From: Sanghuangporus weigelae
Lineage: Eukaryota; Basidiomycota; Agaricomycetes; Hymenochaetales; Hymenochaetaceae
Length of the DNA stretch: 64,000 bases
Direction of reading: 5' to 3'
Assembly (NCBI GenBank): GCA_033182465.1
Contig: CP137324.1
Location: 1,984,001-2,048,000 of the forward strand
Of the stretch, positions 1 to 64,000 are shown piece after piece. The notes beneath the pieces are model-generated. The model was not told the DNA's origin. It saw only the letters and a program-made list of their open reading frames with translations, and did no database searches. Positions within the stretch are counted from its first letter, which is position 1, and every line of letters starts with the position of its first letter. Both the position numbers and the translations under genes were made by a program.

Positions 1-1361
1 TAACCTCAACACCTTCTTCATGCGGCACCACATGTGTGAAAGGCGTGCAAAAGGGTTGCGAGAAGGCATTTTGAGAAGATACGGATTAAGGAGACTACGC
101 CGTCACTCATATACAATTTACACTGAATTGGTCTAAGCCATACAGGGTCCGACGAGCTTCTTTAAGGTCCCCGTTCAGAGGTATTCAAATCGCTTATTGA
201 CCTGAAGCAGACCGATAATGCGCACCAGAATTGAGGGTATGAGCCTAGATTTGTGCAAGACAATTCAGACTCCCTATCAACGACTACGTTACAATGAGTC
301 AATGCTTAGGCATGTGTCATGACCTAATCAGGAGGCAGTCCAAGCTTTGTTAGGATACCATAAAGGGATATGAGCTTTGGACTCGCAGGACAAGAAGCCG
401 AGATGGAAATCAGATTCTATATTAGGAAGGTTGAACCTAATTTTTCTTATATAAGCAAGTGCATTTGAGTCCTATTTTTAGTTTATTTTCTTGGCCTTGC
501 TTTGTAATGCTTAATAATGCTTAGTAAGCTCAGCCTATATAAGGCGGGCGAGCGAGCACGCCAAGAGAGAGAGCAACTTGACCTTTAACCACCACCATCT
601 CTCTCCACTTTGTTACTTTGTATCTTAAGTCTAAGTGAAGTATTAGTTTTTGTTACTGCTGTATAAATTAGGCAGTCGGTAATAAGCTAAGGTGTTAATT
701 ACTATTGCTGCATTATTATTTAGTACCCTAGATTTGCAAGCACACAGAGGTGTTTGTCATTGTCTAGCGCGGTGCACTCAAGTCAGGTGCTTGTCTGTAC
801 CCACCCTTGCTGAATATTAGTGTTGTGAATTATTTGACATCAGTATATCACTCGGATACGTCATTGAGCAGGTAGCTAGCACTACTTCGGTGTTTGCTGT
901 TAGTACCTGTTAAGAATAAGTGCGGTTGCTAGTACTGCGAAGAGCGTTGCTACTAGGACCGATAACGATAAGCGAGGTTGCTAGAACCGCTACTGTGCTG
1001 CTTCTAGAACCTAGTACGTATTAAGTTTGAGTTCAGGACTCTTATCAGCAAATCACACCTATCATACGTTGTCACCCCAAAATCATCCATATCAACTTCC
1101 ATTACTTACCCAACGGCCAACAATATCATACGCAGTCTAAGAATTAGTTGCCCCTAGCTAAACGAACAACAGGGAAGACTACCCGTCTAGATAAATAGAC
1201 CGGTTGACTCTGTGAGAGCACTGTAGAATTTATTCACAAGTCCACTCTCAGCACGACAACGTCTGGACAATTATGAAGAACTCTTACCAGAACGTACCAA
1301 GCTATATTATAGACCTACCAGTCTATTACCTTTTCGTGATCCATATGCGTTAGGTGCAATA
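1..1361. other. Gene-free leader of element A or flanking DNA
   Basis: No convincing ORF or gag domain is visible on either strand. A TATA-like stretch (tatataaggcgg, about 535-547) is followed by an AG-rich purine run, and short degenerate repeats built on 'ttgctag' lie at about 895-1010. This could be the untranslated leader of element A, a decayed gag region, or another repeat next to it; I cannot decide between them. Confidence 0.35.
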
Positions 1362-4300
1362 TTGAGTTTGACAGTGGGAATGCCTTACCCTTTCGAACGA
1401 AAATGTGTTAAACCTTGGAAACGAAGGTATAACAAAGGAATCAGATTCGACGTACAGAAAATAGATGATGAACATTACCTAGTTTCGGATTGGTGGGATA
1501 GAGATGAATACAAACTACCAATAAAGTTAGCAATGTCACCTAATTTCGACATTCGAATCTGGTACGCAATAGCTAGACAAGTTAGGTACTCATCGAAAAT
1601 GATATACGTGAATGACGTATCACTTACAATAGACGAATGTTTCGAACCTGAGATAAGTAACTTGATAGACGGCCTAGGTATTGAACATTTCTTCGAACCA
1701 GAATGGTTCGATACGCCGATTCCGCAAGCGGAACCGTCGCAACGGACCCGTAACCGAAGAAGATGCAATAGAAGACCTAACAGACGAGAAGTTAATCAAA
1801 TGTCAATCAATGATAATGAAACAACACTAACCAATGATGAGATTCGACGAATCGTAGCAGAAACTTTGAATCAGTTAGGAAACCGAGCAACTAACGCGGA
1901 TAATGAAACTCTTACCAGTTTGGCCATGGGAGTTAGCGAAGAAATAATAAAATTGAATGCTATACCAAGAGTGGAAAGAACATCAGCTTATGCTAAAGAT
2001 TTCAAACGGCACATACCTAGACCAATAATAGTGATTGTGCATATCAATGGCAAAGCTGCTAGAGCATTAGTCGATTCAGGATCGTTAGCAGACTTCATGT
2101 CAACGAAATTTGCGGACCAAATAGGCGTGAAAAGAATACCTTTAGCAAAACCATTGTCAGTACAGTTAGCAGCTCAAGGATCTAGAACTAAAGTTACTTA
2201 CTGTACCGAAGCTGAGTTGAGATTCGGCACTATCAACTCAAAACGCCACTTCGACATTATGAATTTGGACAATTACGACATCATCCTAGGTACACCATTT
2301 TTGTACCAACATAAAGTTTCAGTTGGCTTTAACGAGCCAAGAATCTGGATCGAAAGCAAAGAACCTTTGCCATTTAAAGGTGAGCAAAGCGAACAATTAT
2401 CATCCTTATTGATTGACACTTACAAGAATGAAATCAAAAAATGCAGATGTGATATAAAAGAATACGCGAAGGACCTATTTAAAGACGCTTCTCAGACATC
2501 ATTACCACCTTTCAGAGCAATTAATCATACCATACTGTTGATAGATGAAACCAAGCAATATAAATTTCGTCGTTCGACCTGTCCTGACCCATTAAGAGAA
2601 CAATGGAGAAAGAAACGAAAAGACTACATACAAAGTGGGAGATGGAAGGTAATAACAGGATCGAACGTGATGCCTATGTTATTACTTCAGAAACCTAGAA
2701 AGAATAAAGATGAGCCTATACGTCTAAGAACAGTAGTTGACTTACGAGAACGAAACGCGAACACTCGTAAATTATCATCACCATTATCAGATATTGAATC
2801 TGTGTTGCGAAGAGTCGCATCTAAGAAGTACAAATCGTTAATAGATGGTAAAGATGCTTATGAACAAATAAGAATAATACCAGAACACGTACCGAGAACA
2901 ATATTCAATACACCTGACGGAACTATGGTTAGTGAAGTTATGCAGTTAGGTGATTGTAATAGCAGCGCTACGTACCAAGCGTTAATGAATCATATTTTCC
3001 AACCGTATCTAGGGGATTGGATGGATATCTATTTGGATGACTTAGTGATTTATTCCAATACAATCGAAGAACACTTACGACATTTGAAAACAGTAATCGA
3101 CATTTTGCGTCGTGAGCAATTTTACTTGAGTGAACACAAAATGCAACTGTTTCAAAGCGAACTAAAGATATTAGGACACATAATCGATGACAATGGAATA
3201 AGAATGGACCCACATAAGGTTGGTTCGATTAGAAATTGGAAGGTACCTACTAATAAAGACTCGTTAAAACGATTCTTAGGAGCTGTGGGATACTTAGCAC
3301 CGAACGTACCTCAACTAAGAATACCAATGTCAGTATTATCGAACGTTTCAGGCGAAACGGCTCAATTTCGATGGACTTTTACTGAACACTGAGCATTTAA
3401 CCAAATAATAAAGTTAGTTTATGACTTTCGAAACCACCATCGTGTAGTTTTACAATATGGAAATAACGCACCTCCCATAAACATTATTACCGATGCTTCA
3501 CATACCGGAATAGGAGGAATAGTTAGTCAAGGTGAAGATTGGCGAAACGCCAAAATAGCAGCATTCTATTCTGCTAAAATGAATTCTGCACAACAGAATT
3601 ACCCTGTACACGATAAGGAATTATTAGCAGGCGTCGAAACAATGTTACGACATAGAAATTTATTACAAGGAACTCACTTTAGATGGTATACCGATCATAA
3701 ACCATTACAACACTTACTCAGTCAACCAAATCTGAATGGAAGACAAGCCAGATGGATAGAGAAAATTTCGGATTTCGATTTCGAAATCATCTACGTTCAA
3801 GGAACCGATAACATATTAGCAGATGCATTATCACGACTTTATGTAGATGACTTACCTGGTACTGTAAGATCGAACTCCGAATACATAGCTGAAATCGACG
3901 ATGATGATTTAGCATCGTTTATGCGTATGGAACCCAAGATTTCACAACCGTTAGTAATAAATTCAGCAAGGATACACGAAGTGTACTCTATACCTTTGAA
4001 TATTACTGAAACCAACGTACCGAGCAAAGTTAGTCAAACCGGTACGAGTTCAAATAAACTAAGACTTACTTTCAAACGAGCTGGACAGCATGAAAATATA
4101 CTTAACAAACCGGAGGGCGGAAACCCACAGTTGAATGTGAAGAAGATACTTCTAAGAGTAAAAAATCCAGATGCACAACCGTCCGAGGACAATGCGCGTC
4201 GCATTGCGGCGGATCGACCTACTGATAACGATCGACAAGACCAAACTAAGAAAAACAATCAAGATCAGCAGATCACGCCAATCGTATCACAACCTTCGAC

Positions 4301-7129
4301 TCGAAATGAAGAAACAACTCACGAAATAAATGACCCGCCATTCCCAGAACCCAGATCAGACACACAGGACTTACAAGAAACAGTCTAACCACGACTTACC
4401 GAGGTAATTTCGCAGGCTCAGCCACAAATGCAATTTCCACACTGTTTGAGAAACAGATATGGCGAAGACCAATTTTTCAAGTTAATACTCGAAAACCCAT
4501 CTCACTACAAGAATTTTTACGTCGAAAATGGCTTAGTATTTCGACGGGAGGGCGAGAGGTACCTACTCTGTATACCCAATATTCTAATTAATAACAGGAA
4601 AGCAAGAGAAATTGTGATCGAACACGCACATTATATCTTAGCTCACTTAGGAGCACGTAAAACTTTGATGTACCTGAGAGACCAAGTATGGTGGAAAGAC
4701 ATGATAAATGACATAAACTCGTTTTGTGATTCGTGTCATACATGCAAAGTGACGAAACCAAACCATCAGAGACCGTTTGGACTATTAAACCCACTGACAG
4801 TACCTACTCGACCATGGCAATCCATAGGCATGGATTTTGTCGGACCATTCCCTGAATCTAAGAACCGTCTGAGTTCATTCGATATGATATGTACAATAAT
4901 ATGTTTACTTACCGGAATGGTGCACTTAGTACCATGTAAACAGACATACCGAGCTAAAGAATTTGCAGAATTAATATTCGAAAGCATATACAAATTACAC
5001 GGCTTACCAGAATCGATAGTCAGTGATCGAGGATCGATATTCACGAGTACTATGTGGCGACATTTGAACAAACTGTTAAACGTGAAATTAAAATTATCAA
5101 GTGCTTACCATCCACAAACCGATGGAGCAACCGAGAGAATGAATAAGACGATTGCTCACATGCTAAGACAATGCGCCTCACTGAATCAAAAAGATTGGGT
5201 GATGAAACTACCTATGATAGAGTTTGCAATCAATTCAGCGAGATCGGAAACAACAGGTTACGCACCATTTTTCCTGAACTATGGAAGAATGCCACGTTCC
5301 ATGATTTGGAACGACCCTAGCAAAGACGAATACCCCGGAGTTAGGAGTTTTGCACAAAAGCTGAAAGAGGCAATTATGCAAGCACATGACTCGATCCTGC
5401 AAGCACGTGTTAGACAAACGAGGCAAGCTAATAGGAGACGAAGGGAATCACCTTTCGAATTAGGAGATTTAGTATACATCTCAACAAAGAATATGAACTT
5501 ACCAAAACAAAGAGCTAGGAAGCTCGTACCAAAGTTCATCGGTCTATACAAAATAACGAGAATTGCAGGAAACGACTCCTATGAAATTGACTTACCAAGG
5601 GAATTGAAGATTTGGGGCATCCACCCGGTATTCCATGCATCACTTCTAAGAATACACGTTCCGAATGATGACAGGCTATTCCCTGGAAGAGATGTCAGCC
5701 AAGTAACTGGATTAGATGACAATACAAATGAATGGATAGTAGAATCGATAGATGCTCACTATGGTAAAGGGCCGAATGCCTTATTCAAGATAGTCTGGAA
5801 AGCGGGGGACCACACATGGCTCCCTTACGAAAAGATTAAGCACCTGGAGGCACTTAATACATACTTCGAGGTGTTAGGGATCGATTCCGTAGAAAAACTA
5901 CCAATGGGGAGTGAGGAACCAGATACCGATGATCCACAGATAACCCTGAGTACAATTTCAATAGTACACGAGGCAATGTCAGAAATGCCACATGTAAAAA
6001 GCATGTACCAACTAAAGGACTCACATAAGAAGCAAACAAAGAAGCTTCGGGGCACCACAGAAGCGCCCGCGATGGATCCCACTCTCGCTACGCTTGAGTT
6101 CTTTGCACCTCAGTCCAACTTCGCGAACCCTCCCCCGGAGAAGTTTATGGAACCAGACGCACCGCCCGTTTCTAAAGACTGGGCTACTTTTGACCCCGCT
6201 ACGTCCACGGCCTACCTGTTCGCAGCAGCCGAACTTTGTAAAGTACACGAATTCCATCGTTACATCGAGACGAACTTGATTCCGCCGGGCTTCCAAATGC
6301 CAGAACATTACTTGACGGTCCGACGTCTTTATAATCAACACGTACCTGATTACTATGCCCTGTCGTCCCTTCCACCCTTCGCAGACCCGAGGCACCTAGC
6401 TGAAGCCGTCCAGATTCATTACGACTACTCGAAGCGTAAAAACGCGGCCTCTAACCAGGGTAACAATCAGTCAGACCTTGAGTGCACAACTGAATTAACA
6501 AAGTCCTTACTTCTAGGAGCGAAAATACGAGAAGTCCGTATCAGAGAAGGGGGCTTCCCTTACTCCAGACGTAATCGAGGCTCCGTATATCGTTCGGGTA
6601 CGAACTCGAACGAGCCCTTCTTGGACACTCAGCATGGGACGCCATTACAGAACCCGATAGTTTGCCCAGGCAAGGTTTCGAACTTCGTAATCAAGACACC
6701 CAGCGAGAACGCACATCAAGCAGTACCAAGCCAGGGTCCTGCCGTGTCAGCAGAGTCGTCCGCAGTCGAGACGACAATTGTATCTTCGACAGACCAGTCC
6801 GGGAGCTCTCATTCTCAAGTACACACCACAATTCCCGAAGAACAAGAGCCCGCCAAGCGTTCCAGCACTCCAGTACCTGAGGCCCCAGTGTTCAGTGATC
6901 AGGACATGGAGGTATAAAGACAAGTAATGTTAATATTCGCGACTGCGCAGATGTGATATGTGTGCAGAACAACTTATGCATTATGCACTTTATGTAACTT
7001 GATGCCGATCTTATGATCCGCTTTCTATATGCGGTATGATTTGCTCTCACTCTTATGGATATTATTCTCGGCGATCTATGATTTTTATTTACTATAAGAA
7101 GAACTCGCACGCAAGTTCTGGAGGGCGTA

Positions 7130-7382
7130 TGTGACGATGTAACAGTCACTCGTATTATCTGAGTACTGATTACTTAAGATCAGGAAAGTCGGATTAAGTA
7201 TAGCACTATTTCCCTCATGTTATGCCTCATGTATTTTAGTTTAAATAGCAAGTAGATAGCGACATGTAAGGGGGATTCTCCCCCCTCGTTATACACACAA
7301 TACTACGGTTATTCCAGCCAGTAGACGTGTGAACTGAGCTCCAGGAGAATTCTTCAGTGTGACCGAATATCCATTCGTCACA
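7130..7382 (+). repeat. 3' LTR of element A (253 bp)
   Basis: It starts TGTGACGA and ends TCGTCACA, a perfect 8-bp inverted terminal repeat with the TG...CA ends usual for Ty3/gypsy LTRs. A purine-rich tract (ctggagggcg) lies directly upstream, as expected for plus-strand priming. A weak TATA-like stretch (tttaaatagc) is near 7239. Immediately downstream at 7383 the sequence becomes host MED7 exon 1, which fixes the right boundary of the insertion. Confidence 0.85.
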
Positions 7383-7561
7383 TTCTGGTCCTTTAGAACC
7401 TCGTTCTGGTCAATCTGTGCACAGTCTTCAACAGACTTGTCAATGGTTCTCTGCTTGAGGAGGGAAAGAAGATGTAAATTGTGTGATGTGTATATGTGAT
7501 AGTGAGATGGTGGAGATGGAAAGGGATTGCGAAGCTCGGTTTCTTGCTCTTCTTCAAGCAT
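7383..7561 (-). pseudogene. MED7: MED7 (Mediator subunit 7), copy 1, truncated by element A
   Basis: Minus-strand copy of the first part of MED7 exon 1, starting at the ATG at 7561-7559. It keeps the family's N-terminal signature (residues about FPSPPSHYHIYTSHNLHLL) and then runs straight into the LTR of element A after about 59 codons. It is nearly identical to copy 2 at 14864. The remaining exons are not in this window; they could lie beyond the 5' end of element A or be lost. As it stands the fragment cannot give a full Mediator subunit. It lies head-to-head with the FunK1 kinase, about 280 bp from its start codon. Confidence 0.85.
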
Positions 7562-7756
7562 GTTGCGTGAAGCCGGCAATAATGTCCAAGCAAGTAATCT
7601 TCGTGCGTTCCCACGCACCGGGCAGGATCTGCCGCCGTCGGTGTCTGAATAGAATTTAATGCCGTGACTGAGATGCTCTTGTTTTGTGGCGCTCCGTGAC
7701 AGTCACCTGACACGGCGCTCTTGTTCTTGTTCATTTCAACAAGCCACATTTGACCT

Positions 7757-7764
7757 TATAAATA
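7757..7764 (+). promoter_or_regulatory. TATA box of FunK1 kinase copy 1
   Basis: The sequence tataaata lies 82 bp before the kinase ATG (7839). It is conserved exactly in the second copy at 15060-15067. The spacing suits a fungal core promoter in the shared MED7/kinase intergenic region. Confidence 0.55.
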
Positions 7765-7838
7765 GTCGACTCTTCCTTCCTTCGAACACATCGTCTCCTT
7801 CCTCAGTTCTCAACTCCTGGTTATTACTCATAGCATCT

Positions 7839-10389
7839 ATGCCTGCTGACAATGAAGACCGCCCTAGAACACCCGAGAAATCTGTTCCACCGACGGAACA
7901 TCAGCGTGGAACTAAGGAGACACCGGCGAAACCTCGATCAATCCATTCTTCCAGCTACCGGGAAGGTACGCTGGATGAGAGACGGTTTACAGTGCTAGAA
8001 GAACTATCATTCGCTATTCCGGAAGTGCCGTTGATCTTGTTTTTGGAATCACTTCTTCCACCTTTGAACAATGGTTTTGACATCGGCGCGATATTGGAAT
8101 CTTTAAAGGACCAAGTGATCATCGCGACGAATGGGCGATGGGCCGCATTTCCGCAAGATCCTCGATCACTCAAGGGCGAAAATACCATCTTCAGTCCTCT
8201 CGAGGACATATTTAGCAAGGTTGTTGAAACTGCTATCCAACAGGCGTCTGCACTCAACCCGACGTTTGTTTTGCGCCTGCTGCCCAATGCCGTGCCGGAG
8301 TCCGAGAGAGGAAGTACTACGAGACCGGATGGTTTTGCTGTAGTGAAAGAAGCTGAGGACCGCAATCAGGAAGGCAATGCCGTAGTTTATCGGTGGTACG
8401 ACATTGCTCTGACGTGCGAGTTCAAACTACTGGATACCGATGCGAAACGGGACGATGTAAGTACTCCACTACGAGCTAGGACAGTGTTCTTATTTTCGGC
8501 TGTAGAACGTGACAAAGATCGTGTACAGCATGCAGCACACTATGACATTGGATCTTTGCAAACGGTTCACGTTCGGAATCACGATAGAGGACACGAATAT
8601 GCGGCTGTGGTTCAGCTCACGGGCTGTAATGGCTGTTAGTGAACCATTTAATTTCATTACGGTATGGACCTCTTCACATCTGCTTATACATGCGCTGACT
8701 GCCATCAAGCAACCTGAACTACTCATCCACGTATTCCTCTCTCTGGCCTTTGCGAGCAAGACTGAATTGGGGTGGGATCCAACCATACGTGTGGTTGACC
8801 CTGATGCAAGTAAACGAGTGTACCAAATCGAAGTTGATGGAACATGGTACGAGGTTCTGGAAGTACTGTCAGATTTTGGAGCAGACGCCGTCATCTCACG
8901 AGCCACGAGAGTCTACAAAGTAAAGAGTCTTGATACGGGCAAGACCTACGTCCTGAAGGACGTGTGGGTGGAAGACGACCGTGATCTGGAACATGAAATC
9001 TACAACAAGATACTGGCCGCCGTGGAGAAAACCTGCGGTAAAGAGATAAGGAAGTTGGTGGCCAGTCATCTCTTAACACCTTTTGCCTATTGGGTGGTAC
9101 CTATTGATGGCCAGAAGGATCACACGAAGGATGTCATGATGCGGGGCAGCGATCTGTCGTTTGAAAAGTCATTCAAGCTCTCCGTCTCGAAATCTGCCGA
9201 CAGGGAAATTTCCAAGAGTATAGCACCTATGAAATCGACAGACAGAGAGGTGTACGATGAGCAAAATGCGCATTTAGGAACGCGTGCCCCTCCGGAAGAA
9301 CCCAGGAGTGAGCTTCGTCACAGAATTCACTACAGGATAGTCTTCGAAGAGACTGCCACGCCTGTCTGGGCTGTTACGAGTTTATCAGACGCATTCATTG
9401 TTCTACGAGACTGTGTTACGGGTGCCCCCTATTTTCACTTGAGCCTTGGATACATCTGACCCTCTTTTAGCCCTGAAATACATACATAAGTCTGGATATG
9501 TTCATCGAGATATCAGTGCTGGGAACGTCTTTTACTATGAGGGCCGAGGACTTATTGGGGATTTGGAATATGCGAAAGAGATGGCCACGGATGGGACTCA
9601 TCAAATGCGAACGGTTCGTTCCTCGCTCCTCGATTATGACTCGCATGGCCACTGACTTGATATAAGGGAACACCTGATTTTATGGCTATTGAAGTCATGA
9701 GACAAGAATATCTTTATCGACCGCAACAAGGTTCTTCTCAGATTAGAAAAGGGACTACCAATGAACGGCCTCGTGGTGAGCGACTTCAAGAGCGCCTGAG
9801 GGCTATGAGGAATGCCCCCAGGTTGCCATTCGTTCAAAACGAAGGTCACGACGTTGAATCATCTTGGTGGATTGCTATATACATACTTTTCTTCAACGCT
9901 GACGAGACTCTCAGTAAGGAGGAGATTAAGAATTGTCGACATTCTCGACGAGTCTGGACGCGTCGGATCTTTCCAGGAGCGTTTGATATCGCGCGAGAGC
10001 TCTTCTTTAAGGTTGAAGAGCACGTCGCGGACGGTGTCGCCTGGCTTCCGTCTTCATATGAGCTAGCCGTCGCGAGCTTGCTCATCCTACGGGATGCTCT
10101 TAATGCTTGCTACATTGCCTTTGAGAAGGATTTCCCGAATGTCAACATCGAGGCTTTCAGCGAGTTGCATGATGAGGCTATCTCTGTTTTCAACGAATGC
10201 ATAGAACATACGTCCGGAATCAAGATTGCGTCATATAAGGTGTTGGGCCGGAGGCACCAGCAGAAACTGTCGCAGCCTGTTTTCACGCCACCGCCTTCCG
10301 ACGCTGCGAAGCCTGCCCCGAACGTCCCTGGTCAGACTCCTCCAATCCAGCAAAGAACTTTGAAAGACGTGCCTGGGAATCCTCAGTAA
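7839..10389 (+). CDS. FunK1-type fungal protein kinase, copy 1
   Basis: Predicted Ser/Thr-type kinase of the FunK1 family, which is expanded in Agaricomycetes; substrates are unknown. Exons by eye: 7839-8456, 8506-9421, 9471-9613 and 9667-10389. All three introns are 49-53 bp GT...AG and every junction keeps frame, giving 799 aa. Visible marks: the FunK1 N-terminal region with MRLWFSSRAVMAVSEPF (exon 2), a VAIK-like lysine in TYVLKDVW, the catalytic loop HRDISAGN, a DFG-like GDLEYAK, and an activation-segment GTPDFMAIEV. The start at 7839 was preferred over an upstream in-frame ATG because it follows the TATA box. The end could extend: a GTAAGT donor overlaps the stop, and an acceptor near 10443 would add about 14 residues in both copies. 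Kinase activity is inferred, not shown. Confidence 0.85.
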
Positions 10390-11690
10390 GTCATACTTTC
10401 GGATACGTGTGTTGTCTGAATACTTACCGTACTGAATTAATCAGGAAATTATTGACAATAACGAGATTGAGGGGGCACCGTCAAGGATGAACACGAGAGA
10501 TTTATTCTATTTGATTCATCATATGTATCTCGCATTGCTTTGTCTTGCTGTCAATTTATGTCCTATCTTAGAGTTCACTGATGCATGTACTGTACATTGC
10601 GTCTTCAATCTTCATATGGACGTGCAATCTCTTTGACTGCGTGACGAGCATTGTACCCACCTGTAAGTACATCTGGACAAATTTAAATTTGCACACCATC
10701 GGGCCTGAGCTCTGCAACCTACTTTGCGCACCTTCAAAGCTGTCTGGATGCTGTTCATGTCTTGTACATATGACCGAATAGAATATGTGTATAGTCTCAG
10801 AACCACAAGGCATAATGTATCCATATGATTTTCCCTGATGAGTACTACTCATCATGGACTCGTAAACTCAAGTAGAGCATTCACTGCATAGTGATGGGGA
10901 TGGATATCACGGATCCACGCAGATCCATGATAAGTTATATAACTGTGACTACATGGTCAATTTACGTGATCCGCACAGAATCTGTGTCAAATCGTAAATG
11001 TGAGCAGTGCTTGGACTATTGGTTGGTGAGATGCTTGGACCAGTGTAACATTATTGGAAAAATTGTAGGTGGACAGTTCATTACGAGGTATAAAAGCAGG
11101 AAATCCTCACAGTGAGTTCCAGATATAGACGAGTAGTTTGGGATAATGGACTAGTTCTGCAGGGTGCAATTCTAGCAGCCTAGGGTATTCAAGTCGATAG
11201 TGACCAAGTGAGACGCAATCTGGTGTAGTGCACAGTGCTGTCCTGAGGCGTCAGCAGGCAATTTAGTACATATTTACTCAGTGTCCAACACAAAGATTGG
11301 TTATGACCACCCATCTGAGTAACTCCAATGGCCCCGAGGAGTATTTGTACAACTGAGTCACGTTGACTGACCCAAGCAATTTGCCATATCTTAGAATGTC
11401 CCAAGACTTCATCATATAGCCCCCAGCCTATGCTATTTCTCTTCTGCATACTTCGCCTTCCAGCACTAGGCTTACATCCAAACATGGAAGCCACTCGAAT
11501 AACCTTTTGGTTTATTTGTCCAAATCTCGCTACGATCTCATGATCCTCATCCTATTCTAATGCCGCCAACGCCTTTTCCCGTCACATCATCCAAACCTCA
11601 AGTTCCAAAAACATCCGCAGCCCGGCCTACCCGTGGATCAACCAGAACTTGATGATGGATGATGGATGACCGATAAAAGAAGAAAAGAAT
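10390..11690. other. Duplicated 3' flank of kinase copy 1, no gene
   Basis: Non-coding stretch that aligns by eye with 17696-18940 downstream of kinase copy 2, with many substitutions and small indels. Resemblance fades near 11660-11690, the apparent right edge of the duplicated segment. I see no supported gene. Confidence 0.6.
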
Positions 11691-12505
11691 ACCTCCAATC
11701 AGTATCGCAATAGGTAAGATGCAAGCCTATACTCTAATGGATAGTCGATCAGAGGAAGACGACGGGGCATCGGTACGTCCTACATCCACACTCGGCAGCG
11801 CCCGTCGCTTCTCTCTACTCTACTCTACGTACTCGACACGATCTGCCAAACAAGACACCAGCGCCTCCATAGATCAATGCGCACGTTAATTTCATCGATG
11901 AAGCCTGATCCAATCCACAGCATCTCACTCAAGTACCCAACACACAGCTTTGTAACAATAACACATTACGTTTTTTTAATCCGTTAATCCATCAAAAGTC
12001 GCTATTACGATGAAATTCCCTATGGTACACCAAGCGCCTACACAGGCCAACACAGTGAGAGGTAAAATAAGATACTAGGGAGTACTCCAGAAGAATCCAC
12101 GCGTCTCAGGACGCATAGCCCGAGCCTGGCCAACACGCGTCAACCAGCCAACTAATTAGTCTGAGCACACGTGGAAAGTAAAAGGCCAATGAATCCCGAT
12201 TTACAATAAATTCACGCAGCCCCGATTAGAATAATCCGAAGGTTAGAACCATAGTGCTCGAGATTGTTAGATCATCGATTCCCGCACGTCTCTTCCCAAA
12301 AACCACAATTCAACATGAAATGCTGCACTGGAGTTTGGAAGGTCAAAACGAGGAAGAATCCCAAAGCTCGATAAAGTCAAAAGAAATCAATATCGTAAGT
12401 AATTCGTGACAAAGGCATGATCTATGTCTCCAGTCCCTACTCCCACAGGGCGGTTCCATCGGTCCCAAACATAATTAACATACCGATATGTAAAGAAAAC
12501 GCTCG
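11691..12505. other. Intergenic, nothing recognised
   Basis: No ORF with family resemblance and no RNA gene seen. It lies 3' of the secreted-protein gene that ends at 12506. Confidence 0.5.
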
Positions 12506-13241
12506 TCACGCAGTAATCCATAGTACGCCGGTCGAGACGACGAACATCAAAACCGTGAGCATGTTCGGGCAAGACGTCAACGCGTCGCTAGTAGAACTCT
12601 GAGATGCACCAGGCGATACAAGAGTGGCAGCCGGTGCACTTGATATCGAAACAGAAGCAATAGCTGACGAAGAACTCGTCACAACTCCCGTGGTCGTCGA
12701 CTCCAACGCACCACTCGAACTGCTAGCCACGACACCCGATGTTGATACCGGCACTGCGAATGGTGAATACGGCAGAGTCGTTATGGGAAGTGTGCTCGTA
12801 ACACCAGCACTCGCGACGATGTTCACGCATATAACAGATCCTGCGCTGACGATACACCCAACGTTATGGTCAACTGAGAGTGTCGGAATGGATACTCTCT
12901 GAGCGATGAAGCTTGCATCTTGCGCGAGTGTCACTGAATCCCAAGTCTTCAATTTTGAAAAGCAAGCAGTACGGGCTGTCAGACTGACTTGTGAATGGAG
13001 TCCCGAGAGTCTCTCCGCTGAGAACGTAGGTGGTTCCAACTTCTCCACCGCTACCTATGACCTCTCCCCGTAGATTCGCTTCCGGCCCTAACGCCACCGG
13101 AAAGATGGTCGCGCTCTGCGCGTAAGCAACTATGGAAGCACGGCCAGCACAATTAAGCTCTTGATACACACAGGATAATTACGCAGGACTGAACGCACCT
13201 GGACAGAGCGCAACGACCGGTAACGCTAGGATAGTGAGCAT
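12506..13241 (-). CDS. Small secreted Ser/Thr-rich protein, probably GPI-anchored (paralog 1)
   Basis: Three-exon minus-strand gene: 13199-13241, 12989-13129 and 12506-12933, with introns of 69 and 55 bp, all in frame, 203 aa. Exon 1 plus the start of exon 2 encode a signal peptide (MLTILALPVVALCPVAYA, likely cut before QSATIF). The mature part has a conserved segment with TIFPVALGPEANL and GSGGEVGTTYVLSG, then TLAQDAS and two cysteines. It ends in a long Ser/Thr/Ala-rich stretch and a hydrophobic tail (MLTVLMFVVSTGVLWITA). That plan suits a GPI-anchored cell-wall protein. A TATA-like box lies at 13295-13300. Function unknown. Its closest relative in the window is the gene at 31524; a more distant one starts at 19101. 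Confidence 0.75.
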
Positions 13242-13970
13242 GCTGATTGTCAGGAGCAGGGACTAGGAGAAAAGGGGCACAGAATGCAGGCCATCTTATA
13301 CCCACGAGAAGATATCTCATCAGAAGTCCAGAGAGGCAGAATCGCCAAGGATAGCCTTCCAATCTGCCCCTATTTCGCCTCCAGCATATGTTTGGGCTTT
13401 CTGACGCCAGTTCAACAAAACAGTCGGTCTCGATAGGACGAGGAGATTGTATAGGGAGATTTAGATGTCTTCTCATTCCAATGCAGATTGTTATACACTC
13501 AGATCGTGCTGTGATTAGTTCAGGGGTTTGGACAAATAGCAGAGGCCCGAATTGGATATCGTCGGTGGTTCCCGACTTTATAAGACGAGGACAAAGGATC
13601 ACGCACGTTCGTAATGATCGCTTCGACCTTTATGATGGATCAGATGTAATTTTCTCTGCAACGAAGACATTCTTTATTGGAACGGGTCGGGGACATGCTG
13701 CTTCCAATTCAATCAGTTTCCACTCCGGTCATGCAGCATTTGCAGTCAACACTCACATTCTTCAAGCAATGACGTCATTCTCCTTCAGCCCATCGCAGAA
13801 CATCTTCCATGTTGAGAGGATGAGAAATTTCGTCCTAAATCTACGTGTCAGTCATGATCAATACTGTCAGGAAGTCTTTCGTACCAGTTGCGATCTCTCT
13901 TCGCCATGATCATCCATCTGTCACAAATGAGCACTCGCATAGCGTATCTTGACTTCAAGTTAGCATACCT
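13242..13970. other. Intergenic, promoter side of paralog 1
   Basis: A TATA-like tataag (minus strand, 13295-13300) lies about 54 bp upstream of the start at 13241. ORFs are present on both strands but show no recognisable domain or splice support. Confidence 0.45.
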
Positions 13971-14864
13971 TCACCTAATGAACTTGTCATAAACAACGTG
14001 TTCGAGAAAAAAGTAGGAAAAAAATCTCACTATATTCGATGTGGCTTGCTTTAACTCTTGCAATCTCGACTGCAAATCGTCGCATTTTCTACAACTAATT
14101 ATCAAACACCGAGTACGCAGATGCCGTAGAATCACCCACTTATGGAGAGCAGCTGTTTCCTCCCGTCTAAGTTCCAATTGTCTCGTCATCATCATCTCCA
14201 GATTGAACCTCGCCTGAACTGGTCGTAGATCATTCGCTGCGCTCATGATATTCTGGCTCATGACCGTAAGCCATTCCACATGCGTCTGCCATTCTGGTCG
14301 TTCAGTCGACGTCGGTCCAGGCGGCGGAGAGAGGAGTGACTTGAGCAAACGCGAATACGTAACTAGCATGGAGCGAAGAATGGATAGTAAAGCGGGTCTA
14401 CGATCTGGTGGGTTATCAGTTGAACCATCTGGAATACTTAAAAAATCAAAGGCAAGATACCGATTGTAGGATCGTCCGGATATAATTGCTGGCCACCTAA
14501 TTCTCCCAAAGAAGGTATCTTCTCCTTGACCTTCATGTACAGTATGATCAACTTCAAACCACGAAACATGGCAAGCATGCTGACTTACAAACCACGTATC
14601 ACCAAAGACATTATAATACCCCTCTTCAAATATCCAATCAACCCTCGGTTTCTCGAGTTGCGTCAAAGACCAATCCAGTACATCTTTCTGGTCCTTTAGA
14701 ACCTTGTTCTGGTCAATTTGTGCACAGTCTTCAACAGACTTGTCAATAGTTCTCTGCTTGAGGAGGGAAAGAAGATGTAAATTGTGTGATGTATATTTGT
14801 GATAATGAGATGGTGGAGATGGAAAGGGATTGCGAAGCTCGGTTTCTTGCTCTTCTTCAAGCAT
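13971..14864 (-). CDS. MED7: MED7, RNA polymerase II Mediator subunit 7 (complete copy)
   Basis: Subunit of the Mediator middle module, which in the nucleus links transcription factors to RNA polymerase II. Exons by eye: 14589-14864, 14461-14530, 14140-14404 and 13971-14088. Introns are 58, 56 and 51 bp, all GT...AG and in frame, giving 242 aa. Family marks: N-terminal FPSPPSHYHKYTSHNLHLL; KPRVDWIFEEGYYNVFGDTW; the exon 2 segment PSLGELGGQQLYPDD; and the helical core with LLSILRSMLVTYSRLL and NDLRPVQARFNLEMM, which matches the family's RPHQAR region. I chose the ATG at 14864 because the MED7 signature follows it directly. It lies head-to-head with kinase copy 2. It is the only complete MED7 seen in this window. 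Confidence 0.88.
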   Translation of the reverse strand: MLEEEQETELRNPFPSPPSHYHKYTSHNLHLLSLLKQRTIDKSVEDCAQIDQNKVLKDQKDVLDWSLTQLEKPRVDWIFEEGYYNVFGDTWFVSQHACHVSWFEVDHTVHEGQGEDTFFGRIRWPAIISGRSYNRYLAFDFLSIPDGSTDNPPDRRPALLSILRSMLVTYSRLLKSLLSPPPGPTSTERPEWQTHVEWLTVMSQNIMSAANDLRPVQARFNLEMMMTRQLELRREETAALHKWVILRHLRTRCLIISCRKCDDLQSRLQELKQATSNIVRFFSYFFLEHVVYDKFIR

Positions 14865-15059
14865 GTTGCGTGAAGCCGGCAATAATGTCCAAGCAAGTAA
14901 TCTTCGTGCGTTCCCACGCACCGGGCAGGATCTGCCGCCGTCGGTGTCTGAATAGAATTTAATGCCGTGACTGAGATGCTCTTGTTTTGTGGCGCTCCGT
15001 GACAGTCACCTGACGCGGCGCTCTTGTTCTTGTTCATTTCAACAAGCCACATTTGACCT

Positions 15060-15067
15060 TATAAATA
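15060..15067 (+). promoter_or_regulatory. TATA box of FunK1 kinase copy 2
   Basis: The sequence tataaata lies 82 bp upstream of the ATG at 15142, identical to copy 1. The MED7-kinase intergenic region (14865-15141, 277 bp) is probably a bidirectional promoter. Confidence 0.55.
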
Positions 15068-15141
15068 GTCGACTCTTCCTTCCTTCGAACACATCGTCTC
15101 CTTCCTCAGTTCTCAACTCCTGGTTATCACTCATAGCATCT

Positions 15142-17695
15142 ATGCCTGCTGACAATGAAGGCCGCCCTAGAACACCCGAGAAATCTGTTCCACCGACGGA
15201 ACATCAGCGTGGAACTAAGGAGACACCGGCGAAACCTCGATCAATCCATTCTTCCAGCTACCGGGAAGGTACGCTGGATGAGAGACGGTTTACAGTGCTA
15301 GAGGAACTATCATTCGCTATTCCGGAAGTGCCGTTGATCTTGTTTTTGGAATCACTTCTTCCACCTTTGAACAATGGTTTTGACATCGACGCGATATTGG
15401 AATCTTTAAAGGACCAAGTGATCATCGCGACGAATGGGCGATGGGCCGCATTTCCGCAAGATCCTCGATCACTCAAGGGCGAAAATACCATCTTCAGTCC
15501 TCTCGAGGACATATTTAGCAAGGTTGTTGAAACTGCTATCCAACAGGCGTCTGCACTCAACCCGACGTTTGTTTTGCGCCTGCTGCCCAATGCCGTGCCG
15601 GAGTCCGAGAGAGGAAGTACTACGAGACCGGATGGTTTTGCTGTAGTGAAAGAAGCTGAGGACCGCAATCAGGAAGGCAATGCCGTAGTTTATCGGTGGT
15701 ACGACATTGCTCTGACGTGCGAGTTCAAACTACTGGATACCGATGCGAAACGGGACGATGTAAGTACTCCACTACGAGCTAGGACAGTGTTCTTATTTTC
15801 GGCTGTAGAACGTGACAAAGATCGTGTACAGCATGCAGCACACTATGACATTGGATCTTTGCAAACGGTTCACGTTCGGAATCACGATAGAGGACACGAA
15901 TATGCGGCTGTGGTTCAGCTCACGGGCTGTAATGGCTGTTAGTGAACCATTTAATTTCATTACGGTATGGACCTCTTTACATCTGCTTATACATGCGCTG
16001 ACTGCCATCAAGCAACCTGAACTACTCATCCACGTATTCCTCTCTCTGGCCTTTGCGAGCAAGACTGAATTGGGGTGGGATCCAACCATACGTGTGGTTG
16101 ACCCTGATGCAAGTAAACGAGTGTACCAAATCGAAGTTGATGGAACATGGTACGAGGTTCTGGAAGTACTGTCAGATTTTGGAGCAGACGCCGTCATCTC
16201 ACGAGCCACGAGAGTCTACAAAGTAAAGAGTCTTGATACGGGCAAGACCTACGTCCTGAAGGACGTGTGGGTGGAAGACGACCGTGATCTGGAACATGAA
16301 ATCTACAACAAGATACTGGCCGCCGTGGAGAAAACCTGCGGTAAAGAGATAAGGAAGTTGGTGGCCAGTCATCTCTTAACACCTTTTGCCTATTGGGTGG
16401 TACCTATTGATGGCCAGAAGGATCACACGAAGGATGTCATGATGCGGGGCAGCGATCTGTCGTTTGAAAAGTCATTCAAGCTCTCCGTCTCGAAATCTGC
16501 CGACAGAGAAATTTCCAAGAGTATAGCACCTATGAAATCGACAGACAGAGAGGTGTACGATGAGCAAAATGCGCATTTAGGAACGCGTGCCCCTCCGGAA
16601 GAACCCAGGAGTGAGCTTCGTCACAGAATTCACTACAGGATAGTCTTCGAAGAGACTGCCACGCCTGTCTGGGCTGTTACGAGTTTATCAGACGCATTCA
16701 TTGTTCTACGAGACTGTGTTACAGGTGCCCCCTATTTTCACTTGAGCCTTGGATACATCTGACCCTCTTTTAGCCCTGAAATACATACATAAGTCTGGAT
16801 ATGTTCATCGAGATATCAGTGCTGGGAACGTCTTTTACTATGAGGGCCGAGGACTTATTGGGGATTTGGAATATGCGAAAGAGATGGCTACGGATGGGAC
16901 TCATCAAATGCGAACGGTTCGTTCCTCGCTTCTCAATTATGATTCGCATGGTCACTAACTTGATATAAGGGAACACCTGATTTCATGGCTATTGAAGTCA
17001 TGAGACAAGAATATCTTTATCAACCGCAACAAGATTCTTCTCAGATCAGAAAAGGGAATACCGATGAGCGGTTTCGTGACGAGCGACTTCAAGAATACCT
17101 CAAGGCTATGAGGAACGTCCCCAAGTTACCATTCGTTCAAAACGAAGGTCACGACGTTGAATCATCTTGGTGGATCGCTATATACATACTTTTCTTCAAC
17201 GCTGACGAGACTCTCAGTAAGGAGGAGATTAAGAATTGTCGACATTCTCGACAAGTCTGGACGCAACGGATCTTTCCAGGAGCGTTAAATATCGCCGCGC
17301 GAGAGCACTTTTTTAGGCTCAAAGCGCACGCCGTGGACGGTGTCGCCTGGCTTCCGTCTTCATATGAGCTAGCCGTCGCGAGCTTGCTCATCCTACGGGA
17401 TGTTCTTAATGCTTGCTACGTTGCATTTGAGAAGGATTTCCCGAATCTCAATATCGAGGCTTTCAGTGAGTTGCATGATGAGGCTATTTCTGGTTTCAAC
17501 GCATGCGTAAAACATACGTCCGGAATCAAGATTGCGTCATATAAGGTGTTGGGTCGAAGGCACCAGCAGAAACTGTCGCAGCCTGTTTTCACGCCACCGC
17601 CTTCCGACGCTGCGGAGCCTGCCCCGAACGTCCCTGGTCAGACTTCTCCAACCCAGCAAAGAACTTTGAAAGACGTGCCCGAGAATCCTCAGTAA
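15142..17695 (+). CDS. FunK1-type fungal protein kinase, copy 2
   Basis: Paralog of the kinase at 7839 with the same exon plan: 15142-15759, 15809-16724, 16774-16916 and 16970-17695, giving 800 aa. The catalytic loop HRDISAGN, the GDLEYAK metal-binding site and GTPDFMAIEV are intact, so both copies look functional. Exons 1-3 differ from copy 1 at only a handful of bases. Exon 4, which encodes the C-terminal lobe and tail, differs at roughly 30 or more residues out of about 235 and has one extra codon. The sharp change in divergence near the third intron suggests gene conversion over the 5' part. The same possible C-terminal extension through a GTAAGT donor at the stop is present. Confidence 0.85.
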
Positions 17696-19100
17696 GTCAT
17701 ACTTTCGGATACGTGTGTTGTCTGAATACTTACCATACTGAATCAATCAGGATATTGCTGACAATAACGAGATCGAGGAAGCACCGTCAAGGATGAACAC
17801 GAGAGATTTATTCTATTTGATTCATCATATGTATCTCGCATTGCTTTGTCTTGCTGTCAATTTATGTCCTATCTTAGAGTTCACTGATGCATGTACTGTA
17901 CATTGCGTCTTCAATCTTCATATGGACGTGCAATCTTTTTGACTGCATGACGAGCATTGTACGCATCTTTAAGTACATCTGAACAAATTTAAATTGGTAC
18001 TCCATCTCTGCAACCTACTTTGCACCCCCTCAAAGCTGTCCGGATGCAGTTCATGTCTTGTACATACGACCGATTAGAAGATGTGTATGGGTCTCAGAAC
18101 CACAAGGCATAATGTATCCATATGATTTTGTGATGAGTATTACTCATCATGGACTGGTAAACTTAAGTAGAGCATTCACTGCATAGTGACGGGGATATCA
18201 CGGATCCACGTAGATCGATAAGTCGTGACTACATGGTCAATTTACGTGATCTGCACAGAATCTGTGTTAAATTGTAAATGGCTCGGACTATATTGGTTGG
18301 TGAGATGCCTGGACCAGTGTAACATTATTGGAGAAATGGTAGGTGGACAGTTCAGGATGAGGTATAAAAGCAGGAAACCCTCACGGTGGGTTCCAGATAT
18401 AGATGAGTAGTAATTGACTAGTTCTGCAGGGTGCAATCCTAGCAGCCTAGGTTCACGGTGTTCAGTTCAATAGTGACTGGCAAGTGAGATAGAATCTGGT
18501 GTAGTGCACAGTGCTATCCTGAGGTGTCAGCAGGCAACTTACAATATTTACTCAGTGTCCAATACATTGGCTATGACCACCCATCTGAGTGACTCCAGCA
18601 ATCCTGAGGAGTATATACAACTCACGTTGACTGACCCAAGCAATTTGCCACATCTTAGAATGTCCCAAGACTTCGTCATATAGCCCAGCCAGACTATGCT
18701 ATTTCACTTCTGTGTACTTCGCCTTCCAGCACTAGGGGGCTTACATCCAAACATAGAAGCCACTCAAAAAAGCCCCTTTTGGTTTATTTGTCCAAATCTC
18801 TACCCTCTACAATCTCGTGATCCTCATCCTATTCTGATGTGGCCAACGCCTTTTCCCGTCACATCATCCAGAACTCAAGTCCCAAAAACATTCACAGCCC
18901 GGCCTACCCGTAGATCAAACGAGAACTTGATGATGATGATCGGCGACATAAATAATTCCGGCGAACAGCTAGGTTGTTCGAAAGTATAAGAGCACGAAGG
19001 ACACGAGGCTCAAGCCCGTGAGGGCCGTCTTCTCGCCGTCGTATTCAACAAGTCCTTCCACTCTTACGGCTTCAGAGTCGTTTCTTTCGAGTTTACCACG
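17696..19100. other. Duplicated 3' flank of kinase copy 2, no gene
   Basis: Aligns by eye with 10390-11690 up to about 18940. The last part is the promoter side of the secreted-protein gene at 19101, with a TATA-like tataag near 18986. No supported gene. Confidence 0.55.
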
Positions 19101-19985
19101 ATGCTCGCGTCGACTCTGCTTGCTCTGGCTCTTGCGAATGGTCAGTTGACTCCGAAATAATGCTCACCGTGTTGATCCAAACCCAACATTGATGATTATT
19201 TTTTATTGATGTGCTTTTTTAATCCAATATTTTCAGTTGTGTTTGCACAGTCGTTCTCCCCGACGAGCACCGCCTCCATTATCCAAATAATTCCCGCTGT
19301 GGATGGCGTAGAAGGACAAGTGCTAGGTACAGGGTCGGCCGGAGAGACAACATATCAACTCTTCGGCACGCTGGGAGGGCAGCTCAACCTCCCGTTCACA
19401 GGTAAGTACGTTCAGCGAAATCGCATTTATCTTCCCTACTCACGTTCTTTCCTTCTCTCTTTCTTTCTCATCCGCAACAAAACTTACATACGACATGATA
19501 CCCGAAAAAAAAAAAAATCAACAACTCAAATTATCTACCCAGCCACGCTCGTGCAAGACGCCTCGCACATGTCCGAAGCAGCCTTCATCCAAGCGTCCGG
19601 GGCGTCGCTCGTCATCCAAGCCGAATGCGCATTCACCAGCTCAGGCGCAGAGGCCTCCTGCGTGCAAGCCATCGTCCAGCCCACACTCACAACCTCCCTC
19701 GCCCTCACAGGCGTGCAGAGCTTCACAGCCGTGCCCATTCTCTCCGGAACCGCTCCTCCATCTTTTACAGGCTCAGCGAGTGGGAGTGGGAGCGAGTCGG
19801 TGCTTCCGCCCAGTATAAGCACTTCGGCGTCTTCTGGCTCGACTGCTACTGTTGTCAGCGGGACGTCGAGTGCACCTAGCGAGACGGCCACGACATCTGG
19901 CGCTTTGTCGCGCTACTCGAGCATCTCTATTGAGTTCACGTGGAGCCTCATTCTCCCTGTCGTCATTTCGTACCTCGTAAGGTGA
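19101..19985 (+). CDS. Small secreted Ser/Thr-rich protein, probably GPI-anchored (paralog 2)
   Basis: Three exons: 19101-19140, 19237-19401 and 19543-19985, all junctions in frame, 215 aa. Exon 1 and the start of exon 2 encode a signal peptide (MLASTLLALALANVVFAQS). The exon plan is that of paralogs 1 and 3, with introns at the same places: inside the signal peptide and after the LPFT/TPFT-like segment. The core has GQVLGTGSAGETTYQLFG and TLVQDASH, then a Ser/Thr/Ala/Gly-rich region and a hydrophobic C-terminus (SLILPVVISYLV). It is the most diverged of the three. Intron 2 is longer than usual (141 bp) and contains a 14-A run. Role unknown; a cell-wall or surface location is inferred from the plan. 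Confidence 0.75.
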
Positions 19986-20825
19986 TAGCTTCGGAGGACG
20001 TGCATCGTTGAATCGGCCATCCGTAATCTTTGCATGCATCTTTGCATTATAAAACCCCATCACTGTCATCTTTCTTGTATATCGGTGCCCATCCTGTTTT
20101 TGAAATGGATCAATGAGAATTCAGTTTCGGGTTTCGAAATTCAATCGAATAGTCAGGACCAAATATAAGCCTTGAAGAACGAAGAAAATAACAGAGCGCG
20201 TCACAACAGCAAGGAGGATGGAAAGCGGATTTATATAATTAAAACAAACACTCAGTAACAAATGAACAATGAGCACAATCTCACACAGCCTGAAGCAACC
20301 ATAATTCAAGAGGGAAAAGGGGGGGAAAGGTAAAATAAGGACAACGAAAAAGACGAATGGTCGGAGGATGTAAAGATGTAAAGCGCTTTACTAAAATGTA
20401 CAGAAAAGAAAAGAAAAAAGTAGGAGGATACTGAGCATAGCATTGTAACACGTAAAGAACCGCAATTTTGCGACTCGATGACTCATTAAAGTCTTCTTCT
20501 GGTTCTGCGTCTCCTTTAGAGACAACTGCCAATTCCTGTAGCAGCAGGAATGGCATTGGAGATTTAGGGGGCGTGTGCTTGACGTGGAGAGAGTATAGAT
20601 TGGTGAGGTGAGTAGGATAAGTTGGATGGGAAAGGTGCAGGGGGAAGAGAAAAGGTAGCGCACGCCAGAGGGGGGATAGAGAAAGAAAAAGCAAGAAAAT
20701 TGAGAAAGAAATTCCTTCGTTAATTAATCATCGTATCGCATTACATGAAGAAACTCGGGATCGTTGCACTATAGGAGAGGGAAAAGATTCAGCATCGTCC
20801 TTCTGGAAGAAATAAGAATGGCTAC
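19986..20825. other. Intergenic between convergent genes, nothing recognised
   Basis: AT-rich 3' flank with several A- and G-rich runs (for example near 20318 and 20405). It holds the 3' UTRs of the converging genes at 19101 (+) and 20826 (-). No supported gene. Confidence 0.5.
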
Positions 20826-22286
20826 TCACGCAGCAGCAAGACCCGCAGCAAACCACAACGCGCCCCACGCAGCCGATTTCTGCTGGGGTTCCATATCAAC
20901 AAAACTAATCCTCCTATTCGAGCGAATCGAACGTTTCGACACAGCAGTCTCTTCCGATCCAGGTTCGCGGAATTGGAACTTAAGGGGCTTCTTCTCCTCA
21001 ACGTCTTCGCGTGATCGTTTCGAGGAGCCCTGTGAGTCTGATTGAGCTAGAGGGACTGCTGACGGCACTTCCTTCTCCTTTTCTTTCTGCGCGCGCTCGG
21101 CTTTGAGCTTCGCGATGAGCTCCCTTTGCTCTGCGATATCCTCGTGCATATTAGGTCCGGGTACATCAGCCTCTTCGCCCTCATCGTCTTCTTCGGGTGT
21201 AGCCAGCCTAGCAGATGGCTGTTCCTTAACAGTAGTAACTTTCGTAGCTGTAGTCTTTGTAACTTTCGAGCGGGTTCCGCGCGTAGCTGGGGTGACAGGA
21301 GCCGGCACGGGAGCAGGGCTCGTCGTGCGGCCGCTCCTGCGAGGCGTAGGAAGACCCAGCGTTTCAGTAGCCGAAGCCGCTTTCTTCGGGCTCGCTGCTG
21401 CCGGCACAGGAGTAGGAACAGTAGCAGCCACCGTCGCAGCGATCGACGCCTCCTTTCGTCTCTTCGGCTTTGGACTTCCGGGCGGGGACGTCGGGATCGA
21501 GGTCGATGGTGGCTTCACAGGCGAGGACGATACGATACCTGCAACACCACCAGCGGCAGCAGCATTCTGCTTTGTAGACCGACGATACTCCGAACCTGGG
21601 TCAGGTCTCGCGCTCAACAACGGTTCGATGATACTTTCCAGTGAGTAATCCGGTGCGATCGTTTTCGCGACCTCCGGGCGGACCCAAACGCCTGCAAGGC
21701 GCAGGGCATCACTCCTCCCCCCGCCAGGCGCGGAACCGCCATTAGCACCAGTGGAGTCAAAGTTCTGTTTGACCCAATTCGATTCGATGCGTTCGAGATC
21801 GTCTGACGCAGCAGGGAAAGCTGCACGGAACATGGTGGTTTGGCTGACCGCGCCTGTGTCGTATCGACGGAGGATGAAGGCATGGCCGTTGGGCTGAATG
21901 AGCGATGTAACCAAGCACCTCAGAAAACTGTTTACTTGCAATGTCAGGGATCACTCACTGTTTGGATTTTTATCCTCCCCACCTAGGAACAAGACGAAGA
22001 GAAAAGAGTTAAGCCACGCAAACGAATATATCAGTACACCGCCTCGAGCGGCTCGACTTACGACGATCTCCTGTCCATCGCGCGTGATAACTTGGAACTT
22101 GACACCCGGTAGCTTTGACTGATCCACTGCACCATCCCGGTAGGTCGCATAGTCAGTACGGAGGCTTATAACGAACGAGTAACTTAAGGACGTACGTAAG
22201 GCCAAATGTGGGTTGATAGCCTGGTAAGGCAACGACGGCCTCCCAGTCGACGTCTTTGGGACGCCATTAGCAGCGTGTGTAGTCAT
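20826..22286 (-). CDS. bqt4: Bqt4-like KilA-N/APSES-fold protein with C-terminal membrane anchor
   Basis: Resembles fission yeast Bqt4, an inner nuclear membrane protein that tethers telomeres and binds DNA or protein through an APSES/KilA-N fold. The N-terminal exon starts at 22286 (MTTHAANGVPKTSTG, then NPHLAL and DYATYRDGAVDQSKLPGVKF). An intron of about 168 bp (21894-22061) leads into HAFILRRYDTGAVSQTTMFRAAFP, NWVKQNFDSTG and RLAGVWVRPEVAK, the family core. The C-terminal half is a low-complexity Ala/Pro/Ser/Lys linker with KRRKE- and KRSRED-like basic patches. The protein ends in AAWGALWFAAGLAAA, a single membrane segment as in Bqt4. The first intron, near 22170-22200, is uncertain. No ankyrin repeats are seen, so it is unlikely to be a cell-cycle APSES factor. 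Confidence 0.75.
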
Positions 22287-22579
22287 TGTGTGCAGCGAGC
22301 AATATTCAGAAGTGTAAGTATAGGTGACGCGGAGACACGGTGTCGAGAGGGTGGAGGACGTTGAGCAAGGGCGTGACAAACGAACGAAACGACGGAGTCC
22401 GCGCCGTGGCCACCCTCACCAAACGTGCGTGGGAGACAACGACACAACAATCACACGTGACATGATGGGTTATGTAACGTGTCGGACCACAACCACCACA
22501 CCAACAGCTTCCATTTTGGTATGGTGAAAATAGAAAACAACTCAAATATATAAAGTGTAAAGTAATAAAGATTGTGCCG

Positions 22580-24669
22580 TCACTGCTGGGGCAACTGAGT
22601 CTCTCCGCGAGGAGTCCCGCAGGCCGAACATGCCAGGTGGTTTGGGAGGTTGTCTCTATGAAAGCACGTCTGAATCAGATCCCACCAGTAGCCTGAATAA
22701 AGTAATCTGCTCACAGAGTGCACACCAAGCAAGACCATCCGGGTCCATCATCACTCGAGTCTTTGACTGTCTCCGGGGACTTGTCTCTACCTTCCTCCCT
22801 GCGCTTCTGATGCTCGTTCCCTTGATTTTGACCACCGTCAAGGTTTCCAAGCCTACTTCTTTTTGAAGAACCAAGCTTCTTCCCGCCACCCGTCAACCCT
22901 AACGCTTCCTTCTTCCGAAAGGCCATCTCTTCCTCCACAATCCTTCCCAGTCCAATATTTCCTGGAGTTCGAGACGAAGCGGGCCCCGTTCCCTTTGTTG
23001 ATCGAGGCGGAGATTGCTGGCGAGGCCGTTTCGTCGGTCTGATATCATTTGCAGAACTCGAGGGACTGGGTATGACCGGGTTAGACGTCGAAGGAATAGC
23101 GCAAGCGCCGCCATCCTCTTCAGCTTCGGATTCGTCATCTGAAATCTCGATAGCATCAAACACGCTCTTGAAGCTCCTGTCGTCTGGTTCGGCCTTCGAC
23201 TTCTCCTTCCCCTTCGGCACCTTAGCCTTCAAGAGGAAATCTCGCATGAACTGCTGAGAAGAGTTGATATGCTCATCAGTATCTTTAATCGAATCTCGCA
23301 TTGTCTGTCTGCGAGTCTCATCCGTCTCTTTCTCTCCCGATTCATCATACTCTGAATCACTTTCGGTCACGCTTTCTTCGTCGAGGGTCGCTTTCTTGTC
23401 TTCGTCGTTAATCGCTTCTCCTTGGGATGTCGGTCAATTGGCTGAATAAGCTCGAGATAAATGGACTATCACCTTTCAAGGCTCTCAGTCGTCTTTCAGC
23501 TGCTAGTGCTCGTTCTTCCCGGGCGCGCTTACTACAATCATAGGTCAACGCTATTGCATTAGTCCAAGATCACACAACACAAGAACTAGAAATCTGACCT
23601 TCCAGCCTGCTTCCTAAATCCAGTCCCTTTCACCTTCGCATCCTCATCACTGATATCGAAATTCAAAGCCCTCCCTTCTCCCTTAAATGCTCCTCTAGCT
23701 TTCACTCTCGTTCCTGGCTTACGCCTCTTCTCCACTTGAGCGCCGGTATGGTTTGAAGGACCCGCTTTTGCACGCCTTTGAACCCGTCTTCTTCTTTGAC
23801 CGATAGATTTGGGACGGGAACGGGATTGCGCGCCTCCGCACTTGAGTCATGATCAGGAGAGAGCAGATGCTTGAATGGAGGTGATAAGCTTACAACATAT
23901 TCCGGAAGATCGAAATCTTCGACGCCCTGTCCTCCGATACGAACGGAATCAGAAACTCTTGTTCCACTTGACCAGTAGCCTACGAGGTGATCAGATGTTT
24001 GCAATTCGATGGAAATACTCCTGTTTGTACCATCACCAAAGTATCCCCGCGCCTGAAGGGCTTCGACTTCCATGCGTAGCTGAGCCCAAAGTCTCTGAAA
24101 ATCACGGCCATGGTTCATATGCTGTATACTAAGCAGTGAGACACGACATATTATATGACATTCAGATAGCTGACCTTGATATGAGCGAGCTATAAATACA
24201 ACTTCAGTATGAATAACTCAGTTTCAAAAGATAAGCAGCGAATGAAGGCGCTGACTTCATGACACAGTGTACCTAAGAGCCAAGGTACCGGAGCAAATGT
24301 TCCATCGGCACGACGCAGGACGAGCTCTGGAAGAAAGGTTACTACGGCCTATTGCAGACCTGAACGGGACTGCTTACCGATAGTCTCGCCATTATTCCAA
24401 TTGCGACCGGCAAATACCCGATTATACTCATACTAACAACACATCAGTATCATACACTCGAGCTCGGTCGACGGACGCACCTCTTCAAAGCTGTTAACAG
24501 CAAATCCGTGGCTTTTCATAGCCGGTCGGACCTGAGCGGCGAGAGCTCGGAGCAGCTGCCGGGCGTCTTCCACGGAGTAAGGCGCTATCTCCGGCGCTGG
24601 CAAAGGTGAAATAAAATTTATGTGTTTATTCGGATTCGGTTCTCGTTCATTGAGGCGTAGATGGACCAT
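22580..24669 (-). CDS. WSS1: Wss1-type WLM metalloprotease (DNA-protein crosslink repair)
   Basis: DNA-dependent zinc protease family that degrades proteins crosslinked to DNA and is tied to SUMO. Starts MVHLRLNEREPNPN at 24669. First exons by eye: 24481-24669, 24378-24432, 24256-24326, 24175-24189, then one starting at 24121. Spliced, they give the WLM active site HELAHIKHMNH, which fits HExxHxxxxxH; LAHIK comes from a 15-nt exon. Next come GYWSSGTRVSDS, PEYV and CGGAQSRSRPKS. The acidic middle has AIEISDDESE, a plausible SUMO-interacting motif. The last two exons meet at 22715/22655 to form a RanBP2-type zinc finger (WSCLVCTL...HLACSACGTPRG). The stop is at 22580-22582. It is divergent from PFK, 213 bp away. 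Confidence 0.88.
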
Positions 24670-24882
24670 AGCGAAGACAGACCGTATGTCTCTGTCGCTG
24701 TGGTCGATGGTGAAGAGAGAGAGACACGGAAACGTGATCGTGGACAAGAATTAACGCGTCGGACGCGGCGCCCTCGGCGATCCATCTGATCCGCATTTAG
24801 CTCTCATCATTTATTACTTGCTCGGAGTCGCGCATGCGGTCATTTGGCTCTTTCATCCTTACCACCACCACCATCGATAGTA
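24670..24882. promoter_or_regulatory. Shared WSS1/PFK divergent promoter region
   Basis: The start codons of WSS1 (minus, 24669) and PFK (plus, 24883) are 213 bp apart, so both 5' UTRs and promoters must fit here. The stretch is GC-rich near 24755-24780 and has a CACCACCACC run just before the PFK ATG. No clear TATA box is seen. Confidence 0.5.
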
Positions 24883-27881
24883 ATGTCGAAAATAAAGCGA
24901 AAGATCGCTGTCCTTACCTCAGGGGGCGACAGCGCCGGCATGAACGCCTGCGTGCGTGCAGTCGTAAAGTATGGCATAATTCGGTATGTAACTTCCTTTG
25001 GGGATTGGGTCCTTGGCACTGAGGCACTGAGACATCGCCCATTAATGATGAAGAGGATTCGAAGTGTACGTAGTAAGAGAAGGATACGAAGGTCTCGTTC
25101 GTGGCAACGTCGACGCCCCTAAGCGCAAAGTCGCCTTCGATGACAACAAGCACCATCATGGCGATGATAGTGCGGAGGACAAGCTCATCAATAATCTTCG
25201 CTTTGGGGATGGTCACCTACTCAAGGAAGGCGAAGGTGATGCCATCGAGCATCCCGGAGCAAGGAGTTTGAAAGGTCGCTATATTATCCGAGTCGGTTGG
25301 GATGACGTGCGGGCTTGGTTTGCAGAGGTGCGGCGAGAGGTTTACGCCGCAGAAACAAATTATTTATTTACTATGTTTACAGGGAGGAACGCTGATTGGA
25401 ACAGCCCGCTCAGCCGCGTTCCGCACAAAGGAGGGCCGACTGGCTGCAGCCAATAACCTCATCGCAGAAGGGATCGACTCGATTGTCGTATGCGGTGGCG
25501 ACGGGTCTCTCACAGGTGCCGACGTCTTCCGCGCCGAATGGCCTTCCCTCGTCAATGAACTGCACCAATCAAACACTATCACATCCGAGCAGGCAGAGCG
25601 CTATACGCACCTCAACATCGTAGGCACAGTCGGATCCATCGACAACGACATGTCCATGACCGACATTACGATCGGCGCATATACGGCACTACATAGGATT
25701 TGTGAATCGATTGATAATATCAACTCAACGGCGTTCTCGCATTCGCGTGCGTTCGTCGTGGAGGTTATGGGTCGTCACTGTGGATGGCTTGCACTTATGG
25801 CAGGGGTAAGTGCGGGAGCAGACTTTATTTTCATCCCGGAACGCCCTCCAGTAGCAGATCCTTGGGAGGATGATATGTGCAAGAATATCCAAAGTGTGAG
25901 TACAAGGCAATGCGCAAATATGTATTTATCTGACATCTGACGTTTCTGTTCTGCCCATTTAGCACCGCGACATTGGCAAGCGCAAGACGATCGTCATCGT
26001 CGCTGAAGGCGCTATCGACGCAAACCTCAATCCAATTCGCGCGGAATACGTCAAAGATGTCCTGACGGACCGCTTGGGGCTCGATACACGAGTCACCTGC
26101 CTTGGACATACCCAACGAGGTGGTCGACCTTGCGCATATGATCGTATTTTGGTGTGTAATTGCAGCTTTGTCTCAGTCATTCTTCCAAGCCAATGCGCAT
26201 CTAGCCGACTATGCAAGGAGTCGAAGCAGTAGATGCGCTCCTCGAGTCTACACCAGATTCACCTTCTTACATGATTGCTATCCACGAGAACAAGATATCA
26301 CGCGTTCCGTTAGTGAAAGCAGTTGCTCAGGTATATCTTCAATACTTCATGCATACCTTTAAGCTTGTCTGACTACTTTTCTGATCACCAGACTCGCGCC
26401 GTAGGTAAAGCCATCTCTGAGAAGGATTTTGACAAGGCCATGTCTTATCGCGATCCCGAGTTCCGCGAGATGCTGGATGGTTTTGTCGCCGTTTCTGCTC
26501 TTGATTATACGAAGAAGCTGCCTAAGGAACAGGTATTGGTTCATCTCATCCACGACTGCCTTTTCTAACCATCTAACTTCGTCCAGAGAATGCGCGTTGC
26601 CATTATCCAGTGAGCTGAAATCTTCGCATACCACTCTCCAAACTCTAACTGTGCGTATAGCATGGGCGCTCCAGCCGGCGGAATGAACGCTGCAACGCGA
26701 GCAGCGACGCGCTATTGCCTGCGCCGCGGTCACAAACCTATCGCGATCTACAACGGCTTCCGCGGACTCCTCGAGGACAACATCGAAGATCTCTCCTGGC
26801 TGCGCGTCGACAATTGGATGACGCGTGGCGGTTCCGAGCTCGGCACAAACCGCACACTCCCCGACATCGACCTCGGTGCCGTAGCTTCTCAATTCCAGAA
26901 ACACCGATTCGATGCGTTCTTCCTCATCGGCGGTTTCGAGGCTTTCCGTTCGCTGCAAATCCTCGAAGAAGCTAGAGGTCTTTATCCGTCATTCCATATC
27001 CCAATGGTCTGCGTCCCTGCGACAATTTCGAACAACGTTCCCGTTACGGACTTCAGTCTGGGCTGCGATACGAGTCTGAACGCACTTGTGGATGCATGCG
27101 ATGCGATCAAGCAGAGTGCGAGTGCGAGTAGGAACAGAGTTTTTGTTGTCGAGACTCAAGGAGGGAAGTGTGGGTATATCGCGACGATGGGCGCTTTGGC
27201 TGTGAGTTTCTGTTTCTTCTGGCTCTGTATCATGCTTCGTGGCTGATCTGGATGTCTAGACGGGTGCTGTGTGCTACTACACTCCTGAAGACGGGATCAC
27301 ACTCGACGGCCTACGTAAGGACGTCGAGTTCCTGAAACTCCGATACAGTCTAGACGAGAAAGGTAAAGCCGAGGGTCGACTCATCCTACGGTGAGTTCAC
27401 ACATTCGTACACCTCTCCCCTTACTCACAATCCTCTCGTTTTTTCTAGAAACGAAGCATCCTCCAACGTCTTCACAACCGACTTCATCCAAAAAATGCTA
27501 CAAGAAGAAGGAGCCTCGCTCTTCGACTCCCGCATGGCCTCGCTAGGGCACACTCTGCAGGGCGGCATCCCCTCCCCAATGGACCGCGCGCGCGCCGTGC
27601 GGTTCTCCCTCAAATGCATGGCCTTCCTCGAGCGACACCATATCTCCCTGCTCGCGCAGCCCGAGCTCAAGCGCAAAGCCCCTGAGGACAGCGCCGCGGT
27701 CATCACGATCCAGAGGAACAAGGTGGAGTTCACGCCTGTGAAGAGTATGCTCGCCCGCGCGGATGTGAAGAACCGGAGGGGGAAGAAGACGTGGTGGGAG
27801 GAGTACAAGCCGATGGTTAGCATGCTTGGTGGACGCACTGCGCTCGTCGAGGAGGAGGTTGATCCGAAGTTGAAGAAGTGA
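24883..27881 (+). CDS. PFK1: 6-phosphofructokinase
   Basis: ATP-dependent phosphofructokinase, the committing step of glycolysis (fructose 6-phosphate to fructose 1,6-bisphosphate), cytosolic. It has the eukaryotic two-half plan. The N-half has [67 protein letters not shown] (catalytic Asp) and MGRHCGWLA. The C-half restarts with [15 protein letters not shown] and has [24 protein letters not shown] and [10 protein letters not shown], ending in [18 protein letters not shown]. About ten exons; first donor at 24984, second exon from 25054. The last exon ends in DPKLKK at 27881. Compared with budding yeast subunits it lacks the long extra N-terminal domain, as in other basidiomycetes. The start is chosen because [12 protein letters not shown] follows at once. 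Confidence 0.93.
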
Positions 27882-28246
27882 TTCGTTCGTCTGTTGGTTG
27901 GTCGGTTGGCCGACTCGGTGAGAGGTTGGATGGATAATGGAAAAGAGAGGTGAGATGAAACAAACAAAATAGAATCTTTTCGTATTGTACGACATCGAAG
28001 ACTGCATATAATAATCTCAATATCAAGTAGTCCTGCAAACAATTTGAATAGAATATTTATGCCTCACTCGTTTCAAGTGTAGGCACGTAGATGCAACATA
28101 AACGATGCGCGTAACATTATCAGCAAGAGGGATATACACGCGTACGTATACATATCCAACTTTATAAACGAATAACAGGTATTGCATGTACAATATGTAC
28201 ACGTTCCGTACTTTCCAAAAGCTCCTCTACCACCTACAACCACATG
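27882..28246. other. Intergenic between convergent PFK and MINDY genes
   Basis: 3' flanks of both genes; AT-rich, with no ORF of interest and no RNA gene seen. Confidence 0.5.
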
Positions 28247-28439
28247 CTACATTATCAAACACGACGTCTTGCGCTTCAGCTTATGGAATGGACGTTGCCC
28301 CACCTGACCAGCACTTCCCACCTCTTGCCCTTGTCCCTGCCCGGCTTGGGAACCAGGCCCGTACATCGCCTGCTGCTGCCTGATATACTCCTGCTGCTCC
28401 AAATACGCCTTGTACCTCGGATCGTTGGTATCATATTGC

Positions 28440-28474
<35 letters not shown>

Positions 28475-30347
28475 ATGGTATTGTGCAGCGTATAATTCAG
28501 GGGATGGACGAGAAGGCTGAGGTTGCCACCACTTGGGCGCTTTCGTTTGTCCCTTTTGCTGTCCCTGTTGCTGGTGTTGCTGCGAGGCGTACCGACGTAC
28601 ATAGGCTTCCTGTGCACGAGCGTCTTCTTCCGCCTGGAGCATACGGGCAAGTTCTTGGCTAAGAGTGCCACCGTTAGTATATACTTGTACTCAGAAATGT
28701 TGTAGAATGACCGCTTACTCCGCAGGATCGACTTGCGCCTGTAACGCGGCTGCTGCTTCTCTATCATCTTGTCCTCCTTTCAAGACATGTGCCGCACCAG
28801 CAAAGTCTCCCCCGGCAGGTGCAGACCTACGGAAGTCCGAATCAACGAAAGTAGAAGAAGAACCGTCGACATCCTCGAGGCGTTCCCAGACGACGGAAGG
28901 CTCGTTGTAGAAAACGTAGTCTGTGACTAGATTGTAGAGCGATGGATCCGCATCCTCTGCCTGCACATGCGAAAATGAGTTCGCGTTGGAAGAGCCGCCG
29001 CTAGAAGAGGAGGCAATGGGAGGAGAGGAAGGCGAAGGAGCAGGACGACGGTAGAGGACGGAGAGATGCGAATTCCTGAAAAGCGCGACGAGCGAGCCCG
29101 GTTCAATCGAAGACGCAAGTGTAAAGAGGCCTAGAAGGGTATTCATGAGGAGAAAAGCGGAAGAAAAGAATGAGTCTAACCATGATATGTCAGCTGCGCG
29201 CCTGTGGAGTCCAAAAATCTCTGGACGACCAAAGCTAAGAAAATGAAGAGATTACTATACTACATCGAATCTTAATAACCACAAGGTCATTTCACTCACC
29301 ATCCTCAACTTTTCTTCTATCTTCCATACTCCAATTATCACTGACATGTACATGTCCAGCATTTCCATAAGCATCAGACGGGCCCGCTCCGGCAGAACTA
29401 CTCCCACTTCCACTAGGTCCTGGAGCATTCTCATCTACGACAAGCTGCCCCTTTGCGAGTGAATCAGCCTCGACGATCAAGTTCACCGCGGAATCATAAT
29501 CCTCTATACGAGATAAAGCTTGGTGTTCAGGTTGCGAGGGATCAGCGAGCCAGCCGTGAACGAGGGGTATGTTAGCTTGTTCGAAGAGCTTGAGTGCGCC
29601 GTTGTCTCCATGTGGACGGAATGCCGTCGCTGAGGTGAAGAGAGGGTTCAGGTCCATGCCCTCTAGACACATATATCGTGTATCCAAGCAGCAAACATAA
29701 ATTAAATCAAACAAAAAATCCTTCATTATTAGAGCTCGCCAATAGTAATGGGACATGACACACTTACTCTGAGTAAGTGGCATCATGGTCAGTGCTGCGG
29801 AAAGGTCCACGTCCGGCGATGCATGTAGGAGATACTCTCCTACAAGTTGCGCAAGGATGTCGTAGGATATGGACGTGCGCTCTGGAGGGAGGATTTGTAC
29901 ATCTCCGCGCAGAATGAGAATGTTGCCTAAGCATCCTTGCGAACGTTAGTCTTCGTCCCCGAAAGCATACTCCACGTGCAGTCTTACATATAGCAATAAA
30001 AGAACACGGTCTACACGAACGTCAAGAAAGCATGTCGTTAGATTTGCAAGGGAAATATTAGAAGGTCATACGTACCCGTTATAATTCTGCGTTACGATCT
30101 TCTTCCTCTGTCCATTGAAGGAAATTTCCTTCAAAAACCAGACTCCTTCGCGCGACTCTTGAAGAGCCTTCTCATTTGCAGTCCTTGCCCGCGCAAGTTC
30201 TTCTCGTTCCGCTTCTGATAACTGCTGCGTCTGTTGCGGCACTGATGCATTAAGATTATGATCTTGGGGTATATTTGGTGAGTCCTGCGGTTGATCCTGA
30301 TGAACACTTGACGAGGATCCGAGAATGGACGGGTGTAGTTCTGTCAT
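28247..30347 (-). CDS. MIY1: MINDY-family deubiquitinase with C-terminal CaaX box
   Basis: Cysteine protease family that trims Lys48-linked ubiquitin chains (MINDY/FAM63; yeast Miy1). The start at 30347 (MTELHPSILG) is preferred; another ATG lies 48 bp upstream. Landmarks: VWFLKEISFNGQRKKIVTQNYNG, joined over an intron to PCSFIAIC, whose Cys is the expected nucleophile; NILILRGDVQILPPERTS; MPLTQ and GMDLNPLFTSATAFRP; IPLVHGWL with the catalytic His; DYDSAVNLIVEAD; then FRNSHLSVLYRR and NLVTDYVFYNEPSVVWE. Exons are separated by introns of about 50-110 bp. The tail has AMYGPGSQAGQGQGQE, a polyglutamine run, and ends SCLIM, a CaaX motif (C-L-I-M) predicting prenylation and membrane targeting, as proposed for MINDY/Miy1 homologs. 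Confidence 0.85.
28434..28476 (-). repeat. CAG/CAA repeat encoding polyglutamine
   Basis: On the coding strand a run of mostly CAA and CAG codons encodes about 14 glutamines in the C-terminal tail of the MINDY deubiquitinase. The mix of CAA and CAG suggests a moderately stable microsatellite. Confidence 0.8.
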
Positions 30348-31523
30348 CTCCTCGTGACTCTTCAGAATAATTGTGTAATGGTATGGAGAGAACAAAAAAC
30401 ACCTTTTGTGCAGTTTACTCGAGTTGTGGTTAAGAACAGGAATTTCTGGCGCAATTCGTCATTATTAATTAAGAGATGCTGCGCGGAGCCAAGCCGGATC
30501 AACGGCTCTTGTACCGGCTCTAACAACCGATTTCGGGAGTATTCCGGGAATGCACGTGATCTCCGGCATGAGGAAGTTCATCTTTATTCTGATATATTCA
30601 TCCCATTAATATTGTCGAGGTGACGGCTGAGTTGCATCATTTCACTGCCAGAACATACGGTACACTGACACATACGTATCTGCTTCTTCTCGATGCCGGT
30701 ATTCTCATTGCTCCGCTTGTTCGAGCCTCATTCCTTGTCCCGAGAATGATTCTCGTGGTACTCGAATAATGGCGTTGAAAAGACAGTGACAAGCTTAAGG
30801 CTTAACAGCATCAGAGCTGCTCGAAGCGGGAAGTGTTGTTCGCAAGCGTTTGAAGCGACGATCTGGATGTTTAAGCTCGACGGATTAGCGACTGAGACTG
30901 CAAGACCTAAATTAAAGGATCGGGTTTGACGTGATCTTTTGGGTACTCTGAGATGAAAGCCCATTTTTCGTTGACGCCGCACAGGTCTAGAGATCCTGAG
31001 CTTTCAATGATAAAAAAGAAGGTACTGTAACAGGTACGAAAAGTGACTTTTGTTTAATTGAGCAACGCTTCTGAACAAGTTTTAGGATTGAAGTACTGTG
31101 TGTATTACTTGTCCAATCGATGAACTCAGATATATCTTCTGCCGATCGGTCCTTGGCCATGGTCGCAGTGATAATACCACACGCGTGCGATTTCTGCTTC
31201 CGAATATAGAAAGGCCGGACTGGAAGGTAATCCCACCTTGAGCATCTATCAACTCAGCATACATCGAAGAAAATTATGGTGCCTTCTAGATCGTGTTACC
31301 TTCTGCACCTGCTATCGCCACAGCGCCACCTGAACGTCTGCCGAGTTCGTCTCGCTGAATATTATATGGCCGACCGATCCACTTAACTGGTCCAGAAGAA
31401 GTTAGGACAGGGGCAGACCGGAGGATCTCTCTTTTTTTTCCTCTGAAGATCTGATGAAGAAGCGTCTTCTCTGGAGTATAAAGCAGCGGCCCTAACGTCT
31501 GTTCTTTTGCTGTTGCTCCCGTC
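30348..31523. other. Intergenic, two promoters, no gene
   Basis: Lies between divergent genes (MINDY minus, secreted paralog 3 plus). A TATA box tataaag at 31477-31483 sits 41-47 bp before the ATG at 31524. The rest shows no ORF with support. Confidence 0.5.
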
Positions 31524-32471
31524 ATGCTTCCGCGCTTGCTCTTATTTGCAGGTATTGTTGCTCCCTGTATGCCGAACGTTCGCCCCCATAACCCTCTTTT
31601 GCTAAACTGGAAGATCATTTTGTTGCAGTTGGTGCCTTGGCTCAAAGCGCGACAATTTTCCCGGTGGCATTAGGCCCGGAAGCGAACTTGCAGGGTGAGA
31701 TCATCGGTAGTGGTGGGGAAGTTGGGACAACATTCGTTCTTAGCGGACAGACGCTTGGGATTTCATTCACTCGTCAGTTCCTTCTGCGCACTTACATTTA
31801 CGCCTCTCGTTCGCTCATCTGACCCCCTTTCTACCTTTCTGTGCCGGGAATTCCATTTATTTATAGTGACGCTCGCACAAGATGCAAGTCGGGTCGTAGA
31901 GAGAGTCGCCATCCCTTCGCGTTCTTACGACCTCAGCGTAGGATGCGTCGTTAGTGCCGGTTCTGCTATATGCCAGAACGTCGTCATTAGTGCGGGCGTT
32001 ACGAGCACTCCACCTTTGACGACGCTGCCATTCTCGCCATTTGTGGTACCTGTCTCGACTTCGGGTGTTTTGCCTAGTCCAATTTCTTCTGCTTCTGGAT
32101 CCGCATCGGCGACTGCTACGACTGTGTTCACTTCCGTCCCAACTTCTTCCTTAATTTCTTCTGCTTCTGGATCCGCATCGGCGACTGCTACGACTGTGTT
32201 CACTTCCGTCCCAACTTCTTCCTTGGTGACGAATGAGCCAACGACGTCATCGGCTTCAGCTTCCACGCCTGTGGTCGCGTCCTCGGTGATAACCTCGCAA
32301 GTTACCGTCTCCGCGTCAAGTGCTGGCGTTAGCCCCAGTGCATCGACAGCAACTCTCGCTTCCCCAAGTGCATCTCAATCTGATACGAGCGATGGATCCA
32401 AAATGAGGACCTTCTCTCCTGCCGTTGCCTTGATAGTCCCAATTGCTATAGCACTCTGGATCGTTAAATAG
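31524..32471 (+). CDS. Small secreted Ser/Thr-rich protein, probably GPI-anchored (paralog 3)
   Basis: Exons 31524-31551, 31629-31772 and 31867-32471, in frame, 258 aa. Signal peptide MLPRLLLFAVGALAQS. The core (ATIFPVALGPEANL, GSGGEVGTTFVLSGQTLG, TLAQDASRVVERVAIP, VGCVVSAGSAICQNVV) is very close to paralog 1. A long Ser/Thr/Ala-rich region follows and includes two perfect tandem copies of a 24-residue unit. The C-terminus is hydrophobic (ALIVPIAIALWIVK), consistent with GPI attachment. It is longer than paralog 1, mostly in the Ser/Thr region. Function unknown. Confidence 0.78.
32081..32224 (+). repeat. Perfect 72-bp tandem duplication inside paralog 3
   Basis: Two adjacent copies (32081-32152 and 32153-32224) look identical base for base and keep the reading frame. 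They encode a unit beginning ISSASGSASATATTVF. Perfect identity points to recent expansion of the Ser/Thr-rich stalk. Confidence 0.9.
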
Positions 32472-32941
32472 ACATTTTCACAATTGGGTCTTGATCTGAT
32501 CCCTCTCACGTCGACCCAATGGACATATACATCTGATCAGCCAGTCGAGTTACATTACCATCCTTCTGTACAATTTAAAGGTTCAGTTTGGCTTGTATGA
32601 TTGACCATTACGTACCTCCCATTTTAACGTCGAGCTCAATGATGACGAAGAAACAAAGACCTAAATAGCACCTCTCGATCTCGATTAATCGTGAGAGTTG
32701 GACAATCATTGCTGCACTCTGCTATTCATCTTCATTGGGCATTCACGAGGTAAGTCAGAGTTCACATTATTTGAGACGAGACCTTATCGAGTTCTCAACG
32801 ATGGATTTAAAGAGAAAAATGTTCGTAAGATTCTTTACAATCATGAATACTCAATATAAAGTGATGGTATACTACTGCACTATCCATGAAAATATAGTAA
32901 TGATAAAATCATCCCGATCCATTCAATAAAAAGTGAAAGTA
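32472..32941. other. Intergenic between convergent genes
   Basis: 3' flanks of the genes at 31524 (+) and 32942 (-); AT-rich, nothing recognised. Confidence 0.5.
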
Positions 32942-34333
32942 TTACACACGATACCTGAATCCTGCCCTGCGTGCTGCTTTCAGCGCTTCTGGCCCACGGA
33001 TGAGATCCTTTCTGAGTGGCTTGTAGTCTTCTGTGGTACACGAACTCGTCGCTTCAGAACGTCCATGCATTTCCGCTGACGATGCCTGATTGAGATGAAA
33101 ATAAACGTAAGATAACAGATCAAGGTAGGTAAAGTTGGAACTTACGGAAAAAATTTGGAAGTTAGTCTCGAAGATGCGTGACGCTCTCGGGCGAATCGGG
33201 AGAATTTCCGTAGCACACTGCACGATAACGAAGCATAGAGCGCGAGAGAGCATGAGAAGGGCGTATATCACAAGGTGAGCTTTGCAGACTTCGGAAGCCT
33301 GGAGTTGTCCTGGGAAGTGTGCGGGTTCGGGTTGCCAGAGCACGTTGTATTCGGTGCGGCCTAACCACTCGTCATCATCGTCCAGTGGCGTGTTGACAGA
33401 CAGCGTGGGCCAGAGCGAGTACTGGAGGACGCTCGTATCTTCTGTTGTTACTACGTAAATTTGATCGCCATATTTACGTTTATAATGCCCAGGCAATGGG
33501 TTGGGAATGGGACCCAAGCAATACTGCATAATGAAGCGTAGGCGATCAGCCATTCATTATGAACGGGAGCTACGCACTTCTTTCCGTTCATCTTTCTCCC
33601 AGTACCCAGTAACAAACGGTTTCACCGCGGCTACTTTCTCTGCTGCATTTATCTAGACAGCTGACGTCAGCATCCGAAAGTCGTCCCAAAGAGAATGATG
33701 ACATACAAATTCTTGCACGCTCTGCCACACCAACAGCATCCACTGGCACAAGAATGTCAAGTCTATGACAAGCTTGGTGGTGCAGGCACAGTTATTGGGG
33801 CCAGACGTAATTAGTACCTCCGGATTTGTCGCCTCCATTGAATTTATTGGTCCCGGCGCTGCTTCCGCTGCCCCCATTTCTTCACCTGTGCTCGCGCTTG
33901 GAGGTGTCCCACTCGCGTCAACGTATGAGTTTACCTCGGGTTCTTCTGGAAATAGCTGATTCGGACTGCGGGGCACCGGCCGCACATTAAATTCTGGTAT
34001 AGAGCCTCTTGGGTCCATATGAGGAGCAGACGGACCAGGTCTGGGTAATCCAGGCGGAAATCCCGGTTCGGGCTCTGCGGGAAGTCCCCCAGGACAGTAA
34101 AAGCGTGGAGTCGGTTGTTCAAGCTGAACAAAGGCAGGTGCATCCGACCTCAGTGTGGAGTCACGCCTGTTCAATCCAGGTGGACCTTGAAATAATTCTT
34201 CTATGGCTGCAAAGCGCTGCGAGTTCGGAGGGGATATAGGCGAGAACGGCATAGTACTCGGGCTGTCATGAATTACATTGGGCGAAAGCCAAGGCATAAC
34301 TCTGGTACTCATTTTTCTGAACCTGGACGGCAT
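32942..34333 (-). CDS. Orphan 407-aa protein, function unknown
   Basis: Four exons join in frame: 33707-34333, 33579-33652 (or 33578), 33146-33523 and 32942-33085. Introns are about 54, 54 and 60 bp with GTATGT, GTGCGT and GTAAGT donors, which supports a real gene. The N-terminal half is Pro/Ser/Glu-rich and looks disordered (PPGLNRRDSTLRSDAP; PGFPPGLPRPGPSAP). The C-terminal half is more ordered, with ITSGPNNCACTTKLVIDL, VTGYWEKDERKE, YCLGPIPNPLPGHYKRKYGD and a hydrophobic helix (AHLVIYALLMLSRALCFVIV). The end is basic. I do not recognise any family. It could be a lineage-specific protein; expression evidence would decide. Confidence 0.6.
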
Positions 34334-35371
34334 GAATGAGCAGCAACGAGAAGGAGTATCGCGGGAGTAGCGAGCGCTTCAGTGTCGGAAAACAAGGACA
34401 CGTCCACGCGCCTTTTATTTTCGGGCTTGCTTGTGCCAGGGCCAAATTTTAAATCTTGAAGCCTTCCACAAAAGGCAAAAAGGTAGAGATGATTAGGTTA
34501 ACACAGCACAATAGGGATGTGCAGAAAGCGAAGGCTCAAGCACATATTAGTGCTGTGCATTTAAACGCGTCGAAGTTGAATGTGACGGGGCATGCATAAT
34601 CATAGTCGCGACTAATCTAGATAGAAAACGCACTGCTTGATGGCCAGAAAGCAAGGCGATGAATCAGATGGCCATGGCACAACGATCCTTAGCGTCTAAG
34701 CTGCAAGAAATCAGACGCCCAGAATAGCGGCCATGGCGGAAAATAGACAGGGCCGCCTTCGTCCCTTGAGTATCACACAACGGGCGTCATTGAGATCCAG
34801 GCTGACGGCAGGCAATGGCTGTACCGAGGACGTGATCTCCTTCTCGGGCCACAGAAATGCACAGGAAGTCTTGGAGAGGTTGCGCAGAGTATACAACGGT
34901 AGTCCGAAGCATCCGAGAGGCCGTCTTATTGAAGGCTCAGTGCAATCAGTATCACAATAGTGATGAAATCTAATGCTTTGGCCTTTTTTTCGGTGGACTA
35001 AGAACTTGAAGTAGAAAACAAGAGAAGCCTGGCACGAGCCGATTATAAAGCATAAATTACGTAATTAAAGGGTTTGATCCTTGTTTAGCAAGTGTTATCA
35101 TCAAAGCGCGGTTGCGAACTGTATTTATAGACCACGTTTTCCGGACTCAAATCGGCTGGCGCTTTCCATTCTCTTCTTGACCGTAAACCACCACATACAC
35201 GTCTCCGAGTACTGCATTTGACTTCTTTGAACTCTGGAATGCCCTGAGATTAGAAATTTAAACAGGTGTGTTATCTTGAACCCTCATCGCAGTTTTCGCT
35301 TTGAGCTGATAGAGACGTATTAATTCTGCCCGCCGGCCGCCGCAGCTCACTGGACCAACTCTATACCTGGG
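34334..35371. other. Intergenic, no supported gene
   Basis: A 75-codon ORF at 34733-34960 has no recognisable domain, and the opposite strand is equally open, so I do not call it. The right part is the promoter side of the GT15 gene. Confidence 0.4.
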
Positions 35372-37006
35372 ATGCTGGAGCCCTTCCGTCCACGACTTAC
35401 GGGTCTTGGCCGACCCGTCCGTTTTGTTATAGTTTTTGCCTGCCTGGCTTCTGTTGTGAGTGCTCCTTTCGTGTCTGTCAAGTTGTCTCTTCACAAAGTA
35501 GACCATAGGTGACTTTATTTCTCATCTCGAAATATTCACAAAACATATACATACTTCATGCAGAGGAGCTAAATGCCACTCAAGACACCTCAGAAGCTTT
35601 CATCCCCGGACCGATTGATAAGGTCGACGTCAGGCTATCACCTGCTATCGATCCAATAACGCACCGTGCAAATGCTACTTTACTAATGCTTGCGCGCAAT
35701 AGTGACATAGATGGAGTCGAGTCATCTATGCGCAGTCTTGAAGAGCACTTTAACTGGAAACACAATTATCCATGGGTTTTCCTGAACGAAGTACCATTCG
35801 ACGAGGAATTTAAGGCTCGCGTTCGCGGAATGACGAGAGCAGAGGTAAAATTTGGCCTCATTCCTCCCGAGCACTGGTATCAACCAGGTTGGATCGACGA
35901 GGAACGGGCTGAAAAGAACAGGATAGCTCTCACCAACTACAAAGACGTTTGGCCTGTACCATATGCATCAAGCGTTCCATATCGGAATATGTGTCGATTC
36001 AACTCTGGGGTAAGCCCACCATTGTCTCGATATACCTTTTTTTTGGTAGTTCAACGACAATTCCAGTTCTTCTTCCGACATCCACTGCTAAAGGATTATA
36101 AATGGTATTGGCGAGTCGAGCCTGATGTCACTTTTTCTTGTAATGTCTATTTCGACCCGTTTGTGTACATGATCGAAAACAACAAGCGCTATTCCTTCAC
36201 CATCGCTTTGAAGGAAGTAGCACCGACAATACCATCTCTTTGGGATACCATCAAAGGTTTATTAAAATACCCACGTCTGGAGATAAGTGGACTGATTGTC
36301 GAGTTTCGAAGATTTTCGAAGAACATATCCTGAGGTCGTTGCGAAGGATAACACATTTTCCTTCCTCACCAATGATAAAGGAGAGACTTATAATCTCTGC
36401 CACTGCAAGTCCTGCATATTCTATATATTACGACTCCATAATTTACTCATATTCTCCAGTCTGGTCGAACTTCGAGGTTGCAGACCTTGATTTCTTCCGT
36501 TCCCCATTCTACCTTGCCTACTTCGACTTCCTAGACGCCACTGGTAACTTCTACTATGAGAGATGGGGTGAGTCGCCTTATCCTTTACTCGCATGAAATG
36601 GGACTGTTACGGTGTGGCCGAACAGGGGACGCGCCAGTGCACAGTATAGCGGCCGCTTTGTTCCTACCGAAATCTCAAATTCACTTTTTCAATGAGATTG
36701 GGTATGAACACCCGCCATTCCAGCATTGCCCGAAAGGCACACCGCATCACCTAGGCGAATGCACCTGCAAGTTCACAAATAATCACGGTAAGTGAAATTT
36801 CTTTCGACTTCTGATGGATTTGATATCATGCTTATAACATTACGCCGGCAATGCGTGTGCATTGAATATGGCTTGAACTTAAAGATTACTCAGGGTTCGT
36901 GATTGTTCTTGATGTGTCCTATAAAAATCTCACTGATTCGTCTGTCAACAGGGGATCCTGCCTTCGTCGGTTTGAGAAGCTATTTCCGAAGGGGCATGTC
37001 GGATAG
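35372..37006 (+). CDS. GT15 alpha-1,2-mannosyltransferase (KRE2/MNT1/KTR family)
   Basis: Type II Golgi enzyme that adds alpha-1,2-mannose from GDP-mannose to O- and N-glycans. Exons by eye: 35372-35455, 35566-36009, 36067-36256, 36312-36404, 36460-36567, 36626-36787, 36885-36894 and 36952-37006, giving 381 aa in frame. Exon 1 gives a short cytosolic tail and membrane anchor (VRFVIVFACLASV). The lumenal domain has ANATLLMLARN, WVFLNEVPF, YRNMCRFNSG, YKWYWRVEPDVTF (family core), SNFEVADLDFFRS, GDAPVHSIAAALFLP and HCPKGTPHHLGECTC. Two oddities: a GC-AG intron (36405-36459) and a 10-nt exon needed to reach the usual final GxSCLRRFE-like block. The exon 2 start is the least certain junction. Length is near the family's usual 380-440. 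Confidence 0.87.
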
Positions 37007-38107
37007 TGTCTTTTGCTTACAATTATTGTTTTGCACATATGTACACATATCTATCTTGAATAGATCGGGTGTGCCTTACCACCATTTTCAGTGGTGTTTT
37101 CGCCATGTCCCTACTTAGTACTAGTACTTCCTAAGTTTGTGATGAAGGCCATGCTCTCAAGCTAGTGATAAGCAGTCAGGTGACCACGAGTCGCCGCGTC
37201 TCCGACTCCGAGTCCCACACGGTTCTTTCGTCTTCCATCATATACCATCTTGGCGTTTCACTTTTTCGGCTCAAATGTCTGCGTGTTGGTATCTGCTACC
37301 GAGACTAGTCAGGATCTGATTCTTTCCTTGCAATGCAACATGCTTGAGGACGAACATACGGGACGCAATGGTCGGAAAAATCACCGCAGCGTTCAAGTTG
37401 TCGTGGAACTAGTTTGAAAGCAACGCATAAATTTAAATATTAAATCGTTCGAGTTTCATCCAGCCCATTTCCTCAAGCAAAGCAACTTGTGTTGGAAAAC
37501 CAATCTCGGAACAAAAACTGTCGCAACTACTGTACTTGCAAAGGTATGGCGTTAACGCAATATTATGTACAAAGGATGTTCATTTCATGCTACAGTCGAG
37601 AGTCTCTGAATCTGATGTCGCCATTTGAATTTTGTGACAATTGCTGAATAGGAGCGTGGAGTGAGCGTGGCAGCTCGCATACTTGCTTGATTAGTCGTGT
37701 GAGCATCACGTAGAGATCGTTGTTCAGCTTTACATTGCCACTATTGTAGGCGAGGCTGACCCTGGCTGACCGGGTATGCCATGTTCAGAAAAAATGAAAT
37801 CGTAATGCATGCCACTGTGTGTATATCCAGCTTGTCCTCCTGTACGCTGCATCATCATCTGTTCTCTGCACTTAATAACCACTGTATGATCAGCCTGAGG
37901 GTACGTGGAACCTGGATAGAGCTTGCTTAGTCTCCGACACTCGACAGGTAATTTCAGCACGAAAACAATTGTCCTACCCTTAAGGATAATGACTGTTCCC
38001 CTTTTCTTATGGCTTATGTTTTCTGACCAATGGGAGGCTCAGTCTTGGACGTTTAGTATAAATATAGCACAACTCTCATAGTGGGGGGAGAGCGGAGTGG
38101 GAGCTGA
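37007..38107. other. Intergenic left of element B
   Basis: Nothing with support: a 76-codon minus ORF at 37730-37960 has no recognisable family. A TATA-like tataaata at 38058-38065 could serve the flank, but no gene follows before the LTR. The last five bases (GCTGA) are the left target-site duplication of element B. Confidence 0.45.
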
Positions 38108-39619
38108 TGTTAGGGAGTAGGCCCGGGGTTACACCGGTTTGATCCTTTTGCCTAAGCAGCGGTGTGTTGTGCAGAGGTGATCTTATCTACCCACGTCTGG
38201 CTGTACCACGCGGTCCCTTACTAGCCTTCCTAGTCGCGGTCCGAGTTATGGATGCTTTCAGATACGAGGTAATAGTAAAGCAGGTTGGGATTTCCAAGAG
38301 GCGTGATAGTACAAAGCACACAGTAATAGCTCGCTGTAGGGCAAGCTTTACACCAGTGTGGTAAGAGGATCGAAAGATGGGGAAATGAGGGCCTAATCCT
38401 ACAACTATTTATGCTCCCAGATATTCCATTTTCCGTCCTATTTCTTACTCATCCTGTCTCCACTTTACTCCACTTTCCTCCACCATTACATCTGTTCCTT
38501 TGTCATCCTGCTGCGCTTCGCTCCACTTTGCTCCAATCTTTGTAAGGTCGTCTCCACTATGACAGAATTCTTTGGAGTTGCTGACTGAGACAATAGAGGT
38601 GGTGCTCCGATATGGAATGCTCCACTGTCAGTACTCCATAACGATGTCATTGCCGTCATTGAGTGGCATCTTTGCTCTTGGAGCGATGTAGGCTGCTCGG
38701 TATGTGATTCTTCGGAATTCATCTCGAGGTCCAGCGAGGGTAAGCATAACTCGCACGTCAGTGTTAAGGTGTCGGGTCGGTGTAGAGTATGGTCCAAGGC
38801 ATATCATGAACTGCATAAGCTCTGCTGGTGGGTTCTGCTGGGTTCTGGTGACTAGCCATGCTTTGCCTTCGTATCGTATATCTCGAATGTAGCGCCATAT
38901 CCTTCGTTGTATAAGGAGTTGTAATTGCTTGGTTTCCAGGTTCGCATCTCTCGGTAAATAAAGGTTTGCCTGTATCGTAGATGCTGGACATGGTGTGTGC
39001 AACTCCGGTCTATACCATCCAATCATTCTCCAAGTTATCGGGTTCGCAGTTCGAGGGGTCCGAGTTGTGATCGTGAGTTCCTCTCGTTTCTTGGGTACTA
39101 TTGGGCTTGGTGGATTGGAATGCATTGTATCCTGAAGGTGTCGCTCGGTTTCGATGTGACAGTCACGCGTACCAACCGTTGCCGTGCATACTAAGTAGTA
39201 TACTTCATAAAGGACCATGTAAACTCGTGCACAGACTTGACAGTGCTGAAATGCCAGTGAGGTCTCCATAAACCTTATTAGCCTTTAGCCTTTTAGCGTT
39301 TAGGCTTTAGTAGTTGTGCTTCTGGACTTCTAAGAAGTTTGATCGCTTCTTTTGATCGAGGTCGCTCTGGTTGCTTGGTCGGCGGCGTTAGAGTGGTAGT
39401 CCGCGGTAATAGGCGGTCGGCGGTGTTAGCTGTTAGCGGGATTACGTATCCGCTTCGGTGCTTCTAGCGCTCGGGTGGTAACGGGTTACTGTTGCCTAGG
39501 CCGCTCGATTGCTTGGGCCTTTGATAGCTGGCTTGGTTACCGGTCGCGTTTGGAAAGCTGATCGTGTAGATCTGTTGATCGCGTTGATCCTGATGCGAGA
39601 TTTTGAGCGGATCCTTTCA
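38108..39619 (-). repeat. 3' LTR of element B (1512 bp)
   Basis: On the element's strand it starts TGAAAGGATCC and ends CTCCCTAACA. It contains a 213-codon ORF (38628-39269) in the U3 part and a TATA-like cataaata downstream of that ORF, about 1.2 kb into the LTR, which would leave a short R-U5 of about 300 bp. Confidence 0.93.
38628..39269 (-). CDS. ORF-L: 213-aa protein encoded inside the LTR (3' LTR of element B)
   Basis: ORF lying wholly in the U3 region, in the element's sense direction. It opens METSLAFQHCQVCARVYMVL, with a cluster of Cys and His residues in the first 45 positions (CQVC, then C and CH further on) that might bind a metal. The middle is basic (PKKREELTITTRTPRTANP) and followed by WRMIGWYRPELHTPCP and LQLLIQRRIWRYIRDIRY. 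No family recognised. The same full-length ORF is present in every LTR copy in the window (49423, 58783, 61564). In the 3' LTR it would be the last gene on the genomic RNA, a position used by LTR-encoded accessory genes of some retroviruses. Confidence 0.6.
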   Translation of the reverse strand: METSLAFQHCQVCARVYMVLYEVYYLVCTATVGTRDCHIETERHLQDTMHSNPPSPIVPKKREELTITTRTPRTANPITWRMIGWYRPELHTPCPASTIQANLYLPRDANLETKQLQLLIQRRIWRYIRDIRYEGKAWLVTRTQQNPPAELMQFMICLGPYSTPTRHLNTDVRVMLTLAGPRDEFRRITYRAAYIAPRAKMPLNDGNDIVMEY

Positions 39620-39743
39620 CTACACCCCCCCTAAGATGAACTTTCGGAGAAATGTTCATCCTAATCCGTGAGAAAGCTCGGATAAAGGGTCGCCTAGTGA
39701 TGGTTGATTTTTGCTATCAAACCATCATCATCTCTGCTCCAAA

Positions 39744-40059
39744 ATGTCGAAAGTCGCCGCTGCTGTTACTGTTTTTGTCGTTATTGTCGCGATTTTCGGC
39801 ATAAATCATTGGATTTTGGAGCGTAAGAGGCGTGCTCAGGTAAGTGATGCATGCTCTGTGCCGTTTCAAGTCGTTAATCTTCCTCTAGGAGGCCGACTTT
39901 GAAATGCAATCGTTCCAGCGCGATGTTACGACTGTTGCGCTTCGAGTTCACCTCGCGCTCGGTTATGACGTTGAGGATATCGATCCAGTCGTCGAAAATG
40001 CAGGTATTGCTTCGCAGGAACGTCGTGAAAAGGGTGTCTGGGAAGACATTGACTTGTAA
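39744..40059 (+). CDS. Antisense spliced gene in element B: 88-aa predicted membrane-anchored protein
   Basis: Runs opposite to gag-pol, between ORF-X and the 3' LTR. Exon 1 (39744-39839) encodes MSKVAAAVTVFVVIVAIFG, an N-terminal membrane anchor, then NHWILERKRRAQ, a basic stop-transfer-like end. A 49-bp intron (39840-39888, GTAAGT...CTCTAG) joins it in frame to exon 2 (39889-40059), encoding a soluble, acidic tail (EADFEMQSFQRDVTT..., ending GVWEDIDL). The intron fits the size and signals of host introns. Being antisense to the genomic RNA, it would not be removed during retrotransposition. Promoter: possibly the adjacent LTR edge; a weak gataaagg is near 39681. No family recognised; a captured host gene is possible. 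Confidence 0.55.
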
Positions 40060-40615
40060 AGGGTGGTGGGAAGGGATATGAATATGAAATGTGCATCATG
40101 TAAAGAATATGACGCAATTGAAAGTGATAAGAAAGAAATTATAAAGTCATTAAAATCATTAAGTCGTTAATGAATAAGTTTTATACCAATTTGGGAGTGA
40201 AGTTCCAGGTGTTTACCTACGGCTCTTCAACCCCCAAATGGAGTTTTTCGAAGAAAGAGTGTAATTGGAGTGCCTTTCAGCGTGAAGGCACATCCTAGCA
40301 TAATGCAAGGGAGTGACTTCACGTAAACTTTTGGCTTCTCCGTTGCATAGAGGATAATAAAAGGTAGGCATAATCTGCTAATTCGGAGCCGGCACAATAA
40401 AACAATATACAAAATGTCTAGGCCCTTGTAGGTTCTTTGACACTTCTGCATAGTGCTTCATTTGTGCTGGTTGGCCGAATAAGCGTGAAATAAAGAGGTG
40501 CATAAAGCATAATTTGGTCGGATGTGACCATAAATATCATAAGGTAAGAATGAAATGCATAATTGACCATGTCGGGTCACGATATGGGAAAGGGGTTGCA
40601 TAAAAGAAGAGTTGT

Positions 40616-41692
40616 TTACAAATCTTCGGATTCTTCAGCCTCAGGTGTAGTCTGGGCCGAGTTCGCTGGGGTATATAGTTCCCTGCTTTCACCTTCTTCA
40701 CTTGACTCTGTATCGTCGGAGTGTATGTACATGTCCTCCTGTTCCGACATAGTAAGCATCTCGTCCGGCTGGTAGAGTTCGTTCGGGTACTGGTAGACTG
40801 AGATCATCAGATCTTCCAGCAAGGGGTGTCGTGTAGCCTGTAGTTTTTCTCTGGCTTCTTCCTCTCGGTTGTTGAGTTCCATAAGGTAATGAGGGTCGTA
40901 GTTAACCTCTTTGCCTTCGACTACGTGGTGCTCGATGTTGTCGAGTGGTACCTCGTCCGTAGTAGAGTTCCTTGCTTCAATAACCGTTCGGTATCTCGTT
41001 CCTTCGTAATACTTCGTCATGTTGAGTACCGTCATGAACTGCATGGTGTGGGATGCATAGAAGCCCGTCTGGTCGGCTATGTATATAATGTACTTCATCG
41101 CATCGATGCTCATCGGGTGATAGTGACTCCATCGCATCATTCGGTTAAGAATTGCGGTAGTCATGTCTCGTCGGTAGGCGCAAATTTGAATTGCCGAATG
41201 ATAGATGCCCATGATGTTCTTGTATGTCGTTTCGTGCCTAAAGTCGATCTTGCCTCGATGTAATGCTTGTGTTTCGAGTTCGATCGCGTAGGTTAGAAAT
41301 GCATCATCATTGAGTCGGCGTAATGCTGCGTCTCGAGGGTTACTGAGTTTGAATAACCACTCGTCTGAGTGATTCGCCATCATAAGATGGGGTATTTCGT
41401 CTCGGTTGTGGTGGACTGCGTTCCACTTGTCAAATAGATCGTCGAAGTACTTTCCTGGGCATAGGGGTACGATTTCGTCTTCGTAGTTCTCTTCGTTGAA
41501 TCGGTTGCACAGCTGTGGCCATTGATAACGTTCGGTCGGTGGCCTAAGTGCAAATGTCCATTCTGGTGCATCTTCTGGTTGACAGAATGCATGTAGCTCA
41601 TCGAAGATAGGCATAGCTGAGTAGTAGTTCGTCTGCAGTGAAGTAGAGCTGTTGAGATTCGAGTTGTTGTTCCTTAGCTCGAAGTTCTCCAT
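40616..41692 (-). CDS. ORF-X: 358-aa protein after pol in element B
   Basis: Sense ORF where env would lie in a retrovirus. It has no signal peptide, membrane segment or cysteine pattern, so it is not an envelope by appearance. It looks globular and His/Tyr/Met/Asn-rich in the middle (DEWLFKLSNPRDAALRRL; MTTAILNRMMRWSHYHPMS), with an acidic tail (SDDTESSEEGESREL). Other starts exist. No family recognised. It is open over its full length in a very young element, which fits a working gene but does not prove one. Confidence 0.6.
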   Translation of the reverse strand: MENFELRNNNSNLNSSTSLQTNYYSAMPIFDELHAFCQPEDAPEWTFALRPPTERYQWPQLCNRFNEENYEDEIVPLCPGKYFDDLFDKWNAVHHNRDEIPHLMMANHSDEWLFKLSNPRDAALRRLNDDAFLTYAIELETQALHRGKIDFRHETTYKNIMGIYHSAIQICAYRRDMTTAILNRMMRWSHYHPMSIDAMKYIIYIADQTGFYASHTMQFMTVLNMTKYYEGTRYRTVIEARNSTTDEVPLDNIEHHVVEGKEVNYDPHYLMELNNREEEAREKLQATRHPLLEDLMISVYQYPNELYQPDEMLTMSEQEDMYIHSDDTESSEEGESRELYTPANSAQTTPEAEESEDL

Positions 41693-41867
41693 GTTTTATA
41701 CCATCTTGTTGGTATGTCGGCGGTGTCTTGCCTAATTCTTCTATCTCTGCTCTCGCTTTGGTGTGCCACATTGATGTCATCGCTTGGTAAGGTCATTGGG
41801 GACCTTACTCATCATCTCTATTGTGGATCCATAAGCGGCTCCATCGGGTGGAGTGCATGTGATGCAA

Positions 41868-44800
41868 CTATTGCCTCATTCGTTTTCGTGCGGCGATCCA
41901 TTGGTTAAGGTTCGGTGGCTGGATTGCCTGAGGATACTTTTTATGGAATGCTTCGATCATTTGATAGGAGTTCTTGAGGTTGTCAAGTGGCTCCCATGTT
42001 CGCTCCTGGTATCCTTTCCATTGGATAAGGTATTGGACCTTGCTCCGATGACGTCTTGTGTTATGAATTGTCTCCACTTCGTACTCTGCTTCTCCCTCCA
42101 CTTCAATAGGTGGTGGTTCATCCAAAGTGGGTCTTCCAGGGTATTCCTTTCGTTTGTAAGGCCTGAGAAGACTCGCATGAAACACTGGGTGGATCGGAAG
42201 GGTTTCGGGTAAGCGTAATCTGAATGACACTTGTCCGACTGCCTTCTCGACTTTATAAGGCCCTGCCCATTTCATTGCAAGTTTCTTCGTTGGTTCCAAT
42301 CGACTGAGATTCCTCATGTCTAGTAACACTTCGTCTCCCGGCTTGTACTCTGGCAGTTTGCCTCGATGCAGGTCTGCATAAAGCTTCATTGCTTCATTCG
42401 CTTGCCTAATCGAATTATAGGCTTCTTGCTGTACTTGTCGAAGCTCCTCTAGGTGATTTATTGCTTCTGGGACGTTTGAATCACCGGTCTCCGCAACGTC
42501 CAGGTGAGGATGCCATCCATACAGTGTATAGAATGGTGACTGATGTGTAGTACTGTGCTTCCTGTTGTTGTAGGCGAATTCTGCTATATCGATGTACTCT
42601 GCCCAATCTGTTTGTCGGTAGGACACATAGCAGCGTAAGTACTGTTCAAGCTCTTGATTTAGTCGCTCGGTTTGACCATCGGTTTGTGGATGATACGCTG
42701 TACTAGTTTTCCAATCGACATCGATGAGTCTGCAGAACTCCTTGAGGAATTGCGCGGTGAAGTTGCTACCTCGGTCGGAGATTACTCGTTTAGGGGCCCC
42801 GTAGTATTTGAAGACATGTTGGCGGAACAAACGTGCCAACTGCTTAGCATTGGGTATTCCTTGGCAAGGAATGAACTTCCCCATTTTAGTGAGTTTGTCC
42901 ACTATAACGAGTATCGCGCTGTAGCCTTCATTGCTGACTGGTAAGTCGGTAATCAGGTCACAGGTTATGGTTTCCCATGGTTGATGTGGTGCCTCCAACG
43001 GTTGGAGCGGCGGATTTCGAAACTGTCGAATCGGTTTTGCACGCTGACATATGTCGCAGGTTGCGGTATATGCTCGGATCATTTCTTCCATCTTCGGCCA
43101 ATAGTATGATCGCTTTACAAGCTCTATGGTCTTTTCTGCTCCTGGGTGGCCTGCAAGTTTGTGATCATGGCGCCTTCGGATTAGCAACGCTCGTAGGTTG
43201 GCGGACGGCGGGATATATAATGCATTGGTTACGTAGTGCAAGCCGTTCCTGTAACTGTAGCCGTTGCTCTGCTTGATCGCCTGAATTTCCTTCTTAGCCT
43301 CCTCGGTATTGTAGTTCCTCTTGATCGTTCGGATAATAGGATCAGAGATAGTGACCATTTCAGTTTCTAGCTTGTATAGACCGTTGATCTCTGTGCGTCG
43401 CAATGTTTGTTGCTTGATCGTATCAGGAGGTAATAAGGTAACTCCTAAGTTGTCCTTGTCCTCTGGCATATAGTCGGATCGTCGTGATAGCTCGTCAGCT
43501 TGGTTCTTCTTGCCTGGCCAATGGAGAATCTTGAAGTTATATCGTGATAACTCTAATGCCCATCTCGCTTGACGTCTCGATAGATTCTGAGCTGTCATGA
43601 AGTATCGGAGATTTGCATGATCGCTTCGGATTGTTACTGGTTCTTTGGTTCCCTCCAATAGGTGTCTCCAATGCTTGAGTGCTTCCATGATTGCTAGCAT
43701 CTCTTTGTCATGCGTCGGATAGTTTCGTTGGGTGTTCGTTAGAGTTTTCGACATGAAACCTAAAGGTCTCAGTTCTCCTTGGTTGTCTTCTTGTTGTAAG
43801 ACTGCACCAATCGCTACATCGGATGCATCGGTTTCCAATGTATATGGTTTGTCTGGCTTTGGCATTGCCAATGCGACTTCCGTTTCGAATGCCTTCTTGA
43901 TACTTTCGAATGCCTTATCTTGTGCCTCTGCCCATATGAACTTGCGATCCTTTTTGATAAGGTCGCCAATAGGTGCGAATGTATCGGCATAGTTCCTGAT
44001 GAATCTTCGGTAGAAGTTACAAAATCCTTGGAACTTTCGAACTTGTCGTTTCGTCTTTGGCACTGGCCATTCGTGAATAGCTTTGAGCTTATAAGGATCC
44101 ATCTGGATGCCTTTCGTTCCTACTACAAATCCCAAGTAGTCGAGCTGGGTTTGGAGGAAGTGACATTTCTCGATTTTGAGGTAAATGTCGAGCTCTCGGC
44201 ATTTCTGTAGAATTGCCCTGAGGAGTTTCCAATGTTCCTCTTCAGTTTGTGCTTGACCAATAAGGTCGTCCAAATAGTTGAGTGCTTCTTCTGTCCTGAG
44301 CCAATATTCGAAGTTGTCATTCATGAATCGTTGGAATACTGCAGGTGAGTTCTTCATTCCAAACATCATGACCTTTGGCTTGTAGACTGCATTGCCAACT
44401 CGGAATGCTGCCTTCCACTCGTCTCCTTCTCGGATTCGCAGGTTATTGTAACCTGATCGCATGTCGAGTGTAAAGAAGAATTTTCCTTTCTCCAGTTTCT
44501 CTGGGAGAACACTCATGATCGGTATCGGGTATGGGTCTGATACTGTCGTGTCGTTGATGTCTCGGTAATCGGTTACTGCTCGTGCTCCTCCGTCTTTCTT
44601 TCCTACAAAGAAGACTGGTGCTGCTACCGGACATGGTTCATGTGGTTGAACCTTTTCAATCCATCCTTTGTCAAGTAACTCTTTGACATAAGCATCGAGT
44701 GCTGCCTGCTCTTCTCGTGTGAGCTTGATAATAGGCCTCGGTTTCGGTAATGGTACTCCTTCTTTGAGGTTAATTGCCATATCCCATTTCGTATGCTTGG

Positions 44801-46346
44801 GTAACCTTCTTGACTTGTCAGGATCAAAGACATCTGCGTAGTCTTCTATTTCCTTTGGTAGGAGTTTTCGCCAATCTCGTTTCTGTGTTCCTAGTAGTCC
44901 TTCTGCAGCTGCCTTTTGTTGAGAATACTGCTGGGATACTGAACTCGCTTTGTTCAGAGGCTGTGAGACTTGGTTCTGCTGCCTTGGTGACCAATTTCGA
45001 TTGATGTCTAGCTCTAGCTTTGCAGCGAGCTCTTCCTTTCTGGTAAGGGTAGTTGGTTGGTTGGTCGTCCTAAGACTTTCAATGTCTTCTGGCTCTATAT
45101 CGTGCATAGGAGTGTCTTCTGTTGTCTCCTGCTCGTCTTGCATCTCGATATCGCTTTCGTTGTCTGCCCATCTTGTACGCTTCGGTGTGGGACTAGCTCC
45201 TCGCATTAACGATGCCGTTCTCGGTCGTATAATGCCTGCCACTGGCTTCTCTGGATACCGTGTCTTTCGTGGTCGTATCCTATACTTCATGCCCGGGTTT
45301 TCTTCTGGTGATGGCCAGAGTTCTTCATCTTCCGGCATGTTTTGCCTCAGTGGGTGTATCTTCTGTGGTGGTTGTTTCTTCCAACGTTTCGGAGAGTCGT
45401 TTATTTCCTCCTGTTCGTCTAGGCTATGCTTGCCTGTTACATCTTGTGTTTCACCTTCGGATGTCTGGTACAGTTGCCGTGCTGGGATCATCCGTCTCGG
45501 TATGTGCCTTGGTCGTCGTTGCACTATACTCGTTCCTTGTGGTGCCTGTTTCTTCCATCGCTTGGGAGTGTAGTTTATTTCCTCCTCATCTCGATGATGC
45601 TTGTTTGCCGTTTCCTGTTGTGGCTGTTTCGTTGCAGAGTCTGGTATATTTTCCGTGCTCGGACTCTTCACTTCTGGCGTCTGTTTTGCCTGTTCCAGTC
45701 TTGGTGTTGCTGGTCTTGCTTCCGGCTTCACTTGTGGCTTCATTTCGTGAGAGTGTCCGTTGTTGTCTCTCCTTGGCGCAAATATTATTCCTGGTGCTCC
45801 AGAGTGTCGATAGTTGTCTCTGTCCTGAGCCTGTTGCTTCGTGTTATGCCTAGGTCTTGTCTTGTCAGGTTTGCCTTTCGTTTGCCGTTTCCGTTTGCGC
45901 TTCCTGTGCCTTCGCTTCTTGGTAGCTCGTATGACGTTGAGCTCGAATGGTATCGAATTACCATTCCGATTCCATACTTGATTCTTCCAATCAATTTCGG
46001 GATTGACTTTGGCCAAATAGTCAATTCCTAGGATCACTTGATCCTGTCCTGTGGTTGCTACTGCCAACGTTTGTGGCTGCGGTCTAGGTCCATCAAAAAT
46101 TAATGTGTAGACCTCGTGCGTGATTGCTCCTCCTTGGTTGGGACTTCCATCTGCATTATTCAAAGGTCGAGGGTGATCAAGCCTCTTTTTGAATAGGCTG
46201 TAGTGTCGTACCAAGTTGGGGTGTATCGTGCTGCATGTAGCTCCGGAATCGATTAACGCTTTGACTGCTAGGGTCTTTGTTCCAACCTTCACTCGAATAG
46301 GTAATCGGGGATGCAATGCTTGTATTGGCAATCGCTTATTGTACAT
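41868..46346 (-). CDS. pol: Pol polyprotein of element B (PR-RT-RH-INT-chromodomain)
   Basis: 1492 codons, open throughout. Order: aspartic protease (LIDSGATCSTIH, near residue 32); a long Pro/Lys/Arg/Glu-rich linker to about residue 480; reverse transcriptase (FFTLDMRSGYNNLRI, MFGMKNSPAVFQRFMND, YLDDLIGQA); RNase H (LETDASDVAIGAVL, HDKEMLAIMEAL, IRSDHANLRYF); integrase zinc domain (HDHKLAGHPGAEKT, CDICQRAKP) and core (CDLITDLPVS, SDRGSNFTAQFL, YHPQTDGQTERLNQELE); GPY/F-like end; and a chromodomain (VQYLIQWKGYQERTWEP). The chromodomain is thought to steer integration to modified chromatin. Gag and Pol are in different frames about 105 bp apart; the mechanism of Pol expression is not evident from sequence. 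Confidence 0.93.
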   Translation of the reverse strand: MYNKRLPIQALHPRLPIRVKVGTKTLAVKALIDSGATCSTIHPNLVRHYSLFKKRLDHPRPLNNADGSPNQGGAITHEVYTLIFDGPRPQPQTLAVATTGQDQVILGIDYLAKVNPEIDWKNQVWNRNGNSIPFELNVIRATKKRRHRKRKRKRQTKGKPDKTRPRHNTKQQAQDRDNYRHSGAPGIIFAPRRDNNGHSHEMKPQVKPEARPATPRLEQAKQTPEVKSPSTENIPDSATKQPQQETANKHHRDEEEINYTPKRWKKQAPQGTSIVQRRPRHIPRRMIPARQLYQTSEGETQDVTGKHSLDEQEEINDSPKRWKKQPPQKIHPLRQNMPEDEELWPSPEENPGMKYRIRPRKTRYPEKPVAGIIRPRTASLMRGASPTPKRTRWADNESDIEMQDEQETTEDTPMHDIEPEDIESLRTTNQPTTLTRKEELAAKLELDINRNWSPRQQNQVSQPLNKASSVSQQYSQQKAAAEGLLGTQKRDWRKLLPKEIEDYADVFDPDKSRRLPKHTKWDMAINLKEGVPLPKPRPIIKLTREEQAALDAYVKELLDKGWIEKVQPHEPCPVAAPVFFVGKKDGGARAVTDYRDINDTTVSDPYPIPIMSVLPEKLEKGKFFFTLDMRSGYNNLRIREGDEWKAAFRVGNAVYKPKVMMFGMKNSPAVFQRFMNDNFEYWLRTEEALNYLDDLIGQAQTEEEHWKLLRAILQKCRELDIYLKIEKCHFLQTQLDYLGFVVGTKGIQMDPYKLKAIHEWPVPKTKRQVRKFQGFCNFYRRFIRNYADTFAPIGDLIKKDRKFIWAEAQDKAFESIKKAFETEVALAMPKPDKPYTLETDASDVAIGAVLQQEDNQGELRPLGFMSKTLTNTQRNYPTHDKEMLAIMEALKHWRHLLEGTKEPVTIRSDHANLRYFMTAQNLSRRQARWALELSRYNFKILHWPGKKNQADELSRRSDYMPEDKDNLGVTLLPPDTIKQQTLRRTEINGLYKLETEMVTISDPIIRTIKRNYNTEEAKKEIQAIKQSNGYSYRNGLHYVTNALYIPPSANLRALLIRRRHDHKLAGHPGAEKTIELVKRSYYWPKMEEMIRAYTATCDICQRAKPIRQFRNPPLQPLEAPHQPWETITCDLITDLPVSNEGYSAILVIVDKLTKMGKFIPCQGIPNAKQLARLFRQHVFKYYGAPKRVISDRGSNFTAQFLKEFCRLIDVDWKTSTAYHPQTDGQTERLNQELEQYLRCYVSYRQTDWAEYIDIAEFAYNNRKHSTTHQSPFYTLYGWHPHLDVAETGDSNVPEAINHLEELRQVQQEAYNSIRQANEAMKLYADLHRGKLPEYKPGDEVLLDMRNLSRLEPTKKLAMKWAGPYKVEKAVGQVSFRLRLPETLPIHPVFHASLLRPYKRKEYPGRPTLDEPPPIEVEGEAEYEVETIHNTRRHRSKVQYLIQWKGYQERTWEPLDNLKNSYQMIEAFHKKYPQAIQPPNLNQWIAARKRMRQ

Positions 46347-46450
46347 CGCTTCACTGGGGTTGAACCCAGGAGGTTTGAAACACTGGTTGTTGAAACCTTT
46401 CTCGTCACCCTTGTTACACTCACATCGCGCAGTCTCGTTCGATGGAGGTC

Positions 46451-47539
46451 TTAATCTTTTCCCTGTTGCTCTTTACTTGCTAGGGATTTGCGAATGTTGT
46501 TTCGGTATTCTTCGTCATGCTTGCAAGTCCATCCTGCTGATTCGTCGCCTTTAGCCCATGCTACATGGTCGTAGTGGACTGGCCTTCGGCAGTGTGGATC
46601 GGGACATGTTTCCTTGAAATCGATTGTTCGTGTTGTCATCGTCCTCCGTTTTACACCATTAGTCTTCTTCGGCCGCTTAGAGGAAGAACCCTTTTGCTTC
46701 CTTGGTGCCTTGCAATCCTTTGCATAATGTCCTGACTTTTCACAGTTGTAGCATTTGCCTCCCTTCTTCGGCAAGCCTCGGAGTGCATCTACATCCATGG
46801 CGTCTGGATCTCGTTTCGTTGTTTGTACTGGTGGTCGGAAAGATGACTGTCCGTTCGATTTGAATCTCGGGGTGTATGTTTGACTACCCATGAGCCTTTG
46901 CCTGGCATCAGAGTTTGCTAGGTTGCTTGTCCATTCCATCCATGCATCGAGGTCGTTCTTCTCGAAAGCGTCGGGTTGTACAGATTCGACTCGTCGTTTG
47001 ACCCACATGTCTAGTCCTTTGACATAGATGTACTTGAGCATCTGCTTATCCATCGTGTCTGGTGCTCGTGCTTTGAGTCGTCGGAATTCGTCGTTGTACG
47101 CCCTAATGCTTGCTCCTTTCTGCTGGATGCATAGTAGTTGGAATAGGGCTTCCTGTTCTCCAATGATCGGATGTCCTGCTCGGATCCTCATCCAGTTCAG
47201 CATGTCCTTGAGTGATGCGAACATTCCATTTGTTGCAGCGATAATCGCAGGTACTGGTTTCAGTTTCCCATTGGCATCGAATGATGTTAGGGTATTCTTC
47301 TCCGCAAACCAATCGTAGCTGTCGCCTTCTAGTGCCGCAAATAGGCTCTTTGCGATCTCCTCCTCATCCTTGACTCCATGCTGTGCCAGCTTCGAGATAC
47401 ATCGACTAATCCACAGATCAATATCTTCGCTTCGCTTGCCATAGTACTTCGGAAGCTTGATGCTGTGTTTAGAGAGTTGTGTCTGAAGAGTCTGTAGTTG
47501 CTGCTCCAGTGCTTGCACCTTCTGGTCGGTTGTCGACAT
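46451..47539 (-). CDS. gag: Gag of element B with CCHC zinc knuckle
   Basis: 362 aa. It starts MSTTDQKVQALEQQLQTLQ (coiled-coil-like), then a capsid-like helical region typical of Ty3 Gag (IDLWISRCISKLAQHG; FAALEGDSYDWF; EQEALFQLLCIQQKGAS). A classic CCHC knuckle follows (CYNCEKSGHYAKDC) with a Lys/Arg-rich tail. A second Cys/His cluster lies near the end (CPDPHCRRPVHYDH). It forms the virus-like particle shell and packages RNA by analogy with Ty3. Its 5' end overlaps ORF-B by 71 bp in another frame. Confidence 0.88.
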   Translation of the reverse strand: MSTTDQKVQALEQQLQTLQTQLSKHSIKLPKYYGKRSEDIDLWISRCISKLAQHGVKDEEEIAKSLFAALEGDSYDWFAEKNTLTSFDANGKLKPVPAIIAATNGMFASLKDMLNWMRIRAGHPIIGEQEALFQLLCIQQKGASIRAYNDEFRRLKARAPDTMDKQMLKYIYVKGLDMWVKRRVESVQPDAFEKNDLDAWMEWTSNLANSDARQRLMGSQTYTPRFKSNGQSSFRPPVQTTKRDPDAMDVDALRGLPKKGGKCYNCEKSGHYAKDCKAPRKQKGSSSKRPKKTNGVKRRTMTTRTIDFKETCPDPHCRRPVHYDHVAWAKGDESAGWTCKHDEEYRNNIRKSLASKEQQGKD

Positions 47540-48503
47540 GATCGTAAGTGCTTATGGGCACTGCTGGTGGTGAATAGGATGGTGGTGGTGGATTCTCTGG
47601 CGCTTGGGTTGCTACTGAACCACTTGCTGGTACTGCAGGTACTGTTGGTACTTGGATGATAACCGTTCGAGGTGGGGTTCTGAGTAAGAATGGCCTTCGT
47701 GATGCTTCTTCGTCTGAGGACACTGATTCGTCAGAACTCTGTTCCTGTTGGGCTCTCTCTCTTGGTAGAAAGTATTCCCAGCGTTGTGCTGCCTGAGCTA
47801 CTTCTCGAATTCGTTGAGCGTGTTCGAGTATGTTCCTTGAGGTAGTTTCGGTTGTCTGTACCGATGTGAGTATAGCTGCGTAGGTGCGTTGACTCGACTC
47901 GATTGTTTGTCCTAGTTGGAGTAGGGCTTCTCGCAGGTTATGGATGTCTTGAACAATCCTTGGTTGATCTAGAGCTGTCCTGTTAAGCTCTCCGACTCTC
48001 GTCTCGATTGTTTGTAGTTGTTGTTCCTGAGCAGTAATCCTGTTCCGGATAGCGTTGAGCTCTCGGTCAAGTACTCCGTTTCCGTCTATGACCCGATGAT
48101 TGAGTGCTCCTGCTGCTCGATCCAATTCCAGAGTATATCTCTCTAGAGCTGCTACTTGTGCTCCAATTCTTTGAGTAGTTGCTTCTAGTGCTTCGAATCG
48201 ATCTCCTACTGCTGTCGCGTATGCTCCGGTTGGTAGACTGTTTGACTGCCCCGTGTTTGCAGTTCGTTCTTCCAGTCTTTCAACCCTTTCTTGTAGCCTT
48301 CTGATCACTGGTGGATACAATATGCTGTGGTTCGTTGTCGCGTATAGTATGTCGTGATCGCTTTCCAGACTACGTAGTCTGTTGGTGATGTGTTGAACTC
48401 GTTCGTCGAGGGATCTAGGTGTGAACCTCGTTTGATTCTCGTTCGCCCGTTCGTTCGTTCGATGACCGTTACTTCTGTTGTTGGCGTTTCCCGATCGGTT
48501 CAT
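47469..48503 (-). CDS. ORF-B: 344-aa coiled-coil protein upstream of gag in element B
   Basis: Starts MNRSGNANNRSNGHRTNERA (Asn/Arg-rich), then long heptad-like stretches (RLRSLESDHDILYATT; RRLQERVERLEERTAN; LNAIRNRITAQEQQLQTIETR) and an acidic Ser/Glu patch, then a Pro-rich tail (PENPPPPSYSPPAVP). PPPPSY resembles a PPxY late-domain motif. Its start codon overlaps the stop of ORF-A (ATGA), and its end overlaps the start of gag. It may be an N-terminal Gag-type structural protein made separately. A near-identical copy starts at 63125 in element C. Confidence 0.6.
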   Translation of the reverse strand: MNRSGNANNRSNGHRTNERANENQTRFTPRSLDERVQHITNRLRSLESDHDILYATTNHSILYPPVIRRLQERVERLEERTANTGQSNSLPTGAYATAVGDRFEALEATTQRIGAQVAALERYTLELDRAAGALNHRVIDGNGVLDRELNAIRNRITAQEQQLQTIETRVGELNRTALDQPRIVQDIHNLREALLQLGQTIESSQRTYAAILTSVQTTETTSRNILEHAQRIREVAQAAQRWEYFLPRERAQQEQSSDESVSSDEEASRRPFLLRTPPRTVIIQVPTVPAVPASGSVATQAPENPPPPSYSPPAVPISTYDHVDNRPEGASTGAATTDSSDTTL

Positions 48504-48841
48504 GAACTTCGTTTCTCGCCTGATGCTTCAGGGTTATTGTTCCTTGGTGCTGTTAACCAAGTAGTTCCTTTCTCGTCGAATGTAGCAATAGTGGAAGGGA
48601 CTGCTGCTACTTTCGTGGTTGTTGTTTGCGTGCTCCCAACTGCAGGGCTACCAGATGCCTTTGCTATTAGGTACACTTCGTCGTTGTAGGGGTTATGATA
48701 GTAGATATGTGATTTAAGTGAATCGGGTTTGTCGTTCTCCAGGATGTGCACTTGTCCTGAGGATTCGATATGGGTACTAGTCTCGAAACTAGTGACGTCG
48801 ATAGGGACTTGAGGTCGACGGTCCTCGCCTCGATAAAACAC
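48500..48841 (-). CDS. ORF-A: 113-aa first internal ORF of element B
   Basis: First ORF after the 5' LTR, starting MFYRGEDRRPQVPIDVTSF and ending GEKRSS. No domain recognised; Thr/Ser-rich C-terminal half. Its stop and the start of ORF-B overlap as ATGA, a layout that in other systems allows reinitiation. An identical-looking ORF is in element C at 62787-63128. Confidence 0.5.
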   Translation of the reverse strand: MFYRGEDRRPQVPIDVTSFETSTHIESSGQVHILENDKPDSLKSHIYYHNPYNDEVYLIAKASGSPAVGSTQTTTTKVAAVPSTIATFDEKGTTWLTAPRNNNPEASGEKRSS

Positions 48842-48902
48842 TAGCCAAGAACCTTGCCCGTGAGAGGTGGTGGTAAAACTAGCGAGTGATCTTTCGATCC
48901 AA

Positions 48903-50414
48903 TGTTAGGGAGTAGGCCCGGGGTTACACCGGTTTGATCCTTTTGCCTAAGCAGCGGTGTGTTGTGCAGAGGTGATCTTATCTACCCACGTCTGGCTGTA
49001 CCACGCGGTCCCTTACTAGCCTTCCTAGTCGCGGTCCGAGTTATGGATGCTTTCAGATACGAGGTAATAGTAAAGCAGGTTGGGATTTCCAAGAGGCGTG
49101 ATAGTACAAAGCACACAGTAATAGCTCGCTGTAGGGCAAGCTTTACACCAGTGTGGTAAGAGGATCGAAAGATGGGGAAATGAGGGCCTAATCCTACAAC
49201 TATTTATGCTCCCAGATATTCCATTTTCCGTCCTATTTCTTACTCATCCTGTCTCCACTTTACTCCACTTTCCTCCACCATTACATCTGTTCCTTTGTCA
49301 TCCTGCTGCGCTTCGCTCCACTTTGCTCCAATCTTTGTAAGGTCGTCTCCACTATGACAGAATTCTTTGGAGTTGCTGACTGAGACAATAGAGGTGGTGC
49401 TCCGATATGGAATGCTCCACTGTCAGTACTCCATAACGATGTCATTGCCGTCATTGAGTGGCATCTTTGCTCTTGGAGCGATGTAGGCTGCTCGGTATGT
49501 GATTCTTCGGAATTCATCTCGAGGTCCAGCGAGGGTAAGCATAACTCGCACGTCAGTGTTAAGGTGTCGGGTCGGTGTAGAGTATGGTCCAAGGCATATC
49601 ATGAACTGCATAAGCTCTGCTGGTGGGTTCTGCCGGGTTCTGGTGACTAGCCATGCTTTGCCTTCGTATCGTATATCTCGAATGTAGCGCCATATCCTTC
49701 GTTGTATAAGGAGTTGTAATTGCTTGGTTTCCAGGTTCGCATCTCTCGGTAAATAAAGGTTTGCCTGTATCGTAGATGCTGGACATGGTGTGTGCAACTC
49801 CGGTCTATACCATCCAATCATTCTCCAAGTTATCGGGTTCGCAGTTCGAGGGGTCCGAGTTGTGATCGTGAGTTCCTCTCGTTTCTTGGGTACTATTGGG
49901 CTTGGTGGATTGGAATGCATTGTATCCTGAAGGTGTCGCTCGGTTTCGATGTGACAGTCACGCGTACCAACCGTTGCCGTGCATACTAAGTAGTATACTT
50001 CATAAAGGACCATGTAAACTCGTGCACAGACTTGACAGTGCTGAAATGCCAGTGAGGTCTCCATAAACCTTATTAGCCTTTAGCCTTTTAGCGTTTAGGC
50101 TTTAGTAGTTGTGCTTCTGGACTTCTAAGAAGTTTGATCGCTTCTTTTGATCGAGGTCGCTCTGGTTGCTTGGTCGGCGGCGTTAGAGTGGTAGTCCGCG
50201 GTAATAGGCGGTCGGCGGTGTTAGCTGTTAGCGGGATTACGTATCCGCTTCGGTGCTTCTAGCGCTCGGGTGGTAACGGGTTACTGTTGCCTAGGCCGCT
50301 CGATTGCTTGGGCCTTTGATAGCTGGCTTGGTTACCGGTCGCGTTTGGAAAGCTGATCGTGTAGATCTGTTGATCGCGTTGATCCTGATGCGAGATTTTG
50401 AGCGGATCCTTTCA
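48903..50414 (-). repeat. 5' LTR of element B (1512 bp)
   Basis: Matches 38108-39619 along its full length with one noticed difference. It carries its own intact ORF-L (49423-50064, 213 codons). On the element's strand it is followed directly by TTGGATCGAAAGATC; this may hold the primer-binding site, but I could not match it to a tRNA. Confidence 0.93.
49423..50064 (-). CDS. ORF-L copy in the 5' LTR of element B
   Basis: Same 213-codon ORF as 38628-39269, with a single amino-acid difference noticed (Gln/Arg in TRTxQNPP). In the 5' LTR it lies upstream of the presumed TATA, so it would not be part of the genomic RNA. Confidence 0.55.
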   Translation of the reverse strand: METSLAFQHCQVCARVYMVLYEVYYLVCTATVGTRDCHIETERHLQDTMHSNPPSPIVPKKREELTITTRTPRTANPITWRMIGWYRPELHTPCPASTIQANLYLPRDANLETKQLQLLIQRRIWRYIRDIRYEGKAWLVTRTRQNPPAELMQFMICLGPYSTPTRHLNTDVRVMLTLAGPRDEFRRITYRAAYIAPRAKMPLNDGNDIVMEY

Positions 50415-52364
50415 GCTGAGCAGTTCTCACATCGTCTCAAGTCCCCCAGCTTCGAGTTCTACTTGTTCATAGTGGACTCTCTCGTCTCTAAAGTCTAATA
50501 TACGATATTTCGTGTTCTGCACAGTCAATCGGTGATCTCTCTTCGCAGCAGAGCCGTTCGTACGTTCGTACAGTTCGCCGTGTTTGTGTAAAGGACTCCT
50601 CTTGTCTCTATCATCCGTATCGAAACCTCCTCGCGTGTTCCGATCTGTTTCACTGGTTTCGCTCGTAACCCCGTTACCTAGCATGCCACGTGCTTTCGGA
50701 CTCGCAAGACCTCCCCTTCTCCACTGTCGTCGGAAAAGGACACCATATCATCCTTTTCCATCACCGTACAGTCCCTCCGTCCATCGTATCGCGTTTCGAA
50801 TCATTACACTGCGTTCCGACACTTTAGACTACGAGTGAGATCAGCTGCTGTCGCTTCCCAGTGTGTTAGCCCAGTCGATTAGTCACGTTCGAGTTGGTGG
50901 TTTGACTAGCGTAGCATTAGTTAGATTAGTTCTCGTGCCTTGTGTTAGTCGGCTTTAGTCCAGAGCTCGCAGTTGAGCCGGAGAGTTGATTTAGCCTTCG
51001 TACCGCCACCATCAATCTTGGGAGAAGTCCATCCTCGGAACCATTCCTCAAGTGCTTCCCATGCGTTCCTCGGCCCTCATACGACCCTTCCCTCGTATAT
51101 TCCCTTATCCCTTCGTTTCCGCTTGCCTTTGGTCTAGGTGTAACTCTCTGCTGACTACTCAAAGGTATTCTAGGGCAGCCCCTCGAACTTTATATTCCCT
51201 GTCCGGTATCAGAACGCCCACAGGAGTTTCATCGGCGAACCCCAATCGGAAGTCCGAACCTCAGAGGCCACTTCGGCAAAGTCCGAACAACAGAGCACAC
51301 CTCGTGGAATGTCTAGGATGAAGGTACGCGACCATTGGGTACCTTGAAACAGGTCAGAACGGTCCCTGGCAGTGTGAAACGCTGATGAAAAGGCCTAGGG
51401 TCCCTTCAAGAGTCTGGGCCCAGGCTTCGGAGTGCCGATATCCGCTCGGGTGACTGAGGCGGAGGTCGGCGAGTGGTAGTGTGACAAAGTATGGACAACG
51501 AAATATGGTGTGGCGCCTATCGCGCAGTATTAGCGGGTCTTTGGGGTCTCGGAATGTGACATATGTGCAATGGAAGGTGAAACGGGGTGAGCCAAGATAT
51601 GTACAAAGTCTCGGGCGTGTCCTAAGGTATGGCAGAGCGCTCGGAAGGATCGAATCGAGTCGTATACACCCTTTGTGACTGTTGGAGTCACTCGGGCAGC
51701 TGATACACCAGTGTGTTGGACACTGGTGAAGTATGTACAATACTCGACCGCTGATGCCCAGAATAGCGGTGTGCGCTACAGCAAAGACATGCAATTGTCT
51801 TGTTTTTTTGAGTTTCAGTGTGATGATTTCCTGCACGCTCGAGCTTGATGAAACGTACGCGTTGTACTTGTTCTTCGCTTGTACACGATGTGCCGTCTTC
51901 ATTAAGGTATGACCTTTTTGTTTTGAAGTTCGCATGCATTGATTTGAATGTCTGGTTTTTGTGCGTGGTTCCGTCTCCACCGATAGTAAAAGCTTTTTTT
52001 TTACTTGGTAAGAATTGCATGTTTCCTGATTAAAAAAAAAAGGCTTACATGGTGTTCGTTTCATTTCATAGGCAAGCTGAAGCTTCCCGGCAATATCCGC
52101 CTCAGAGACGATTCAACCAACAGTCCGTGGGCTGACACGTTGTATTTTCTTCTTCTGGGTAATACCAAGCCAGCTGCATGCAGTGCGAATAAAACTGTCT
52201 ATTATTTCGCCCACCCGTTTTGCTGGACAGCCAAGTAAAGCAATACGAAGCACGAGCGAACAAACCCAAGGCAAGTAAGCCCCATTCTGTCTGAGCTGAA
52301 GAAGGCTCTTAATAGCAGCTTCAATTCTTTTGAGTTTTTGTATACGCTTAGCAGCCCTTGACAG
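50415..52364. other. Repeat-like, gene-free stretch right of element B
   Basis: 50415-50419 is the right target duplication. The phrase 'ctcctcttgtctctatcatc' near 50598 resembles 'ctcctctcgtctctattagc' near 54213, hinting at shared LTR R/U5-like sequence. 'ggtatcagaacg' near 51204 resembles the initiator-Met tRNA primer site used by many LTR elements. About 51985-52042 holds a T10 run and an A10 run 44 bp apart that could pair. No gene with support. Confidence 0.35.
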
Positions 52365-52955
52365 TCAAGAATGGCGAATTCGATTCATTCGCTGAATGTC
52401 ACAGATGGACTCTTGCATTCGGGAAACTCGGTGCATAAGTGCCGCAATTCTCTTTAGCAACATTAAGTTCTTATCCTGCATCACCTGCAGTTCATTCCAA
52501 TACCCGAGGGCTCGCAGATTAGCAGAAGCAACTGCTTGAAGGTATGAGTTAGCCTGAAGTTGACAGGACGAGAGCTCTCCCTCCTTCTCCCTAAGTTTAT
52601 TCTTGAACTTGTCCATGTCATTTCTCAGGCCCTCGTTCACAGACAGCTGTGTCCTATTCTTTCCCCAAAGGCCCAAAATAATACTTTTTGAGCGTTTCAT
52701 AGCCTTGCGAGCGTTGTGATTCCAAATTAGGTGGTGTTTCAATTGTTCGCAGATGTGTTTGAGCAGCTCGTCGGACCTCGTGAGTGCAGTTTGTGTTTCG
52801 GAAAGCTCTGTATCTAGACTGTTGATTCTTTCCTTCAGGTCATGGATGTTGGACTTCACTAAAGCGAGATTTGTTTTATCGGAAAGTGGGGAACATTTGG
52901 CTTCCTGCACCCTCTCTAAAGCCTGTTGGCGCTGTAATTTGGCTTTATTCCGCAT
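52365..52955 (-). CDS. 196-aa coiled-coil protein, function unknown
   Basis: Uninterrupted minus-strand ORF starting MRNKAKLQRQQALERVQ. Long heptad patterns (LVKSNIHDLKERINSLDTEL; LREKEGELSSCQLQAN; MQDKNLMLLKRIAALMHRV) predict a helical, coiled-coil protein. A basic centre (NHNARKAMKRSKS) lies between them. No family recognised. It stands alone between repeats. It could be an orphan host gene or an accessory ORF of a transposon; the surroundings favour the second. Confidence 0.45.
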   Translation of the reverse strand: MRNKAKLQRQQALERVQEAKCSPLSDKTNLALVKSNIHDLKERINSLDTELSETQTALTRSDELLKHICEQLKHHLIWNHNARKAMKRSKSIILGLWGKNRTQLSVNEGLRNDMDKFKNKLREKEGELSSCQLQANSYLQAVASANLRALGYWNELQVMQDKNLMLLKRIAALMHRVSRMQESICDIQRMNRIRHS

Positions 52956-53478
52956 TTATCCTAAAGAAACATTGTAAGTACTGTATATATTTGATTTGAA
53001 GCTATACTAACTTGTGGAAAGAACTTGTAGCAATTATTTTGCGTTGAGACGAACAATGTTGAACTTTTGGGAGAACATGTCGATTAGCTTCTAACGCGTC
53101 ATGTGAGCGCATTTTGCTATATTCCGGTAATGCTCAACTTCTTTTCTTCTCGAATGCTTCATCACTTAACACAGACTATAGTGTCATTTTCTTTGCATGT
53201 ATTTCTTTGTTGTATGTAACCCTTCAATTGCCCGGAAGCAAAATACCGAATTTTTCATTGTAAAGACTTGCTTTTGTACAGTTTGTACCTTTTCAATGCT
53301 ATATTTCACTGATTTTTGCATTTGACACTATTCTACTTCCGGGCAAATATTCTAAGCACTCAAATACATATATTTTGTGCTTTTACATGGTCAACTTGGT
53401 GTTGTGTAAGCCTGTACATACTTCTCCCAAATTCTTGTCAAGTTTTTTTTAAGCTCCGACTAGATTTCTTATAAGCGG
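52956..53478. other. AT-rich intergenic, nothing recognised
   Basis: Strikingly AT-rich compared with the GC-rich block that starts near 53480. No ORF or repeat of note. Confidence 0.5.
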
Positions 53479-55303
53479 TGTAGTGCGCCGCACTTGCCTG
53501 TACCGGTACGTCGGTACAGGCCCCTCAGTACTCCGTACAGTATACCATCGTGCGGCCACCGCTACACCTCCGCCGCTCCTTAAGACCTTCCAAACCGCCG
53601 CTCCTTGATTCGCGGCTCAACCAATACGTCCGCCGCCTCCCGTCCTTCGAAGACTTCCCAAACCGAGTATGCTTGGCCAGCCGCACTTTCTGATACACGG
53701 GCGCCTGGAACGTTGCAACGGATGTATCGGCTACGGCGGCGGAAAGATATCGAACCGTATAGCCGATGGAATATTCGTCGGCTCCTGTTGATTGGCTTAT
53801 CCGACGTCGGGTAGTGGTTTTACAAGGTCCCAGGTACCACATTTCATGTTCATACTATGCTGCTTCGTGCGCCGAGTCCGATTGTCGGACGCGGCGGCCA
53901 CTCGCGTATTCCCCTTTTAGTATTATTGCCTCCCCTGACGTTTCATATTCGTGTGGTGCGACCACTTAGCGATCCGAGCGTGCCCGATGATGATGCGCCG
54001 CGCCAATCACCGCCAGCCCGATCAGCGCGCGCCCGTGTCTTGGCAGCTTCGCGGCGCGCCCCGATCTTCGGGTCCGCACCGATTGCGCGCCTGTGACGCG
54101 CCGTCACTGTCGCCGCCTCTGTGACGCTCTTCCCCAGCATTCCCCAGTATATATAGACCTCATGTATGTAGTGTTCAGAAGCAGTAGTTCAGAATAGATC
54201 TTAGTGCACTCCTCTCGTCTCTATTAGCCCTTTTGCTCTCTATCGCCTCCGCCGAAGATCGTGTGCCGACACAAGACGCCGCCCCCGTTTAAGGGAACAA
54301 CAGGGGCACGTGCCCACTCGCCACTGCGCAAGTGATCGGCAGAGCTATCCCCGGTCCTGGGAATCGGCAGCGCCATCCCCCTTTTGACAATCGGCGACAC
54401 CGTCGCTCTCCTGGTAATCGGCGGTACCGTCGCTCTACTAGTAATCGCCGCCGCTCGCAGGACTCGACAGCGCCGTCACTCTACTGCTTATTCGCGACGC
54501 CGACATCTTGACTTGTCGGCGGCTCTGTCTCGTACATTATCGGCGGCGTCCCCTTTATACGCGGATCATACCATAGCCCTTACGATTGAGCTCTCCCCAC
54601 GACTGAGCGCGCATCCCGATCGGCAGCAGTGCTTCCGGGTCAAATTGTCCCCCACGGCACCAAGCTGTCCAGGAGGTCTAGCCACGAGTTGGATCCCTTC
54701 TTACCTCTCCGATCTTTGACACTGCCGACGCCTCTCTGTGGTCGAACGCCGTCACCTTCGCCGCTGCTTAAGAGGGTCTGATAGTCTACAGCGGCACCGT
54801 GGGAACGATCGTGAGTTGCATGACCGTTGCCTATCACCAATTATTAGACCTTTCCTTAAACTCTTCCAATACTTACCGACAATTAAGATCACTTATCTAC
54901 AAAGGAGAGGGGCGCATATAAATGGTTAAGGGACACATAAAGCAGAAAGAAACAATACTAAGCATGGTCAGAATGAGAGCATAAAGAAATAAAAGGGACG
55001 CATATAGAAAAGCGAGATCATAAGCGAAGCCTTCGGAACCGGGTGTCTTTGAGTGGAACGAGTCGGAACTTGGGGAAAGGACTTGGAAAGACCTCAGCTA
55101 GCCTTACAGGGCAAATCTGCAATGTTTTAAATGGGAGAGGGACTGTGGATGATGCTGCAGGGTCAAATCTCTTTGTCAGGAGTACGGATCTGGGATCCGG
55201 AGACTTGTGATTGATGCGTGTAGGATCGTTGCGTGGTTCTTCCGCCGTGTCTGATATAATGGCCGATCACGAAACGGTGCACGTGCTATTTAGACTATGG
55301 CGT
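53479..55303 (+). repeat. LTR-like repeat fragment, family unknown
   Basis: Begins TGTAGTGCGCCGCAC, echoing the starts at 55304 and 58363, and has a hairpin-forming pair cctgtaccg...cggtacagg at about 53496-53519. A TATA box (tatatata, 54149-54156) and a pyrimidine-rich transcript-like start (ctcctctcgtctctatt) follow. Four degenerate 27-28-bp units lie at about 54335-54442. No coding region. Probably a decayed LTR or non-autonomous LTR element. Confidence 0.4.
54335..54442 (+). repeat. Degenerate 27-bp tandem repeat
   Basis: Units start near 54335, 54362, 54389 and 54416, each opening with (a/g)atcggc and containing a '(c/g)ccgtcgctct'-like core. The last two full units are most alike. Confidence 0.65.
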
Positions 55304-56488
55304 TGTAGCGCACTGGCTCCTCCTGTGCCAGTACACTCATACTATGGCTCCCTCTTACTGCAGATACCATATCCCAGCACTGCCGACACCTGAGAGTGTG
55401 AGGGCACACTCCTATTGCACTCGGGACATCATTTGAGCACGTATCCATTGATTCCAGCACATGTACTGTACTGCGGCGCCCTCCTATGACCCAAATCGAT
55501 CCGCCGATGGCTCCCCAACACTCAGACAGGTCCGCCGACAGCTCCTACCCAGCACCAGGCACTATAGGACACATCCCTCAGTGACTACGTGCCGCCGATC
55601 TTATGATTTACCATACGTACAGCCGTGCGGCGACTCTGGATACCTCCGAGTCGGCCCCCCTTGGCGCCGATCAATGCGGCGGACACTCAGACATCCTCAG
55701 GTACTCTCGCTGACGCCTCCTACAGCTTACCAAGCAGTCCCCCATTGTCTAGGGAGCTATATATTGTCATATGTGCTTACATGCCTCATTACGATGTATC
55801 TGCCACCAGTCCGGCAGTCCCCCACAGCACTGCCGCTCTGGCCACTCATATTAGTCACTAGGGATCGCCCACACTCTGTATTGAGTGCCGCCGATGCATC
55901 GGACACCTCAGGGACATCGGCTGATGCGCCCTTTGTCTCATATACGCGATATCAGCCTCCGATCATCGGTTCCGATGTTTCCCGACTTCCCCCCAACGCG
56001 GCGGCCCCCATTAGACCATGTATGGAAGGTAGGCATGTGGTACATCGGCGTGCCAAGCCACCGACTCGCGCTGCCAAGCCCAACTCCGCTGGCGCCCGTA
56101 TTATTGCAGATACTCGATATTCCATGCTATTGGACGCCCCCCTCACGTTGCCGCTCTCAGATTTCACCTGGGCGCTCCGGCAGCGGCCCTTGGCGACCCA
56201 GATGACTCAGGAGATGTTGTCAGACAGTAGGATGTGTCGGCGACAGCAGTAGAGTATATATAGAGCTTATACTAGCTTGTAGACGACAGGATTCCAAGCC
56301 TAGCAAGGATTCCAAGAGCATGTACCAGACCGAGCGCCAGAGTTCGAGATATCCCTCACTCTGAGTCTCCCCTCATGTACTGAGCCTCCCCCTTGACTAT
56401 ATACTATCCTTGACATCTCCTCTTGTTTGACTCCACATTCTACTTGCCTTCGCCGCCTCCGGTACACCTCTGCCGCTCTGACGTTCAG
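55304..56488 (+). repeat. Repeat family R, copy 1 (about 1.2 kb, LTR-like)
   Basis: Starts TGTAGCGCACTGGC, has a palindromic start (cactggc...gccagtac) and a TATA box near 56255. It aligns by eye with 58363-58432 plus 59947-60810, roughly 90 percent alike, with many C/T and G/A differences. Non-coding; open frames shift with small indels. Likely an LTR or non-autonomous element. Confidence 0.6.
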
Positions 56489-56492
56489 TGAT

Positions 56493-56860
56493 CCGGCGCC
56501 CCTCTATTCGACGTCGGCGGCCATCCGACGACCCAGGCATCTCATCAGACTCCCCTTCTGCGTCCTTTCCAGCCTTTCACTCCAGTTTATCCCATATATT
56601 GATCCTATACGGTCTTTTCCTTTCATCTATTGCGTTTACGCTACTGCGGCAGATTCCTGCAGCCTCCCCCTCAGTCCGGCACCCCTCTATTCGACGTCGG
56701 CGGCCATCCGACAACCCAGGCATCCTATCAGACGACCCAGCGGCGCCTTCTCCAGCCACTCACTCCATTTTATCCTTTATATTCATCTTATACACTTCAT
56801 ACCTTCCTGTGGCCGAGTTTATACCACATCGGCAGCCCCCTGTGATCCCCCCTCTCAAGC
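56493..56860 (+). repeat. 183-bp tandem duplication
   Basis: A block beginning ccggcgcccctctattcgac at 56493 recurs at 56676 (ccggcacccctctattcgac), followed in both by 'gtcggcggccatccgac'. The two units are diverged but clearly related along most of their length. Confidence 0.75.
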
Positions 56861-58362
56861 GGCGGTCCTGTTATCCTATTCCCTTTATCCAGCGGCATCC
56901 CTAGACCCATCCATTACGTCTCCGACGGTTCCTGGCACCTGCCGGGTAGTAGGTCTTTGAGAGTCTGATAGCGTCGGCATCCCATTTTTGGAGGTTCCTT
57001 CATACATTCAGCACCCTTAGTAGGACGGACATCTGTAGCACCTTCAGATACGACACCGCCGACCGACAGCGTTCTTGCTAAGTCCACTCGCTCCAGCAAA
57101 ACCAGTTGGAACCGGGCAAAACCAGTCGGAACACTGCGGAACTCGTCATAACGACTTTGTACGCTCCCAAGCTTTAGTCTTACTCTTCACCAATTGGTAC
57201 ATCCATTCGATCACTCCATCCGGTTTGTTCACCGACTTGGGTGCGCGGTTCGGAGGACCCTTCCTGGACAGTTTTCATGTTGTTTCACAGTTCCTTGCAG
57301 TCCGTCTGACCCTTATCACATCAGTTTCACACTCCTTGCTATGATTTCATCCTGTTTCACAGTTTTCTGTAGTCCACTAGACTTCTGTCTTGTCAGTTTC
57401 ACGCTCTTTGTTGTGGTTTTATTACGTTTCACCTCATGTCTTGTCATGATCCTACCCCAGTCCCAGATCAGTCATTTTGTACATGTTTTGGACCCCCATA
57501 GTCTATAAAACCCGTCCAGATGTCATAGTTTTCAGATAGCGAATACTAGAGATCTGTTCAGCACATGCATCTTCTGTTCCAAAGACTCTCAGACTGTCCC
57601 GACCGACTCTGTCATTCATAGAAAGCCGCAGTACCCACCTTGGGTGTCTCATCTTCTTTGTCTAGACTAGTCCGGACGTCCCGGGGGTGACTCGGATACT
57701 CTCAGCTTGTCTTCTTTCTTTGTCGACTCATCTCTGAGGTGATCAAGTCGCCGAAGTATTCACTCGGTTCACCGCAGCACGTCCGGATTGGTCTCCCTAG
57801 ATGACCATTGAGTATCACATCTTGCCTACGTGTATTTGCTCCCCCTTTTCTTCCCTTTTTAGATAGTTTACACTGACCATTCCGGCCAGAGGTATCCCGA
57901 CTATCCACGGTTCCCACAGAGTAGGCTGGAGTCTCGGTCTATCTTAGGGGAGCCTTCCGGATCACCCCTCTTTATTAGGTTTCCCCGATTCGTTCTCGCT
58001 CGCTCCCTATAGGATCGAACGCCCTAGCCTGCTAGGATCGCACCTACAGACCTAGTCTGATCGTCCACCCACCCTATCGATCATACATCGCGAGGCAGTG
58101 ACATCTTCAACAAAAGTCCACTTGCTAGCTCCGACAACATTCCGGGCTGGCCATTCAACGAACAGGTCATTGCCATGAAATGTGTAGGGACCCACGGGGA
58201 CCATGCCGAAGATCAAAAGGCAAAACATAGATTATTGGGCGAATGGAAGCACAAACTTACCATGCGCGGACTTGGCGCGCAGTACCTTTGCTCCAAGTCT
58301 GATGAGGAGTGAGAGATGCTCATTGCATCAGCAAGAGCGTCTTATATTTCTCAGACAGGCGG
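56861..58362. other. Repeat-like non-coding stretch
   Basis: GC-rich left part, then two diverged units of about 75 bp (57280-57430) sharing 'gtttcacagtt' and 'agtttcac'. A TATA-like ctataaaac near 57504 is followed by an LTR-like start region. No gene recognised. Confidence 0.35.
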
Positions 58363-58432
58363 TGTAGTGCACTGGCCCCTCCTGTGCCAGTACACTCATA
58401 CTATGACTCCCTCCCACTACAGATACCATATC

Positions 58433-59946
58433 TGAAAGGATCCGTTCAAAAACTCGCATCAGGATCGACGCAATCAACAGATCTACACGATCAGCTTTCC
58501 AAACGCGACCGGTAACCAAGTCAGCTATCACGGGCCCAAGCGATCGAGCGGCCTAGGCAACAGTAACCCGTTACCACCCGAGCGCTAGAAGCACCGAAGC
58601 GGATACGTAATCCCGCTAACAGCTAACACCGCCGACCGCCTATTACCGCGGACTACCACTCTAACGCCGCCGACCAAGCAACCAGAGCGACCTCGATCAA
58701 AAGAAGCGATCAAACTTCTTAGAAGTCCAGAAGTACAACTACTAAAGCCTAAACGCTAAAAGGCTAAAGGCTAATAAGGTTTATGGAGACCTCACTGGCA
58801 TTTCAGCACTGTCAAGTCTGTGCACGAGTTTACATGGTCCTTTATGAAGTATACTACATAGTATGCACGGCAACAGTTGGTACGCATGACTGTCACATCA
58901 AAACCGAGCGACACCTTCAAGATACAATGCATTCCAATCCACCAAACCCAATAGTACCCAAGAAACGAGAGGAACTCACAATCACAACTCGAACCCCTCG
59001 AACTGCGAACCCGATAACTTGGAGAATGATTGGATGGTATAGACCGGAGTTGCACACACCATGTCCAGCATCTACAATACAAGCAAACCTTTATTTACCG
59101 AGAGATGCGAACCTGGAGACCAAGCAATTGCAACTCCTTATACAACGAAGGATATGGCATTACATTCGAGACATACGATATGAAGGCAAAGCATGGCTAG
59201 TCACCAGAACCCAGCAGAACCCGCCAGCAGAGCTTATGCAGTTCATGATATGCCTTGGACCATACTCTACACCGACCCGGCACCTCAACACTGACGTGCG
59301 AGTTATGCTTACCCTCGCTGGACCTCGAGATGAATTCCGAAGAATCACATACCGAGCAGCCTACATCACTCCAAGAGCAAAGATGCCACTCAATGACGGC
59401 AATGACATCGTTATGGAGTACTGACAGTGGAGTATTCCACATCGGAACACCACCTCTATTGTCTCAGTCAGCAACTCCACAAGAATACTGTCATAGTGGA
59501 GACGATCTTACAAAGATTGGAGCAAAGTGGAGCGAAGCGCAGCAGGATGACAAAGGAACAGATGTAAAGGTGGAGAAAAGTGGAGTAAGGTGGAGACAGG
59601 ATGAGTAAGAAATAGGACGGAAAATGGAATATCTGGGAGCATAAATAGTTGTAGGATTAGGCCCTCATTTCCCCCATCTTTCGATCCTCTTAACACACTG
59701 GTGTAAAGCTTGCCCTACAGCGAGCTATTACTGTGTGCTTTGTACTATTACGCCTCTTGGAAATCCCAATCTGCTTTACTATCACCTCGTATCTGAAAGC
59801 ATCCATAACTCGGACCGTGACTAAGAAGGCTAGTAAGGGACCGCGTGGTACAGCCAGACGTGGGTAGATAAGATCACCTCTGCACAACACACCGCTGCTT
59901 AGGCAAAAGGATCGAACCGGTGTAATCCCGGGCCTACTCCCTAACA
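58433..59946 (+). repeat. Solo LTR of family B (about 1514 bp)
   Basis: Full-length LTR, plus orientation, TGAAAGGATCC...CTCCCTAACA, with no internal element sequence on either side. It is visibly more diverged than the other three copies, many changes being CG to CA or TG, so it is older. It lacks a matching 5-bp target duplication (atatc left, catac right). It keeps the full ORF-L. Confidence 0.88.
58783..59424 (+). CDS. ORF-L copy in the solo LTR
   Basis: The 213-codon ORF is intact here even though the LTR is the oldest copy and the rest of its element is gone. It differs from the 61564 copy at six residues. By eye I count about 21 base differences, roughly two thirds silent, more silent than expected for drifting non-coding DNA. 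Confidence 0.5.
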   Translation: METSLAFQHCQVCARVYMVLYEVYYIVCTATVGTHDCHIKTERHLQDTMHSNPPNPIVPKKREELTITTRTPRTANPITWRMIGWYRPELHTPCPASTIQANLYLPRDANLETKQLQLLIQRRIWHYIRDIRYEGKAWLVTRTQQNPPAELMQFMICLGPYSTPTRHLNTDVRVMLTLAGPRDEFRRITYRAAYITPRAKMPLNDGNDIVMEY

Positions 59947-60810
59947 CATACAGCTTTGCGGCGACTCTAGATGCCTCCGAGTCGGCCCCCCATGGTGCCA
60001 ATCGATGCGGTGGACACTCAGACATCCTCAGGTACCTTCGCCGATGCCTCCTACAGCTTACCAAGCAGTCCCCCATTGCCTAGGGAGCTATATATTGTCA
60101 TATGTGCTTACATGCCTAGTTACGACATATCTGGCACCGATCCAGCAGTCCCCCGCAGCACTGCCGCTCCAGCCACTCATATTAGTCACTAGGGATCGCC
60201 CACACTCTGTATTGAGTGCCGCCGACACATCGGACACCTCAGGGACATTGACTGATGCGCCCCTTGTCTTATATACACGATATTAGCCTCCAACCATCGG
60301 CTCTGACATTTCCCGACTTCCCCCCGATGCGGCGGCCCCCATTAGACCATGTATGGAAGGTAGGCATGTGGTACATTGGCGTGCCAAGCCCCCGACTCGC
60401 GCCGCTGAGCCCAACTCCGCTGGCGCCTGTATTATTGCAGATACTCGATATTTCATGCTATTGGATGCCCCCCTCACATTGCCACTCTCAGATTTCACCT
60501 GGGTGCTCCGGCAGCGGCCCTTGGTGACCCAGATGACTCAGGAGATGTTGTCAGACAGTAGGACATGTCAGCGACAGCAGCAGAGTATATATAGAGCTTA
60601 TATTAGGTTGGTAGACAGAAGAGACGATCATCTAAGAGAGCATGTACCAGACTGAGCGCCGGAATTCGAGATATCCCTCACTCTGAGTCTCCCCTCATGT
60701 ACTGAGCCTCCCCCTTGACTATATATTATCCTTGACACCTCCTCTTGCTTGATTCATCATTCTACCTGCCTTCGCCGCCTCTGATACGCCTCGGCCGCTC
60801 TGATATTCAG

Positions 60811-61213
60811 CGTAGGGCTCCGCACGTATCCGTACTTTACGGGTACAGGCCGCATCATATACAGATACGACCATGTCCGTACTACTCTCTGGGAGGGGAA
60901 TATATGGGCCGTATATGTGCGGCCGTGTCCGTCCCACAACTTGCCAGAAATTGACATATACGCCGTATACGCCGTATCCGGAGACTACCTATCACTCGGT
61001 AAGTCCAACAAGGAAATCACATAAAATCACAGAGTATTTTATCCGGTGCTCATTCATTTCACCCTTATCTAGGCAAAAGGTCCAAATCAAGCATTTCTCG
61101 GACCAATTCAGGCCTTGCTAGGGTCCGACAACAGTTTTCTCATGGTATTAGGTAAATGATTTCTTATCTAATCTCTTTTCAAAATCACTAGTACTTACTA
61201 ACCGGTCTCGAAG
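60811..61213. other. Palindrome-rich stretch left of element C
   Basis: Contains short inverted motifs (cgtatccgtactttacgggtac; ggccgtatatgtgcggccg; tacgccgtatacgccgtatcc) near 60815-60980. No gene seen. The last five bases before element C are CGAAG. Confidence 0.4.
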
Positions 61214-62725
61214 TGAAAGGATCCGCTCAAAAACTCGCATCAGGATCGACACGATCAACAGATCTACACAATCAGCTTTCCAAACGCGACCGGTAACCAA
61301 GCCAGCTATCAAAGGCCCAAGCAATCGAGCGGCCTAGGCAACAGTAACCCGTTACCACCCGAGCGCTAGAAGCACCGAAGCGGATACGTAATCCCGCTAA
61401 CAGCTAACACCGCCGACCGCCTATTACCGCGGACTACCACTCTAACGCCGCCGACCAAGCAACCAGAGCGACCTCGATCAAAAGAAGCGATCAAACTTCT
61501 TAGAAGTCCAGAAGCACAACTACTAAAGCCTAAACGCTAAAAGGCTAAAGGCTAATAAGGTTTATGGAGACCTCACTGGCATTTCAGCACTGTCAAGTCT
61601 GTGCACGAGTTTACATGGTCCTTTATGAAGTATACTACTTAGTATGCACGGCAACGGTTGGTACGCGTGACTGTCACATCGAAACCGAGCGACACCTTCA
61701 GGATACAATGCATTCCAATCCACCAAGCCCAATAGTACCCAAGAAACGAGAGGAACTCACGATCACAACTCGGACCCCTCGAACTGCGAACCCGATAACT
61801 TGGAGAATGATTGGATGGTATAGACCGGAGTTGCACACACCATGTCCAGCATCTACGATACAGGCAAACCTTTATTTACCGAGAGATGCGAACCTGGAAA
61901 CCAAGCAATTACAACTCCTTATACAACGAAGGATATGGCGCTACATTCGAGATATACGATACGAAGGCAAAGCATGGCTAGTCACCAGAACCCAGCAGAA
62001 CCCACCAGCAGAGCTTATGCAGTTCATGATATGCCTTGGACCATACTCTACACCGACCCGACACCTTAACACTGACGTGCGAGTTATGCTTACCCTCGCT
62101 GGGCCTCGAGATGAATTCCGAAGAATCACATACCGAGCAGCCTACATCGCTCCAAGAGCAAAGATGCCACTCAATGACGGCAATGACATCGTTATGGAGT
62201 ACTGACAGTGGAGCATTCCATATCGGAGCACCACCTCTATTGTCTCAGTCAGCAACTCCAAAGAATTCTGTCATAGTGGAGACGACCTTACAAAGATTGG
62301 AGCAAAGTGGAGCGAAGCGCAGCAGGATGACAAAGGAACAGATGTAATGGTGGAGGAAAGTGGAGTAAAGTGGAGACAGGATGAGTAAGAAATAGGACGG
62401 AAAATGGAATATCTGGGAGCATAAATAGTTGTAGGATTAGGCCCTCATTTCCCCATCTTTCGATCCTCTTAACACACTGGTGTAAAGCTTGCCCTACAGC
62501 GAGCTATTACTGTGTGCTTTGTACTATCACGCCTCTTGGAAATCCCAATCTGCTTTACTATTACCTCGTATCTGAAAACATCCATAACTCGGACCGCGAC
62601 TAGGAAGGCTAGTAAGGGACCGCGTGGTACAGCCAGACGTGGGTAGATAAGATCACCTCTGCACAACACACCGCTGCTTAGGCAAAAGGATTGAACCGGT
62701 GTAACCCCGGGCCTACTCCCTAACA
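61214..62725 (+). repeat. 5' LTR of element C (1512 bp)
   Basis: Same length and ends as the LTRs of element B. TATA-like cataaata at 62420-62427, about 1.2 kb into the LTR and downstream of ORF-L, suggests that ORF-L lies in U3. Confidence 0.93.
61564..62205 (+). CDS. ORF-L copy in the 5' LTR of element C
   Basis: 213-codon ORF, the same protein as at 38628 as far as I can tell. It lies at positions 351-992 of the LTR in the sense direction. Confidence 0.55.
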   Translation: METSLAFQHCQVCARVYMVLYEVYYLVCTATVGTRDCHIETERHLQDTMHSNPPSPIVPKKREELTITTRTPRTANPITWRMIGWYRPELHTPCPASTIQANLYLPRDANLETKQLQLLIQRRIWRYIRDIRYEGKAWLVTRTQQNPPAELMQFMICLGPYSTPTRHLNTDVRVMLTLAGPRDEFRRITYRAAYIAPRAKMPLNDGNDIVMEY

Positions 62726-62786
62726 TTGGATCGAAAGATCACTCGCTAGTTTTACCACCACCTCTCACGGGCAAGGTTCTTGGCTA

Positions 62787-63128
62787 GTGTTTTATCGAGG
62801 CGAGGACCGTCGACCTCAAGTCCCTATCGACGTCACTAGTTTCGAGACTAGTACCCATATCGAATCCTCAGGACAAGTGCACATCCTGGAGAACGACAAA
62901 CCCGATTCACTTAAATCACATATCTACTATCATAACCCCTACAACGACGAAGTGTACCTAATAGCAAAGGCATCTGGTAGCCCTGCAGTTGGGAGCACGC
63001 AAACAACAACCACGAAAGTAGCAGCAGTCCCTTCCACTATTGCTACATTCGACGAGAAAGGAACTACTTGGTTAACAGCACCAAGGAACAATAACCCTGA
63101 AGCATCAGGCGAGAAACGAAGTTCATGA
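62787..63128 (+). CDS. ORF-A of element C
   Basis: 113 codons, the same protein as ORF-A of element B (48500-48841) as far as I can tell. Its stop overlaps the ORF-B start as ATGA at 63125-63128. Confidence 0.5.
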   Translation: MFYRGEDRRPQVPIDVTSFETSTHIESSGQVHILENDKPDSLKSHIYYHNPYNDEVYLIAKASGSPAVGSTQTTTTKVAAVPSTIATFDEKGTTWLTAPRNNNPEASGEKRSS

Positions 63129-64000
63129 ACCGATCAGGAAACACCAACAACAGAAGTAACGGTCATCGAACGAACGAACGGGCGAACGATAATCAAACGA
63201 GGTTCACACCTAGATCCCTCGACGAACGAGTTCAACACATCACCAACAGACTACGTAGTCTGGAAAGCGATCACGACATACTATACGCGACAACGAACCA
63301 CAGCATATTGTATCCACCAGTGATCAGAAGGCTACAAGAAAGGGTTGAAAGACTGGAAGAACGAACTGCAAACACGGGGCAGTCAAACAGTCTACCAACC
63401 GGAGCATACGCGACAGCAGTAGGAGATCGATTCGAAGCACTCGAAACAACTACTCGAAGAATTGGAGCACAGGTAGCAGCTCTAGAGAGATATACTCTGG
63501 AATTGGATCGAGCAGCAGGGGCACTCAATCAACGGGTCATAGACGGAAACGGAGTACTTGACCGAGAGCTCAACGCTATCCGGAACAGGATTACTGCTCA
63601 GGAACAACAACTACAAACGATTGAGACGAGAGTCGGAGAGCTTAACAGGACAGCTCTAGATCAACCAAGGATTGTTCAAGACATCCATAACCTGCGAGAA
63701 GCCCTACTCCAACTAGGACAAACAATCGAGTCGAGTCAACGCACCTACGCAGCTATACTCACATCGGTACAGACAACCGAAACTACCTCAAGGAATATAC
63801 TCGAACACGCTCAACGAATCCGAGAAGTAGCTCAGGCAGCACAACGCTGGGAATACTTTCTACCAAGAGAGAGAGCCCAACAGGAACAGAGTTCTGACGA
63901 ATCAGTGTCCTCAGACGAAGAAGCATCACGAAGGCCATTCTTACTCAGAACCCCACCTCGAACGGTTATCATCCAAGTACCAACAGTACCTGCAGTACCA
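63125..64000 (+). CDS. ORF-B of element C, partial at window edge
   Basis: Coiled-coil ORF matching ORF-B of element B (47469-48503), open to base 64000, with a few substitutions (for example DN for EN after NERA). It continues beyond the window. Confidence 0.55.
   Translation, partial: MNRSGNTNNRSNGHRTNERANDNQTRFTPRSLDERVQHITNRLRSLESDHDILYATTNHSILYPPVIRRLQERVERLEERTANTGQSNSLPTGAYATAVGDRFEALETTTRRIGAQVAALERYTLELDRAAGALNQRVIDGNGVLDRELNAIRNRITAQEQQLQTIETRVGELNRTALDQPRIVQDIHNLREALLQLGQTIESSQRTYAAILTSVQTTETTSRNILEHAQRIREVAQAAQRWEYFLPRERAQQEQSSDESVSSDEEASRRPFLLRTPPRTVIIQVPTVPAVP

Follow-up and report, generated by a model that had tools for sequence, protein, structure and literature searches.

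The window analysed here, a 64,000-nucleotide stretch of contig CP137324.1 of Sanghuangporus weigelae, contains a chromodomain Ty3/gypsy retrotransposon on its minus strand (Table 1). We assigned the element by the domain content of pol, in which the Pfam profiles RVT_1 (E = 1.3e-25), rve (E = 3.2e-9) and Chromo (E = 3.9e-10) together mark a chromovirus. The element looks complete and young: a single mismatch in 1512 positions separates its LTRs, and a 5-bp target duplication (GCTGA; 38103–38107 and 50415–50419) borders it. Besides gag and pol, the minus strand encodes an upstream ORF and a further ORF, here called ORF-X, which matched nothing in Pfam and has 111 matches in the genome, fragments included.

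Between ORF-X and the 3′ LTR, in the orientation opposite to gag-pol, lies a gene of 88 codons in two exons, which are separated by a 49-nt GT-AG intron and continue each other's reading frame. It converges with ORF-X, the two stops being ~560 bp apart. A first-pass annotation had placed an antisense gene at this position inside a young chromovirus; the ORF positions, the LTRs and the pol domains bear this out, and re-reading the sequence recovered its coordinates and letters for both exons and the intron exactly.

Table 1 Features of the retrotransposon and its antisense gene (positions within the window)
Feature	Position	Strand	Description
3′ LTR	38108..39619	-	TG...CA ends; one difference from the 5′ LTR over 1512 positions
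Leader	39620..39743	+	124 bp, from LTR edge to ATG; three predicted hairpins; TATA-like GATAAAGG at 39681-39688
Candidate polypurine tract	39625..39631	-	G-run adjoining the 3′ LTR; assigned by position
Exon 1	39744..39839	+	ATG at 39744; 96 nt, 32 codons; predicted membrane span at about residues 2-24, then ERKRR
Intron	39840..39888	+	GTAAGT...CTCTAG, 49 nt; antisense to gag-pol
Exon 2	39889..40059	+	171 nt; acidic tail; TAA stop ends at 40059
ORF-X	40616..41692	-	358 aa; sense, retroviral env position; dN/dS 0.11-0.17 in 5 comparisons
pol	41868..46346	-	RT, RNase H, integrase and chromodomain above Pfam cut-off; protease-like match just below
gag	46451..47539	-	CCHC zinc knuckle above cut-off; weak retrotransposon-gag and Ty3-capsid matches below
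Upstream ORF	47469..48503	-	344 aa; overlaps gag by 71 bp; weak coiled-coil-type Pfam matches below cut-off
5′ LTR	48903..50414	-	1512-position pair partner of the 3′ LTR

Translation, hydropathy and charge likewise upheld the gene as first described, with a fungal-type intron and an 88-aa product carrying a predicted N-terminal anchor, ERKRR and an acidic tail. The protein has a single strongly hydrophobic segment, with hydropathy peaking at 2.41 over the 19 residues from residue 2 onwards, and its tail, residues 33–88, has a net charge of −9. The sole Pfam match was below the cut-off (E = 0.02), and the PDB search returned no match. An AlphaFold model of a relative from S. weigelae, built from 7 sequences, is one long helix (residues 3–56, mean pLDDT 66.5) with good confidence over about the first 30 residues only. 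Since no domain or structure match exceeded the cut-off and the model is weak, any role for the protein has to be read from its architecture alone.

We then examined the other copies of the gene. Exon 2 occurs at no fewer than 109 places in the genome (33.9 Mb, 13 contigs), of which 106, the window included, were read. All but one of these copies keep an open frame of exactly 88 codons, bounded by an ATG and a stop; the exception, L029, has one internal stop. The exon lengths, 96 and 171 nt, are the same in all 106. Every copy also retains the intron, at 49 nt in 103, 48 nt in one and 50 nt in two, with GT...AG ends throughout; the donor reads GTAGTG in a single copy (L025). The product that would be read without splicing varies from 41 to 74 aa across copies, indicating that the spliced product is what is kept. 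Most copies are young, and 46 of the 106 encode an identical protein.

A census by the core of the leader, blind to the gene, found 110 places: the 106 copies read, none of which departs from the core by more than one mismatch, three gene places that were not read, and L109, in which the leader runs up to the position equivalent to 39720 and is followed by other sequence, the change lying before the ATG position. Since this census is independent of the gene, the high proportion of intact copies was not produced by the search. All 106 copies adjoin a leader at least 85% identical to that of the window (below 93% in L009 only) and an LTR edge that is also at least 85% identical. Thus, the proposal that the element carries the gene holds for every copy read. 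Splicing of the genomic RNA does not take out an intron that lies on the opposite strand, and reverse transcription therefore passes the split gene on to new copies; consistent with this expectation, the predicted survival of the intron through retrotransposition is seen in 106 of 106 copies.

Protein searches, with the single sequence and then with two alignments, gave eight clusters of relatives, all from Sanghuangporus; the same searches, which reach relatives sharing short exact words, returned no homolog outside this genus. Full-length relatives are 88–91 aa long and, in the seven of eight clusters compared with it, 46–97% identical to the window protein. The S. weigelae relative (88 aa) is 97% identical and the 88-aa relatives from S. 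baumii are 58–64% identical, while two S. baumii clusters have 91 aa, one being 46% identical to the window protein and the other having been compared only with this sister cluster (91%). The annotated relatives match the spliced product end to end, in length and in sequence across the junction, which means that other annotators' pipelines reached the same product. Among the old copies, L009 is similar to the type found in S. baumii (its exon 2 matches P0005 at 69%), and this likeness points to an origin of the gene before these species separated, or to transfer.

These distributions bear on the suggestion, made in the first-pass annotation, that the gene might be a captured host gene, whether one with a present role in the host or one whose donor is still in the genome. 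The gene does have the form of a normal fungal gene, with its short intron and a pyrimidine-rich stretch before the ATG, and element copies filled the best ~150 protein and best 40 DNA matches listed from its own genome, so that a diverged element-free homolog could be hidden beyond them. However, none of those matches is free of the element, all 106 copies read have a leader and an LTR edge beside them, and relatives were confined to Sanghuangporus within the reach of the protein searches. The suggestion thus found no backing, and we regard a host gene of this kind as rather unlikely. The element may have captured a host gene in the distant past, but none of these data support this reading.

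We addressed selection on the spliced frame by several methods. L029 (C6:1294811-1298881) and L009 (C9:1699500-1707500) represent two lineages of the family that are old and decayed, the latter apparently broken up by nested insertions. Both differ from the window at ~60% of silent sites and at 31–36% of exon positions; in their introns 15 and 16 of 49 sites have changed, with one added base. dN/dS by the NG86 method was 0.09–0.43 in all 13 pairs tried, pairs that are not independent of one another. Against the window it was 0.23 for L009, 0.29 for L029, 0.24 for L020, 0.18 for L021, 0.16 for L024, 0.39 for L023, 0.09 for L022, 0.14 for L016 and 0.19 for L014; the remaining pairs gave 0.43 (L009–L029), 0.13 (L020–L024), 0.25 (L014–L009) and 0.27 (L014–L029). 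Pairwise maximum-likelihood estimates of omega, from nine pairs that again overlap with one another, ranged from 0.13 to 0.62 and were below 1 at p<0.05 in eight. The window yielded 0.24 with L009 (p=8e-5, the best value), 0.27 with L029 (p=0.001), 0.37 with L020 (p=0.046), 0.27 with L021 (p=0.012), 0.24 with L024 (p=0.008) and 0.13 with L022 (p=0.008), and the pairs L020–L024 and L020–L021 yielded 0.19 (p=7e-4) and 0.27 (p=0.003), respectively. Neutrality (omega=1) was not rejected for L009–L029 (omega 0.62, p=0.17).

The main family of 104 copies, from which L009 and L029 are left out, contains 33 silent and 31 replacement alleles against 181 and 611 possible, a ratio of 0.28, and no stop codon. 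Its variable sites are distributed over codon positions 1, 2 and 3 as 17, 12 and 34, of 88 each. In a six-frame control using uncorrected ratios, the annotated frame was the lowest of the three plus frames in six of six pairs. The antisense gene has no stop in L020, L021, L023 and L024, in which ORF-X has 3, 0, 2 and 3 stops in the aligned parts and 4, 0, 2 and 4 over the whole frame; as a yardstick for the intactness of the antisense gene, by which about two stops would be expected by a hand estimate, this comparison is only suggestive. Random, non-coding-like changes in the other copies, which the first-pass annotation had named as evidence against a gene, were looked for and not seen, either in dN/dS, in the likelihood estimates or in the 105 of 106 open copies. 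Taking together the intact copies, the fixed exon lengths, the dN/dS values and the full-length relatives in Sanghuangporus, we conclude with high confidence that this is a real coding gene of the element under purifying selection and not a chance frame.

The leader between the 3′ LTR and the ATG shows features of its own. In 104 of the 106 copies the TATA-like GATAAAGG lies ~55 nt upstream of the ATG. The window leader folds with z-scores of −2.6 on the plus and −2.4 on the minus strand, and two neighbouring stretches of the plus strand score −1.7 and −0.9. Similar hairpins are predicted in L009 (z −3.4 and −3.2) and in L029 (z −2.2 and −1.5, the latter, for the minus strand, being weakly better than shuffles). 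From the window leader, L029 differs at 7 of 123 positions and L009 at 17 of 123, and the two differ from each other at 13 of 123; the LTR ends of these copies differ from the window by ~20%. Only these two old lineages give evidence that the leader is conserved; in the main family of 104 copies it is not less variable (27/124) than the intron (10/49) or the 3′ flank (17/91). Exchange between lineages could also have caused the likeness. The leader is likely to provide the promoter and the 5′ region for the antisense gene, and its other strand is likely to form the segment of the genomic RNA that directly precedes the 3′ LTR. Two Rfam matches within 39300–40700 were far below their cut-offs and were taken as chance.

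A leader that is conserved and folds would also suit a non-coding antisense RNA as the functional product, one that pairs with the genomic RNA and feeds RNA interference or hinders sense transcription, the frame being incidental or secondary. Parts of the literature lend this idea a precedent: retroviral antisense transcripts are described as acting as RNA as well as mRNA (PMC10186651), and the same has been proposed for plant elements (PMC7264820). However, silent sites change faster than replacement sites, neither exon varies in length and divergence in the intron is about the same as in the exons, a pattern that RNA function alone does not predict. We therefore consider this reading quite improbable as a replacement for the coding gene, although both functions may hold at once.

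Alternatively, the constraint might belong to the sense strand, through an overlapping sense ORF or an RNA structure, with the antisense frame as a by-product. Minus frame 1, which shares its third positions with the annotated frame, indeed has low ratios (0.13–0.54 in six pairs, once below the annotated frame), but it has 5–6 stop positions in each of the six comparisons. Moreover, in the window copy every minus-strand frame is interrupted somewhere within the gene, and the one stretch of the gene that was folded, 39760–39878 on the plus strand, shows no unusual folding (z −0.9). This makes an origin of the signal on the sense strand highly improbable. Finally, we give next to no weight to a chance open frame kept only through the youth of the copies, which would fit the close similarity of most copies and the identical protein from 46 of 106, but which the divergence data in our view already refute, given that the old L009 is open and L029 has one stop at ~60% silent difference, with dN/dS of 0.23 and 0.29 to the window, and that S. 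baumii keeps proteins of 88–91 aa at 46–64% identity.

Antisense genes have been described in other retroelements, and parts of the published accounts allow a comparison. The first-pass annotation knew of none in fungal chromoviruses. This proved incorrect, because an antisense gene, brtn, is reported for the Boty-like elements of Botrytis (PMC7264820, PMC8365987) and the gag-pol of these elements carries a CHROMO domain (PMC4227169). As reviewed, brtn lies between pol and the 3′ LTR (PMC7264820); compared by description only, it thus resembles the Sanghuangporus gene in being antisense, in residing in a fungal element and in its position. The plant aORF-3R genes (Grande gene23, RIRE2, Retand and PvRetro13) are alike in position, orientation and retention in most copies, and gene23 has a promoter of its own (PMC7264820). 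Like them, the Sanghuangporus gene sits between pol and the 3′ LTR, runs opposite to gag-pol and is present in most copies; its dN/dS of 0.09–0.43, set against 0.11–0.17 for ORF-X, places its conservation in the same range or somewhat lower. The plant products differ: that of gene23 is nuclear (PMC7264820), and among the Retand antisense ORFs a TRP28 domain occurs in 57 of 104 and DNA-related domains in others (PMC11963269), whereas for the Sanghuangporus protein a membrane span is predicted and no domain scored above cut-off. Neither source uses the word "intron" in its main text (PMC7264820, PMC11963269), and one of them, a review, gives the function of antisense genes in LTR retrotransposons as unknown (PMC7264820).

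Among retroviruses, HTLV-1 HBZ, HTLV-2 APH-2 and HIV-1 ASP are antisense genes driven from the 3′ LTR (PMC10186651). Likened by description and without sequence comparison, the Sanghuangporus gene as predicted shares splicing of the transcript with APH-2 and a hydrophobic product located at membranes with ASP. HBZ and APH-2 are nuclear, however, and ASP overlaps env (PMC10186651), whereas no open minus frame spans the Sanghuangporus gene. Our search of the open-licence literature on antisense ORFs in fungal and gypsy elements and on Sanghuangporus retrotransposons, parts of which were consulted, found no fungal element with an antisense gene that contains an intron or is of the membrane type. 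In the literature searched, neither the intron nor the membrane anchor nor the measured selection is reported, and the structured, conserved 124-bp leader adds to these.

Given this architecture, we consider it probable that the gene is an accessory gene of the retrotransposon encoding an antisense, spliced, membrane-tethered 88-aa factor. Transcription would start from a promoter in the leader and/or in U3 of the 3′ LTR, and the antisense transcript would be spliced once. Its translation would yield an 88-aa protein with a single membrane span and, by the positive-inside rule, a C-terminal tail that is probably cytosolic. Because reverse transcription would leave the intron in place, each new copy would carry the split gene, and the full protein could be made only from a separately produced antisense mRNA. 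From the membrane, the acidic tail may contact a protein of the element or of the host and so affect assembly, transport or expression. For this last step, an accessory role exerted by a factor tethered to the membrane, we lean towards acceptance with somewhat less assurance. A membrane-bound product would, in our view, be unexpected for an element that is not thought to leave the cell.

A single genome holds more than 100 copies of the gene, S. baumii and S. weigelae both have relatives of it, and its selection signal is clear. Whether the product of such genes is a protein or an antisense RNA only is directly testable in this fungus, where the intron amounts to a built-in assay: a spliced plus-strand read can come only from the antisense mRNA.

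More tentatively, and with a good deal of doubt, the element might be viewed as a "complex" fungal chromovirus with a gene programme in two directions comparable to that of deltaretroviruses, built on a shared structured 124-bp segment and three extra genes with a purifying signal. The segment would act as promoter and 5′ region one way and as an RNA element before the LTR the other way. The extra genes would be the antisense gene, ORF-X and an LTR-encoded protein, with the 344-aa upstream ORF as a candidate fourth.

The LTR-encoded protein corresponds to a 213-aa ORF lying wholly inside the LTR, at 38628–39269 (minus strand) in the 3′ LTR and 49423–50064 in the 5′ LTR, and found again in LTRs at 58783–59424 and 61564–62205 (both plus strand). 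It had no match in Pfam. In the decayed LTRs of L009 and L029 the ORF is 74% and 68% identical, with 2 and 4 stops and dN/dS of 0.25 and 0.24, respectively. Partial comparisons gave 0.46 (L021), 0.32 (L023) and 0.22 (L024). Within the window, dN/dS is 0.12 against the LTR at 58–59 kb, and one silent base differs at 61–63 kb. Purifying selection on a protein encoded within an LTR would by itself be a notable finding. The latter two LTRs belong to the interval 58433–62726, where additional LTR copies of this family lie ~2.8 kb from each other; the second is followed by internal sequence that matches the element up to the end of the window. Elsewhere in the window, a 72-nt unit forms a perfect tandem pair at 32081–32224.
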